Shown here piece by piece: positions 1 to 64,000 of a stretch of DNA of 64,000 bases. The stretch's first letter is position 1. Each line of letters opens with the position of its first letter. Source of the stretch: Symbiodinium natans (taxonomy: Eukaryota; Sar; Dinophyceae; Suessiales; Symbiodiniaceae); contig CAJNDS010002750.1 of assembly GCA_905221605.1 (NCBI GenBank), positions 124,001 to 188,000 on the forward strand. The letters run 5' to 3'. A program made the position numbers and the translations under genes. Below the pieces are notes generated by a model, which was given only the letters and a program-made list of their open reading frames with translations, ran no database searches and was not told the origin of the DNA.

Positions 1-1674
1 AACGGACAGCTCGGGCAAAGCGCGTCACCTCTTCCACGGGCCAGGATTCTGCGATTCTGAGGACCTTGACAGAGTTCGAAAGGTTTGACATCGAGTCTGA
101 GCAAGTACCAGGCAGCATAGGCAACAACACGACAGCCAACAATCATGAAAGAAACAACAGCCAGGGCCCACCTGCTTTGCGAGGCTGGCCTCATCATCTT
201 CATCTGCTGAACCTCAGGCGCGCGAGGCAATCGAGACGTCGATTTCCCACATGCCCCGCACGATCCGCACAGATCTGGGATGCTTTGGAGGTCCTCTGGG
301 GAGGGAGCTGCTGCGAGTGACTGAGCCCAGACCGTCCACAACGTCAGCCAGCTGCTGCACAGCCACGTTACCTGCATATGAAGCGCTTTCACGCGCTTTC
401 ATGGACCTAAGGCTTATTGAGGCGCAACATGACACGGCAGCGCGCAACAACGTACATGATCTCGTTGACTGCAGGCCACTTCGCTGGCGCGGCTTTGCCG
501 GGCGCGACGAAAGCTTTGATCGCTGCAGAAGACGGCAGCGTTCACCTAAGCAGAATTACAGACTTTCGGTCTTACAGATGCTACACTCGAGGGCATGGAA
601 CAGCTGCCGAGCCCTCTTGACGGCTTCTATTCCGTTCAGCGCCATGCTGCAATGGAAATGAAAAATTGATGCTTAGCTCTGTGGTGGGGGGGATGCGCCT
701 GAACACGCCAACACTATCACAAGGTGCCAGTCCACGCTTGCAGGACGACCAAGAAGCAAACAATAACAAGGTTTTAACTGTTCCGAGGATAAGGAGAACA
801 ACAGGCTCTTCAAGTGCACATGCGCGAGTATAAAGAAGATGCATAGAGACTTTTCGCCAGTCCCGTCCAGATGCTCTGCTCTGTACACTCAGGGACATTC
901 GTCAGCCTCTCGCCACATGGAAATGCTGTAGCGAACCTGCCTGCCTTTTCTGGTTGGTGCATCCTTGTTCTGCTTCGCTCATGTGGCAGGAAAGCCTAAG
1001 CATTGCTCACTCAGCTGCGAGCGATTCCTCATCGCATCATGACTGACGATTAGTTACAATGGCATGTACTGAGTGCTGAACTCTAAGGAGAATGCACGTG
1101 CACCAGCGCAGATGGTCATGCAGACGGACAGCCAAGTAGACGGAGACAGAGACAGAGACAGAGGCAGAGAGAGAGCGAGTGGCAGAGGCAAGGCTGGCAG
1201 AACGAACCCTGTGGCCCTATGGTATCCTGTGGAATTCTGTCCAAAAAACCACTGCTGCGATTTAAGCTGCAACATTACCGGGTGGATCCTTCTGGCCGAA
1301 CATTGTCCAGATCACCTGCAAACACAATTTCATTGGAGCATGGGCTCGAGTGGAGGGGCTTGCCGCGAACGCCGGTTGTCACAAAGAGAACGGGGTTGTT
1401 ACTCTAGATACAAAATGTTACAAATTTGTCCCAAAAGGGCGCCCAAGGCCGGATGGAGAGGAAACGGTGGGAGAACTAAGAACTGAAGTAGAAGATGCAA
1501 CCTGATCAATGTATCCAAGTCAATATCAGCTACGCTTGGGTAAGCAATATGAAAAAAAAAAAACGAGCTGCGACGCGCATTGTATGCGGCAAAAATGTGC
1601 TTTGCTCCAGCCTTGCTGCCTGCAGCCTGCCATCTCAATATCTCGTCACTTCTACCCTCTCTAACCCCCGGCAC
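1..1674. other. No gene supported
   Basis: I see no exon with a family motif here. The stretch holds a short GA-rich run near 1,143-1,172, an A run at 1,552-1,563 and only short overlapping reading frames on both strands. Confidence 0.5.
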
Positions 1675-1790
1675 CTCGGCTTTGACAGGAAGGGATGCTT
1701 GAGAGCCGCTTGTGCAGATGATCGCTTTGCAGGATCGGGCACCAAGCATGCCCCTGCGAGAAGGTCCGCGAAAGGCTCCAGAAGGACGTC
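1675..1790 (-). CDS. Protein kinase exon (C-terminal lobe end)
   Basis: One exon of a eukaryotic-type protein kinase on the minus strand. It reads as a run containing LLAGACLVPDPAKRSSAQAA followed by LKHPFLSKP. This matches the last conserved block of the kinase fold (subdomain XI: Leu-x-x-DP-x-x-R, then HPF), which packs at the base of the C-lobe. The exon is preceded by an AG acceptor with an exonic G (cttgag/GAC) and ends at a GT donor (AG/GTGCC). No HRD or DFG exon could be tied to it, so catalytic competence and substrate class are unknown. Upstream exons should lie at higher coordinates but were not recognised in the next few kilobases. The family call is firm for such a short piece; the gene itself is partial. 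Confidence 0.6.
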
Positions 1791-2240
1791 CTCAAGTGCA
1801 TTAGATTGCATTAGTGCGTTGGCATGAGCAAACGACCTTCTAGTGCACGTGTCTGACCATGCGGTGTGCCTAGACATGCCTAGCCGCTCAAGCATGCATG
1901 GGCCGGGGTCCTGCACAACTTGCCGCAAGCGCGTTGTGACAGTCTTACTTGGTGTCATGAACTGAGACATCGACAGCTGCTGCCTCAGAAGAACTGACAC
2001 GGGATTCCCTCAGCAACTTCAGCACTCAGGAACTTCAGCTGGGTTATACTCAAGAAGATCTCTTGTGCACGTGTGCCAGCAGGACATCTGTTCGAGGCCA
2101 CGATGCTCATTGCCTGTCTGCCTGCGGCGGCGAAAAGCCCCCTGCGAGTGACGGCATTCTTGCTTTGCACTTTACACCGACTCGAACACAACACCACTGC
2201 CCAGTGCCGGTCATGAGTTGAGGACAGCTCGCTTTGTGGG

Positions 2241-2312
2241 TGACAAGGTATGTGACAAGGTATGTGACAAGGTATGTGACAAGGTATGTGACAAGGTATG
2301 TGACAAGGTATG
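2241..2312. repeat. Six exact copies of a 12-bp tandem repeat
   Basis: The unit tgacaaggtatg is repeated head to tail six times without a mismatch. The unit is divisible by three, so reading frames stay open through it and create an artefactual Tyr-Leu-Val-Thr repeat on the minus strand. Confidence 0.95.
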
Positions 2313-4665
2313 CGTGCGATCTGTGAAATGTGTGGCATGGTGTGACATGGTGTGGCATTCCCACCTGCGTGGTGAAGTGCTTTAGAGCATGCTTTCCAGA
2401 TACTGCAAACTGCTTCTTGAAAGCGCCGCAGGTTCGGAGGATATCCTTGTGCACGCCAAGTCTGGTCTTGTTGAGTTACACCCGGAACTTCAACATGCTG
2501 CCTGCGTGCCTGAACTTCAGCTGAGTCTCAAAGAGCATCGCGTTATTCGCGCCTTCCTTAGGAACTTCTACTGTTCCGTCTTTCGAGGGAACATATGATG
2601 ATGCATGGAGATCGTCTGCTCAAACGGCCCATCTGCTGCACATGCTTCTTTCAGCGTTTCTTCGCTGAATGTTACGAGAACTCTGAGAACATGGCGGGGA
2701 AGAGAACATGCCCCGAAGCAAGCTCAAAAAGAGTCGCTCCCGCGCTCCACATGTCCGCCCTCGTGCTGAACCTGGAGTTCGAGTTCGCCAATCAAAACGG
2801 AGAAAACATGTGTGAGTGTGTATATATATATACACATGTATGCTTTGTTGAATAAGCACTCAATATAGATTGAATATGCGTTTAAACTCAATTTGTGTAA
2901 AGCCAGCGACTTCTTTCCGAAGAAAGACTGCAAGACGATGCAATGATGCAGATCAGCCGCGACTGGCCAAGGATGATCTCGGGTGCTCGATAGCCTTGTG
3001 CTGCACCACACCGGCAGTACACTCTTGCATATCCCTGACCGCCTCACCCTCCCAACCTAGCTGTTCTCTCCTATTCAAATTCCAACACTCACAACCGCAT
3101 TGCGTAAGCACAAATGGCAAACGCCCGGCGGCAAGAACATAAGACAAGGATGCATATGTACAATGGTGAGCTCAGCTGTGGCGCCCGGCTGCTTGTGTAG
3201 GCTCTTCGAATGTGGGATGCCTGCGTGGACGATGTAACAGCTCTATGTTCATAGCCGTTCTGGCGTGAACTTTGTTTGCGGAAGACAGGTCCCTTCTCCG
3301 ACATGTAGTTAAGTCGTGAACTTGCCTCCCAAGGGCAAGTTGGAACATGCCATGCCCTACAGACACGGGTAGGAAACTACCCTTTCTGATGCGAAAAACG
3401 ATGTCGCTCGCAAGATGGCAGAATGCGAAGTGGTGGTCATATGGGTTCTCACATGGACTCCCATGGGAGCTCCGAAACCTCCTTCCAGAAAGCACGGAAG
3501 CAGAGATTGGTCCCATGTTCCAGTGCCCCACCTACGAGCTCACGCACAGAACCCTTGGCAGGGATAGCCCCTGTCACTTGCTCGAGTCGATTGACATGAA
3601 ATCGACGGGCGGACATGTCTGTATCGCTGCGTCGCTCACCATGGCGCCCTTTTTGGGATGCCCCCGAACGAAAAATGTGCTCACAAAGAACACGAAGAAC
3701 ACAAACAACTTCTTTGATTGTAGAGCTGCCTGATACTTATCCTGCCTGCATGGACTCCTGCGTGTCAATGGCACCTGAGGTGCAACTACCCTAGCCGCCT
3801 TACCCTTCAGTGTATGACATCAGCAGGAACTTGCGATGGTTTGGAGAAGGAGGCCATGCGTGAATTTTCACGGAAAGTTTGCCAAGCCACATCCGAAATC
3901 AGACAGCTTCACTGACTCTTTGTTCAGAGATAGCAAGAGATTGTCGGGTTTGATGTCCGTGTGGATTATCCTGGCAGGACAGGGCAGATGGTGAAGGCAG
4001 TGTCTCACTCAGAAGCGGTACTCCACCATGATCATCGATGGTCATGGCCTGATGGCCCAAAGAGCCCGCAGAGCCAGGAGGATGTTGCAAGTGTAGCGCT
4101 GCAGGTCCTGAATTGGGACGTATTGAGACCGGTCATCACAACTTCATGCCGAGCAACACTGGAACAGTTGTCGAACGTCGCTCCACAAATGCTGCCAGAT
4201 TGTGGCCCCATGACCAGGCCACTCACAACTTGAATCACAACTGGCCTTCAGGGGGAACCCGCTGTTCTTTTCCTGGATCTGTCGCTTCAGAGCGGTCCGC
4301 ATGTCATAGCGCCTGAGGCACTAGATACTGCTTGTGTTAAGAGACAGCTCGATGTGCTTATGACTCAACAAGCCAAAGACTCCTGTAGTGATTTAGCAGG
4401 GTTACAATAACAAGTTAGGGAAATCAAACCTTGGAACCAAGCAAGTACCGACATGTGTTGCGGCGCATGGTCTGCTGGTAAGTCGCTGTAGATGGAAAAC
4501 CAGGGCCAAGTGCCTGAGATTTCCGGTCGCGACTCGTATTGTTTTGAAATGAACGGAGTGCCCCATGCAAACAAGCCACCCATTGTGCATGAAGGTTTCC
4601 TGCTCTCAGTTGAGGTCATGTGCCGTGCCGGCATTGGGTCTTCTTGTCTAGGGTGTCGGAAGGCT
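2313..4665. other. No gene supported
   Basis: Short reading frames occur on both strands, but none shows a family motif, flanking splice signals or coding-type composition. A short run of TA dinucleotides lies near 2,821-2,832. Fragments such as ggaacttcagctg recur at 2,024-2,040 and 2,510-2,523, suggesting old degenerate repeats. Confidence 0.4.
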
Positions 4666-5430
4666 GCAGTAGGGCAACGATTCAGCTCAGTGATTTCGGA
4701 TCATGGGGTTCCATGAACTGGCTCGCCGTACTCGGATCAGCCCCTCGTCCGACACAGATCCACGACTGCGATTCAGTGCACATGCAGCGGGGCTTTCTGA
4801 TCAGCAGCCGTGTGATTCGGATCACGATTTTTGAAGATTGCGTTTAAGCCATGTGCTATTCAGGAATTAACTGCACTCTTCAGTAATTCACAGCGGCTTG
4901 TAAGGCGGTGTACAAGCCCTACACGCCGACACCTGGATGCCCTAAACCCCACAAGCCACAGCCGACGGGATCTTGGTCTTCGCAGTCATTGAAGAACAGC
5001 AGAATTCATTTAAAAACAACCAAGATCATAAGCTCTGCTTCGGTTTCGGTGCTTAATTATTTAATTTAGGGCTCGGAAAACGGAGCCGAAATCTGGGCGG
5101 GGCAAACCCCATCAGAATCCAAGAACTTAAGGGATTTGCCCCACCCAGATTTCGGCCCCCGAACCCTGAGCCGAAACCGAACAACAACTTATGATCTTCA
5201 GTTCTCTTATACATCCCACTTTTCTTCAATGACTGGGAAGACCTAAACCCTAAACCCGAAACGGAGGCAGCGACCTGCGACGGCTGCAGAAAACAGCTCG
5301 GCACTAAAACCCTAGGCCCTAAACCGTAAATCCTAACCCCAAGCAATGCGAAGCCTGAAACCAGTGTGTCGGGTGAGCTGCAAACCTAGTCAATCGGCTG
5401 AACTGATCAAATGCAGGCTTGATCTTAATG
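4666..5430 (+). repeat. Dispersed repeat, copy L (with foldback and telomere-like tract)
   Basis: About 750 bp that align by eye, in the same orientation, with 40,624-41,310. Shared blocks include gatccacgactgcgattcag, ggtggggcaaacccc-like sequence, a block beginning ttctcttcaa-like sequence before the CCCTAAA tract, and gctgcagaaaacagctcgg. It contains a strong inverted repeat (5,086-5,110 and 5,131-5,155) and a degenerate CCCTAAA tract (about 5,246-5,345). No reading frame is conserved between the two copies, so this looks like a non-coding repeat element rather than a gene. Confidence 0.8.
5086..5155. repeat. Inverted repeat / foldback inside the dispersed repeat
   Basis: Arms 5,086-5,110 and 5,131-5,155 match at 23 of 25 positions with a 20-base loop. 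Weaker inverted similarity continues outward for about 18 bases on each side. The second copy of the element (about 40,978-41,030) keeps only the left arm. Confidence 0.85.
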
Positions 5431-8400
5431 GGTGATCCGATTGGGCGAGCTGACTCAAGGCACATCTGACCCGTTACATGCAACTTCCTTGGGACTTGTA
5501 AGGTTTACAAGGCTTTAAAGGCCCTCGGAGGTTGGAGGTCGTGTAGGGAACACAAAGCTTAAGCTTGAGGAGGCAGTAAACATTCTCGAACGGCCACGCG
5601 GCCGCTGGGAGGAATGCAAAGACTGTAAACGGACTGCAAAGATTCAGAGCGCAAACACAGAACTGACAACTGGCTCTGAGCATGTCTGACTCCAAGCGTC
5701 CAGGTTTGCCAGGCCAAGCAGGAAGCCCGCACCCTGCGGCCGTTCTTGAAAAAGGTCGAAACATCAACAGGCGCTAGAAAGAGCAGATCCGCATGGCCGC
5801 TTCATGCCTCGGAGTCCTTCTCCACTGCCTGCCACAGCTTGCTTACTTTGACTTTAAGGGACATGGTGGAAAAAACGATCCACCAAACTCTGGTGGCGTC
5901 TGCAACCTAGCGGCTAGCTGCTACAAGTAGAAGTCTATTTGGGGAGGAAGCTGAAGGACACATCATGAATGTATGTTCCATGTGCCGAACTTGTCCTACC
6001 CTACCGAAATGTTCGCACTTGGCCTTGGTGCGAATTCGTCGCATCAGCTTGACTTCCACCCTTGGTACATTTGGAATGAGTTGAATGAGGCTTGACGTGC
6101 GCAAAGCTACACACTCCACTTCTCTGCTACTACACCGGACTACATGGACTCCAATGGAATGCTCTGAACGCTGTGCGATGCTGTGTATGGAGATGGCTCA
6201 GATGACTCAACTTCTGAGTCCGAGCACTCCGTCGCCTTTCGCAGGCCAGCGTTGTCGCGGATAAACTTCACGGCGTATTCCTGGAAAACTCTTTCAGCTG
6301 ATGACAAACATGCTTGCACTTTTTTTGTCACACATGGCAGTCCTTACCGCCACCCTTGGAATCAGAGCAACGGAAGACACTGCTGAATGAACCTTCCAGC
6401 ATGTAATCGAGCCCCAATCCATGCTGACCCATGCTAGCCCAGGCCACGCTGTTTGTTGAGTGCTACAGCCACTGATCGTTTTGTCTTGGAAAGACCTAAA
6501 GAATCTGAACCGCGGGGTAAGTCCAAGCACAGGAAGTAAAACAAAAACATGTTCAGAGACACTTGTGACTTGCGACACAAGTTCCGAGGAGTGCAGGCCA
6601 GCCTCTTCCGAGCGGACCTTCAACAAGAAACCGATTGCCCGGGCCGCAAGGCTCACCTTTCCAAGCAGAGCATAGCATCAGCCCACTGCCAACTGTCATA
6701 TTCTTGCACATGTGCATGGGCACGATGGAGCTGCTCAATGATGGGTCATGGCAAAGCGTGACTGCACACTCATGTGCGCTCCTTTCCCCGTCAAGTCAAA
6801 ACTCGTCAGGTATAGGGTGCTCGACGCTGCAATTGTACCCGAGCTGAGAACGGTGGATTCATTGCATATGCTCCATGGAGAAAAGTGCCCACTTCCAAGG
6901 GTACAGGCCGGTCAGCGCAACGCGGCAAAAGCCGTCTCGCGTCGTGTCTTTGTAGCTGCATACTGCAACCTAATGTTGACCAAACTCGCGAAGTACAGGC
7001 GATGGGCGAACGCGCAACATCAACATCTCCGAAAGTTTAACAACAATGCTTCTAGTTGATGCACATCTCTTTCAATGTTCCCCCAACATCCACCAACCAC
7101 CATGTGGTTTAGCAACCGGATTCAACCGAGGGTCGCGGAGTCAGATGTGCACGCTCAGCACTAGGGAGATTTCCGATCAATGACAGCAGCTACCTTACTG
7201 ACACCAACGCCTTTCATGTCGTACGCCTGTGCGCTGCGCTGACTTGGAAAAAGCGCAGGCACAGCCACGACAAAGCGTGCGAAGGCAAAAGTCGACACGA
7301 GCATGCCCTGCACTGATTATCAGAGGATCTGCTCGCACGGCTCGCACTGCAGCACTAACCGTCACATGGTAGTAACTGATAGTACAAACTTGTAAAACAA
7401 GACAAACACACAGAACAGTACAACTAGCGGTACTCGCCCTCATTTGTACGTGCTCTCCGCAGGAAATGGCCAGAAGGTGGCCACATGAAGCCGTGAAGCA
7501 CAGCTGAGAAGCATTCAACTTCCGAGGCACGGGCACTCAGTACGAAAGCAATGAAAGCAGCATGCCCAGAATGATTCGCAATACAGGCCCGCATTTTTGC
7601 ACACTGACACTGCCAATCACTGTCATCTCCATGCTAACATCTTTATTTCTTGGAGCTTCGGCGAGATGAGCGATAGCATTTCCAGGAAACACTTGCTGCA
7701 AAATGATAGGGCTGGCTCTCGTGAAATGGAGTCGAAAAACACAGGCCTGTATTCCCATGCACTCTTTGCAAATTACAGGGCCTGGAAGCTTCTGCATTGG
7801 AACTGGCTCAACACTCACTTCGTGACAAGCTGAGGAGAGGCAAGCTCAGCAAGGTGCAAGGGTATGGGCAGCTTCATGTTTCTTCGTTGATTAAATAGAT
7901 TAGACCAACTTGTATGATGCAACGGTGACCTCATAGATCCTTGCACGAAGACTGGCGGCACTGAAGCTTTGCCACAATGTCTGGGCTTCCTGTAAACCCG
8001 AGGGTCTGAAACAACCCCCACTAGGCAACGATCCTTGCATGTTGCAAGGTCGCGCACATATGAAAAAAAAACCGTACATGTGCAAACTGTCGGCTATTGA
8101 AAACCACCGATCTGTCAGCGGTGAGTGGCCTACTTTCACGCAATGCCGCTACTGGGCAGCATTGGGTAGCACTGGTGTAGAAAGCGTCACGACCTCAAGA
8201 AAGTTGCACATCACAAGCGTGCACAGATTGCAATCTGTGCACATGTGTACGGCCCAAAGGCCGGCTCTCTGCAATTTTCCTGCAAGACCGGAAGACCTCT
8301 GCAATTTCTCCTGCAAGACCGGAAGACCTGTTTTGGCAAATGTCCTTCGCTCTGCAGCTTCAGTCACAAACATGCCCCATGGGTCGCAAACACGCGTGAC

Positions 8401-9339
8401 CCACTGGTATGAACAAAGACCCTGGCGCCGTCTGGCGCAACTCGCGTTGGGGTTCCTGCAGCATGCCAGAAAGTGAGAAGGTGTCAACAGCAAAGTCAAG
8501 TTGTTCCAGATAATTGGAGCAAACGCCTGGGCCTCGGTTCGGCAGAAATCTTCGCCCAAGCCCACTGAGCCACGTCAGTGGCTGTCTAGGCAATCCCAAG
8601 CCCGAGGTCACCGAGGGGATGCTGTAGTTGGACCGCGCCTTTGCCTGATTGTGGTTGCCGAGTTGTGTTTCGCGTGACTTCATTGTGAAAGACTCTGCCA
8701 CAACCTCTTAGATCACCATATACTTGCAGATTTGGGCGCGGTGCCCAAATTTGCAATTCAAAGCGAAGTTTGGAGGAAAAAACGGAATAACGACGTCAGA
8801 TGTTTGAAGTCTTCAAACTGTGTGATTTATTGGTTGTCTGTGCTACTATGTTATCTGAAGCATGTGCACCGGAGTCCACGGTGCATTACGTAAACTCACC
8901 ATTTGTTATTCGCTGTTCTTCTCTCTCTATTGGGTTTCATGACACAGAACCCTATGTCACAGAGACTTAACATCATGTACATTATCTACAACATTGACTC
9001 TATTTATCTTAAAACAACGTCTCGCACACGCATGAAATGTGCGAATGGAATGCGTGAATCTGAATATGAAGTTTCAAGAATCATAACCATAACTTGTTAA
9101 TACTTACAGACTTACAGACTCATAACACGAAAATGTATAAGCCACATTGACATACATTTTACTTGCGCCAGAACATGAGCGGTTTTGGTTCCTTGTTGAT
9201 ATCTCTTCAGCGCAAAGAGGAACACAGGAAACCGTTCCCTGCCGAGGGCTTCCCCTCGCTCACCTCTTTTCGCGAACGGTTTAAGTCAACGGGACGTTGA
9301 GCATGAACAATTCTCAGTTCAAACTGCTAGCCAGAGCAG
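5431..9339. other. Mostly no gene supported; one exon-like segment
   Basis: Apart from the exon-like segment at 6,236-6,290 I see no family motif or consistent splice-bounded coding segment. The antisense frame at 7,600-7,680 has a passable composition but no supporting signals. Confidence 0.35.
6236..6290 (-). CDS. Exon-like segment, unknown protein
   Basis: A short minus-strand segment reading VFQEYAVKFIRDNAGLRK, with an AG dinucleotide just upstream and an AAG/GC donor of the kind seen throughout the DGAT2 genes in this window. The composition is that of an amphipathic helix. No family is recognised and no neighbouring exon could be attached, so it may be chance. Confidence 0.25.
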
Positions 9340-10519
9340 AGCACAGTTGGTTGGCAAGCACATCTCGGTGGGGCCTTCCGAGGCTTTGGAACCTTCCAAT
9401 CTTCGTCCACGTCTTGCAAAGACTCTGATTCCTGAACCTCGCCATGACATTGCACTCGCAGAGCACAAGTCACTAAGCATGTTGTAGAGGCTTGTGCGAA
9501 TGTGCTGCGGATGAGAGCTCAAATCATGGCCTGCTTCTGTACTTGGAGGATTTCTGTGTCGCTCCGACCTTGTGTTATGATGAACCAATTTGACGCTAGC
9601 TACACTCCCTCCTGTGCACATGCTCATGTTTGCTTGGGAGCGGGCATTGGGGCATTCGCTTCTCTGGGCCCTCTGGCCGCTCTGGCTCCCCTGGATTAAG
9701 ACCATCATCCGGGTCCATGTCCTTAGAGACGGCTGCTTCGACTTCGCCCACCTGCTGGGAATCCATGGGTCAGGCTTTTGCGATAGCAGGGTTGACCGGG
9801 GTTTAATAGGTGCTGGAGCATCCTCGAGCTATCTTTCTTGCCACATCTTGCCTCGGCATCGTCCCCAGGCAAACTCGGTGCCTCTTCCAAAGGAACACCT
9901 GCCAGTGGTGCACAGGTGGCGCAGCAATATGGAGTCTGCTTCAACTTCAGAAAAAGCGGCCACGGGAGACACTCATCAAGAGCATGGTGGTAAAGCAAAC
10001 CATCAGCATCTTTGCCCTCCCCTCAAATCAGAATCAATCGGCACGGCAGGGCAAGTCTTGTCCAAAAGCTCCGGCTGCATCCGGGCAGCTTGCTGCATCT
10101 TCCCGTGGTAGTGAGCTGAAGCTGAGAAGGGCATCCTCAAGAACATTCAAGAACATTGAGGCCAGGGCAAGTCTCTCCATGCACACCGCTGCATAATACA
10201 GCTCCTCTCCATACTCCATGACCTCGATGGACTGTGAGGGCTCCTAGCTTCCAAATTCTTCCGCAGACTCAAGGAGCCCTACCATCTACAAACAAGCTCG
10301 GAGTGAATCCCTCGTCCTCCTGAAGGTCCAGGCCCACGTCGTTAAACACATCTTCCACCGGCCGGCTCGAGCTCAGATCTGTCAAAGCAGGCCCTGAGTA
10401 TGCCATGTTGTTGAACAGCAGAACATGCTGGAACCTCCAACGAGCGCGTGACAGTTCTGATAGTGCTTGCGTTGAATGCCTTTGAAACCCTCTGAATGCA
10501 TTCTGTCAGCGCCATGGAC
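9340..10519 (-). CDS. Multi-exon gene of unknown function, acidic regions
   Basis: Several splice-bounded, coding-looking segments occur in succession on the minus strand. At 10,480-10,519 is SMALTECIQRVSK. At about 10,282-10,358 is VEDVFNDVGLDLQEDEGF. At 10,163-10,222 is VMEYGEELYYAAVCMERLAL, exactly 20 codons between AG/G and a GC donor. At about 9,840-9,900 is APSLPGDDAEARCGK. At 9,640-9,751 is an acidic piece starting VGEVEAAVSKDMDPDDG. At about 9,375-9,445 is VQESESLQDVDEDWKVPKP. The acidic composition, AG/G acceptors and GC donors resemble the well-supported genes nearby. I do not recognise the family, the chain of exons is incomplete, and neither start nor stop is fixed. Two adjacent genes instead of one is possible. 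Confidence 0.4.
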
Positions 10520-11980
10520 CTGCTAACACGGCCACGATCGTATTTTAGGAATGGCAAGCGGTGTAATCATTTGAGCGAAGGCACCTTCCTCCTGCTCTTC
10601 GCTCGGCACGGTCTTGCATGAAGCAACAAGCGGCTGAAACATGAGTGTTGAAGAGTGTTGAAGCAACTGGGCACAGTCTCTTTTTAACGTGGTTCGTGGA
10701 GAACTCTCGAGGTGCCCACCATGCCCCCCCCCCCCCCCAGTGGCCCTAGTGTGACATTGCAGCCTCAGAAGGAAACAAAAAATGTGCAAAGTCCGACGTC
10801 AAAGGCGGATGGCCAAACGGAGGAACGGCGTATCGCCCGTGAAAACCCATCCCTGAAATGCGACGAGTACTGCATGTGCAAAGCGCCGTTTACAGTAGCA
10901 CGGCTGCAATCTAAAGAGCACTCACAAGTAATTTTTCTGTCTTGCGAGCCATCCATGGGAAGCTAACTCATGCAACTCATGCAGTACTTGATGGCCACCC
11001 GGGCCTGCGCCCGAACGTTTTTCCCTCTCGTCTTGACAATGGGCCGGCATTCCGAGGACTCTGCCTCGCCTGCTCACAGGAGAACATGGACCATTCATCT
11101 GAGCCGGGCTTCATTCATAGATTGTTTGGCAGCTTGGTGAGACTTTGGAGACGGCAGCTCGGGTATTCTTGACATGCTTCAAATAATGCTACTAGCAGTT
11201 TTTCAAGCCTGGCGGTGCCTTGCATCGAAACGCCCAAGAATTAGAGGGCCCAGTTTTCGCGACGTTGTGCTTCGGAACTTGTGGTTGATAATTCTTGCGT
11301 CGGGTTCAAGAGGCATGAGACCTGCACAGAAGCTAGAGCAGGAGTATGATGATTGATTGCCCTGGTCGGCAAGCAAGAAAACTATGGAAGAGAACCTGGA
11401 TTGCAGACCGTATATTAATTATTAGGATTTCTGACGACACTGTTCTGATTTACAATTGCCATGACCTACCCAAAGATTTTCCTACACCTCACATGTCCTG
11501 CAATGCCGTAAGCTCATGCAACGGTGCGTCCTTCGATGGACGTGGACCGAGCGATTCTTGCATTCTCCTGAGGCATGAGCAGTTCGCTCCGAACATCTCC
11601 GAACGATGAACCACGACAAGCAATGAGCAGCGAGGAACCTCTGATGCGTGGATCTGCTCCGACACGGACCGCCGTGGCTCGCGGAACTGGGAGTTGAGCT
11701 CCGACGAGCCCTCTGCGCAAGATCTCCGCAAGCGACTCTGTACACAAAGTTTGGAGTCACACACATCACACACAGCCGAAACACTCAGCATGGTCGTAAT
11801 GCTTCATTTTGCCTGGTTGTTTTCTGCCCTGACAAGTTCGGATTCAGTAGCAGGCGCGTGTGACAGTGTGCCTGTTCTGAGGGTGTCCTTTTGCGCTTTA
11901 TTCTGCCTCGTCGTTTCCTCTGGTCTGGTTTCTTGGGAGCGGAGGGGGGGTGGAGGGGGCATACTAGCGTCCGTTCCTAC
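10520..11980. other. No gene supported
   Basis: The stretch contains a C homopolymer at about 10,725-10,738 and G-rich runs near 11,942-11,960. Reading frames are short and overlap on both strands without motifs. Confidence 0.4.
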
Positions 11981-12280
11981 CCAAAGCACTGATATTTACG
12001 GCGTTGTTGCCTCTTTACATCTCTTTGCACAACATGCTGCAAAAGGTTCAAAGGCTCTCTGCCGTTTCTGGAGCAAGACGTGCTGCCACAAGCGTTCAGG
12101 TCTTTCGTGAACATTGCCAAAGCACTGGTATTTACAGCGTTTCTGCCCCTTTGCACAGCATAACGCAAAGGGTGTTTCACGTTTCTGGAAGACGACGCGC
12201 TGTCACAAGCGTTCGTGTCTTTGTGAGAATGGCCAACGCACAGGCAACTACAGCATCTTTGCCTCTTTGCACAACAGAAT
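11981..12280. repeat. Degenerate tandem repeat, unit about 115-135 bp
   Basis: Two full units begin at about 11,985 and 12,121 (agcactg-a/g-tatttac) and a partial third begins at about 12,237. Shared internal blocks are a Phe/Leu-type cctctttgcacaac, gtttctgga and cacaagcgttc. Identity is moderate, so the duplication is not recent. Confidence 0.7.
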
Positions 12281-13033
12281 ATCTAACATATCTTGTGTGT
12301 TTCATACTTTAGTGTTAGTCTTATATGTGTTGTTGAAATTCCCCCAATACACAACTAGCAGTGAAGCCGAAAACCCGCAATTCAACAAGGTTTGCAGGAC
12401 CTTGTAAGCATGGTAACACCAAGGCGAGGGGCTGTCGATCCATCACTTGCCATGATGGCTGGAAGCGGCCTCATCTGGCGAACTCTTCCCTGGCAGAGCG
12501 CTTTAAGCTCTTTGCAGCCATGGTTTTTTAGCATTGGCAACTTAGAGTCTGCACCTGACCATACAGCCAAGGCGAAACGAAAAGTAGAGCAGAGTCCGAA
12601 CCACGCAACAAACTGTCAAGTTCCTGAAAAAAAAACAGGGCAGCAGAAGAAGAAACTGTGGGAAGGTGATTCTGAGTCTCGGCCCTCTGACACCGACTGG
12701 AACCGCCTCTCCCTCCCATGTGGACTCTTGATATCTCTTCAGTAAGCTTAGGATTTAAGCATAAAGACACTCCATCAAATTTAGCCAGAAGCTGTCCCTG
12801 GACCGTTTGCTCTTGGCAGGGATGTGAAGTTGACCACCTCCTTCCTTCCTTTCCACCCCCCGCAGGCCCCGCAGGTCCTGCTGCTGACCGGACATCCGGC
12901 GCCTCTTCCTCGGTTGCAACGCGACGTGCAACGTGACGTGCGGCATGTTCATCTTCCCAGCCTCGATGCCTCGGCCTGTTCGTGTGCCGGATGAGATGCC
13001 GACATCAGCTCTGCTAGCCCATGAAGTGCATGT

Positions 13034-13545
13034 TCACTTCTTGCGGTGGTGTGTCTGAAGAATTTTCTTCTGCAGCAGGTTCAATCTCTCCATGTGCTGC
13101 TTCAGCTGCTGAAGAGCTTCGGCCTTAGATTCAACTTGTGGTGTGAAAAGGAAGGAATAGGGAGTGCCAGAGGGGAGCTTCTCAAAGCAAGATGGCCTCA
13201 AACGCTCCATTCCCTCCCAAACAGGGCTCAAGCTCGTGAATTTTGCTGAGGCCTGCGCCTGGTTTGGCCGAGACTCGGCATACATACTGCACATCCTCAG
13301 TCTTCAACGCTCTGTTCCACAATTCCAAACGGAACCACAGGAGTCACAAGAGAACTTTCACGAGCATCTCGACAATTCGTGACTTTACCTGAAAACCTGC
13401 AGGCACTGTCTCCAACTTTCACGCCGTGTGGCTGCAAAATCGAAGAAAGGTGAGCCATAGCGGTGATCTGGTGCGGCAGGACATCGAGACCTGGAGCTTG
13501 CAAAGCCAAGATGGCCAAGTGCTTGAGGAAACTCCGGTCATCCAC
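13034..13545 (-). CDS. 3' end of a coiled-coil protein gene (two exons)
   Basis: The last exon (about 13,034-13,137, ending in TGA) reads VESKAEALQQLKQHMERLNL followed by LQKKILQTHHRKK. This heptad-like pattern of Leu/Met with charged residues predicts a short coiled coil with a basic tail. Upstream, about 13,389-13,543 encodes a helical segment with FLKHLAILALQAPGLDVL and HQITAMAHLSSILQPHGV, followed by a canonical GTAAAG donor. The two may belong to one gene, with an intron between, but frame continuity was not proven. The upstream segment loosely resembles the helical repeats of organellar RNA-binding proteins, which is only a guess. Neither piece identifies a function. Confidence 0.4.
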
Positions 13546-14778
13546 TCACACATTGAAGAAGCAAATCAGAAGACCCATCACAAGATGGTTCGTGCAGTGT
13601 GCAAGGTTGCAACATGGCCCAAGCTCTGCACACAGCGCAAATCCCACTGTCGCACCGCATGCTTGCACCTGAGTGGAAAGCAAGGAACCTCAACTTGTTG
13701 GCTGTTGGCTACACTCAGCTGGCCTTTTGGCGAGCTTCTGCGAGCTTATGCCCTATGCCTCTCAGGCTATGCGAGGGCCAAGGTGCATAAATTGTGAGGT
13801 CCATGGGACCTGCGGTGATGCGCTCACCGCATCATGACTAGCACTTGAGCTGGAAATTAGCGGCCAATCTTGTGCTGCAAGCTGCCACAAGGCAAAATCT
13901 TGTTCCGAACCTTGGGCCGATTCATGGACCTAAACGCCTTAGATGGGGATGCTACTGTATGAGAGGGCAGATCACAGCAGATCCGCAGAGCAGATCCCCG
14001 ATGTCTCAAGTCCAATACAAGTCCCCCATAACGTCCCTCTGAAGTCTGAAGTGACGTGTTTTGGCGCATGCTTGCTCCGATTCCATCTGTGGAACAGCAG
14101 GCCTTGGTGTCGGCAGGCATCTTAGACTGGGTCATATTGGGTCATCAGAGGCTAGTAGTGCCAGCACCTCTCCTCACAGCCTGCGTTGAAAATCGCTACA
14201 AACTGCTGGAAACATGCGAGGCGAGCAGTTCGACTCTGGCACCCTTTCCTGTACATTTCAGAGGCCGCATCTCTTCAAAGGTGTGAGGCAAGAGCAAGGC
14301 ATGCATGGAGTCTGACAGGGTTTGACCTGATGCGTTGGGATCTCACCAAGTATTGAGCAGCGTGCATGTTTGGAACGTTCGGAATGAGAGTTCACAGGTC
14401 ATTGAGGTCTTTGAACCCTTGTCGGAGGCACCCTCGTCCTCAGGCAAACCTTCCCATCCTTCTTAGCTTGCTTTCTATTCCTTCCTACGTTCGACTGTTG
14501 TGTATCGTTTGTAAGAATCCAAGTAAAAGATGGCGATTGCAGTATCTCGTCGTCGCCCCTGCTAGCCAACGTGCGCTTAGTGGCAAGGTTTGCTGCCATG
14601 AAAAGCTGTGTACATGCGCAACCTGTCTATGCAAAGCAGGAAGCAGACAGCATGAACACAGTTCGCAAGAGAAGGTGTGTTCCGCACATCCCCTACTGGT
14701 GGCACGTCCACACTGGTCCGCTTCCATGTCCTTGATAACCGACAGTCACGCGCACTTGATCACAATGTTCTCCGGTGC

Positions 14779-15213
<435 letters not shown>

Positions 15214-15726
15214 ATGACACTGGTCCGATGTAGCACGCTTTACCTTTAACAGCAGCTGCTGTCACGAAAATTGCAGCGAGCGGGTTCACAAGAAACAAGT
15301 GCACCGCTCAAGTTGAGTTCCCAATGCTTGACATTGACAACACGCCAGGGCGAGCTGTGGAAGGTCATGCCTGCCAGATCACGCACATCTAACAAAGCTA
15401 AAACTTGTGCTCGCATCCCAAATCCCTGCCAGCCTTTTGCTTCTTCTCAGGGCTTTCATGGCGGCTCGCCGAGGGGCTGAAGCTAGGCGGCTGCCCTGAA
15501 GTTAAGTGGCCAGCAATCTCGCCTTAGGCTCTTCAAAGGATCTGCAACTCAAGGAACCATGGGTTCGGAGCAAGTAGGGTAGAAGACTTACGTACTCCGG
15601 CAAGAGATCACGATGCAATCAAATGATCGCTGAAGATCAGTCTGAACTCGCACGACCAGACTTACATGCTTCGGCCCTCGGCTCGTGGCACGTCTCACGT
15701 ACATTACTGTCGCCTGCGTTCTGGGT

Positions 15727-15862
15727 CCTACGTAGGACGTGCGACATCCGAACACTTCTGGGTCCTCGTCAGTGTACTTCACCTGGCCTTGCCGATGCTG
15801 CATGTAAGCCAAGGGGCGAATCTTGTCGGCAGGGGCTCCAATTAAACTGGAGTTGAGACCAC
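15727..15862 (-). CDS. Exon-like segment, unknown protein
   Basis: The minus strand reads IGAPADKIRPLAYMQHRQGQ followed by VKYTDEDPEVFG. The composition is protein-like and markedly better than the other frames. There is no recognised family and splice limits are uncertain, so it is recorded as a possible single exon. Confidence 0.25.
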
Positions 15863-17085
15863 GCCGCCTCAGCAGTGAAAGTTGTATATACAGGAGCACG
15901 ATCGAAAAGTTTCGAAAACTCATAGAACATTGCGGTCATCATTCTGTGCAGCGAAACTAGCTCTAAGCGCGACACGGTGTGTCCGCAGCAGGATATTGGG
16001 TTGGAGTCCTGCCAGGAAACGTACTGCACACTCCTCTCTCCAATGTCAGGATCGCAAGACTCTTGCGATGATGTGCATCTTGAGTATCTTGGTCAAACTC
16101 TCATCCCGATGCATCTGCACCCATCCACGGAAAGTCGTGCATGTTCAGGCGTCTCAACAAAATCATGCGACACAATGTCAGCTCAACTCAGACTTGCCCG
16201 GGGTCTTGGTCGCAACCTTCCCTCTCTGCGGTGAATCCGTCCTTGGCCCGAGGGGAAGCTCTGAAGCCAGCAAGCTTGTATTGAGCGTATTTCGTACGCT
16301 CTCCTAAGAAACGGACTATCATAGCCTCGGAAGAATCTCGCTGCGGATGACGGCAGAAAGGCAACTTCCATGGGAAGCGAGCAAATACCGTCAACACCAG
16401 ACAAGGCTTCATTAAACAGCTTCGCAGCACAAACGTCCTAAACCAAAAGCCCCTGAAGGATGCATGAAGCCTCGTGAAGTCACGAACGCCGAAGGTTGAA
16501 GCCAAGATGCTCAGGCCGGCTTTCCTTAGTGACAACATGGAGACATCTTCCAACTTGCACAGGGCCTCGAAAGGCCAAAATCATGATACAGGCCCGCATG
16601 CATCTGCCATTTCCAAGCCCAGCGTTGTGTCACATTCGCCGTCTCTTGAGTCTGCTTTTTTCGGCTTTCCCAGATATGGGCGACTCTAACGTGAGGTGAT
16701 GCTAACAACATGTAATCACTCCCAGTGATGCTTGAAACTTCATCGCCGTGCTGTCACCTCAGTGGCAGCGCTATGGCCATCCGAAGGTCTGCAGTACTGC
16801 GGCGAAGGCGATCTCTAGGTTCCATGCCTGAGCAGGAGCTTCTTACAAAATACATGCAAAGACATCGTGAGTGTCATGCAAGCAGGCTAGAGCCGGCCTG
16901 AGTCGGCGAGGGTGCCTTCAGCACCCAATGGTGGGATGCTTGATGGCCCTTGTTCAGGAGGCTGGGCCTGCTGGAATGGCATCTCGGAACTGCGTAGAAA
17001 TTCCATGGAATTGAAAGAGAACTGTCTGAGAGGCTGAGTGGCAATTTGAAGTTCCTGTCACCCACACGGCTAGCGGACCGGAAAT

Positions 17086-17679
17086 TCAACCATCACAGGC
17101 TAGACTGTCCTGCACAGGATTCTGCGTTTCAGCTTCGTTCTGAGCACGAGGACTTGGAAGACTTGCTGCTGCGCTGCATGGCTCTGCTTCAGCGGCAGAC
17201 TGTGCTGACTGCGTCGACGGGCTGGGCACGTCTTCAGAGGCTGCAGGCACGGTTCTGGCCCCCTCCTCTGCCACCACTATGCTGCCGACCGGCGTTGGTT
17301 CATTTAGCAGAGGTGCTCTTTGTGCAGCTTGCCCTGATGGGTCTGCAGCTTGATCAGATGGCGCAACTAGCCGAGCTGGCTCAGCTTGCTTAGCTTGCTC
17401 AGCTGGCTGAGCTGGCTGAGTTGGCTCGGCTTGCTCGGCTTGCTCGGCTTGCTCAGCTTGCTCGCTTTCAGCTGGTTCAGCTTGCTGGGCTTCAGCTGGC
17501 TCAGATGACTCTGTTTGCTCATCTTGAGTCTCCTCTTCAGCATCTTCATGCAGAGCGTCAACCGAAGGAGAGGACTGCGAGCTGCTGGAAAGTCGCTGGA
17601 CGGAAGGCTTCTCGCTGGAGCCTTCTCCTGCACTGAGTGCAACGGGCAGCATTGGACCTATAGTTGTCGCACGGTGCAC
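17086..17679 (-). CDS. Gln/Ala/Glu-rich low-complexity exon
   Basis: An open frame of up to 197 residues on the minus strand. Its centre (about 17,360-17,480) is a run of Glu-Gln-Ala-type repeats (QAEQAEQAEQAEP-like), flanked by Ser/Pro/Glu-rich sequence and ending in a stop. Much of it comes from a 9-bp-period DNA repeat (gctcggctt), so part of the openness is structural. It could be a disordered linker or acidic tail of a larger protein. No domain or start was identified; the first codon of the frame is only the first available start. Confidence 0.35.
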   Translation of the reverse strand: MHRATTIGPMLPVALSAGEGSSEKPSVQRLSSSSQSSPSVDALHEDAEEETQDEQTESSEPAEAQQAEPAESEQAEQAEQAEQAEPTQPAQPAEQAKQAEPARLVAPSDQAADPSGQAAQRAPLLNEPTPVGSIVVAEEGARTVPAASEDVPSPSTQSAQSAAEAEPCSAAASLPSPRAQNEAETQNPVQDSLACDG

Positions 17680-17889
17680 AGTCTGTCGTTACGGGTCCAA
17701 GCATGGCATCATTGGGGACCCTATAGCTCCTGCGACATCTCCCGCACTATGTGAAGAGAGAAGTTCTTGCGTTTGCATGCGGAAGACTTCCTTCGACAAG
17801 AACACAGAAGAAAAGGCTGGCAATGGCTGACAAAGAAAAGCTCCCCGTGTACCATCCATGGCACCGGCACGGCACATCACGGCAACACC

Positions 17890-18025
17890 CTGACACAAAG
17901 CATTCAGCAACCATGTAAGCAAGATGTTTGCTTGGTTAGGCTGGGGAAGGTCTTCAAAAATGATCCTGGCTTTGATTGGCCCACAATGCAGGCAAGTTAC
18001 GGTTGTGTTGCCAAGCTCCAATGGC
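17890..18025 (-). CDS. Exon-like segment with CxxC, unknown protein
   Basis: The minus strand reads PLELGNTTVTCLHCGPIKAR then IIFEDLPQPNQANILLTWLL, bounded by a gtgag/G acceptor and a CAG/GG end. A CLHC motif could bind metal, but only one pair is present. The gene it belongs to is not recognised; the Gln/Ala/Glu-rich exon at 17.1-17.7 kb lies downstream on the same strand and could be part of it. Confidence 0.3.
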
Positions 18026-21000
18026 CTCACAACATGTACTGAGACACCTTTCGCTTCTCCTCCTTTAGCTCCTCGTGTTCCCCGTCTTCTTTCGCCCCCT
18101 CGTCCGCTCCCCTCCTCTCCCCTCCTCTCCCTGCTCTCCCTCTCCTGTCCGAGATGTCCGAGAGATTCGACATCATTCGCTTCCAGTGGGCCGGCTCTGG
18201 CTCCTTGAGTGACAGGAGGGGAGGGACAGCAAGTCCAGTCTTCGTACAAAAGCTAGGGCACTGCTGGAGCGTTATCATGTGGGCAGTAATGGGAAGGACC
18301 CGGGGGAGGGAGGGAGGGAGAGGGATGTGGTGAGAGCGTCAGAAGCATAGCCCCCTCCTCATCCGGCTGCTCGGTGGAAATCCTTCGGGCAGTCAGCATG
18401 ACAGCCACCACAGCAAGCAAGCACCAACATTAACATTTTGATCCGCACAGCCAATGTTACGATTCTTGTAGTTGCAACGCTTATCAGTTCAAGACCATGC
18501 TACGTGGTCAAAGAGCACTGCCTGCTCGTTTCTGTGTTTGATCCTGCTTGCTGCAGAACGCAAAAAACAAGCAAGGCTTAAACGCTTGAAGCTTGTGCAG
18601 GTAATTCCGAAGGGTCCTGAAGATCTGGACCCCCGACCGTTTCACGATGGGCTCATGCTCAGCCAGTAAAAAGGCGTCCTGCGCCTGAGGCTAGGCTGCA
18701 GACATCTGTAGTAGCTTCGTAGCATTTGAAACAGGATTGCCGAGGTCAGAGGCAGGCCTTGGCCTTACCACGCCGCCGGTAAAGGACCGCGAAGCCAAAG
18801 GCTACGAGAGACAGCAACCCGGCCCAGCGCAGCCGAAGGGGACTGGGCGGACTGGGACAGGAGCAGAGGGACATGGACATGAAGCTCCATGAGTCTGTCA
18901 TAGTCTGTCACCTGCTTCTACATCGAACCGAGATGCAGTTATGGACAAGAGGATTACTTGAAATTGCACAAGAGATTTCAACCTCCGCGCAGACCCGACG
19001 CACGGCCGGCCAACCTGGATGTTTCCTGCTCGGACTGGTTCGGCTCGTGTGCGGACAAGTGCAGCTGCTCCTGAAAACTTACACGCGCCACAGAGTGGGA
19101 AGAGTAGGGGGATGGATGGTGCTAGCTTCAGCTACTTGTATCACTACGGCAAGTGCACAACTCTGCTCTCAGCACGTCGACTTGCACCAACTCTAAGCTT
19201 CAGCTAAGCTTCAGCAACCTCTGCGGCCTCCTCGCCTAGTCCCGTTGCCAAGCCTTCAAGCCGAGCCTTCAAGGAAAGACAGGGAAAGCGAAAGCCGGCA
19301 AAAGGAATTGCTGCAATCGCAAATGCCCACGAAATACGAGTCGGTCTGCAACATCGGTTCCGTTCATCATGCCTATTTCATCCTATCCCTTTACTGCGCA
19401 AGAGTCCAGGTCGGCCTGGCGCTTTCCTCTCGATTCCGTGTTGAAACAAACTCGTACTGCAAGCGGATGACTACGTACTTGTAGGTCTATTTATTGCTCA
19501 CCACTCGCCTTCGAAAAGAATGCCCAGACAGCAGCCGCAAGGGTCACCTTCGTGAAGTTAAGCACCAGGTCAGGTGAAAGTTGGGTGCACATCATGTATC
19601 GTGTCGCACACAGCTTCCCTCTGCATGGCACAAAGCGCCATCCCCAACCACCCCTTGCTGTCGTCATCTCTCTGCCATCCCGTGCACTCTCCGACCATGA
19701 AGCAGATCCACTGCCGAACGTTCCGGCTGCTCAAGGCTTGTGATGACACGCAGGTCGCAGCTTTAAAAGGAATAGTGGAAAGTGCATAGCTTGGGAAAGC
19801 AACCACAGGCAACAGCAATGTTCCTCGCATCGCGTGAGGCCCCCACACTCGGAGGAATAACTTTTACACACTTCCGCAAATGTCCTGAACAAGGCAGGGC
19901 AGTTTTGCTTGCGGACAAATGTTGATCACCATAGACGCCTGCTGCCTTCCTACAGCAACGCCGAATCGCAAGAACTAAGATGACGCCTGGTCAGCTGGCC
20001 TGTGCTGAAGTTTGCCAGGCGCAAAACTGCACTCAACCCATCACAACATATCACAACTCCATCAAAACAAAAAACAAAAACGACCCAAACTGAGGCACTG
20101 AGGCATGACACATTCAGGCCCCAAACAGTAACAAACTAAAGCCCCAATTGCAGAACACCCTGACAATAAACGCAGAAGCTCTGGAAACTCCTTGAACTTC
20201 CTGAGATGCCCAACCAGTGTCCTGGAGCTTTGACCGGCGCAGGCGGTGCTTCCACAATAAACAGGGAGCCGGTCAGAACATCCACCTAAGATCAGCGTTG
20301 CACGGCGATGGCCCAACTGCGTGGCCTAGACATAGCCCTCATGCACTCTATGACTCTGTGTCATGTTGTACAGGTGTTGTACACCTTTGTACAAATTCTC
20401 TGGCACCACCGGTCTACTGATATGGCCTCGGCGGCCTCGCCGGCTATCTGCAGTTCACCTTCAAGTCGCTCAGTTGTCTCGTGCCGCACCCTCATATCTG
20501 CCAAAGACCCTCTGGCAACTTCAACACTTCAACACCACTGTGCCACACTCTGTGCAAACATGTGCAAACTGCTCAAGCATGCCTGCAGCCACGCCGAGTA
20601 AAGCAGCCTCGGCACATTCAAGGTGGCAGAGATGCTGTCCAGTCACCCTGAACCACGAGTGACTCCTAAACCCACACCGAATGGAGTGCTGCCATCCGCA
20701 AAAAACGAAGTTCAAAGACAACTTTTGCAGCCTTTGCAATCCACAAAGCCTCATGAGTCAACTCATGAGAAATAATCCCTCAACCTTCAGTCCTGCGCTT
20801 TAAGGCCTTAGCCCGCCCAGCCTGTACCAAAGTCCTTGAAGGTGAGAGACCCTTTCAACTCGAAGCCCCCCCCCCCCCCCCCGCCCTCCCGAACCCCAAC
20901 CTCACTGAATCAGCCGGGGAGTTGTTAGGCCATACCCCCGCATGAGACAAACAATACTCGCGCCGGCCTGACAAAGAAAAAACCCCAAACCCGTGGCCTC

Positions 21001-21434
21001 CATCCCAACAAAACTCTTTTGGTCCCCCAGATTGTGGCAAACCAGTAGTTTGCGAGCAAGTGTTCAGGCGAGTTTCAGGACCGGTTGGTTCGGACGCCAC
21101 ATTGGCTTTGAAAGCAGAGATCGTGCCATCCCCAAACTGATACGTCCACCATACACGTTGTCACAGGGGTGACGTCCGATTCGGAAACTAAATTGGTGTA
21201 ATTCAGTCGCCAGAATTCAGGAACAGGTGGAATTCCGGAACCGTGTCGCGGACCGCGCGGGGCAATTCGGGAACTGCGAAGCACCAATTCGGGAACCGAG
21301 ACGGAACAATTCAGGTGCCACAGAAGGCATTCGTAGAGGGCGTGGATCTGACTTGGTGCATTGCCGCCACGCCGTCGAAGACGGATGTCTGGATAGGTAT
21401 GTCAAGTAGAAACACCTTCTACATTCAATTCGGA
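18026..21434. other. No gene supported
   Basis: A CT/GA-rich run (about 18,055-18,150) and a C homopolymer (about 20,866-20,882) are present. Reading frames are short. The sequence 21,196-21,330 contains several imperfect copies of aattc-gga-c-g motifs, probably an old short-period repeat. Confidence 0.4.
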
Positions 21435-21520
21435 GAATCCCTAAACAACCCTAAAAAACCCTAACCCCCCTAAGCCCTAAACCCTCAACCCCAAACCGTA
21501 AACGCTAAACCCCAAAAGGA
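21435..21520. repeat. Degenerate interstitial CCCTAAA tract
   Basis: Several imperfect copies of the CCCTAAA-type heptamer occur in succession. Similar tracts lie at about 5,246-5,345, 41,107-41,215 and 48,045-48,095. This heptamer (TTTAGGG) is the telomere repeat reported for plants and several dinoflagellates. Confidence 0.7.
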
Positions 21521-22179
21521 GATGTTGGGCGGCGAGCCCGAAACCCTTGCAGGAGATGTGGCGGTCTGGGTTAGGTTTGGGGAATCGGGAAACTTTAGGG
21601 GTCAGGGCCGTGAGGACAGGGATCATGGCACCTTAGGGTTCTGACAGCTATGAAAAGATTCCGGGTCACCAGGAGGACATAGGTCCTCAGAGTCCATGAA
21701 CTGTGCTCACATGGTTCCGGAATTCCATTGCGTCCTCTTGGTGTCAGCCCCCGGTGCCTGTATTGTGCCCCGCATTTCCTGAATTTTGTGTCAGAACTGC
21801 AGGGGCTGTTCCTGACCACAGTTGTGTGCAAAGAAAGCCGCTTGATGCGAATCAACTGAAACATTGCTGCCATAGCTGATCTTGATGCCGAGGAGCAAGT
21901 AGAACAGCCACCATTTGCAGGGCTGACAGCTACTGTGCTTGTAGGCTTGATTGAGCCAAGCTACAGGAACCGAATGAAGCTTGAATAATATTTCATGGAA
22001 ACACGATGAAACAAGAGATGCTTGTCACACGACTCTATATATGAATGTATTTATACCTCATGGAACAAGACTTGTGAATGTGTGCATTCAAACCGTCGGT
22101 TCGCCTATGTAGGGCTTGAAGTACTCGCGCTCACGACGTTCGTTTTGTTCCTGGCAAGTGAGAACTCTGGTTGGAAGCT

Positions 22180-22480
22180 CCTGCGGCAACCCCATGAGCA
22201 GAAAGACCACTCCTTGTCCCTTGACAATTTTGCAGCTTCTGCCGCTTTCGACGCTGCTTTGGCAGTTGATGCGGGAGCTGCGCTCGAAGCTGCATTTTCT
22301 GCTCCTTCCAGCACCTTTTCGTTGGGCATGGCAACCTGCATCGCAGGGGTGACTGTGGTCATGGACCATGGCAACTACATAACTACACTCCTTGTTTCTG
22401 TTGACTAACATCATGAAGTCTGACGCTGCCTGAGGTGAGGCAGGTGGCTTTGGTTTTGCCTTTGGAGCTTCCGTGGCTTC
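22180..22480 (-). CDS. Ala/Lys-rich exons, unknown protein
   Basis: Two consecutive minus-strand segments look coding. The first (about 22,430-22,480) reads ATEAPKAKPKPPASPQ before a CAG/GC donor. The second starts at 22,335 after tgcag/G and reads VAMPNEKVLEGAENAASSAA, followed by an Ala/Lys-rich helix and a GA or later donor. Such Pro/Ala/Lys-rich sequence suggests a disordered linker. No domain identifies the protein. Confidence 0.3.
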
Positions 22481-22774
22481 TCTGGCTTCTGGCCTGTCGC
22501 AGAGAACCACCCGTGACCAGCACTCAAAAAACACCAAAGCACAGAGGTCGGCCTTCGCTCTTTCTTCTTTGGGGCCGGAACTTCGACGACTTCAAAGCAG
22601 CCAAGACGTAAGCTGGCGCGAAAGATTCACGGCGGTGCACATGCATGCTGGATCTGGTGATGCTTCCGATTCGCAAGAACATCAATGCACTGAGCCGCTG
22701 AGAAACAAATTCCGGCCGGCTGCTGCCCCCCCCCACCCCGCAGGTGCGGGCTCGGGTGGGGTGTGGATGCGGGT

Positions 22775-23043
22775 GTGAATGTGTGTTGTGTGCATGTGCA
22801 TGTCTATAATATGCGTACATGTATGTGAGTGTACGTGTGTACGTGTGTACGTGTGTACGTGTGTACGTGTGTACGTGTGTACGTGTGTACGTGTGTACGT
22901 GTGTACGTGTGTACGTGTGTACGTGCGTACGCGTGTATGTGTGTATGTGTGTATGTGTGTATGTGCGTATGCATGTTGTATGTATGTATGTATGTATGTA
23001 TGTATGTATGTATGTATGTATGTATGTATACAGATATATAATG

Positions 23044-23086
<43 letters not shown>

Positions 23087-23089
23087 CGT

Positions 23090-23184
<95 letters not shown>

Positions 23185-23185
23185 T
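22775..23185. repeat. Compound microsatellite block
   Basis: In order: a (GTGTACGT)n tract (about 22,830-22,925), (TATG)n (about 22,978-23,028), (TA)n (about 23,041-23,068), a short (GT)n, and (TCTGCG)n (about 23,093-23,180). Long frames here (poly-Arg, Val-Cys-Thr) are artefacts of the repeat. Confidence 0.97.
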
Positions 23186-24827
23186 TTCCGGTGTGCGTGA
23201 CCACCATGAAAGATGGCTCCTACAACTAAAGCCTGTTCAAACTTCGTTGCATGTTCAAACTTCGTTGCAATTCAGCAAAGGGGATGGGACGTGTCAAGGG
23301 GCGCCTTGACACACACCTTCGATTCCAAAGTTTGCGATCGTCTGTGCTGCTTAAGAAGCTGTGCCACTGGCCATGTTTGTATCTCGGGCTTTGGCTTCAG
23401 GGCGTCAAGACTTAGTTAGTGAACAGATGCAAGACAAGGCCCCTGCTCTTCTGGCTCAGCGGACACTGCCGACTGTGCAGCACGCACACCTTTGCCACGA
23501 GTGCCCACGACTGCTTACAAATCAAGCTAATCTGACATGAACGACACGGCATCCATTGCAATGCCTCTTGGCCTCCAGCTTTTGTTCAGCTGGCCAGAAG
23601 CTGGGACAGGCAGAACGTCACCTTCGGCCAGCCATCCAACATGGAAAGATGTCGGACACGACATCAGTAGACAAAGTGAGCCACGAAGCTTTATTCACAT
23701 CCTTGCAGCTACTGGCAGGATTTACGAGTACCATTGTCAAAGTCATGAGCTTCCAAGGTGCTGAAGCTCGTCTTGCGACGCTTGGCGCCTGACTGGTCAG
23801 GGAACGAAAGAACTACCTTCTGCCGGTGACACGGTCCCTGAACTGTTTCTCGAGTCTCTAAAATCTCTTAAGCTGAAGGTTTCAAAGCCTGAGCCAAAGG
23901 CTGGGCTCTTCGAAGCTGCCCATCACGCATACCGCTGACCTTGATGTCCTCCGACACCGGTGCTCATGGTGCACAAAAAATTTGCGAACCTGTTGTCAGT
24001 TCAGCTCGGCCTTGCGCTGACTTACATGGCTTTTCACAGCACTTCCGGCTGCCGGGTGGCCATGGCATTATTCCACACAAGAACCCTTTAGAACCAAACG
24101 TCTGAAGCGTCAGCGACCTAATTGCGAATCTTGCATCAGTGCAAACATTGACAACGAATGTGCAGCTGTACGTCAGTTGCAGCTCTACTGCCTGAAGTGA
24201 GTCAAGCTGGAACGGCAAGAGATGAAACCACCGAGCCTACTTCCTGGTTGAAGCGCTAACTGCAAGGTACCGCACTTGCCTCGCTCTATGCCAACTCCCA
24301 AGACTGAGTGTTCCTGACAGCAACATCAATCAAGTGCTGCATGGTGCCGTACCGCGCTTGCAGCTGAAGCTGCTTTGCGAGAACTTTCGTTGGGCGTCAT
24401 GTGTGTGTGATTCTGAGCAGCAGTGGTCTGGCTATTCTTTTGTCTTGGCTTGTCAACTCCTCCCTGAGAGTGCAGCGCAGCATCACAGTGGTTGGCCGGT
24501 GGAAAACACAGACACATGTTGACGAAAATCTTGATGCACATCTGGGTGCCAGCAGGGTACCAGTTGGGGATCGTCTGCCAAAAGTTGACGCATTGCGTCT
24601 GACTTGGCAAACAAGCTCCAGCACTGGCACCGTTTCACCCAAATGCGTGTGGTCGAGCATCACACTCGAAGGGACCCGGGTAAAAATCAGTGCGGCTAGG
24701 ATTGGTGCTACAAGTCCGTCATCTGAGGATGATAATTTGATAATCTTAGCATATCCTAACACTACGGTTCGCCCTCTTGCACTGAGGCTAGAAGCACAGT
24801 ATCAGCAAAGTTGCCCTGACAATTCCT
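23186..24827. other. No gene supported downstream of DGAT2 copy 1
   Basis: A plus-strand frame at 23,556-23,792 and another at 24,401-24,853 are open but show no motif. The latter overlaps the last DGAT2 exon in antisense. Part of this stretch is presumably the 3' untranslated region of the DGAT2 gene. Confidence 0.4.
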
Positions 24828-27800
24828 TCACAGTATCTTCAGCTGTGCGTTAGGGCAGCCAGCTTCTGCCTGCAGAAGAGCTGACACACTTCCAACACTT
24901 AGAGTCTGAGAAGCCCGAGAAGCCTGCCGACAGTAAGAGCGCGAGGAGTCAAGAAGGTTGCCAGAGAATCAGAATCTTGGCCATCACTTCCATGCCTTGC
25001 TCTCATCGAAGAGCTTCTGCAAGCCTTCCATGTACACCTGAGCTGCAGCATGACACATACATACTGATACATACCTGAGCTACTTTGAGCCATTTTCAAG
25101 AGACTTCTCATCATTACTACCGTTGTCCAGCCTTGTGCCAGTGGTCCACATCCTCGTTGGTGGGAGATTCTATCTGCGGCAAGTCAATTCCTTGTCCGAC
25201 CTCTCGGGGTTGAAGGCAAGGTCCCCTGTTGCCGTGCAAAGACAAAAGAATATACGGGTTGACGCATGTAAACACGTGTTGAGCGGGTAGAGTGCAGGCA
25301 GCCATGCAATGTCCATTGATACAAGACACTTGAAGATCTACTTCCTCACTAGCGGACTTTTGGGTGTGCTTCTCTTGCCGACAAGCAGCATAAGTCAGCA
25401 GCTTACTCTGTGGTCGGGGAAGGAAAGGAAGAACAGGCCAGCCAAAGAATGCCACCGCAGGGACATTGTTCCGAGCCTGAGGAGTTGGAGCCATACCCAA
25501 AGAGTGGTGCACCGCGGGCACTCAGTAGATTGGATGGCGACCTAAACCTCTATTACCCAGTAACCATTGCAAACAGTTTCTCGCGACCTCTCGAGTGGCC
25601 GTCGCAGGTTAGCGTGTTCTACAGGGGCAGTGCTGATGCGGGCTATCACGGGAGAGGGCGATTGAAAGCTTCCGATGCCATGAAGTCTAAACAAGGACCC
25701 ATAGTTTTACCTCGCACACCCCGGACCGTAGCTCACGCAATCCAATCAAAACATGACCCCCTAGAGTGTCTTGCTCCTTCAAGCGGGGCGTGTGCCGCCT
25801 TTCCCTTGCCTACATACGAGCATATTTCATGCTAACACATGGGTAGTTTAGGAGATCCAACTGTACCTGTATTCAAGTTGTGTCAGCAAGCAGTTTTGGT
25901 GTTCATACATTTCACCATTCTTAACGAGCCTTTTGCCCACTAACGTTTTACCATGCACATCATGATTTGATTCAGTACTGATGCGCTGACTCGGTCTAGC
26001 CTAATCATCCACACCCCACATCTTATGCGATCTGAAATTCAAAGGTTGGAACACACGTGTTAGATCGAAGTGTTGGTTTTCGCTGCGTTTGAAGTATATA
26101 CTGTAAAGCCCAGATTTTCCATTATTCGTGCTCATACTCGTTAAGACGCGACGACTCTCGGGGAGCTACAAAGGTGTGCAAAGGGAAGACAACAGGTCGC
26201 TCATGTAGTCTTGAGATTTGGTACTCTTTGTGGCTGGTTCGCATGCTTGCAAGAAGGTCTGTAACGTAATGTAACGTAAGCGCTCACAGTGGCTAGTCAA
26301 GGCAGCCTGATGAAAGACTCGAAGTTGACTGACATAGCACTGCACCGATGCTGCATCAACATGTCAACAAGCACTTGGGTCCCTCGCGATCTTCATTCGC
26401 AAAGCCTTCATGCCGCGGAACGTATAATACCTTGGCGCGGGAAGTCATGGTCAACCACAGTGGCTGCACAGGTGAGGGTGTCATTCTGTGTTCTCCGCGC
26501 GACCTCACATCATGCTGAGGTTTGGTTCTTCTGCAAGTCCGCGAAGCAGTCGTGATCTCGCTTGCAGCAAAGTCGCGTCTGGCACTCTCCAAAAGTGTAA
26601 ACAGGATGGGCGCGGTATCCGAACCTCGCTGTTGCTTTGCCCATGTGGGGACTCATTTATTGTGTAGCTTGTTTCAGGCTCACATGCAGGGCAATGGAAC
26701 GTAAGAAAACTGTGTCAATGGGGTCGGGCTGCACGAACCGAGAACAAAGTCACGAGTCAGGAAAAACGGGGCGCCGTGAACCTTACAGTTAAACCGAAAC
26801 TCTAAACCCTGTGGCGTTCCTGAAGCAAGAACCTAAAATGTCTAAATTAGCCCGAGTCATACTGTGATTCGGTTCTTAACGTAATGCTGCTACAAGATCA
26901 TTGAAAAACATACGAAGGACTACTGACCTTGCCCGTGCTTATTCCTGATTTGATTAGAATTAGATTTGAGTAGGATGTGTGCTGAGTTCCACGAAGTTGC
27001 ACACATCCGCACACCTTTGCAATCAGCAGCCTGTGCAATCTGCTAAGAGAAACTGGTAAGAGTGTTTTTTTTTTTGCTGCGGGTGCTTTTTTGTTGCGGG
27101 TGCGGGGCGCGCTTTTTTTTTGCTGCGGGTGCGGGGGCGCGCTTTTTTTTTCTGCGGGTGCGGGGGCGCGTTTTTTTTTTTGCTGCGGGTGCGGGGGCGC
27201 GTTTTTCTTTTTGTTGCGGGTGCCGTGGGGGCGCGTTTTTTTTTTTTTGCTGCGGGTGCGGAGCGTTTTTGCTGTTTTCTATATATTTTACTATGAAAAC
27301 CTCTATTTTCTCTAATTTTTAAAGGGAAATCCTCTTTCTTCTCTATATTCGAATATGAAAACCTCTATTTTCTCTACATTTAGTATGAAAACCTCTAGTT
27401 TTTCTAATTTCTCTATACTTTAATACGAAAACCTCTATTTCTCTATATTTTATAACGAAAACCTTTGTTTCTCTCTATTTTGGTCTATATCGTCATAGTT
27501 TTCCTCTATATTTAATGAGGAAGACATGAGACAGGAATACATGAGAAAATAATTCTCTGTGTTATCTCAATATGCGACTTGCAATTACAAGTGTCTTTGT
27601 TCCTCTTGTCCTATTTTAATGGGAAGCCTATTATTTTCTCTGTCTCTGAATAGGCAAACCTCCATTTTCTTAAAATTTGAACATGAAAACCTCTATTCTC
27701 TATCTTTGAATATCAAGACCTCTACATTTTAATATGAAAACACTTTGTGTTTTTGCTATATTTTCGTCAAGACATGAGAGAGGAATACATGAAAAGCTAA

Positions 27801-30207
27801 TTCTCTATATTGCCATAAGAGCACATGCATTATCTCTATCTGTGACTCGTAGACAACAAGTGTTTTTGTTCATGTCTCATAACACAAGCTCTATTTTCTC
27901 GATTCTTTACTAAGAAAACGTTGATATCTCTATTTTTAAACCGAAAATTCAACTTCCACTATAAGGTCTGAATTTTCGCAGGAAAGCAAGCATATATTCC
28001 GTCTTTTTTCAGGGGGGTTGGGGGCTGCGCAGACCGCCGCATTTGAAAACACAATGCTCGCATCATTGGTTTGGAAGGGATTCGTAAGCTTTGAAGCAGG
28101 CTTGCCGGCTAAAAAAGCGGGGGGGTTGGGGGTGGCGCAGCCCCCCCCCCATTTGCAAACACAATGCTCGCATCATCATGGGTTTGGAAGGGATTCGTAT
28201 GATTGAAGCAAGTTTGCCCGGCTAAAAAGCGCAGCCCCCCGCGGGGGGGAATGCTCTCACGATGGGTTCGGAAAGGATTCATTTGCTTTGAAGCAAGCTG
28301 GCATGGCTTTAAGAAGCGGGGGGGGTTGGGGGGGGCGCAGCCCCCCCCCCATTTGCAAACCCAATGCTCGCATGATAGGCTTGAACAAGAAGCGAGCTGG
28401 CACGGTTTAAAGAGGGGGGGTCGGGCGGGGTGCAGCCCTCCCTCCACCGTTTGCAAACACAATGCTCGCATGATGGCCTTGGGAAGGATTCATGCTTTGA
28501 AAACGCTTGCACAGTTTAAAGGAGGGGGGGGGTTGGGGGTGGGGATGGGGAGGCAATTGCAATACAAATGACCTGGGGGGTGGGGAGGAAGGGGGGGGGC
28601 GCGTTTTTTTTTTTGCTGCGGGTGCGGGGGCGCGTTTTTTTTTTTGCTGCGGGTGAAGGGGGCGACACGCGCCAGGTCACTCACTCACCGGGGCGGCCCC
28701 CGAAAAAAAGCACCCACAGCAAAAAAGCACCCACAACAAAAAAAAAACACGGGTTCCAACTGGTACTGCTAAAGGCAAATGCCCGTCAAGGCTCCGCAGG
28801 CAGTACTTGATGAAGCCTTTTCTGTTGCGAAGGACACAAACGTCCTCACACACGATGGCACATTGACATGGCACCGATACCTGTGCAAGCGAGTGCTGAA
28901 TGCTTGTCCTTTCCATACTCGAAGGCGACAGCATCCAAAAAGCCACCAGGTATAAATGAGATCTCAGTTAAGAAGCAGCAACTGCTCACGATGGCGGGTC
29001 ACCAAAAGGCACGGCTCTGCAAAATCAAGTCTTTCACAAAAACAACTTATCAGGTTCCGCCGTCTGCTTTCATTCAAGAAGCATTGACACCTTTCGTCAT
29101 GTGGAGTTTGAAGCCTCGCAGGCTGTCAATGCCCAGCGCATCAGCACATTACAGACAAAGGGCCTCAGACGAATGGCTACGGCTACGGCAATAGCATGCA
29201 GTGCATGCAGTAGCTGTCCTGCGTAGTTTCCTTCCACTGGTTAAAGCTCCCGGGTTGGGCCTTCCGGGTCGCAGGCTTCGATGGCCCTGTCCTCGGGTCA
29301 TTTGTGGTTCTGCGCCGGCGATTGCTCTCATTACGTTAAACATAAAGTTGAAACACTGGCCTTTCGTTGTCTGGAAGACGGCTCTATACTGCTCTAGATT
29401 TTTCTGCTTTAGTAAAAAGGCACCCACACTGTCCGCGCAATTACTTGGAATGCAGATGGCCTCGGCTTCGTAGGCCTCGCTCATCAGCCGAAAGCCGGGG
29501 TTCTTGTGCCTGCGACAAGCTGCGCAGTAGTCGCAAGATACTCCAAACTGGCCCAAACGAACCCTAAAACCTATAATCCCAACTACACAAACCAGCCCTG
29601 AGCACTAGAACTACTCCGAAATTGCCACCCTGGCCTCAGGGTGGGGTCACACAACCATGCAACACGGGTGGCCGCGCGCATGAAGTCCGGGTTGAAGGTG
29701 CCGTTGATGGTGAACCCTGCTGAGAGGCAGCCTGGCAAGTGCTGGCGCAAGTGCTGGCTGAAGCGGAAGTGTAGGGATGTATCGCGATTGATGGTTGCCA
29801 TGCCAAGGAGCCGTGTGGGTGGAAGCCGAAGAAGCTCTTCGTGGGTCGGATGTCATGCAAGGCACCTCGAAGAGCTGTCTCAGTGTAGTAGTCCTGTGCG
29901 GATCTTGGTATCGGACATCGGGCGTAGCAACGTAGCGACGTAGCTGCAGCAGATAGGCATTGACACACAGTCCCGCGGTGCCTTTGCCCATGTGCTGACA
30001 TAGTTGAAGAGCCAAGGCCTTGGAGAAATGGTTCCTCGGCTGAATTTTGCAAGTGTCTGTGCAGCTTGTGGAGGCACGCTGCCGATAACAAGTGTCTACC
30101 CAGCCTACTCGTGTCGAAACGGCAGACCCTACGTGCCTGACTTTGTCCAAGCGACCTGATCGAGTAACGATCCAAGTCAGGAACGAAGCAAAGATCGCAG
30201 CAGCCAT
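24828..30207 (-). CDS. DGAT2-type acyltransferase, copy 1 (15 exons)
   Basis: A diacylglycerol/monoacylglycerol acyltransferase of the DGAT2 family (PF03982), expected in the ER membrane, where it transfers fatty acyl from acyl-CoA to diacylglycerol in oil synthesis. Exons: 30156-30207, 29973-30034, 29812-29893, 29635-29731, 29462-29509, 29261-29286, 29083-29114, 28909-28962, 28795-28844, 26577-26624, 26388-26430, 25390-25476, 25132-25200, 24996-25037, 24828-24869. They sum to 834 nt and 277 residues, in frame throughout. Motifs: catalytic FFGFHPHG (HPHG 63-66), AGFTINGTFNPDFM, RHKNPGF, FIPGGF (PGG 138-140), RNRKGFIKY, HPVYTFGE (174-181), NNVPAVAFFGWP, IDLPQIESPTNEDVD, VYMEGLQKLFDE. The ATG follows an in-frame stop, and copy 2 has the same start context (GAGGCAATGGC). 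The N-terminus is short for the family. Most donors are GC or GA; only intron 1 starts with GT. The exon 5/6 join is ambiguous by a few bases. Substrate (DAG or MAG) cannot be told from sequence. Confidence 0.93.
25477..26387. other. Intron 11 of DGAT2 copy 1, 911 bp
   Basis: The intron between the exon ending LRMKI and the exon starting ARNNVP. It holds no recognised gene. In copy 2 the same intron is 3,192 bp and contains two transporter genes. Confidence 0.85.
27063..27270. repeat. Tandem T-run plus GC-rich repeat, unit about 30 bp
   Basis: Six to seven units consist of a run of 6-12 T followed by gctgcgggtgcgggggcgcg or close variants. Homologous units occur at 28,598-28,660, and reverse-complement versions (cacccacagcaaaaaagc) at 28,696-28,750. 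Confidence 0.93.
27280..27960. repeat. A/T-rich degenerate repeat
   Basis: Variants of gaaaacctctattttctcta recur irregularly through about 680 bp. The base composition is sharply different from the GC-rich repeats on either side. Confidence 0.85.
28012..28545. repeat. Tandem repeat, unit about 100-110 bp, G-rich
   Basis: Five to six units begin with a G run plus ttgggggtggcgcagccccc and continue with catttgcaaacacaatgctc, gcatcat and a ggaaggattc-like block. Units begin near 28,012, 28,120, 28,228, 28,317, 28,415 and 28,524. Spacing varies and no reading frame is conserved. Confidence 0.9.
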
Positions 30208-31559
30208 TGCCTCATTTGGTCAACTGGTTGCTTGATCACAAATGGCTTCTAACGGACATTTTATTTAGTTGTGCAACTAGCATTTTAAATACATGTTCTG
30301 AGGCACTTAGTAGCGCAAATACAGGTACCTTAGTTCGCTTGGTGAACATAATTGGAGGTTGGTTCCACAACTTAAACTAATCATACTACCAAAGCCTGTG
30401 AATTACAAATCTCGCAAAAATGCTTCAAAAAACAAAACGGCTGTCTAACAAACACATAATTGGCTAAAGCGAGACCTCAGTTTTGGATGTCGAGCAGGAC
30501 TTGGACGCGTAGACTTCCTAAACCCTTCAAAACGCAGCGGACTAATACCGCGTAACCAGAAAGAAGAATTCATAACAATGGCTCACAAAGAAACCGGGTA
30601 TATGGGTAGCAACTAACGCACTGTGGCTACTTGGGAGCAAACATCCCACGCGCCCCACACGCAACTAGTGCGAAATTGAATTCTGCAGCGTTTTCTGTTC
30701 GTAGCCTTGTCAATTCTGATTCTGTGCCATGCCAGGCTGGTTCCTGAAGGCGGCTATCGCATTTCCTGAATCTGGTTCCCAGAACGTTGCCTTCGCTTCC
30801 TGAATGTTGCTGCTCTGATCGACGCAGTGGCCAGTTGAGTGGGCACGCGAGTTCACTCGTGACTGGCCCAACCATTAATCGAAGCCTTCAGAGCCTGTGC
30901 TGTCTGTATCGGCTGCCAGATTGGCAGCTGAAGGAGGTGTTCCCCCCTGTAACGCGACTGTATTGCAATCCTTCCTAGAAGAGCCGACTTTCAAGAAAGT
31001 ACTCACCCTCTGTACAACTCACTTACAACAATCGTGAAAAGGGAACCTAGAATTCGGACTGGGCTAGTTCCCACAAAGGCGCGAGAGGCCATCGGGAATA
31101 GATCAAGCAACAGTCTGCGTCCTTCTGCCCCCCATCATCGCGATGTTGGTAGCAGACTGTTTTCGGTCACTGAAAGTCGGCTTCAATCATGTCCACGTCT
31201 AACTGCAGACGTGAAGACCGCTGCCGCAGATTGTCATTTCTTACATGCGCGTAATGCACAAGAGTTCTGGAAAACTGAACCTCTGCCCTGGCTGTCATGC
31301 AGATGTCTCTATATAATATATGTATACAAGTACATACATTTGGAGACAGAGAGAGAGAGAGAGAAAGGCAGAGAGCGAGGGAGAGAGAAAGAAGGAACAA
31401 AGAAAGACAGGCAGACAGGGAGACAGGCAGACAAACAGTGAGAGAAAGAGAGCGAGAAAGAGCTCCTCTAGTTTCGTATGGAGTTGCGTGTTTGCATTTT
31501 CTAGTCATGCATGTGTACAGATTCTTTGGCAGTTTACAGTGAGGAAACCTTTCTTAACA
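30208..31559. other. Intergenic; GA-rich microsatellite at 31,345-31,470
   Basis: This lies between gene X copy A and the start of DGAT2 copy 1. It is AT-richer at 30,240-30,600 and contains a gagagaga-rich tract. It presumably includes promoter/trans-splice acceptor sequence for DGAT2 copy 1, but no specific site can be named. Confidence 0.5.
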
Positions 31560-32123
31560 TCAAACAAGGAACGATGCCATCATGGGCCCTTGCAGCCATG
31601 CACAAGACGAACACGCACAGAGCCTTGGCTGAAATTCCTTCCCTAGAATCATACATGGAATGCTGAGCACTCTCCGTCTCCAACACAATTCGTGCAACAG
31701 CAAGCTGTAACATCTCGACTCAATCTCACTCCGAGGAGCGGGGCGCAGCGACTTCGGCCCGGCCATCAGTCCCACTCCGGCTCCTGAAAGGTGAAACTGA
31801 CGGGTTTCTTTGGACTCGTCATGACTTGTCCAGATGTCACAGGACGGCAAAAACCGTCCGAGGCCGAGACCCATGGAGGCCAGCAAGCCTTTGGCTCCGA
31901 AAGGAGCACCCGCGGTCAGTAGGGAGCCGAGTAGCAGGCCTCGCACAAAGGAGCCGCGCCGAAGACCGAATCGTGGGTTTCAAGTCTCCACTGTCCAACG
32001 TGCTCCCTAAGCTTTAAAGGGATTGGAGTCCACCGGTCTGCCCTCCTCCATCTGGCCTGGGGGAATGACCCAGGCAGGGACGATGATAAGATGGGCGAGG
32101 AGCCCCTTCGTCCATGACTTCAC
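31560..32123 (-). CDS. Gene X copy A: small Gly-rich hydrophobic protein (3' exons)
   Basis: Three exons conserved with copy B at 41,938-42,393. Exon 32,057-32,123 (after cccgag) reads VKSWTKGLLAHLIIVPAWVI then PP. Exon 31,859-31,939 reads LLLGSLLTAGAPFGAKGLLA then SMGLGL. The exon from 31,783 reads AGVGLMAGPKSLRPAPRS and stays open to a stop at 31,560. Phases join (CCA G/GC CTG; CTC G/GA GCC), with GC and GA donors. The product has two or three Gly/Leu-rich hydrophobic stretches and a basic tail, suggesting a small membrane protein. The family is not recognised. In copy B the frame stops one residue after the shared PRS, whereas here it runs about 50 residues further, so one C-terminus may be altered. 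The 5' exon is not established. Confidence 0.6.
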
Positions 32124-32980
32124 CTCGGGTGCATAGCTCCTAGGCCCACCGAGCAACCGCGCAGCCGCCGACAACCAAAGATGGTAAGGCAGTGCCAAGC
32201 GTGCGTAAAGGTGTCTACACAGACTGCCATGCACGCGGTCCTTCCAGCTTGCCCTATCCCGCCCTCGCTCTGCACTTGCCAACAAAGCCATGACAGATGC
32301 AGGATGATGCATTCCTTTTGCTGCACACCTTTAAAAAAGGAAAGTGCACATAGTGCCATGTTCGGCTAAGAAAGCTAAGACCGATTGAAACGAAGAGTTC
32401 ACATAAGCGTAGTGTCGCATGTGCCGGCATGCAAGGATGGTGCTCGATCGAAAGCCTTGCACGAATTGTAGATGAAGAGGATGTCAACCTCTCGGCACAT
32501 GCTCCTTCCTACAGCAGCATTCAAAAGGGCCCATCTGCTTGAATGCCGATGCTGAGCAGGGATGACATGGAGAAACCCTAGACGCTTGCAAATCTCCACC
32601 AGATGAAGGATCAAAAACCTGGCAGCAGGACAAGCCACACAGAGGGCATCCTTTCCAGCAGCATAGGCACAAACAGTTCTGAATTCTGTACCCACCTAAG
32701 CCCAGCCTGGATCCTTCCCTCAAGTCAACAGCCAACTCGAAGTCACAAAATCGATTCGTTCATAGAGCCCTATGGCTTGGAAGGTGCGTCTCCAGGTCTC
32801 ATGGGCCGAAGGCCGAAGGCTTGCAGTGTGGCCATGCCGGCCATTCCGCCTTTCGGCTGAAACTTTTATGGCCGGGCCTTCGCGGGAATAAGAAAAGTGG
32901 GCAGCTCGTCCACACACCCTGACACTTAAATTGGCGAAGGCATTGTACTTGGAGAATTCGTTTCGGAACGAATCAACATT

Positions 32981-35900
32981 TCACAGTATCTCCAGCTGTG
33001 CATCAGGATAACCTGCATCGGCCTGCAGAAAGAGAAGCACAAAACTCTGAGGATGTAAGAAATGACCGCACACAATGTCACAAGGTTGGAGGAGCGTAGT
33101 TCTGCATCGCTGTTGCAGCGCTGGTGATCTGCCTTGCTCTCATCGAACAGCTTCTGCAAGCCATCCATGTACACCTGGCAGCGCAGTAGCAAACCAAGAG
33201 TGAGGGCAGACGATTGGGCTTGAGGCGCTCACGATGTCCCGACTGTTACCCGCTGAGTATCTCTGTGGCACCCTGCCTTGTGCCAGTGGTCCACATCCTC
33301 GTTGGAGGGAGATGGGATGTGTGGAAGGTCGATTCCCTGTCCAACCTGTCAAGGTCAACACATGCTCCACCTGCAGAGCACATCACTTCGTTGGAAGGCT
33401 GCTTTCTGAGCTCGAACCTCAAAACACAGTTGGCATACTCTCAGACCGCGAGTGCGTCTTTGCCGTCAAGGCGCGTAAGTGTACAACCTCGACTGCGGCC
33501 GCGGCAAGAAGGGCAGCACGGGCCAGCCAAAGAAAGCAACAGCCGGCACATTGTTCTGGCCCTTGGCGGGTAAAAAACTATGTCAAGAACTGCACTTTCA
33601 ATTTGCTTCGGCCAATGTGAACATTGACATGCTGTTGACATGCTTAGACCGTCTCAACCTACACAAGTCCTTTTTATCGCCTAAGCCTTGTAAGCTCAAG
33701 CGTTGTCGGTTGAAGACTCCTCGCTGGAGTAGTCAAAGTAGGTCCCATCTGCCGTGCTCTTGGCGAGCAGCGGGGCCAGCGGGAGCGGGGCCCCCCGGGA
33801 AGCAGAAAGAATTTCCCGGAGCTCCCGTAGCCGATGCCACTTATCAGGGTCAATGCCACCCATGTCAAGCACTGCGAAGGTGTCTGGGGGCAGGTCCGTG
33901 GCATAGTTCACGGGCGGATACAGTGCAGAAGTGGCTGCATAGGACCGTAAGGCTGTAATAGCTAGACCAAGCTGACAGACGCAAGTGATGAAACCAGTGA
34001 GAATTTTGACGGAGACATATGAGGGCATCACCCAGCTTTCACCCTCAAAGTCTTTTCGCACCAGCTTCTGCAACACTTTTTCCAACAAGCGTGTCAACAG
34101 CATCTGCCACACAACGAAGTGCTCCATTGCATTCACATTAGCTTGCGTTAATGTATCAGAGCTGATGGACTCCGTCATAAGTGGGAGGAGGCACTTGAAG
34201 CACCACAGGCCGAAAAGGGTACTTACGGTCGCCACAAACCCACACATCTTATCGATCTTGGCGAAGATGCCGGACTGAGCATAAGGCTGGTTGAAGGAGT
34301 CAATCAGCCCGACCACAGGGAGGATCACCACGAACTGTTGTAAGCCAAACACAAAGAAGCGAAGATGCCAAAGTTTAACTTTTCGCGCACAGCAGCTCCA
34401 TCCAAAAATGCAACAGAGAGGCGGTTTCCCATAAACTGGTATCGGCTCTTCTGGCAGATGCGTGACGATTTGCTTCTGGCTGCCATTGAGAATGAATAGC
34501 AACTCAATGATCACGTTCACGGATAAGGCCAGCTGACATGTCCGCAGCAGGGAGAGAAGCTCGGCAGCACCTGGCAAGAACATCTGCAAGGCCGCCGTCA
34601 CGGAAAAGGTCAAGGGCATAAGCAAGAGCACTATCACTCGGGTTGCCTGCAAGCTTCAAGACATCCACAGGGGGGTATGGGTCATGCGGCCACATAAAAA
34701 TAAGCGGAAAGCTTGCTGAGCAACTTAGGGTCTCGGGCACCGAATGACGAGATCAGCTCCTCGTCTCCAAAACCCTGCGCTCTGGCAGCTGCGATGTGCC
34801 GCTTGATGTTGTAGACAGAGATGCCAATGGCCAGGGCGGTGCTAGCAGTGCCAACGAACCAAAAAGCGAGAAGGCACGCAGGTGGGTTTTCGTACATATA
34901 CAAGGCATTGGACTGTGTGAAGCCATTCGTCTTAGGGGCCGCTTGCGCCATCCACACTCGACGCTGGCGCTACCTTCGAAGCCCTGCATGAGCCAAGCAG
35001 CTGCTTCGTCATGCTTCCGGTGGTTTGTCTTTGCTGCGTCTTCTCTCACCGCCAACCCCGCTTGCGACAGTTCACCAAACATCGAAACGATTGCAGTACC
35101 CTGGCAGCCTCAACGATGCCAGCACAATGCAAATATCTCACGGTTCAACACACCTGGTCACCCGCTAATGTTTGTAAACGCAGCCTTTCAAATCAAATTG
35201 TAAGAGCCGACGGCAGCTGCTCAAACCGTGGGACAAAATTGCAGCTGATGAGACTGACACTTTTGGTCAGATTCAACACAGCCTGCAACATCCTGCAACT
35301 GCAGCCGATTGCACCCGTACCTAGATTGGCAGCTAAACACACACATTCACATGCTCACTGGCAGCTCGTACTTCTGACGAAGAAGTATCAACTGCTTTTG
35401 GCTTCTTGTCGGGATCAATTCCACCCATATCAAGAACAGCCATGGTGTCTGGGGGTAGGTCCGTAGCAAAGTTCACTGGCGGATACATTGCTGGTCCAGC
35501 TTCATAGGCACGCAGGCCGAGATGGGCAAGGTAGAGCTGAAGTACACAGGTCAGGAAACCTGCAACAACTTGAAGGAAGAGCGTGTTTGGCATTGTCCAA
35601 TTATTGGCATGAAGATCGGTCTTCAAAATCAAGGGCATGATCTTGTCCATGACCTTAGAGAATAGCATTTGCAGCAGCAGGAACTGCTCCATGGCATCCA
35701 GCGTGCTCTTTGAAGCAGCACGTTTCTGGATGGACTCCGTCATAAGTGGAAGGAGGCACTTGAAGCACCACATGCCGAACAGTGTACTCAAAGTCACCAC
35801 AAGCCCGCATGCCATGTCGATCTTGGCGAAGATGCCAGTCTCAGCATAGGACTGGTTGAAGGAGTCAATCAGCGCCACTACAGGGAGGATCACCATGAAC

Positions 35901-38900
35901 TGCTGTAAGCCAAGCACAAAGAAGCGAAGATGCCCAAGTTGAACTTTTTGCGCGCAGCAGCTCCATCCAAAAATGCAACAGAGAGGCGGTTTCCCATAAA
36001 CGGGTATCGGCTCTTCTGGCAGACGCGTGACGATTTGCTTCTGGCTGCCATTGAAAATGAATAGCAACTCAATGATCACGTTCATTGATAAGGCCAGCTG
36101 ACATGTGCGCAGCAGGGAGAGAAGCTCGGCAGCACCTGGCAAGAACATCTGCACGGCGGCCGTCACGGAAAAGGTCAAGGGCATAAGCAGCAACTTCATG
36201 ATGCGGCTTGCCTGGGACGTTGAGGCATGACTGTTGAAGGCAGCAACAAAACAGTATCAAGCTGCTCACACACGACAGCCTGACAGTTGAGACAGCTGTT
36301 TGCACACAGGAGACCCTTGCACCAAAGGAAGAGATGAGCTCATCTTGTCCGAAGCCCTGCAATGCTGCACATGCAGCATGTTGCTTGATGTTGTAGATGG
36401 AGATGCCAATAGCCAGCACAGCGCAAACTGATCCTGCTATCCAAAGGCAGCGCAACAGCAGAGGTGGGTCATCATACATATAGAGCGCCGTCGCATCGGT
36501 CGCATCGGTCGCATCGGTCGCCTGCTCTCCGTGGACATTGCTGGCCACAGCACCAGCAAACAGTGCTGCCATCAACAGGGCAGAGGACATTGCCCCTTGC
36601 TGCTGTCTCGCTGCTTAGATACACACTACCCTGGCTGCTTGAGATAGTGCTCAAGGTTGCCACACAGCTTGAGGTCTCCTCACTCCTCACAAAGCTCTCA
36701 GTGAACCCGCACAGCTGGCTCGGAGTGCATGGCAAATGAGCTAAGGCCGACACGATCTGCATGCGCAAAGGCTTCAGGCCGCGGAAGGTATAATACCTGA
36801 CGGGCAGGCAGGTACCAGGCAGGGTACGGACTCGCCCACTTCAGAGCTGTTCAGCTGGTAGCCAAGCAACGTCTCGCACTCGCCAAATGTGTAAACAGGA
36901 TGGGCGCGGTATCCAAACCTGGCTTCACGCTGTGCAACCACTGCATGCTGATCGCAACTGACAACCCTAAATGCCAGGATGTTTCGGCTCGGTACAAGCT
37001 TACAGGGCTCTGCCCTCTCGCCAAATGTGATCGGCACAAAAACCACATCACAAGGTGCCCATCGCGACCGAGTCACTGCAGGCAGTACTTGATGAAGCCC
37101 TTCTTGCTACGAAGGACGCAAACATCCTGGAAAGCTGCATGTCTCTGTTTCTTCCCCGACGCTCCTCGATACATTTTGTTTCTATTTCTTGCGTGTGGCA
37201 TATCCAGGGTTCCCTCCATCTCCTTCGCTAGGCACTGTTTGCGGGTGCTGAGGCGATGCGTTATAACACAAGATGAAACGTCGGTTGGCACATGTTGGCA
37301 CACCCACCTCGAGCCTTCGCGGACATGCAAGCAGAAAAACATGCGACGAGGGGTCCCTCTCTTGCACCCACGCCCAAGCTCGTCTTTCGGATTTTGGCAG
37401 ATCTCTCCCCATCTCTCTCTTTTCCGCTCTCTCGCTTTCACCTCTTCTCCCTCTTCCTCTCTATCTGTCCAGGGGCGAACCCCGCATTCCAGCGCGCCCC
37501 AAGCACCAGTCTGCGTGAGACCTCCTGCATAGCTCTGCTCGACTCCCCCCCCCAGCCCCCCAGCCCCCCAGTCCCCCAGCCCCAACAAACGTCAGCTACT
37601 TTTTCGTGTGCATTCCCACTCCCAACAAGAAAGGGCTTCCCATACCATCTCGGTCTGACTATGTCTGGGGCACTTGCAGCTTTCACATGCTACAGTGGTC
37701 ACCGGGTCACCCTTAAGCACAAGATGCCGTCTCTCTCTCTCTCTCTCTATCTCGTTCTCTCTCTCTCTCTCTCTCTCTCTCGCTGCTTCTCTCTCCCGAG
37801 TTTCCTGCCCTCTTCGTAATTCTCCTTGCATGGCTTGGCTATTCCCTCTAACCTCTCTACCCCAGGCCATTACGCATCCTTCTTTGTGGCTTCGTCGGGA
37901 AGGTACATTCTTCGCCGGTGGGATACGTCCCGCGTAAAGATGATGCCACTCATGCCTATGCTACGAGTGTGCGATGTCCTTCCCAAACTCGAAGGCAACT
38001 GCATCCAAAAAGCCACCAGGAATAAACGCAACCTTGGTCAGCAGGAGGTGATGAGGCACAACTGCACAACAGTCCGGGGCAACCGTGGACCACCCCAATG
38101 CAACCGCCGCATGTTCCAAGTGATTGTGAAGATTGGCAAAAGAAGAACAGTTGCCATCTGATTCAAGCAGCGTTCACGCCGGTCGACATTTGGAGCTTGA
38201 AGCCTGATGGGCTTCATCTGACAAATATACCAAGCAAAGAAAGACTCGGACTAGCCCTGGACGCAGAAGTGAAGCAATGCTTTCTCAGCCTTACGAGACA
38301 AGGTCAGTAGCGCCTTCAGCATCACAAGCTTCGATGGCCCTGTCCTTCACGCGAGCTCGAAAAAAATCGCCCGATACTTTGAGGACTGAGGACATTGCTT
38401 TCACATGGTTTCACAACTGTGGGCTGCTCCGCAAAGCGCTGCAGCATGTTGCAGCACTTGAGTTTGCACAGCAAAAGAAGCCGTCCTCTGCGAGGTATGC
38501 CTCACTCATCAGCTGGAAGCCAGGGTTCTTGTGCCTGGTGCAGGTGCACTGAAACTTGCAGATCACGAAACTAGTGCGGAGACGAAACCATTCTCAGACG
38601 AGCATGAAAAGTAGGCTAGTCTTCCCGGTGCAAAGCTCACAAAAAAGTGACGACATGGACTGAACTGACCAAATGACATGCAGGATCGTTACTCAGACAG
38701 TGTCTGGGCCTGAGGTTGTTGTCACACAGCCACGCCACTCGAGTGGCTGCCCGCATGAAATCTGGGTTGTACGTGCCGTTGATGGTAAAACCGGCGCAGA
38801 GGCATCCTGAGACCAAAACTATAAAGGACAATAAACAAGACTCATGCGGCAACATTCTTTTTGAGTCCTGTGCCGCCTGTGCCTCACGCAGCGATGGCTG

Positions 38901-39307
38901 CTTGCAATGCCCAGGAGCCGTGTGGGTGGAAGCCGAAGAAGCTCTTCGTGGGTCGGATGTCATGCAAGGCACCTCGAAGAGCTGTCTCAGTGTAGTAGTC
39001 CTGTGTGGATCTTGGCATCGGACACCGGACGTAGCAACGTAGCTGTGGCAGATAAATATTGACACACAGTCCCGCAGTGCCTTTGCCCACGTGCTGACAA
39101 AGTTGAAGAGCCAAGGCTTTGGAGAAATGGTTCCTCACTTGGGCTTTGATTATGCAAAGAATGCAAGCCCGAGAAAGTATAGAACATTGTGATGGCATCC
39201 CGTCAGCTCATCGAAACTTTTGGGGCATGATCCTTTCAAGCTTTGTCTGAGCCACCCGAACGAGTCACCAGCCAAGTCAGGAACGAAGCGAAGACTGCAC
39301 CGGCCAT
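32981..39307 (-). CDS. DGAT2-type acyltransferase, copy 2 (15 exons, hosts two nested genes)
   Basis: Paralogue of the copy at 24.8-30.2 kb, with the same predicted reaction. Exons: 39256-39307, 39072-39133, 38919-39000, 38710-38806, 38487-38534, 38314-38339, 38172-38203, 37979-38032, 37077-37126, 36871-36918, 36754-36796, 33475-33561, 33277-33345, 33133-33174, 32981-33022. All fifteen exon lengths equal those of copy 1 and give 277 residues, about 86% identical by hand count. Motifs are kept: FFGFHPHG, NGTYNPDFM, FIPGGF, SKKGFIKY, HPVYTFGE, YYTFRGLK, NNVPAVAFFGWP, VYMDGLQKLFDE. No stop or frameshift breaks it, so it should be functional. Donors are GC or GA at most introns and GT at introns 1, 9, 10 and 11. 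Intron 8 is 852 bp (64 bp in copy 1) with a CT microsatellite and C-rich run. Intron 11 (33,562-36,753) contains two complete transporter genes on the same strand. Confidence 0.92.
33696..34951 (-). CDS. Organic solute transporter alpha / TMEM184-like protein A (nested gene)
   Basis: Exon 1 is 34,739-34,951 (71 codons) and exon 2 is 33,696-34,646, giving 387 residues. The 92-bp intron has a GC-type donor (GGT/GCC) and gcag/GCAACC acceptor. The family is Solute_trans_a (PF03619; SLC51A/TMEM184), seven-helix membrane proteins moving organic anions or steroids or acting as accessory subunits. Shared features are the second helix MPLTFSVTAALQMFLPGAAE, an LRTCQLALSVNVIIELLF helix, the Cys cluster CCIFGWSCC, and the helix FGLQQFVVILPVVGLIDSF followed by FAKIDK and a WCFKCLLPLMTES helix. 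The C-tail holds YATDLPPDTFAVLDMGG. An in-frame TAG lies 18 nt before this ATG. Unlike copy B it has no signal peptide, so a further 5' exon is possible. It lies in intron 11 of DGAT2 copy 2, 134 bp from the intron's 3' end. Confidence 0.85.
35333..36590 (-). CDS. Organic solute transporter alpha / TMEM184-like protein B (nested gene)
   Basis: Exon 1 is 36,321-36,590 (90 codons) and exon 2 is 35,333-36,211 (292 codons), giving 382 residues. The 109-bp intron starts GC (GGT/GCAAGG) and ends cccag/GCAAGC. It begins with a likely signal peptide (MSSALLMAALFAGAVASN), then an ATD triple repeat, then the first core helix with LAIGISIYNIK and ELISSFGA, also present in copy A. Exon 2 carries MPLTFSVTAAVQMFLPGAAE, LRTCQLALSMNVIIELLF, the Cys cluster CCIFGWSCC (Cys pairs 168-169 and 175-176), FVLGLQQFMVILPVVALIDSF and a WCFKCLLPLMTES helix, matching Solute_trans_a (PF03619). 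The tail differs from copy A after PDK. Its stop lies 381 bp upstream of the copy A start, so the two form a head-to-tail pair inside intron 11 of DGAT2 copy 2; its ATG is 163 bp from the intron's 5' end. Substrate unknown. Confidence 0.88.
37127..37978. other. Expanded intron 8 of DGAT2 copy 2, 852 bp
   Basis: The copy 1 equivalent is 64 bp. It contains a (CT)n-rich tract (about 37,727-37,795), a run of ccccagcccc units near 37,548-37,582 and CT-rich stretches at 37,400-37,470. Long minus-strand frames here are repeat artefacts. Confidence 0.8.
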
Positions 39308-40623
39308 TGCCTCAGCCACTTTCCGTCAACCGTGGCAGCGAATTTTCATGAATAAACGAACCGCAAAAGGAAGGCAAGGCTGAGGCTACACATGTCAATT
39401 GTTGTTGAGACCTCTCTTTGAAGTGCTGCGTCATATCCCGTCGCATCAAGCCTCTCGACAACATACATAGAATCACACCATATATCAAAGTTGTCCAGCC
39501 GAGGTGCGATGCCCTTCTTCGCTCTTGATGCAAGAAGAATAACGAGTGCGCACAGAACCTGAGTTTAAAATCCATGATATCTCCGCTGCGCGCCACTGCG
39601 AGAATGCTGTTTCACCCCACATAAATTTTTTGCGTGGCCAAACTATGTGAAACTTTCGATACAACTTGAGCACTGACTGCTATTCCGTGCCTTGTTCCCC
39701 CATCAAGACCACACGTCGCTCTTTGACGGTCAGACGGAAAGCTGCACGCCAAGTTGGCCTGATTGGACTTTATTTATCAGTTTTTTCGGCGAGCCAGATG
39801 TGCCCACGGCAATGGGATCTTGTGTGTCTGTAGATAGACGCTTCCGAAGGAATTGAGACCGCACGGCTGAGCAAGGAAGCTCAATCACTGAAAGGAAGTG
39901 ATTGTTTACCCGCGCGCTTGCAAAGGATGTGGCTTCCAACTTCGTCTTGGCCACTCCCCAAAGAAGGGCACATTCCAGCCATGACCACACCCTTGCTCGA
40001 CGCGCGACTTTACAGTTTACAGGCCCCTCTACTTCCTTTCGAGCATAGCGAATGCAAATGAGAGCGGTGGCACACCACCAACGGGTGCAAGCCAATGCTG
40101 TTCAAGAACTGCCTTGGTGACCTAGATCCGGGTCTCAGGTCCTTCAACGCCGACACACGGTACACGGCACTGCCGGTTGCATCTCCATCTCGGGAGCTGG
40201 CTAGCCTGTTTGTCTGGCCTCCGCAAGTTGGACCTGCATTCGCAGCGTGCAGCCGTGTTTGACTATGGTATGCTGGCATGCCGACAAGCCCCTGAAGACA
40301 GACGCCGAATTGGTCGGTACTGGCCGTCTTCACTGTTGCGAACAAGACTGGTCGTTGGCATGGCCGGTGCCCCTGCGGTTCCTCAGGAACGGCATCTTTC
40401 TCTTTGAATGTCAGAACTTGCTGTGCCGAGCGCTAGTGTCCATGTCGGTGCGCCAAACGAAAGGCGGCTCGGAGATCGAGCTCAAACCCCATCAAAAGCG
40501 CATTGTTGACATGGATCTCCAGCCCATCCAAAGACAGCATCGTCGCCGGCAGCTTCGGCGGGGGCAAGTTGCTGGCACGACGTCCGGCGCCGGACCATCG
40601 GCCGGTGTAGGCGGCGAGGTCGA
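39308..40623. other. No gene supported between DGAT2 copy 2 and the dispersed repeat
   Basis: Reading frames are short and motif-free. The stretch next to 39,307 should contain the DGAT2 copy 2 upstream region; no specific element can be named. Confidence 0.4.
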
Positions 40624-41310
40624 GGGTAGGGCACCATTCAGCTCCGTGATTTCGGATCACGGGGTTCGTTATGGTTCTTTGAGCTGGCTCGCCATACTCA
40701 GACCAGCCCCCCGTCCGATTCAGATCCACGACTGCGATTCAGTGCACATGCAGCTTCCGCACGATTCGGATCACGGCTTTGGGGGGTTGTCTTTAAGCCA
40801 CGCCCTTCAGGAACTCACAGCGGCTACTATTGCGACGTACAGAGCCCTACACACCAACGCCTGAACCCTTTCAAAAACCTCACAAGCCACGGCCGACAAA
40901 TTGGAGGGTCTAGGTCTTCTTTGCAGTCATTGACAAATACTGGGATGTATAAGAAAACCCAAGACCTCCGAAAAAGGGGGCCGAGATCTGGGTGGGGCAA
41001 ACCCCCTTAGAACCCAAGAGTTTAAGCCCCAAACACCCAAACCGAAGCACAACTTATCATCTTGAGTTCTCTTGTAAGACACACTTTTCTTCAACGACTG
41101 GGGAAAACTTAAACCCTAAACCCCAAACCGAGGCAGTCACCTGCGACAGCTGCAGAAAACAGCTCGGAGCTAAAGCCCCAAACCGCAAACTCTCAGCCCT
41201 AAACCCTAAGCCATGTGAAGCCTGCACCCACTGTGTCGGGTTAGCTGCCAACCTCTTTTTGGTGCTGTCCGGGATCCGAAACGGGCCAATCGGCTGAGCT
41301 CACGCAAATG
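40624..41310 (+). repeat. Dispersed repeat, copy R
   Basis: Same element and orientation as 4,666-5,430. It contains the ttcagctc-gtgatttcgga block, cacgactgcgattcagtgca, a hairpin left arm (ccgagatctgggtggggcaa, about 40,980-40,999) without the matching right arm, a CCCTAAA-type tract (about 41,107-41,215) and gctgcagaaaacagctcgg. The two copies differ by many substitutions and small indels, so they are old. Confidence 0.8.
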
Positions 41311-41520
41311 CAGGCTTGATCTGAACACCGCTCTCAGCAGCTGTCGTCGACGGTCGACGTCGTGCCCTTCGTCGGCCAGCAGCGCCGCATGTGCGGAGAC
41401 GCAACGCTCCTTGACCGACATTGACAGACATGGGCATCGGCGACTTGGCGACGACGTCGATGGCGGCCTGGCCGTTCCCCAGGCCGCCGTCAGAGTGCCA
41501 GCGATGGCAGGGGTCGCCAT
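41206..41520 (-). CDS. Short GC-rich ORF downstream of a spliced-leader-like sequence
   Basis: A 104-residue frame on the minus strand starts MATPAIAGTLTAAWGTARPP. It lies 80 nt downstream of a 12-base match to the dinoflagellate spliced leader (41,600-41,611). No domain is recognised, the alternative frame from 41,623 is equally open, and its 3' part overlaps the dispersed repeat. It is listed because a relict leader would mark a reinserted mRNA. Confidence 0.25.
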   Translation of the reverse strand: MATPAIAGTLTAAWGTARPPSTSSPSRRCPCLSMSVKERCVSAHAALLADEGHDVDRRRQLLRAVFRSSLHLRELSRLARFGSRTAPKRGWQLTRHSGCRLHMA

Positions 41521-41599
41521 GAATGCCAACGGGGTCGAAATCACGGCGTCGGAAGGCCGCTAAAAAGCTGAAAGCAAAAGACGGTTTGGGTGTCGAGTG

Positions 41600-41611
41600 C
41601 TTGAGCCAAAA
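41600..41611 (-). other. Possible relict spliced leader (12-base match)
   Basis: The minus strand reads TTTTGGCTCAAG, identical to the last 12 bases of the conserved dinoflagellate spliced leader, and is preceded by AG. It would be a 5'-truncated leader carried into the genome by reverse transcription. Chance expectation for a given 12-mer on both strands of 64 kb is below 0.01, but it is a single short match. Confidence 0.45.
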
Positions 41612-41937
41612 CTTCTGCAGCACAGCATCCCCACGCCAGCCTGAACGGTGGCTGGCTCCTCAAGGTGGTGTGGGTGGGAAAGCGAAGAGTGGGGTGGCTT
41701 GGGCGTCGAATGCTATGGCGTTCGATGCTCCGCATGTCCCTTCTCGCACTAAGTGTGCTACACGACAGGTTCGGTCGGAGAGTCCACTGCGAAGCCAGTG
41801 TATTGGGTTGGACCGAAGGACCTTGTGATCATGTTGTTGCTCTCAGTCTCCAATTGCCATCCCCTTTCGCGCCCGAAATGCCACTAAAACTCCATAACTA
41901 CACGGCAACGCAACCCACGAATCAATCTCCCAGTGAC

Positions 41938-42393
41938 TCAGTCACTCCGAGGAGCGGGTCGGAGCGACTTCGGGCCGGCCATCAATCCCACTCCGGCTCC
42001 TGAGGGCTTTCATGACAATTTCTTGACTTGTCCAGATGTCACAGGACGGCAAAGATCTGAGGCCGAGACCCATGGTGGCCACCAAGCCTTTGGCTCCGAA
42101 AGGAGCACCGGCGGTCAGCAGGGAGCCGAGTAGCAGGCCTCGCGCAGCGCGCACAAATGATCCGCGGTGAAGGCCGAATCGTGGGTTTCAAGGCTCCGGT
42201 GCCTCCTTTGTGCTCCGCTGCATATTGCTCCGATTTGCTCCCTGGGCCCTTTTAGGGTTTGGAGGCCCCACAAGCCCTCTAGGCCTAATACTTCATTTGC
42301 TCGAGGTCTGCCCTCCTGCGTCGGGCCTGGGGGAATAACCCAGGCAGGGACGATGACAAGATGGGCGAGGAGCCCTTTCGTCCATGACTTCAC
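41938..42393 (-). CDS. Gene X copy B: small Gly-rich hydrophobic protein (3' exons)
   Basis: Paralogue of copy A at 31,560-32,123. Exon 42,327-42,393 reads VKSWTKGLLAHLVIVPAWVI then PP. Exon 42,058-42,138 reads LLLGSLLTAGAPFGAKGLVA then TMGLGL. Exon 41,938-41,999 reads AGVGLMAGPKSLRPAPRSD and stops. Donors are GC and GA, acceptors AG/G, and phases join. Upstream and in the same open frame lies a Cys-rich segment (42,394-42,552) with CNNCGFARCTCFLDGECVPV that has no counterpart next to copy A; it may be an in-frame 5' extension or a separate exon. The product looks like a small membrane protein with Gly-rich helices. I do not recognise the family. The differences between copies are few (I/V, L/V, S/T, G/R), which supports the reading frame. 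Confidence 0.6.
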
Positions 42394-45300
42394 CTCATAC
42401 GCAGTGCGCACGCGCGGCCCGGTTTCCGTAAAAACTGGCCCCGTGACGCACACAGGTACACATTCTCCATCCAAGAAGCATGTGCATCTGGCAAAGCCGC
42501 AGTTGTTGCAGCGATCAGAGGTTGGGCAAAGTGAAGTGCTAGCCGGCGAATCCTGGCACGCACCCAGGTCACAGAAATTCACTAGTCTGATGCAAAGGCC
42601 CCGCCTGTTCTCTTCAATTGAGCCTTGCTTGCCTAAGGTGATCCGAACATAGATGCGCTAGGAGTTGGAAGCTGCAGAGATTCTAGCCCAGTGCTGCTGG
42701 TCATCTCTGAGGCGTCCACTTTCAAAGCTTGCCAAAGCACTGCCATGCACTTTGGACGCCATGATTCTGCCCAACGACAACTTGCTAGTTCTCGCCGAAA
42801 CAGAAGTGTTGTTCTTTGGCATAGGTATGCTGCTCTGCCTGATCTGAAGGAACGAGTCTGGGGTGAGCATGCGTGTTTCCACCTGCGCCGGTCCCGAACC
42901 GAAATGCAGCTGTCGAGATGCTCGTTATGTGCGCAGCCTATCTGAACGAAAATGTGGTGCCACAGATCGTCACAAGCGAAGAACTGTTAGTCAGACTGCA
43001 TCAGTAAGTTTGATCCAACCGCTTGCGATACAAAAGAGCCACCCCCGCCCCCACCAAGTAATGAAACTGTGGTGTGGCTCGATTCGTCTGGAGCCTTTGA
43101 AGCGAGGCAAGCTACTCAATCTAGGGGTTCTTGCCTTCGCAACGTAGTTCCCTAACTGCACATGCTCAGGAAGTACATCAGCTCCGGACCTTCGAGGAGC
43201 TCTTGCCATCGCTACCATTCGATTCGCTCTTGGAAGGCATGGCGTACAGTGTTTACAGACACAACAGCTTGTGCAAGTTGCCTGGAGCATGGTTAACCCT
43301 TGCCCAAATGCGACTTCGAGGGTTGCAACTTACTGCTTTGCAGTATCCCCACTCATGGCCCATGTGGATCCATGTGGACTACTTGAGCCACAAAGGTAAT
43401 TCCAAGGCAAGCAAAACACAAAACAACCATGCATCCCCATAAAACAGCCTCTGGGAGAGTTGCAGACAGACTTCGGCTTTACATGGTGCAGGGAACCCTA
43501 TGCCAGGGCTCGCACGAGGACTCCTGCAACGTGGGAACGATTCTACACAAGTGCAAGTGCGCCACATCAAGATGTGACAGTGACGCATGCAACTGCTGCT
43601 CTTGTACAAGTAGCAATCCCGCCTAGAGTTTCTTACACGTACGTTGCATCTTGCTGCCCTGCTGCAGTGCGAATCTGCATGTGACACTGCCACCTTCCGG
43701 TTCTAGCAGAGAGCGGCTTCAGCGGCTCTTCCTTGAAAGCATACTCCTCGGTGTACGTACACCGAGGATCACCGAGGCACCACACGGCCAAGCTTGTCTG
43801 AGCCTCTGACCCAGTGGCGCAGCCGGGTCGCTCCAGCGCAGCCAGATCCCGCCACACTTGCCATAGACAAGCTGCGGAAGCAGCGGAAGCATGAATTGCA
43901 TATAATTGCATGTCACGATGTGTTGCTGAAGGGCTGAAGAAGCTTAATTGGAATCTGCAGCTGGTATCTCTTCATGGACTGACTCGCAATCGATTCGGGA
44001 CTTGGCAAGATGCTAACGATGCTATAAGGACGCCATTGCTACCGAGGATGCTATGGAAAGTTCAGCATTCCACATTCCGTAAGGCCATGAGGCACCCAAG
44101 CTATGCAGGACGGCACGGCACATGCAAGCCATCGCATCGCTCACAGCATCGAGATAATCGTACTCTATAAGCACCTCGACAGGACTTCGTAGAGGCTCTG
44201 TTGCTAGCAGCTAGATCAACTAACACAGCCAGTTCGTTGCAAAGATCACACCTCTTCATCAGCAGCATCTATGCAGGAGGACTCACAACCTCAACCACCG
44301 GATCGATGGCATACCGCTTGAGCATCTCCGGTCCATCGCCCACCTCTGCACAACATCCAGCTCAAAGAGAGAGATCCACTGCTTCCCAGCACAATGATGC
44401 GGATACAGCGGACGCATGGCTTCCGAAGTCTTCGGTACGGTCCTAGGCCTACGCCACATACGATGCCTTCCAGACTACAATGCTACCGGCAGCTCACGTC
44501 ATCAAGAGGACCACAGCTCAGATAAGATCGGCTCAGCGAGCTCAACTGCGTAGTAAGTTCGGTGCTTTCGAAGGGCTGAAAGTTTCGAGCATCCTGCTGG
44601 AAGATCGTTGCAGTAACCCATGGAATTACATGTCCAGTAGCTGCTCAACATTGCTCAACTGCACGCTCGAGCTTCAACGTGCACACTCCGAACTGCCATC
44701 CTTTGGCTAAAAACTGCATCTATCACGAATTGTTTGGATCGGCTAGCGGCCAGCACCTGGCCTCATGGCATTGAACGTGGAAGAGCGCTTCGTCACTTCG
44801 CTCTCCCTGCCGGTGTCGATTAGTGGATGTCTCAGCAGTGGCCCTACTTGTGGCGTGTGGAGATTGCTTGCGTCAGGTCGGCACCGAATGTCTGAAACAG
44901 TCAATGCTTCTGTTCTGCCAAAGCCACGCATCCAAGACAGTGCAAAGACCCTTTCCTGGCTTGCGGGGCCAGTGCTACCGGTGCTCAGCTCTTCACCCAT
45001 TCAGCATGTCCAGGTTTTTGAAGCAGTCCCTCACCTGCACGGGCCATAAAAATACCATGCAAGACTCTGCTTCCAAGCATCTGTGGCTTTGGCATTCTGG
45101 CATTGTCGGCACCGGCTTTCTTGCAGGGCTTTGCTGCAGGAGTTGCCCAATGAAGCCAACGGAGCAGAAACGAAAACTTGCGAAAGACTCAATAGCGAAA
45201 TCCCGGCATGCAAGGTTTCCTTCAGCTACCCTCCAGGGCAACGGCTAGTGATGGCAGTATACCAGCTGTCTCCCCGTCAGCTAGACCTGAGAGAGACACC
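42394..45300. other. Cys-rich open segment, otherwise no gene supported
   Basis: 42,394-42,552 holds the Cys-rich frame discussed with gene X copy B. Beyond it, 42,600-45,300 has short frames on both strands. The plus strand at 43,910-44,710 is unusually open in blocks separated by stops, which could be a decayed coding element, but no transposon motif was recognised. Confidence 0.35.
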
Positions 45301-45319
45301 TATCTGTCCTCCTATGGGC

Positions 45320-45830
45320 TCTCATTTCACTCAACATCACTCAACAGTCTGCAGGGTTTCACTGCCCAAGGTCTCAGTTCGCCACAGATGCCATCCCGGA
45401 AGACATCATAGCCATCTTTGCCCTGGCGCAAGTAGTCCTGCACTGCAAAGAGGCAGATAGCAGCAGATGGAAATTGCTCCCGAAGTTCCTTTGGGGAAGT
45501 GTGTAGAATCGCGAAGGCCACGCCCTCATGACAGTTTGCCTTGCTGCGCGAAACAGCTGATCACCCAAAATAAGCTCCTTGGTGCAGAGCTTGTATTTCT
45601 TCTCCATCTCGAGCAGGTTGGAGCCAATCCTAGCCAATCTAGGGGCGGCAACTCCCGCTTTAGACTCGAGGCTGGAAGACTTCAGGGATGCAAAGCAGCC
45701 GGGACCCTTGCCGGACGCTGCCATCCACGATCCGATGGTTCGCGGGCTTTGCAGCGTCAAACTGGAAGGTCACGCCGCTGACCTCAAGCCGAAACGAAGA
45801 CTGTAGAAGGTGCTCAGAGTTTAGGTTCAA
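45320..45830 (-). CDS. Exon-like segments of an unknown gene
   Basis: Three minus-strand segments have protein-like composition. About 45,730-45,805 reads SFRLEVSGVTFQFDAAKPAN, after a ctacag acceptor. About 45,560-45,700 includes LLEMEKKYKLCTKELILGDQ. About 45,395-45,540 reads GVAFAILHTSPKELREQFPS and then AICLFAVQDYLRQGKDGYDV. The last two are in different frames only about 15-25 nt apart, too short for a normal intron, so a frameshift or an unrecognised boundary is involved. No family identified. Confidence 0.3.
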
Positions 45831-48229
45831 CTGTTGACCTTTAACTGTCGGCTTTGGACATCTCTGAGCCTTCTCGTCCGACATCGTGAATGTCATGGGC
45901 TTGAAGGTTTGAGCACTTGAACGCCGACTGCTTCAGCAAACAGCCCTACCGTCCCATTCTCAATGCAAAACAAGCCAATCGATTCACAATTGCCTCTTAG
46001 GCCCTTGTAAAGACGACTGAAAAATATGCAGGCCATTACCTGTTGCAGGTGTGCTTTCTTGGCTCACAGCCTGCGCGAATCGTCCCTCCAGACGAGGGTA
46101 CTGGGAGACTGAATTCTCCAGCGCCTGCAGAACCTGCAGGGAACGCTTCAGCCCGAAAAAATGGTCCTGGGAGCCAGCCCACCCCTGCCACTGTCGAAAC
46201 TTCGCTGATCTTCACTAATCTTCACTAGCTTCAACTGACCTCAAACTTCCTTTTGCATGCCGTGCCTGCGCACCCGAGAGCTGCAGCAAGCAAAGCTCAT
46301 CCAGCATAGGGAGCAAATTCACCAAATCGCGGACTTTGATGTCACCTGCTTGGGCTCCCCCATATGCTCTTGACAGTTGCAAGCGGCAGGAGAATGAATG
46401 GATCCATATTGGACAACGAATGTTCTTGTGCTAGCCCCGTTTTTGCTTATGCCGTTCTGTTGTACCGTTTTTCCTCGTATGTCATGCTGAGAGTGTTTTG
46501 CTTCTGTGCCGGCTTCTCCTGTCATGCTGTGAATTCCGAGGCTACGGCCTGCAACCCCTCCAAACCCTTGAGCTTCGGGCAGCTCCCATCGGAGCCAGGG
46601 TTCAGGGTGATTAGGGCTTATAGGACTTCGAAGCCAAGCCTACCCTGAACCACACACACTACACCGTAGACCCTGTGCAAGGCATCGGCTGCGATCCCTT
46701 TTGGTGTAGTTAGGCATTGTTGTGGGGGGTTGGAAGCAGCGGTTGAAGACAGGATCTGGCAGGTGCAGGTGTAACCGCAAACCAAAGAATCTAAGCCTCA
46801 CAAGATTGAAATTGGCCCCCCGTGGGACCCCCAAGCCGATCACGTACCACCGTGTGTAGATTTGTAAGTTTGGAAGCTCTAAGCCACTCTGAGCCTCAAA
46901 GACTCTAAGCTCTCTGAAAACTCTGAAGCCACCATTGGCCTCAGGCTCCTCTCTCCTTACTTCCAGATTGTGAGACAAGTTTGCCGGACCCGTGAAGAAC
47001 AAGGTACGGGTGGGGGGGCGGGGAGGAAAAGGGGGCGGGGGTGCACCGGAATTTAACGACACTGAATTCAACTTGGATTCGAAACACCGCTCCAGAAGTA
47101 AACAAGCTGATATAGGGGGGGGGGGGGGGGGCGTGAGGTGAGAAGAGAATGAGCCGTCCCCGGGGACGGGTGGGGGAAGGGACGGTGGCCAGGTTACAGT
47201 ATATAAGTCAAGCCAACTGCAGTAAACGCCGCTTGTCCCGATGCCCCAACATCCTGTCGTGCGAGGCGCGACGAAGCCTGCTCGTTTTGCCCGAGCCAGC
47301 AGAGGACGTACCCCTCCCCGCAAGAAGTGCAGCTCGCAGCTTGCTTTTCTCGTGTTTGTATGTCTTCGCTGCTTCTCCTGCTTCCTTCTGAACAAACGCT
47401 GCCAAATTCGGCAGGCGATCCAACTACACACTTTGAAGAAAAGCCACTTGAGACTGGTGACTTGATGCGGAAACCAGAGCTAGCGCGATTTAAGCCTGCT
47501 CAACATGTTCATTGCTTTGCACTTGTTACGGACACATCACCCTTTAGGCTTCTTCGAGCAAGAGCCAGATGCACGCGGAGCTGCCTTGCTCGATAATGGA
47601 ATCTGCCCGCAGAGTTCCACTATTCAGCATGGCCACATCTGCCTGCCAGCAAAGCGATGGAAGAGTCACAACACGAACACCTTGACACAAACTACATCCG
47701 TGCAACCTACCTTGCCCTGGCCATGAGGCTTCTGCAAACTGACAGCAGCTTCCTGTGCATGTCCCTTGTCCTGTCAGCGGTCTGGCCTTGAGGGCATGTC
47801 GCATGACATCAGTCACAAAGTTACCGATGTTGGTCTCCTTCGAGGCTCGCGGTTTGAAAATGCGGCGTTGCTCACGTCTTAATGGCTGAACTTAACCCCA
47901 TAATGCTCGAGATAGCTCAAGGTCTTAGTCCATATCCTTAAGTCCACCGAAGCTACGAAGTCTCCATGACTTCGGAACATGTCCACCCCTTCTTGGCTTC
48001 GAAGATGCACATGGGCATGTATGATCTCGGTGCCCAGTCCCGGCCACACACCTTATCCCAAACCCGACCCTAAACCCATGCCCTAAACCTCACCTTTGCA
48101 TAAAAAAAAAGTAAACCCGATAGAACAACCCGAAAACCAAAAAAGCCGCCTTTGTCCTGATCGAAGCAAAGCGAGAATCCAGATCCACCTGCTTAAAAAA
48201 ATATAACTCGTGGAGGTCGTCACTGAGAG
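45831..48229. other. No gene supported; homopolymer G and pyrimidine tracts
   Basis: G runs occur at about 47,010-47,040 and 47,116-47,132. A CCCTAAA-type tract lies at about 48,045-48,095. The 263-residue minus-strand frame over 46,640-47,431 runs through homopolymers and is not accepted. Confidence 0.4.
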
Positions 48230-48345
48230 AACAGGCACGGAGCAACCGCTTCCAGCTGGTCACACGAAGCATGCGCTTCCGGACTAGGAGGACTCTTTGA
48301 GGGCTGGACCGCCGTAGCACCGATGACCTGATCCATGGCCTCATG
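48230..48345 (-). CDS. Exon-like segment, unknown protein
   Basis: The minus strand reads AMDQVIGATAVQPSKSPPSP followed by EAHASCDQLEAVAPCLFSQ and a stop. The composition is protein-like and an AG precedes it (atgag/GCCATGG). It could be a 3' exon. No family is recognised. Confidence 0.2.
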
Positions 48346-48534
48346 ACTCGCTGGACAAACAAACGAGAGTGGGACACGTGAGTGGAAGGAATGGTCCGTG
48401 CTGTCGCTTGCACTTCCGGGCCACAGCCGCTAGCAGGCACAAGTTTGACTATGCCGCCTTATCGCTGAGCGCGCTGCTGCACCCAACTTTGACATACAGC
48501 CGTCGACGAAGACCTTCATCTCCGGGTCCTTGCC

Positions 48535-48815
48535 AGAAGTCTGAAACAAATGCCCAAAGAATGCAAATACCAGATGCTACTGCAAAAAAACTAGAATCAG
48601 ACCCAGATAAACCACAAAAGCCAGACGCAGATGAGGATGTTCTCTCATCACCTGAGGTCACCCAGCATTCCAGAAGATGCACTTTTTGTCGGCGGAAGAA
48701 TGCTGGCCTTCTGGGGGCGGGAGGCCTCTCTAGATTTCTGCAGCAGTTGGACTTAAACTCTGCGGAAACAGTGCGACCCTCCTTCACTGACAGAGACCCT
48801 GACTCTCGGAACTGA
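48535..48815 (+). CDS. Possible plus-strand exon, charged, with CxxC
   Basis: The plus strand reads SETNAQRMQIPDATAKKLES then an acidic/Pro stretch, HSRRCTFCRRKNAGLLG and SRFLQQLDLNSAETV, ending in a stop. Charged composition and a single CTFC pair make it look more coding than the opposite frame. It is the only candidate on the plus strand with such quality. No domain is known, and an artefact is quite possible. Confidence 0.22.
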
Positions 48816-49316
48816 AGCCCCTCAGAGACAAGAACGCTAGCTAGAGCGGATACTCGCAGTGGATAAACGAAGCAACGAAGCAACTGTACGTAACACTTTT
48901 GAGAGAGTGTTGAGAGTTGAGAGATCTCGTACGAGAGTTAATCCCATGCTGCAGAACCGGCACCCCCCCCCCCAAATTTGCCAACGTTCATCAACGTTCA
49001 AATGGTGCAGGCATCGCCTGCCAAGCTCTAAACTACTGGTGAGTCACTGAGCTTCCGTACTCAGTGCCACGAGGCTTCGAGTCTATTTTTGGAAAGCTGC
49101 ATGCACGTTGCTCAAAGGCTCAAGGACTTCGAAACACCGCATCTGTTCTTCGTCAAGGAAATTCTCTTCTGTCTCTTACGCAGAAGTGTTGAAGCCACAT
49201 GGTAGGGAGACTTTGCAGCCAAAAGCACCTCTGCAAGTAGGCTCCTGAATTAGCAGAAGGCAGCACTTTCCAGATGCTTTGCGACTTGATTATCCGGGAC
49301 AGCGTCCAATCAGCTT

Positions 49317-50687
49317 TCAGAGGTCTTGTTGTGGATGAAGTCCGTCATTGACTTGAGATTCCTCGGGTTGTCTCAATTCTCTGCTCTGCCGACAAACCTT
49401 GGTTCTTGGCTGCTGCTGGATCTTAGGCGCAGGCGGGTAATCGAAAACCATGGAGGCAGGCAAGTTAATGCCCGGAACCAAATTTCGCACCTGTACGCCA
49501 TCATGCATCCACGGCAGGCTAACGTTGTAGTGATGCGAGCATGCGTCGACAAAGAAGTCGGGAAAGTCGGAGTTGTGAAATGAGAGCCCGCCTGGTTGCG
49601 GAACTCCACGCTGGACAAGCTGTCCATTCCGGCTTCCATGAGAGGCGAATCCATCTGTCGAGCAGCACAGGCGTGTCTCTAGCGGAGGAATGGCACATGC
49701 GGAGAAGCAACATCTTTCATACCTTCAGGTAGCTTCCGCGAAACAGGAACCCAATTGACAGAAACTTCCAGCGCTCGCACGGAAGATTGTGAAGCACATC
49801 AGGTCAATGTGCCAATAGCACACCGTTTTGATCCCTTGTATCGTGGCCGGGGTCTACAGCAGCTAGTGTTGTGTTGGCACCGTTCAGCCCATCCAGGAAT
49901 TACGGCCAACTCCACCTGGTGAGAACTTGAGCTCGGCATGGGGTGGCTTTCAATTTGTAGATTTGACTCGCCTGAGGGGCCGCGATTCTTTGGCAAACTT
50001 TGGAGCCCTCCCCTTGTCCCTGCATGCCCAAACGTCAATAATGTTCCTGCAGCCATGCCCAAACCCTGGATGATATCCATGCTGCAGGCACATGCATGGC
50101 TTTCCAATTGGCTGAACTTTCTGGATTCCATGCATTCCACAAGTGCTACCAATTGCAGTTGGTATCTTTCCATGGTTTGCTTGTCCTACGAGGGCCCCAG
50201 ATGACCCAAACGACACAGAAGTCGGTGCCTTCTAAGCGCGTTTTGGCCCCACATCCTGCAACCCCAATACCAGTGTCTAATTTAACAATAAGCCGCAGCA
50301 TAGTTGGATGGCAGGAGTAAACCCACAGACAGAACAGGTTCTTACCAGGTTTCTCCCGCATGCAACCCTCCCAGTGGACAGGGGACACCCTTTGCCAAGA
50401 ATACATACTCGATTCAAAAGAGCACACGACATCTCCGCTGCAGCACGTTCATACATGAGGGCTCGGCATCGATGTCGTCGCCGACCACATTCTTAGACAA
50501 GGCTCGCAGGCCCTCCATGATGAACTCCTGGATATGGTGGATACACTCAGTACTTGTTGTAAGCTTTGGTGACTTTGCAACCTACTGGATGTCTGAGTTC
50601 ATCCATTTGCTGAATGCTGTCCCGCGTTGGCCCAGCCGACACGGCCGTGGCAACCGAAGATGCAGCTGCTGCTGCCGGCATTGCAGC
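49317..50687 (-). CDS. Type I polyketide synthase fragment: acyl carrier protein domain
   Basis: Four minus-strand exons join in phase 0. Exon 50,604-50,687 is an Ala-rich linker (AAMPAAAAASSVATAVSAGP then TRDSIQQM). Exon 50,465-50,527 reads EFIMEGLRALSKNVVGDDID then A. Exon 49,592-49,654 reads MDSPLMEAGMDSLSSVEFRN then Q, containing the DSL phosphopantetheine-attachment serine. The exon from 49,490 reads VRNLVPGINLPASMVFDYP. Together they form a complete acyl carrier protein helix bundle; in type I synthases this domain carries the growing chain on a phosphopantetheine arm. Donors are GA or GC and acceptors AG. The frame stays open to a stop at 49,317, which may be the protein's end or intron. 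Ketosynthase, acyltransferase and reductase exons should lie at higher coordinates but were not recognised. Whether the gene makes fatty acids or a polyketide is open. Confidence 0.72.
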
Positions 50688-51384
50688 CTGGTCGAAACAT
50701 GCGCGACAGTTTGCCACCGGCATCGGCAATAGAATAGACTACAAGGAGCCATGATCTCACAGCCAACTGTTTGTTGCCTCGTAGGCTGGGGCTGCAGCGC
50801 CCGGGCCTGCCGCCTGAAAGACAGTGCGTCAGACTTGTATGAACACTTTGCAAGTTCCCTTAGAGAATGACTGATGGATAGGAGCTGAAACTCCTTTTGG
50901 ATTCTGCCGAATCACACAGAACTCAGCCGAGTTAAATCGAGCTTGAGGGAGACATTTCAGGAACATGTGGCGAAGCAATTACGATGACAGAGTTGAAGCA
51001 CCAGCTTCATCGCTCGACAGCCTCATGCATGCATGAATCCAACCAAGTCGAGGCACAATCCCTCCCCGGGAAGTTCCGTACATCTGGTCCAAAATGCTCT
51101 TGGCATACTCCTTGCAAGCGCACGCTGCACAGGAGGTGCCAACTGCAGGCAGTTGTTCCTTCCGTATGTTGCGTGAAATGACATGCTCTGACCCAAGAGC
51201 TCTGCAAGGCGAGGGAACAGTGAGAAGATGGCTTGACAAGGTGCAGCGTTGCGAAGGCTTTGTGAACGCAATGTGGGTGCGAGCGGCGTTAAATGCAAAG
51301 TCTAACATCAATTGCTCCACCGACTCGGATTAAAAAGAAGTCCTGAAAGGCCAGATACACTAGCCTCGGAAAGCCACTTACAAC

Positions 51385-51885
51385 TATATGTGTATATATA
51401 TATATACGATGTATATCTATATCTGTATCATTTTTATTTTTATGTTTATATCTATATCTATATTTATATCTATATTCATATTTATTTTTTTATATTTATA
51501 TGTATATTTGTACTTACATTTACATTTACATTTACATTTACATTTATATCTATATCTATATCTAGATTTATATCTATATTTTATCTAAATTTACATTTGC
51601 ATTTCTATTTATATATTTATACTTTTATCTATATTTGTGTGTTTATGTTTTTGTTTATATTTTATGTTGAAGTTTATATTTTTGTTTATTTTTATACTTA
51701 TATATCTATATGTATGTTTCTATTTATTTTTATGTTTATATATATATATATATTCATTTATTTGTTTATTTTCTTATATTTATATTTATATCTATATCTA
51801 TATATCTATATTTATATTTATATTCATATTAATATTCATACTTATATTTATATCTATATTTACATTTATATTTATTCCCTACCCT
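51385..51885. repeat. AT-rich low-complexity tract (TATATCTA / TTTATATTTA)
   Basis: About 500 bp of degenerate 6-bp-period sequence (tttata, tatcta, catatt, acattt). Long Tyr/Ile/Phe-rich frames on the plus strand arise from it. Confidence 0.95.
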
Positions 51886-51954
51886 GGTGTGGGGTTGTTA
51901 GATGTTAAATTCAACTCTTCTCCTCGCCCGTTCTCCTCGCCCGGTCTACTCCTG

Positions 51955-52120
51955 GCCCATCCCTGGAGTGCCCAACCCCAGAGTGTCCCTGGAGTCCCCG
52001 ATCCCAGTCCTGGAGTGCCCAACCCCAGAGTGTCCCGGGAGTGCCTCGCCCAGCTCAGAGTGTCCCTGGAGTGCCCAACCCCAGAGTTTCCCTGGAGTGC
52101 CCAACCCCAAAGTATCTCTA
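51955..52120. repeat. Degenerate tandem repeat, unit about 27 bp
   Basis: Units built on tggagtgcccaaccccagag and tgtccc recur about six times with small length changes. Confidence 0.85.
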
Positions 52121-53600
52121 CCCAGAGAGAGTGGGGATGTTCGAAGTAAAATAATAACTATATTTGTGTATTTTTGTTTTCGACGATCGTGCGCTCTACA
52201 GGAACCACGAGTCCACAGGCTCTAAGCCTCAGTACAAGCATGATTTGTTCGGCGTGTCAACAGCGCCGTTGTGATTCAGTTGCTCTTATAATCTTAGTTC
52301 GAAATTTCAATTCACACCGATTCACACCTCTCCACGAGCATTGCCTTGGGTGAGAGATTGGAAACTTTCGGCGACCTTGGCGAAAAAACACCTACAGAGT
52401 TTCGGCGGCGGCGGACTTGCAGCAGACAGCTTGGGCTAGGGAACGGGGTCTTTCCTTCCTTCCATCCAGCCAATGTCTTCCCTTCTTCCTCTCATTTCAA
52501 CCAGTAACGTAGTGTGTTCTCAACGAAAATCGAACTTGTTTATGCTTGTTAACAGAAGGCCTACTCACTTAATCCATGTTGCCTTCGCCTGCAGCCTGTT
52601 GTGCCACGCAATCCCCATCGGTGCTTGTGCCCGGCCTCACCCTCAGCATCGCGCAACTCGCGAAAGATTGCCAAGGCTTGCTTCGCCTGCACAGGAAGTA
52701 ATGCGAACCTTTGTGACGTGGTTGTGCCCCGTTGGATGCGAATGGCCAGCCATCGTACATCACATTGAAACATAACACTGGGCCTGCTCGTTAGCCTTGC
52801 CCATATAGTTCTCCACCTTAGCCAGCACTGGCGCAACAAGACATGGCCATAAGAGACGAAAAAAAGGGGAATGGTGAATGGTGAAGGCGGTGAAGAGTGA
52901 TTGCAGGGGTGTGGCAAAAAGTCTCGATACATGAGCCCATGCAGCAGTGGATCCAAACCGCTGTTTCCCTTAAAACTCCATCTTTTGCGTAAACTTCATT
53001 TCCTTTCGTGGAAGTTTAAGGCGCCTATATAATCGCGCGCACCTCTGAAAATGCTTCGAAACTTAGTCCTGGAGTTTACAGTTTTTCTGCCTACGGATGT
53101 GAATGCTCAGTTCAGGGTGGAGCGTTGAGGAAGGGCACCAGTCTTGCTCATCTGCTTCCAGGAAACGAATTTCTTGAACTGGGCCAAAGTAACCTCCTTT
53201 CGCGCGCTAGTTCGCGGATCTGTACACCCACATGTCGTGGAAAAGGAGATGTATAAGGGCCTATAGGTCAACTCACCTATAGCTGTGAGAATGCAATGAA
53301 CACTTACAGGAATGGTTGCCCGCTGGATTCTCAGTGTCAAAGATGTTCTCTCAGCCTGCGGCAACGTTCACCTCTGCATTGATGCACAGCATGGCGGCCT
53401 CGAGCTTCTTGTCTCCAACCTGCAGAGATGGCTCATACTGTCGGCATATTCATGGCCTGATACAGATATATATATATATATATATATACATATATACATA
53501 CCTACATAGATATTGGCCTCTCAAAGCACTGGCTCATTTTCTCTCTCCTTTTCTATCAACTAGGTCAGCGTATCGCCCCAGCTTTCCCCGATTTTCCAAC

Positions 53601-55916
53601 TTAGGCATGGCCAGGTCTGGCTCTCTTGGTCCTTTTAAGCACTGGCGGTTCGGGAACCTCGACGGACCATTCGTGTTCTCTCCGCAGAAAAACAGCCGCA
53701 GACTTTGATGGCGGATCCTCGGAGAGTTTCTGCTCATAGCATTCTTTGAGATACTCTGCAGGAAAACGGGTATCCAGCGCCGTCGGCGTTGTCGATGCAG
53801 AGGGTTCTGAGTCGGCCTTGTAGGAGTTTACGTAGTATAGACAAGCCAAATGCTCCTTCCATGAATAATGAGCATCCTCGATGCAGGCACTGGCAGGAAG
53901 GGCTTCATGCAAACACTTTTTGAGATAGACTCCAGGTATCTGGCCACAGTGCGTAGCTCGCGACCACACCTCTAGGAAAACAAGAAGCCGGAAATGTATC
54001 ATCGCATCTTTCGAAGCCATCTTCGCAAACCCTTCCACCAGCGGCTCATACAAATATGGCTCCAGCTTCCAATGGCGATGCCAAGTAGTGTTCATGAGCC
54101 AGTCCACAAATAGCTGTTGGACCCAATCAGACCCTTCGCCAGGGTACCAGAGCGGAGCCAGTTCCATGCAAATTTGTAGCCTCTGGCTCTTCCTCAAGTA
54201 GCATGCCCGGCCAGCCATGGCTGCCAGCAGCAGCCGCAGTGTGGTCACTGCAGATGCTTTAGCGACTTCGTCGTCAAGGCTCTGCGCGTTCTGCATTGCC
54301 CTTTCAAGAGCTGGTCGAAAGTCTGCGTCTACCGACTTGTCATGGCAGAGGTACGGCATTTGCTGGTTGCATGCATCGCCATGCTCCTTGGAAAACACTT
54401 TGGGCCGCGTGATGCTGTTAAGTGCCGTAGTGATGTCAGGGATGTTTAGGCCAATCTTGGCAAAGTCTTCCTCACATGGGTTGCGAAGAACATTAAGCAA
54501 ATCTCCGCTTTGCACGCTTCTCCTGCTATCAGGACAAGTTAGAGAAGCCGCGCTGCAGTGAAGAACGTAAAGGGCAGAATGAAAAGCAGCTGCCTGCAAG
54601 GGCTGCCGCCTCTGCGGAGAAACGCTACTCATGCTACTCCAGTTCATGAGAATGGAAAGCAGCAGCTGCCATATCCAAGGGTCCGCCATCAGCCAAGTCA
54701 GATCTGCACCAAACACACTCAAAGCCTTCGGCGAGTCGTCGACTCTTGATTCGACCAGATCTTTTAGTACCGTCTGTACATCGCACACCTCACCCTGCCG
54801 AACTGGACCCTCACTGAGTCGCGCAAAATCAACAACGCAAGACGTCATCTCATCCCATTCCTCCAGGTGGGCATCAACATATCGTACTGCTCCGCGCCTC
54901 GAAGCCGTAAAGGTCCCCTGAAACTGTCGTGCTCCATGGCTGCCAATAAGACGGCTCTCCCACGTGCCGTTCATCCAACGAAGCTTGTCTCCTGAGACAT
55001 CACAGACACAATCGAAGATTGTGTCGACCGTCATTTGCGTAATCTTTAATCTTGATCCCTGAAGTTCTGCGCGGACCTCTGTGACGCCCTTCAAGAACGA
55101 TTTGCCCGTCAGAATTCCCCCAGGTCCAGGCTCCAAGCAAATCTTGTAGCTGATCTTGTGTTCATTGTTCTGCCATGCTGCATCAACCTGCCAATTCCCG
55201 ATAATGCTTGGAAGCAATACTCCCTGCTCCACCGCACAAAGTATCAGACTGGAGCGTATGGACCTGAGAAACGGCTCCGCCCCACGTGAGACGGGCATAC
55301 CCTTTGTTGCCTTTGGTTCATTTTGTGAATCAAGACGGAGCACAGGAGAGTCAGTCTCCTCAGATTCCACAGACTGTCTTGCCAGCCTTTTCACATACTT
55401 GATGATCTGTTTGTAAGTCCCCGCTCGGCCACCAGTCACATCCAAGAGCTTTAGCAAGTCGGGATGTTTCAGTGGTCGCACAGAGCCCGGATGCCATGAT
55501 GCTGCTGCCCAGCATGTGTTGGACTTGTAATTGGAGTCCATGTCTGCGGCTTCAAGACTCCACGCTGTGCGCCTGCATTCTGGGTCACGGCGCATTGCCT
55601 CTACCAGATTTGCAAGCAGGGGATGCACGGCAGCTTTGAGCAGAGCTGCATTTGTTTCCAAGAGTTGCTGCCGCAACGCCAAGGGAATTTTCGAAAGCAC
55701 CTTGCCATCCTGGTTGGCCTTCGAAGCTAAAAACTCAAGAGCCTCTTTTTCCTGGATCTGTACTCTTTGTACTTTCTGAAGGCAGCTTTCGGAACTTTTC
55801 CTTTTCGCATCCGCCAGCAACTTGTCCATCTCTGCATGGATTCCTTCCCAGATGGAGTTGCTCTTGCACATAGTCTGAAGAGCATGTATTCCTGCAGTCG
55901 TGCCAAGATCCTCCAT
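53601..55916 (-). CDS. Long intronless ORF, 771 residues, function unknown
   Basis: The longest non-repetitive reading frame in the window. The first ATG (gcggccATGG) gives MEDLGTTAGIHALQTMC. The frame is open a further 27 codons upstream, where CEDCGAPCG is encoded, so translation may begin earlier or a 5' exon may be spliced in. No domain is recognised. Visible features are a basic/acidic N-terminal helix (about residues 25-90), a central segment with IGNWQVDAAW and LRWMNGTWES that resembles beta strands of a lipocalin-like or ligand-binding fold (a guess), Leu-rich helical regions (about 420-700), and a basic tail KRTKRARPGHA that could be a nuclear localisation signal. It is one uninterrupted exon, in contrast to the 15-exon DGAT2 genes, so it may be a retrogene or retain one huge exon. 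It lies on the same strand as its neighbours. Confidence 0.75.
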   Translation of the reverse strand: MEDLGTTAGIHALQTMCKSNSIWEGIHAEMDKLLADAKRKSSESCLQKVQRVQIQEKEALEFLASKANQDGKVLSKIPLALRQQLLETNAALLKAAVHPLLANLVEAMRRDPECRRTAWSLEAADMDSNYKSNTCWAAASWHPGSVRPLKHPDLLKLLDVTGGRAGTYKQIIKYVKRLARQSVESEETDSPVLRLDSQNEPKATKGMPVSRGAEPFLRSIRSSLILCAVEQGVLLPSIIGNWQVDAAWQNNEHKISYKICLEPGPGGILTGKSFLKGVTEVRAELQGSRLKITQMTVDTIFDCVCDVSGDKLRWMNGTWESRLIGSHGARQFQGTFTASRRGAVRYVDAHLEEWDEMTSCVVDFARLSEGPVRQGEVCDVQTVLKDLVESRVDDSPKALSVFGADLTWLMADPWIWQLLLSILMNWSSMSSVSPQRRQPLQAAAFHSALYVLHCSAASLTCPDSRRSVQSGDLLNVLRNPCEEDFAKIGLNIPDITTALNSITRPKVFSKEHGDACNQQMPYLCHDKSVDADFRPALERAMQNAQSLDDEVAKASAVTTLRLLLAAMAGRACYLRKSQRLQICMELAPLWYPGEGSDWVQQLFVDWLMNTTWHRHWKLEPYLYEPLVEGFAKMASKDAMIHFRLLVFLEVWSRATHCGQIPGVYLKKCLHEALPASACIEDAHYSWKEHLACLYYVNSYKADSEPSASTTPTALDTRFPAEYLKECYEQKLSEDPPSKSAAVFLRREHEWSVEVPEPPVLKRTKRARPGHA

Positions 55917-56452
55917 GGCCGCATCCTGCGCAGAAGAGATGCTCTCCCTTCCGCAAGGCGCCCCACAATCTTCACAGGTCCTCTCCCCCGCAAACACAGG
56001 CTAGAAAGGGGAGGGCTATGCGCACATGATCTCACATGATCTCACATGCTCACATGGCCCTAGGTCAATGATTGTTTGTAGGATATCAGCTGCATGCAGT
56101 TCTGCGGAAACCACTGGGTGGTACGTACGTACAGAGAGAAAACATATGCAGAAATTATCACAGATGCTTATTGCAGCTGGAAGAGCAGCTTCGAGCCACA
56201 GAGTAGCACCAGTTAGTCGGTAGCATCATGCAACGCGCTCGTAAGATGCATAAGACGAAGGGCTACGTGGAGGCATGGAACTGATCATCAAGTCTGAGTC
56301 GAAGTTGTCGAATGAACACTGGCCCTACTCGGAGGGTGGTCCTTTGATTAATGAACTATAGTAAACTATCAGCGAATGGAACAAACCCCCCCACAGCGTT
56401 GGTCTCGCCAAGTAAGCAGCTCCAGTCCCGGTTGGCAACTCGCCTCCTGGGC

Positions 56453-59400
56453 GATCTTCAAGGCCTCCCGGGCCGCTTCGGCGGCCGTTTCCGTGTCGCT
56501 GCAGACGAGGCAGACGTTCGCAAGGGTGCGCATGGCGCTGGCCTTTTCAAGCGCATGAAGGGGAACGGAATGGTTTATGCACTTATATACGGGTGTGAGT
56601 GAACGTCGCTGGTCGTACGGGAATGTGGCTATGCGGCTGCTCATCGCACGGCACCCCCTGCACCTCCATTCGACGATCGTCCATCGCACTTGCGCGGTCT
56701 ACCGCCATCTCAGCAGCCCGGTGTGCCTGAGACAGCAAGGAAGCATGTTTGTCACAAATCAGCCACTACCGTCCAGCATTTGCGTGAAAGCCCTTAATCT
56801 TCGAAAAACTGATATGAGCACGATGATACAACTTTTCCAACATTACGACGTGCTTCACAGTCGTCTATGGTGGTAGGGCGGGACCACAGTGATGCGTTCT
56901 GCAGCACAGGCACCTTGTCAAAAATGCCCTGGAGCATGTCCTGCTCTTCCTGACTCTTGTCCTCTGCGGCGGCTCAAGTTTTTTGTCTCTGAAACATGCT
57001 GCCAAGAAAGCCTCCGATTTGTAACAGCATGACTCGTGGCTAGAACCTGAAAGTTTGAGCTTGCACAGAGCTGCCCGAGCAGGCAGAATCTCCGGTCGAT
57101 TCAACACGAAAGTCCTGAACATCCTCGTCTCCCGCCAGCTTGACAAGCTTCGCGACCTTGGCGGAGCGAGGATGACGAGAGGATGACGAGAGGATGACAG
57201 ATGATGACAGTGTGGTACGGAGAGGAACAAAGGAACAAAGGCTATCAAAGGCTGCAAAAGGAGACGATACGCATACCTGTGGTGCCCTCTCAGCTCTCCT
57301 GGCCCACGCTGCGAGTCCCCGACACCCGCTTCGGCCAAGAGCTGCAATGAGGTCACTTCGATGCGGCCTGAGACTTTCTGAGACTTCTGAGACTTTCTGA
57401 GACTCTCTGAGACTTTCTGAGACTTTCTGAGACTTCTCTGTCAGAAAACTCCGAGACAGAGACGTCCATGCAAAGCAAGAACTTTGTAAATGAAAAGGGC
57501 ATCTCTGATGATCACTGGGATGTCTCGGGACAGGACGAGTTGCCCATCCTGCAGAGAACACAGATTGACAGAGCTTCTGCGCGATTCTGTCCTATGTTGT
57601 GTTGTAGCATACCGTGTGCATGCATGATGCCTTGGCGCTTGTCATCCTTCTTGTAAGCTGCAACCGCAACAAGCATGCCATCTTGCTGTGTCATGCAGCT
57701 GTCCTTTCCGTGCCCGTTTCACCAGCTGATAAGACTTCTCCGCTGCAGACGCAGCTTCCTCTCTGCATAGTAAGACAACCGGACTCACTTCAGTGCCTCG
57801 CTTTTATCATCTCGTGTGCACACTGACGATTAACAGACCAAGAGAGTGGAGACATACAGTAAGCATGCTCGATGAAACTGCGCCGCGGGCATCAAGATCC
57901 TAACTGCATTCACAACTCCTCTGCATCACCACCTTCTTCGAGCATTTGGACCTGAGACACTGACTTGAAGGAAGGGATGCTCTCACATTGCGACAATTCA
58001 GAAAGGCACTGCCCTAGCCCGCCCTGCTGGTTCAATTGCACCAGAAAGCAGATTGAAAGCACCAACTAAACTCGCTCTGGGAATGCTCTGGGCATTCTGC
58101 TCGCGCCAGGACAGCGTAGGCATCACTTTGGCCCTTTGGATCCTTTTGAGACGGGGAATGTCCAGCGGAGCACTCAGCAGCAAATCGCATGAAAAGCAAT
58201 CTCTTGAAAGCGACTGGCTCGGCCTCAATCCGCTTGAATAGCTCCAGAGACTCCTCAGCCGTCTGCACACCACGTCGCACCTGAGTCCCATGAATGAAAT
58301 CCTCGTAACAAGAGAGATTCAGCCGCAGATTTCAGAGCTGGCACGTCGCCAAAGCCGGCGTGCACCTGGCAAGTAAAGGGCAAACACTGATTGAGAAGCC
58401 GTTGAAGGCTCCTCGTCGGAAAAACGTTCCATCCGAGGGCGGGTTGAATTGTGAGCGTTGCAACTCTGCACCCTCACTGCAAATCGACACCTCGATCTGC
58501 GTCATGGTTTCAGAAATGACGTCATACTGCATCATACTGTGTGGAACTGCCCCAAACCATCACCTGCACTGCCCACCAGCCACTAGCCAGCCATCACCAC
58601 CCCACCACCACCACCACCCAACTCCAGATATTCCATTTCAGTGGCATACAAGACGTACAGATCTGCAAGCTGCACCATCGAATTGTCACACCAGGCAGTT
58701 GAGACACAGCTGGAGCCTCGGCAAGAAGGAGTTGCGTTCGAGCCTCGCCACTCTGGTCCTCCATCAAAGTCGGGAGGACTTGTACACGCGACTTCTCCGC
58801 GGGCAATGGGCCTGTGAGCTTATGAGCCCTTGAGCCCTTGATCATGGATCCCTCTCCTCGAGCTCCTGGAACATGGCCAGCGCCTACAGGTTAAACAGTG
58901 CCACGCCGTGGAAACCGACGAGGATGACTCCAGCGACTTCTCTCTACTGACTCCAGCGGGACTTAGGACGATTCAGGACTCTCGTCTAGCCCTCTGTACG
59001 CTGCCAGAACAAGCGGCCCCGCAGCCCGCAGCCTCTTGTGCCCTTGACTCCGCATCTTGCTCGTAGCCCGCCTCAGAAGTTTCTTGGAATTCGAAGCAGA
59101 ATCGGCTGGATGTCCAACTGCTTTGCCATGCTTCGGGGGCAGCTCTAAGCCCACCACCGTGAAGAACATCCGCGCGGCTTCGCGCAAACAGTTTGCCTCA
59201 GCATCCAGCCACCAAAGGGGGAGTAAAAGAAGATGAGCTGCTTCGCAACTGAGGAAAACAACAAATTTCGACAGTGCTGCCCAAGGTTTTGGCCTCACCT
59301 TTCCGATCACTTGCATCATAAAATAGGGCTCGCCTGAGCAAACCAGACTTCCGAGGTCAACTGAGGAAAGTTCGCTGAGGCTGCTGAGGCCGCAGCCACT

Positions 59401-62400
59401 CATCCGCCGTTCCCACAGCATCTCTGGAGGTCACCTGTTGCTTATTGTTGCTTTGTCGGGCTGAGACTTGTATCTTTGTGTGGCAGTGGAACTCAGCCTG
59501 GATCTGCTGCCGGAGGAGCAGCTCCAGCACATCTGCCTTCCGACTTCCGACAGACTACCGTGCATTCAGAAATTCAAGGCAAAGGGGGGGGGGGGATCTA
59601 TCATGTGTTGATTGTTCGCAGTGGTTTGCGCAGCGTCCGCAGCTGCATTGACAAGAATTCACAAGCCCAAGTTCTTGGGTCCCTTTACGTTTCAGACCAG
59701 TGTGGGGCCCGAAATGGTCAAGGCTTGCGGTAACTCAACGAAGGTGCCCTTGCCTCACCACGCCAGTGCTGCGCTTCACGGAACAGGCTCTGCGCCTCAT
59801 TCAGGTGCTGCTCGCACTCCTGAGTCAAATGCGAGCACGGCGGTCTTTCTCAGAGCGGGCAGCAGAGAACAGTGGTGAAGCCAACAACGGATAAGCTGTA
59901 CTACTTGCACGTCCTCCAATCGCAGCAGGTCCATCTTCACTTGTGCGGTCTGCAAAGAAAATTTGAGCAGCTGCACGACGGCTTGAAGACTGCAGGTTGC
60001 GGTACGGGCTTTGTCTAGATTTGCTAAACTTCCGCGGCCGACCTGGCCTGACGAAGCAGCGTCGCCTCCGCAACTTTGTCGTCGATGCGTTTCGCCAGCT
60101 CAACACCCTGGATCCACGCTCGACCCTAGGCCCTATTGAGTTCAGCATGTTCGGCAGCAAGAGGAAATAGAGGTGAGTTCAGCATATTGCAACTGGAAGC
60201 AGCGGCTCGTAGGGAGATGCAGCCATACACATGAGATCGGATTAGCTTCTCTAGGACCTAGTAATGGGGTGTCCCAACCGCATCAAGGCCTCCTGCAAGG
60301 AGGACATTGCCTGAACATCCGCAAGATCGGAGCTGCCAAAACTGCGGACAGCATGGAAAAGAATGCCGAGCCCCAGACTTCATTGCGCTTGCACATCGAT
60401 CTCTCCGCCTTGGCCCTCACACGCAGAGCCTCGACTTCGCCGCGTGCATCCTTCAAAGCCTCACTCTCAAGAACCATGCACAACATGCAACGAGAACGCG
60501 AAGTTACATGAAGCACAAGTTAAAGCACTGACAAACACGGAATGCAAAAAATGTCACAGAGATGGGCGGTGGAGCCTGGTATCGGTCCTGCGCTTCCTTG
60601 AGCAGAGTGAGCGCCTCGCGCTGCTCGTCGTTCTCAACTTGAGCCTCTTTGACACTCACGAGACGAGAGTGAAGTAGCAAAAATGAGATGAGAGATGATC
60701 AGACCAACACACTATCGAGTCACTATCGCAGTACAGCATCTCCTGTCCAGGTCCCTTCTTCTGGCCTCGGCCACCACAACGAGGGCGTTCGCGACGCCTG
60801 AAAAATGAGGCCGGCCAGCTTTCGTATCCCGACACCCTCCAACTCCGTCCCCATCCCGTCCCATCTGAACCTCGGGAGTCGCCGATGCGCTTGGACAGAT
60901 GCTGCGCATCCTTCCAGAATATCTCAGAAACTCTCCCCGAGGCCCGAGGCCATCCCAAGGATATCCAAAGGAACTGAAACGAACAGAAGAGCCCCCAATG
61001 TGGCAATGTGAGGGAACATGAACAAACATATCAGAACATCCACATATGCAATCGCATGAACAGAGCACGCGAGGGGCCGCGAGGGGCCGCGAGAGGCCGC
61101 GGCCTTGGCGCTGCGCAGCGCATCCTGCGGCCGCTCGCGGGCCAGGTGAATCGACGCCACTGCAAGGAGCGAAGCCGCCTCTTTGAGACAAGGCACAATA
61201 CACACACCTTTCTTTTGAGGAAAAAAGAAAAACGCATGTGCCCCTTTCTGGCCCTTTTCTAGCCCCTTTTTGGCCTGTTGCTTGTAGTCGGACGACTGCC
61301 GGAAGATCGTTAGCGATTTCCTGGCCTTGGCACACTCTGACGCGGGCCCTGAACAGCGTCAACATGTTTCAACTGTATTTTTGAAGTAATGCAGCGGTCT
61401 TTGCCGTTTCCCATGCTTGGTGACTTGATTCTCGATGTAGTGCAGCAGATACTGTCTTGCAAGCTTCTAGGATCCTCAGGTCCTCGCCGCATCAATGGCT
61501 TCCTTGATCTCTTGGCTCTGGCATAAAGCCTGCAAGCGAAAGCGAGGCAGATTCATTCTGCAGCCGCCCGCAGCCTTCCGCAGCCTTTCGCTGCTGCTAT
61601 CAACCACAAAAATCTGCGTAAGAATTGCAAAACTTCGTCAAAGTCCCGATGCAGCCTTGGCCAGGCACTGAAGCGAAAGCGCCTCGCCCCGCATGTCCCC
61701 AACCTGCACGAATGAAGGCTCCGCAACACAAGCTCACATGCTCTGCGAAACCAGAAAGCAACATCAGCCGAACACATGTTGCAAGTACGCCGCACGACTC
61801 CAGCACGGCACGACTAGTGCAAAGGTCTGTTGCCTCTTCTGCAATGGCCAGGGCTCTTTGCGAGGTCCTCAGCGACCCAAACTCTGCACAGCGCCATCGA
61901 TGCTACTGACAAGGGACAAGAAAAGGTTGTCCCGCATCAATCTACGTTTTTCTCCGGGTCGAGCATGCTCAGGCACGTAAAGCTTCCATCAACTTGGAAG
62001 GCCTGGCATCGAAACCTCTCGAAGCCTGCACGTCTTGTCGATGCGGCCGTCGACGTGGCAGCCAGCGCGAAACACAGAGTGAATCAGACCAATAAGCAAT
62101 TTGAGCTTCACTCCGAGGGTAGCCAGAGGGAGTGTTGCTGGGGCTCCTGCTGCAGGGCTTCAGCGGCGTCGCACTTCGCAAGAAGCGCCTCGGATAGTCA
62201 CAGCAATTCCAAATGGGCTGCTTCGTGAAGGCAAACTTTTGCTATGGGCAACCGAGCCTAAGAAGCAGAGAACCGCGCCCGTGCCATGGTCAAGAAAGCC
62301 GACACTTCTTTCTCCGCTAGCTGGGACGCCTTAAGTACGAGGACGAGCAATCCGATAATCCGGCCGTCTGGCATATGCACTCGGTCGTACCTTGAACTCC

Positions 62401-63132
62401 TCTTGCGCCTCCATGGCCCATCGCAAGGCATCCTCATTCTCTGTTTTCACTGGAGAACGCAGCTACCTCACCTCGTGATCGTGATCTTAGCAGGCCCAAG
62501 TTGAAAACAGAGGGGGGGGGGGGGGGAGGTGTCCTGCAGGCGATTGGCTTCCAGGTAGACATTGGCCAGCGCGAGCTTCATGGTCGCCTCGCTGGGGCGC
62601 CAGTTTGCTCCGATCCCTGGATTCTCTGCAATCCGCGAACTTCAGGTGCATTGATCGTGGCTGCATGTTAAAGCCGGAATCCGCTGCAAGCAATTATCAA
62701 GGCCGTGCGCACTCCTTATCCTTGGTATCAGTAGGCAAACTTACAGACTCGGAACATCTGCAATCAAGGTTTGCTGACTTCCGTGGCGGTGCCTCCCCAC
62801 ATTTGTCTCCTGTCCTTTGGTAGTTCTCCATGTGCATCTTTGCTGATGACAGGGCTTTGTCCTTCCAGGGCATGTCGGAGACATAGCCAAGCATCCAAAC
62901 TCCAGATCCCAAGACTAGTGACTCGAAACCAGTGTCCAAGCAGTCCTCGCCCTCACGGACGGCTACCGCAGCGATGACTGCCTGCATGGATGATTGTACC
63001 ACATGCTGCCTTCACAGAACAAGACGAGCAGACGAAGTTATGACTGGGAGATTGCCTTGACAGCATCGGCCGCACTCTGTTCATCACCCAGCTCTCGGTA
63101 GAGGATCATGGCCTCGTGGGCAGCACATCTAC
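56453..63132 (-). CDS. Multi-exon tetratricopeptide-repeat (TPR-like) protein
   Basis: A long run of short minus-strand exons, each encoding about one TPR-like helix pair. Best-bounded exons: 62,793-62,861 (ALSSAKMHMENYQRTGDKCG), 62,534-62,587 (ATMKLALANVYLEANRLQ), 62,391-62,440 (NEDALRWAMEAQEEFK), 61,656-61,703 (VGDMRGEALSLQCLAK), 61,483-61,529 (ALCQSQEIKEAIDAA), 61,281-61,325 (ARKSLTIFRQSSDYK), 61,104-61,178 (LLAVASIHLARERPQDALRS), 60,576-60,644 (NDEQREALTLLKEAQDRYQ), 60,409-60,450 (DARGEVEALRVRAK), 60,048-60,107 (GVELAKRIDDKVAEATLLRQ). Others lie near 63,056-63,132 (HEAMILYRELGDEQSAADAV), 61,801-61,890, 60,760-60,797, 59,763-59,819, 59,130-59,205, 58,716-58,780, 58,210-58,280 and 56,453-56,545 (LANVCLVCSDTETAAEAARE). 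GC, GA and GT donors occur. TPR arrays are protein-binding scaffolds, so the cellular role is unknown. Not all joins were phased, and more than one TPR gene is possible. Confidence 0.6.
57366..57432. repeat. Tandem gagactttct repeat, unit 9-11 bp
   Basis: Seven or so units of gagactttct with one- or two-base variations, inside the TPR gene region (probably intronic). Confidence 0.9.
62508..62528. repeat. G homopolymer tract
   Basis: A run of about 17 G interrupted once, just 3' of a TPR exon on the minus strand, hence near an intron donor. Confidence 0.9.
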
Positions 63133-64000
63133 GAAACACTCCATTCGATCTTGCATGCGCTTGACGGAAGAGCTTGAGGCTTGCACTTTTTGTGCTGCAT
63201 CGAGGACCTTGCAACAATCAATATATCAAATGGCGTGAGCTTGTAGGCAGCAGGCAGGATTGGAAAATGTTGTGCAGGTCTCTGTATGCATGTGCTGTAA
63301 CTTCTGCAAACTCCCAAGCATTGCCAGGCACCAGACTTCCTGACATGTCTCCGAGGTAAGGCTTTCCTTCGCGTATGCACAAGAACTGGCCAGGCCCTTG
63401 CCCCCCACCGCCAATCAGATTTCCCTCAACAGGGCTAGCTGATTCGATGAAGACTACATTAAGCTAGCCAACGAATTGTATGAACGAAGTTTGCCTTTGC
63501 CTGGCGGTGCGATTAGAAGAAGGATGTGAGGAAAGGGGAATGTTGGACGTACCTTGACTGCCGGTTGAACTCAGACAACTCAGAGAATGATTCGCGAGTA
63601 CACGGTCAACCTTAGTTTTTGCTTCGTTCATGTGTCCATATTCTTCTTAATGTGCTCATAATAAGACCATTCATGCACGCGCTTATGATAAATATTCTCT
63701 ACACTTCTTCCTATTAGGAAAGGTGTGAATGCAATGCAAACACGAAACAAAAAGAGAATATTCCCGAGCGGGTCGCTCGGCCGAGCGACGCCAGGCGACG
63801 CTTTTTACCCCGCGGCGGGCCCTAGAAATCGACAATCTGGCAGTTGGGAAATCTCATGTGTACGGGTTAGAGGGTTCGCTAGGATATTGAGCTTGCAGTT
63901 ACGCCGTCCTCAGCATAGCGGAGCTGCAGGAGTGCATCGCGCCGCTTCTCCTGCTGCTGACAACTTGAGTCGGCTTGTTGATTGGCCGCTGCGACCATGG
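63133..64000. other. No gene supported
   Basis: The stretch is AT-richer at 63,590-63,770 and GC-rich around 63,760-63,830. The remaining 5' exons of the TPR gene may lie here or beyond the window, but none could be identified. Confidence 0.4.

Follow-up and report, generated by a model that had tools for sequence, protein, structure and literature searches.

Two same-strand transporter-like genes nested within one intron of a DGAT2-like gene in the dinoflagellate Symbiodinium natans

In the dinoflagellate Symbiodinium natans, an intron of a predicted acyltransferase gene houses two further genes. Spliced gene models, built across a window of 64,000 nucleotides (the whole stretch of DNA analysed), confirm that two predicted complete genes, unrelated to their host and on its strand, lie inside intron 11 of a DAGAT-family (DGAT2-like) gene. 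The preferred reading, to which a probability of about 60% is given, is a real nested-gene array in an intact host, with the nested mRNAs released by leader trans-splicing.

The host is the second of two tandem copies (copy 2; 32981..39307, minus strand), and has 15 exons encoding 277 amino acids. Its intron 11 (33562..36753, minus strand; 3,192 nt) follows exon 11 (36754..36796), which ends in LRMQI ahead of a GT donor (GTGTCG), and precedes exon 12 (33475..33561), the first exon after the nest, which starts with GQNNVP. Both nested genes (36590-33696) are wholly contained in this intron and are also encoded on the minus strand. Exon 1 of gene A (36321..36590) begins with an ATG at 36590 and is followed by a GC donor, while exon 2 (35333..36211) ends in a stop codon at 35335-35333. 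After a spacer of 381 nt (34952..35332) comes gene B, with exon 1 (34739..34951) opening at an ATG at 34951 and again followed by a GC donor, and exon 2 (33696..34646) closing with a stop at 33698-33696. The pair leaves flanks of 163 nt on the 5′ side of A and 134 nt on the 3′ side of B. A preliminary description of this DNA had proposed two intact two-exon genes at these distances from the intron ends, on the host strand; the spliced models and the profile scores below uphold it, and its coordinates hold apart from the start of gene B, which it put at 34952, one nucleotide away from the ATG.

Genes A and B encode proteins of 382 and 387 amino acids, respectively, in open frames interrupted by an intron at a common position. 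The spliced products score 36.2 (A) and 34.4 bits (B) against PF03619 (Solute_trans_a), for which the curated cut-off is 24.9, suggesting that they belong to the Ost-alpha-like family; transporter activity is predicted from Pfam only. Seven membrane spans are a trait of this family, and a simple hydropathy scan finds six segments in each protein, the first in A at residues 1-19. The gene B protein has no match among solved structures at E up to 1. A and B are under constraint, with dN/dS between them at 0.369 (bootstrap 95% 0.275-0.487), and they share the signature of a gene-conversion tract: within their alignment of 325 ungapped codons, one stretch of 100 codons has 15 nucleotide differences where shuffling gives a mean of 59.9, and none of 5,000 shuffles falls as low. 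All 30 introns of the models (28 in the two host copies, two in the nested genes) have splice sites of the dinoflagellate type, combining a GT, GC or GA donor (3, 20 and 7 cases) with an AG acceptor, and in 29 of them the AG is followed by G.

How the nested genes would be expressed is the least certain part of the preferred reading. Host and nested genes would be transcribed in the same direction, each nested gene would become a separate mRNA when the dinoflagellate leader is trans-spliced at an AG that precedes its ATG, and polyadenylation inside intron 11 would end the nested mRNAs. One precursor could then yield either the full host mRNA, with intron 11 removed and A and B discarded, or the nested mRNAs together with a host transcript truncated after exon 11. 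The preliminary description had raised both this route, as a form of intronic polycistron, and separate transcription of the nested genes. Release from the host pre-mRNA by the leader would be a plausible route, compatible with the anatomy of the locus and with the co-oriented gene clusters of dinoflagellates. The stricter proposal of an intronic, leader-resolved polycistron, in which host and nested mRNAs are mutually exclusive outcomes of one precursor, is speculative and rather doubtful. If it were true, each trans-splicing event into intron 11 would free transporter-like mRNAs at the cost of a full-length acyltransferase, coupling the two functions.

The strongest alternative accepts the nest as real and has A and B transcribed independently of the host, from their own starts in or near the 163-nt leader region and the 381-nt spacer. 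This is a tentative but serious contender, and separate promoters are almost as likely as a shared precursor. Each gene has its own start, stop and intron, and the conserved spacers of Polarella arrays have been read as supporting spacer promoters (PMC7245778). According to one review, certain tandem-arrayed genes of dinoflagellates give multi-gene transcripts that are trans-spliced, but polycistronic expression of such arrays seems rare, which disfavours a shared precursor; the same review cites a study whose title reports that array transcripts are not polycistronic (PMC11453091). Against own starts, the 163 and 381 nt are the only non-coding DNA before A and B, and their similarity to one another does not exceed that of shuffled sequences. 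Joint transcription of co-oriented dinoflagellate clusters, moreover, is described as possible (PMC7245778, PMC11453091).

The preferred reading also takes the host to be intact. Copy 2 scores 67.7 bits against PF03982 (DAGAT; E=1.1e-18, residues 51-275) and its tandem paralogue without a nest, copy 1 (24828..30207, minus strand, 15 exons), 77.1 bits (E=1.5e-21), where the curated cut-off is 22. The HPHG motif is typical of the DAGAT/DGAT2 family and is present in both copies (FGFHPHGCL). Acyltransferase function is likewise a prediction made from Pfam only, and copy 2 has no match among solved structures at E up to 1. Exon lengths are equal in 15 of 15 exons, an agreement that is partly by construction since the boundaries were chosen manually from the reading frame and from how the two copies compare. 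Each coding sequence is 834 nt including the stop, with no internal stop, so the earlier claim that the host exons beside the nest keep frame and match copy 1 in length stands, as does the claim that the paralogous intron lacks the insert (intron 11 of copy 1 is 911 nt long and has no nest). Exons 1-11 of copy 2 match DAGAT profile positions 57-195 and exons 12-15 match positions 228-295, complementary parts of the family; exons 12-15 (the last three at 33345-33277, 33174-33133 and 33022-32981, minus strand) match DAGAT even on their own (E=2.5e-9). Between the copies dN/dS is 0.117 (bootstrap 95% 0.077-0.172; exons 1-11, 0.115; exons 12-15, 0.112), although such pairwise values are averages since the copies arose, in which a host function lost recently would go undetected. 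Because its two halves match complementary parts of the profile and are under equal purifying selection, host copy 2 does not look broken.

It is unlikely that the insertion disrupted copy 2, leaving exons 12-15 as stranded relics while copy 1 does the work. Purifying selection between the copies is compatible with such an event if it is recent. The human nested-gene system is not known to use leader trans-splicing. In human cells, nested genes cause transcriptional interference, and one on the host strand may go together with intron retention, exonisation and premature polyadenylation of the host upstream of it (PMC3192792), outcomes that would suit a damaged copy 2. Opposed to this are the open frame and preserved exon lengths of copy 2, the constraint on its last four exons, and an intron 11 whose donor and acceptor are both of the local type.

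Still less probable is the view that A and B no longer work and are decaying copies. The constraint on them is looser than that on the host (dN/dS 0.37 against 0.12). Yet both frames remain open around a common intron position, and the search of the assembly turned up no further close copy. Before and after the conversion tract dN/dS is 0.34 and 0.29, respectively, with upper bootstrap limits of 0.61 and 0.47, which argues against decay.

An assembly misjoin is the weakest alternative and highly improbable, given that the window contains no N, host exons 11 and 12 on either side of the nest stay in frame, a search with host copy 2 (15 match rows) finds the post-nest exons once per local copy, protein A matches nowhere else, and the S. 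natans assembly is described as a hybrid long-read one (PMC8045281). The search with protein A covered the 759 Mb assembly at E up to 0.001, and of seven candidates scored only A and B matched (four rows, all at this locus).

The nest was probably gained by copy 2. This is favoured because copy 1 and a distant host paralogue on contig C2062 both have an intron at or near the position without a nest; the distant paralogue has no match to protein A. The A/B pair would then have arrived in copy 2 once copies 1 and 2 had been formed by duplication. Synonymous divergence is 0.66 between the host copies (0.56 in exons 1-11, 0.98 in exons 12-15) and 0.9-2.1 between A and B in the four windows outside the conversion tract, but dS cannot order the two duplications since conversion is seen in both pairs and the values are affected by saturation. 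Insertion scars were sought in seven local comparisons among the 5′ flank, spacer, 3′ flank and intron 11 of copy 1. In six of them the score fell short of the highest among 50 shuffles, and the spacer resembled neither intron 11 of copy 1 nor the other flanks more than shuffled sequence did. The seventh paired the 5′ flank with the reverse complement of the 3′ flank and, at a score of 13, tied with the top shuffle. From these flank comparisons, neither a target-site duplication nor transposon ends can be claimed.

Simple retroposition of spliced A and B mRNAs is unsupported, because no convincing relict leader is found and both genes retain an intron at the same place. The best leader-like match before A is 11 of 21 positions (equalled by 297 of 500 shuffles); that in the spacer is 14 of 21 (equalled by 15 of 500) and ends in a run of mismatches. 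The lack of a convincing leader relict beside A or B also weighs against the preferred reading. In the window as a whole, no tRNA was found and no Rfam family reached its gathering threshold. Six of a first set of eight open reading frames had no Pfam match, one of the six being the frame in which exon 1 of gene A is read, nor did any of ten further long frames, a scan that would miss exons shorter than such frames.

Intron-nested genes have already been published in dinoflagellates, and the present case is not unprecedented. In Polarella glacialis, also of the order Suessiales, 4,898 of 58,232 and 3,359 of 51,713 protein-coding genes (6.5-8.4%) are reported inside introns of multi-exon genes, with full-length transcripts cited as support; some form arrays of similar genes, as in a putative alanine-tRNA ligase gene that hosts 15 in three introns (PMC7245778). 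Among 1,058 eukaryote genomes surveyed, the share of nested intronic genes contributed by protists is described as negligible compared with animals, a point against the preferred reading; in one animal, the ctenophore Hormiphora californensis, same-strand (‘parallel’) nested genes co-occur with leader trans-splicing in the genome (PMC8527503). Dinoflagellate tandem arrays with leader trans-splicing are likewise made of related, co-oriented, head-to-tail genes, and gene conversion, whose signature A and B carry, is one named origin of such arrays (PMC11453091); the present array differs in sitting within the intron of another gene.

The locus offers a clean, short test case of the way in which dinoflagellates sort out nested genes that share the host strand, with the nest-free sister intron of copy 1 as a built-in control. 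Since the assembly yielded no further close copy of the pair, transcripts of A and B should be unambiguously assignable. Should the two genes be freed from the host precursor, the resolving role of leader trans-splicing would extend to genes inside genes. Annotation that accepts a nested gene only where the intron is long can give wrong models at such loci, and short nests may be under-annotated because the EvidenceModeler step of the Polarella pipeline predicted within-intron genes only in introns >10 kb (PMC7245778). More speculatively, compact nests of this kind could be widespread in Symbiodiniaceae yet missed by annotation steps that may reject genes in short introns. The compactness of this nest, in an intron of just 3.2 kb, stands out.

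The tandem DGAT2-like (DAGAT-family) acyltransferase genes both lie on the minus strand, copy 1 at 30207-24828 and copy 2 at 39307-32981, and each was modelled from sequence as 15 exons encoding 277 aa. Intron 11 of copy 2 (36753-33562, minus) was claimed in the preliminary description to hold two complete same-strand genes, and gene models rebuilt from sequence agree. Gene A (36590-35333, minus) and gene B (34951-33696, minus) are transporter-like, consist of two exons with a common intron position, encode 382 and 387 aa, and exceed the cut-off for Solute_trans_a (PF03619). Their proteins are identical at 232 of 357 aligned residues, with a dN/dS of 0.369 (0.275-0.487), and the nested pair looks alive.

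Copy 2 does not look broken by the nest either. All 15 exons are equal in length between the host copies, partly by construction, as boundaries were set by hand from the frame and the sister copy; each coding sequence spans 834 nt including the stop, with 0 internal stops. Independent support for the models comes from Pfam: the DAGAT match runs unbroken along each protein (E=1.5e-21 for copy 1, 1.1e-18 for copy 2). Scanned alone, copy 2 exons 1-11 match DAGAT profile positions 57-195 (E=1.5e-8) and exons 12-15 match positions 228-295 (E=2.5e-9). Host dN/dS is 0.117 overall (bootstrap 95% 0.077-0.172, 500 replicates); taken separately, exons 1-11 give 0.115 and exons 12-15 give 0.112. These are averages since duplication, which a very recent loss would escape. 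The claim of an intact host thus holds as far as sequence can tell: copy 2 is open, matches DAGAT on both sides of the nest and is constrained.

Intron 11 measures 911 nt in copy 1 vs 3,192 nt in copy 2. Large differences also affect intron 8 (64 nt in copy 1, 852 nt in copy 2) and intron 9 (2,173 and 161 nt), so a long intron 11 is by itself not unusual here. Copy 1 intron 9 (26625-28797, minus) contains many repeated units, some GC-rich and others AT-rich. Across the 30 introns of the four genes, donors are GC (20), GA (7) or GT (3), and every acceptor is AG, followed by G in 29. GC/GA-AG boundaries account for 25-74% in Symbiodiniaceae according to the figures available from one review (PMC11453091); the 27/30 found here exceeds those values, on a small sample whose boundaries were placed by hand. 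In 15/30 introns, a count without a chance control, the opening dinucleotide of the intron is repeated at the start of the exon that follows. Such repeats are reminiscent of intron gain by target-duplicating elements.

The paralogous intron was described as lacking the insert, and copy 1 indeed has intron 11 with the nest absent. Searching the assembly with host copy 2 gave 15 matches (29 candidates scored), 11 of them from the two local copies; the other 4 are distant paralogues on contigs C2062 (two matches), C2464 and C2106. In the C2062 paralogue, coding blocks for residues up to ~200 and from ~208 are set apart by ~640 bases, and protein A has no match on that contig. Together these point to a nest-free intron at or very near the place of intron 11. 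With the nest missing both from this intron of copy 1 and from the C2062 paralogue, the most parsimonious reading is that the pair was inserted into copy 2, gain rather than loss. An insertion scar was sought in local comparisons of intron 11 sequence and none was found. Protein A, searched against the assembly (759,417,921 bases, 2,543 contigs; E up to 0.001), found A and B only (4 rows from 7 candidates scored; counts are lower bounds). The PF03619 profile gave five matches, two being A and B; direct comparison of the other three loci with A/B over 3.3-3.6 kb gave nothing significant (best E 0.20).

A and B diverge in a mosaic pattern over a gap-free alignment of 325 codons. Starting at A residue 99, close to the start of gene A exon 2 at residue 91, a window of 100 codons holds 15 nucleotide differences vs a shuffle mean of 59.9 (0/5,000 as low), and third positions differ at 6/100 inside it and 104/225 outside. 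On sequence grounds, this mosaic is the pattern left when old duplicates undergo gene conversion. Host exons 2-3 (29812-30034 and 38919-39133, minus) are nearly identical between copies, at 58/62 and, for exon 3, 82/82 positions, the rest being more diverged. With 4 differences in 48 codons vs a shuffle mean of 14.5 (0/5,000 as low), this tract is likely the product of recent conversion between the host copies. A duplicated block upstream of each host copy (31717-32126 vs 41935-42396, 72% identity) suggests that the tandem unit takes in upstream sequence. Another duplicated block pairs 4669-5387 with 40626-41254 (66% identity), and a 799-aa open frame without any Pfam match occupies the host's strand at 53601-56000 (minus).

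The part of the preliminary reading that stands is the compact same-strand nest, intact by sequence; expression by leader trans-splicing, also proposed there, is treated here as a model. Genes nested on the host's own strand raise the question of how the RNAs are sorted. Cis-splicing of intron 11 would throw away the A/B RNA with the intron. Trans-splicing of the spliced leader at an AG upstream of either nested gene, with polyadenylation within the intron, would let nested mRNAs form, and that host molecule would stop after exon 11. We infer an either/or outcome, host mRNA or nested mRNAs. Two features reported for dinoflagellates in the portions available of PMC7245778 and PMC11453091 count for this model: genes lie in co-oriented clusters, and some transcripts that span several genes are trans-spliced. 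Against it counts the statement in the latter that polycistronic expression of tandem arrays seems rare. Same-strand nesting in human cells has been linked to host intron retention, exonisation and premature polyadenylation (PMC3192792, as excerpted).

Intron-nested genes are already known in the order Suessiales from the Polarella glacialis report (PMC7245778), and the present locus is a compact same-strand example. The figures available from that report place 4,898 of 58,232 and 3,359 of 51,713 predicted genes inside introns, with up to 18 and 24 nested genes per host, one host carrying 15 across three introns; full-length transcripts are cited in support. It is the sole report of intron-nested dinoflagellate genes found in the open-licence literature among the matches listed. 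The word 'nested' occurs 0 times in the main text of a Symbiodiniaceae comparison (PMC8045281), whose methods, in the portion available, name EvidenceModeler and do not mention long introns. Nested intronic genes accompany leader trans-splicing in a ctenophore (PMC8527503, in part), a source that also rates nested genes negligible in protists, and occur in a glass sponge for which a leader has been reported (PMC10282587, in part).

At 30231-30251 (minus), 23 nt before the copy 1 ATG, the dinoflagellate leader is matched at 15/21, a score reached by 0/500 shuffles of the 500-nt upstream region, one of four regions tested. This stretch is possibly a relict leader, which would suggest an old acyltransferase retroposition preceding intron gain. 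The equivalent copy 2 region reaches only 13/21, as do 81/500 shuffles. Some 2.3 kb upstream of copy 2, a further leader-like stretch (41600-41620, minus) matches at 16/21, its final 12 bases exactly.
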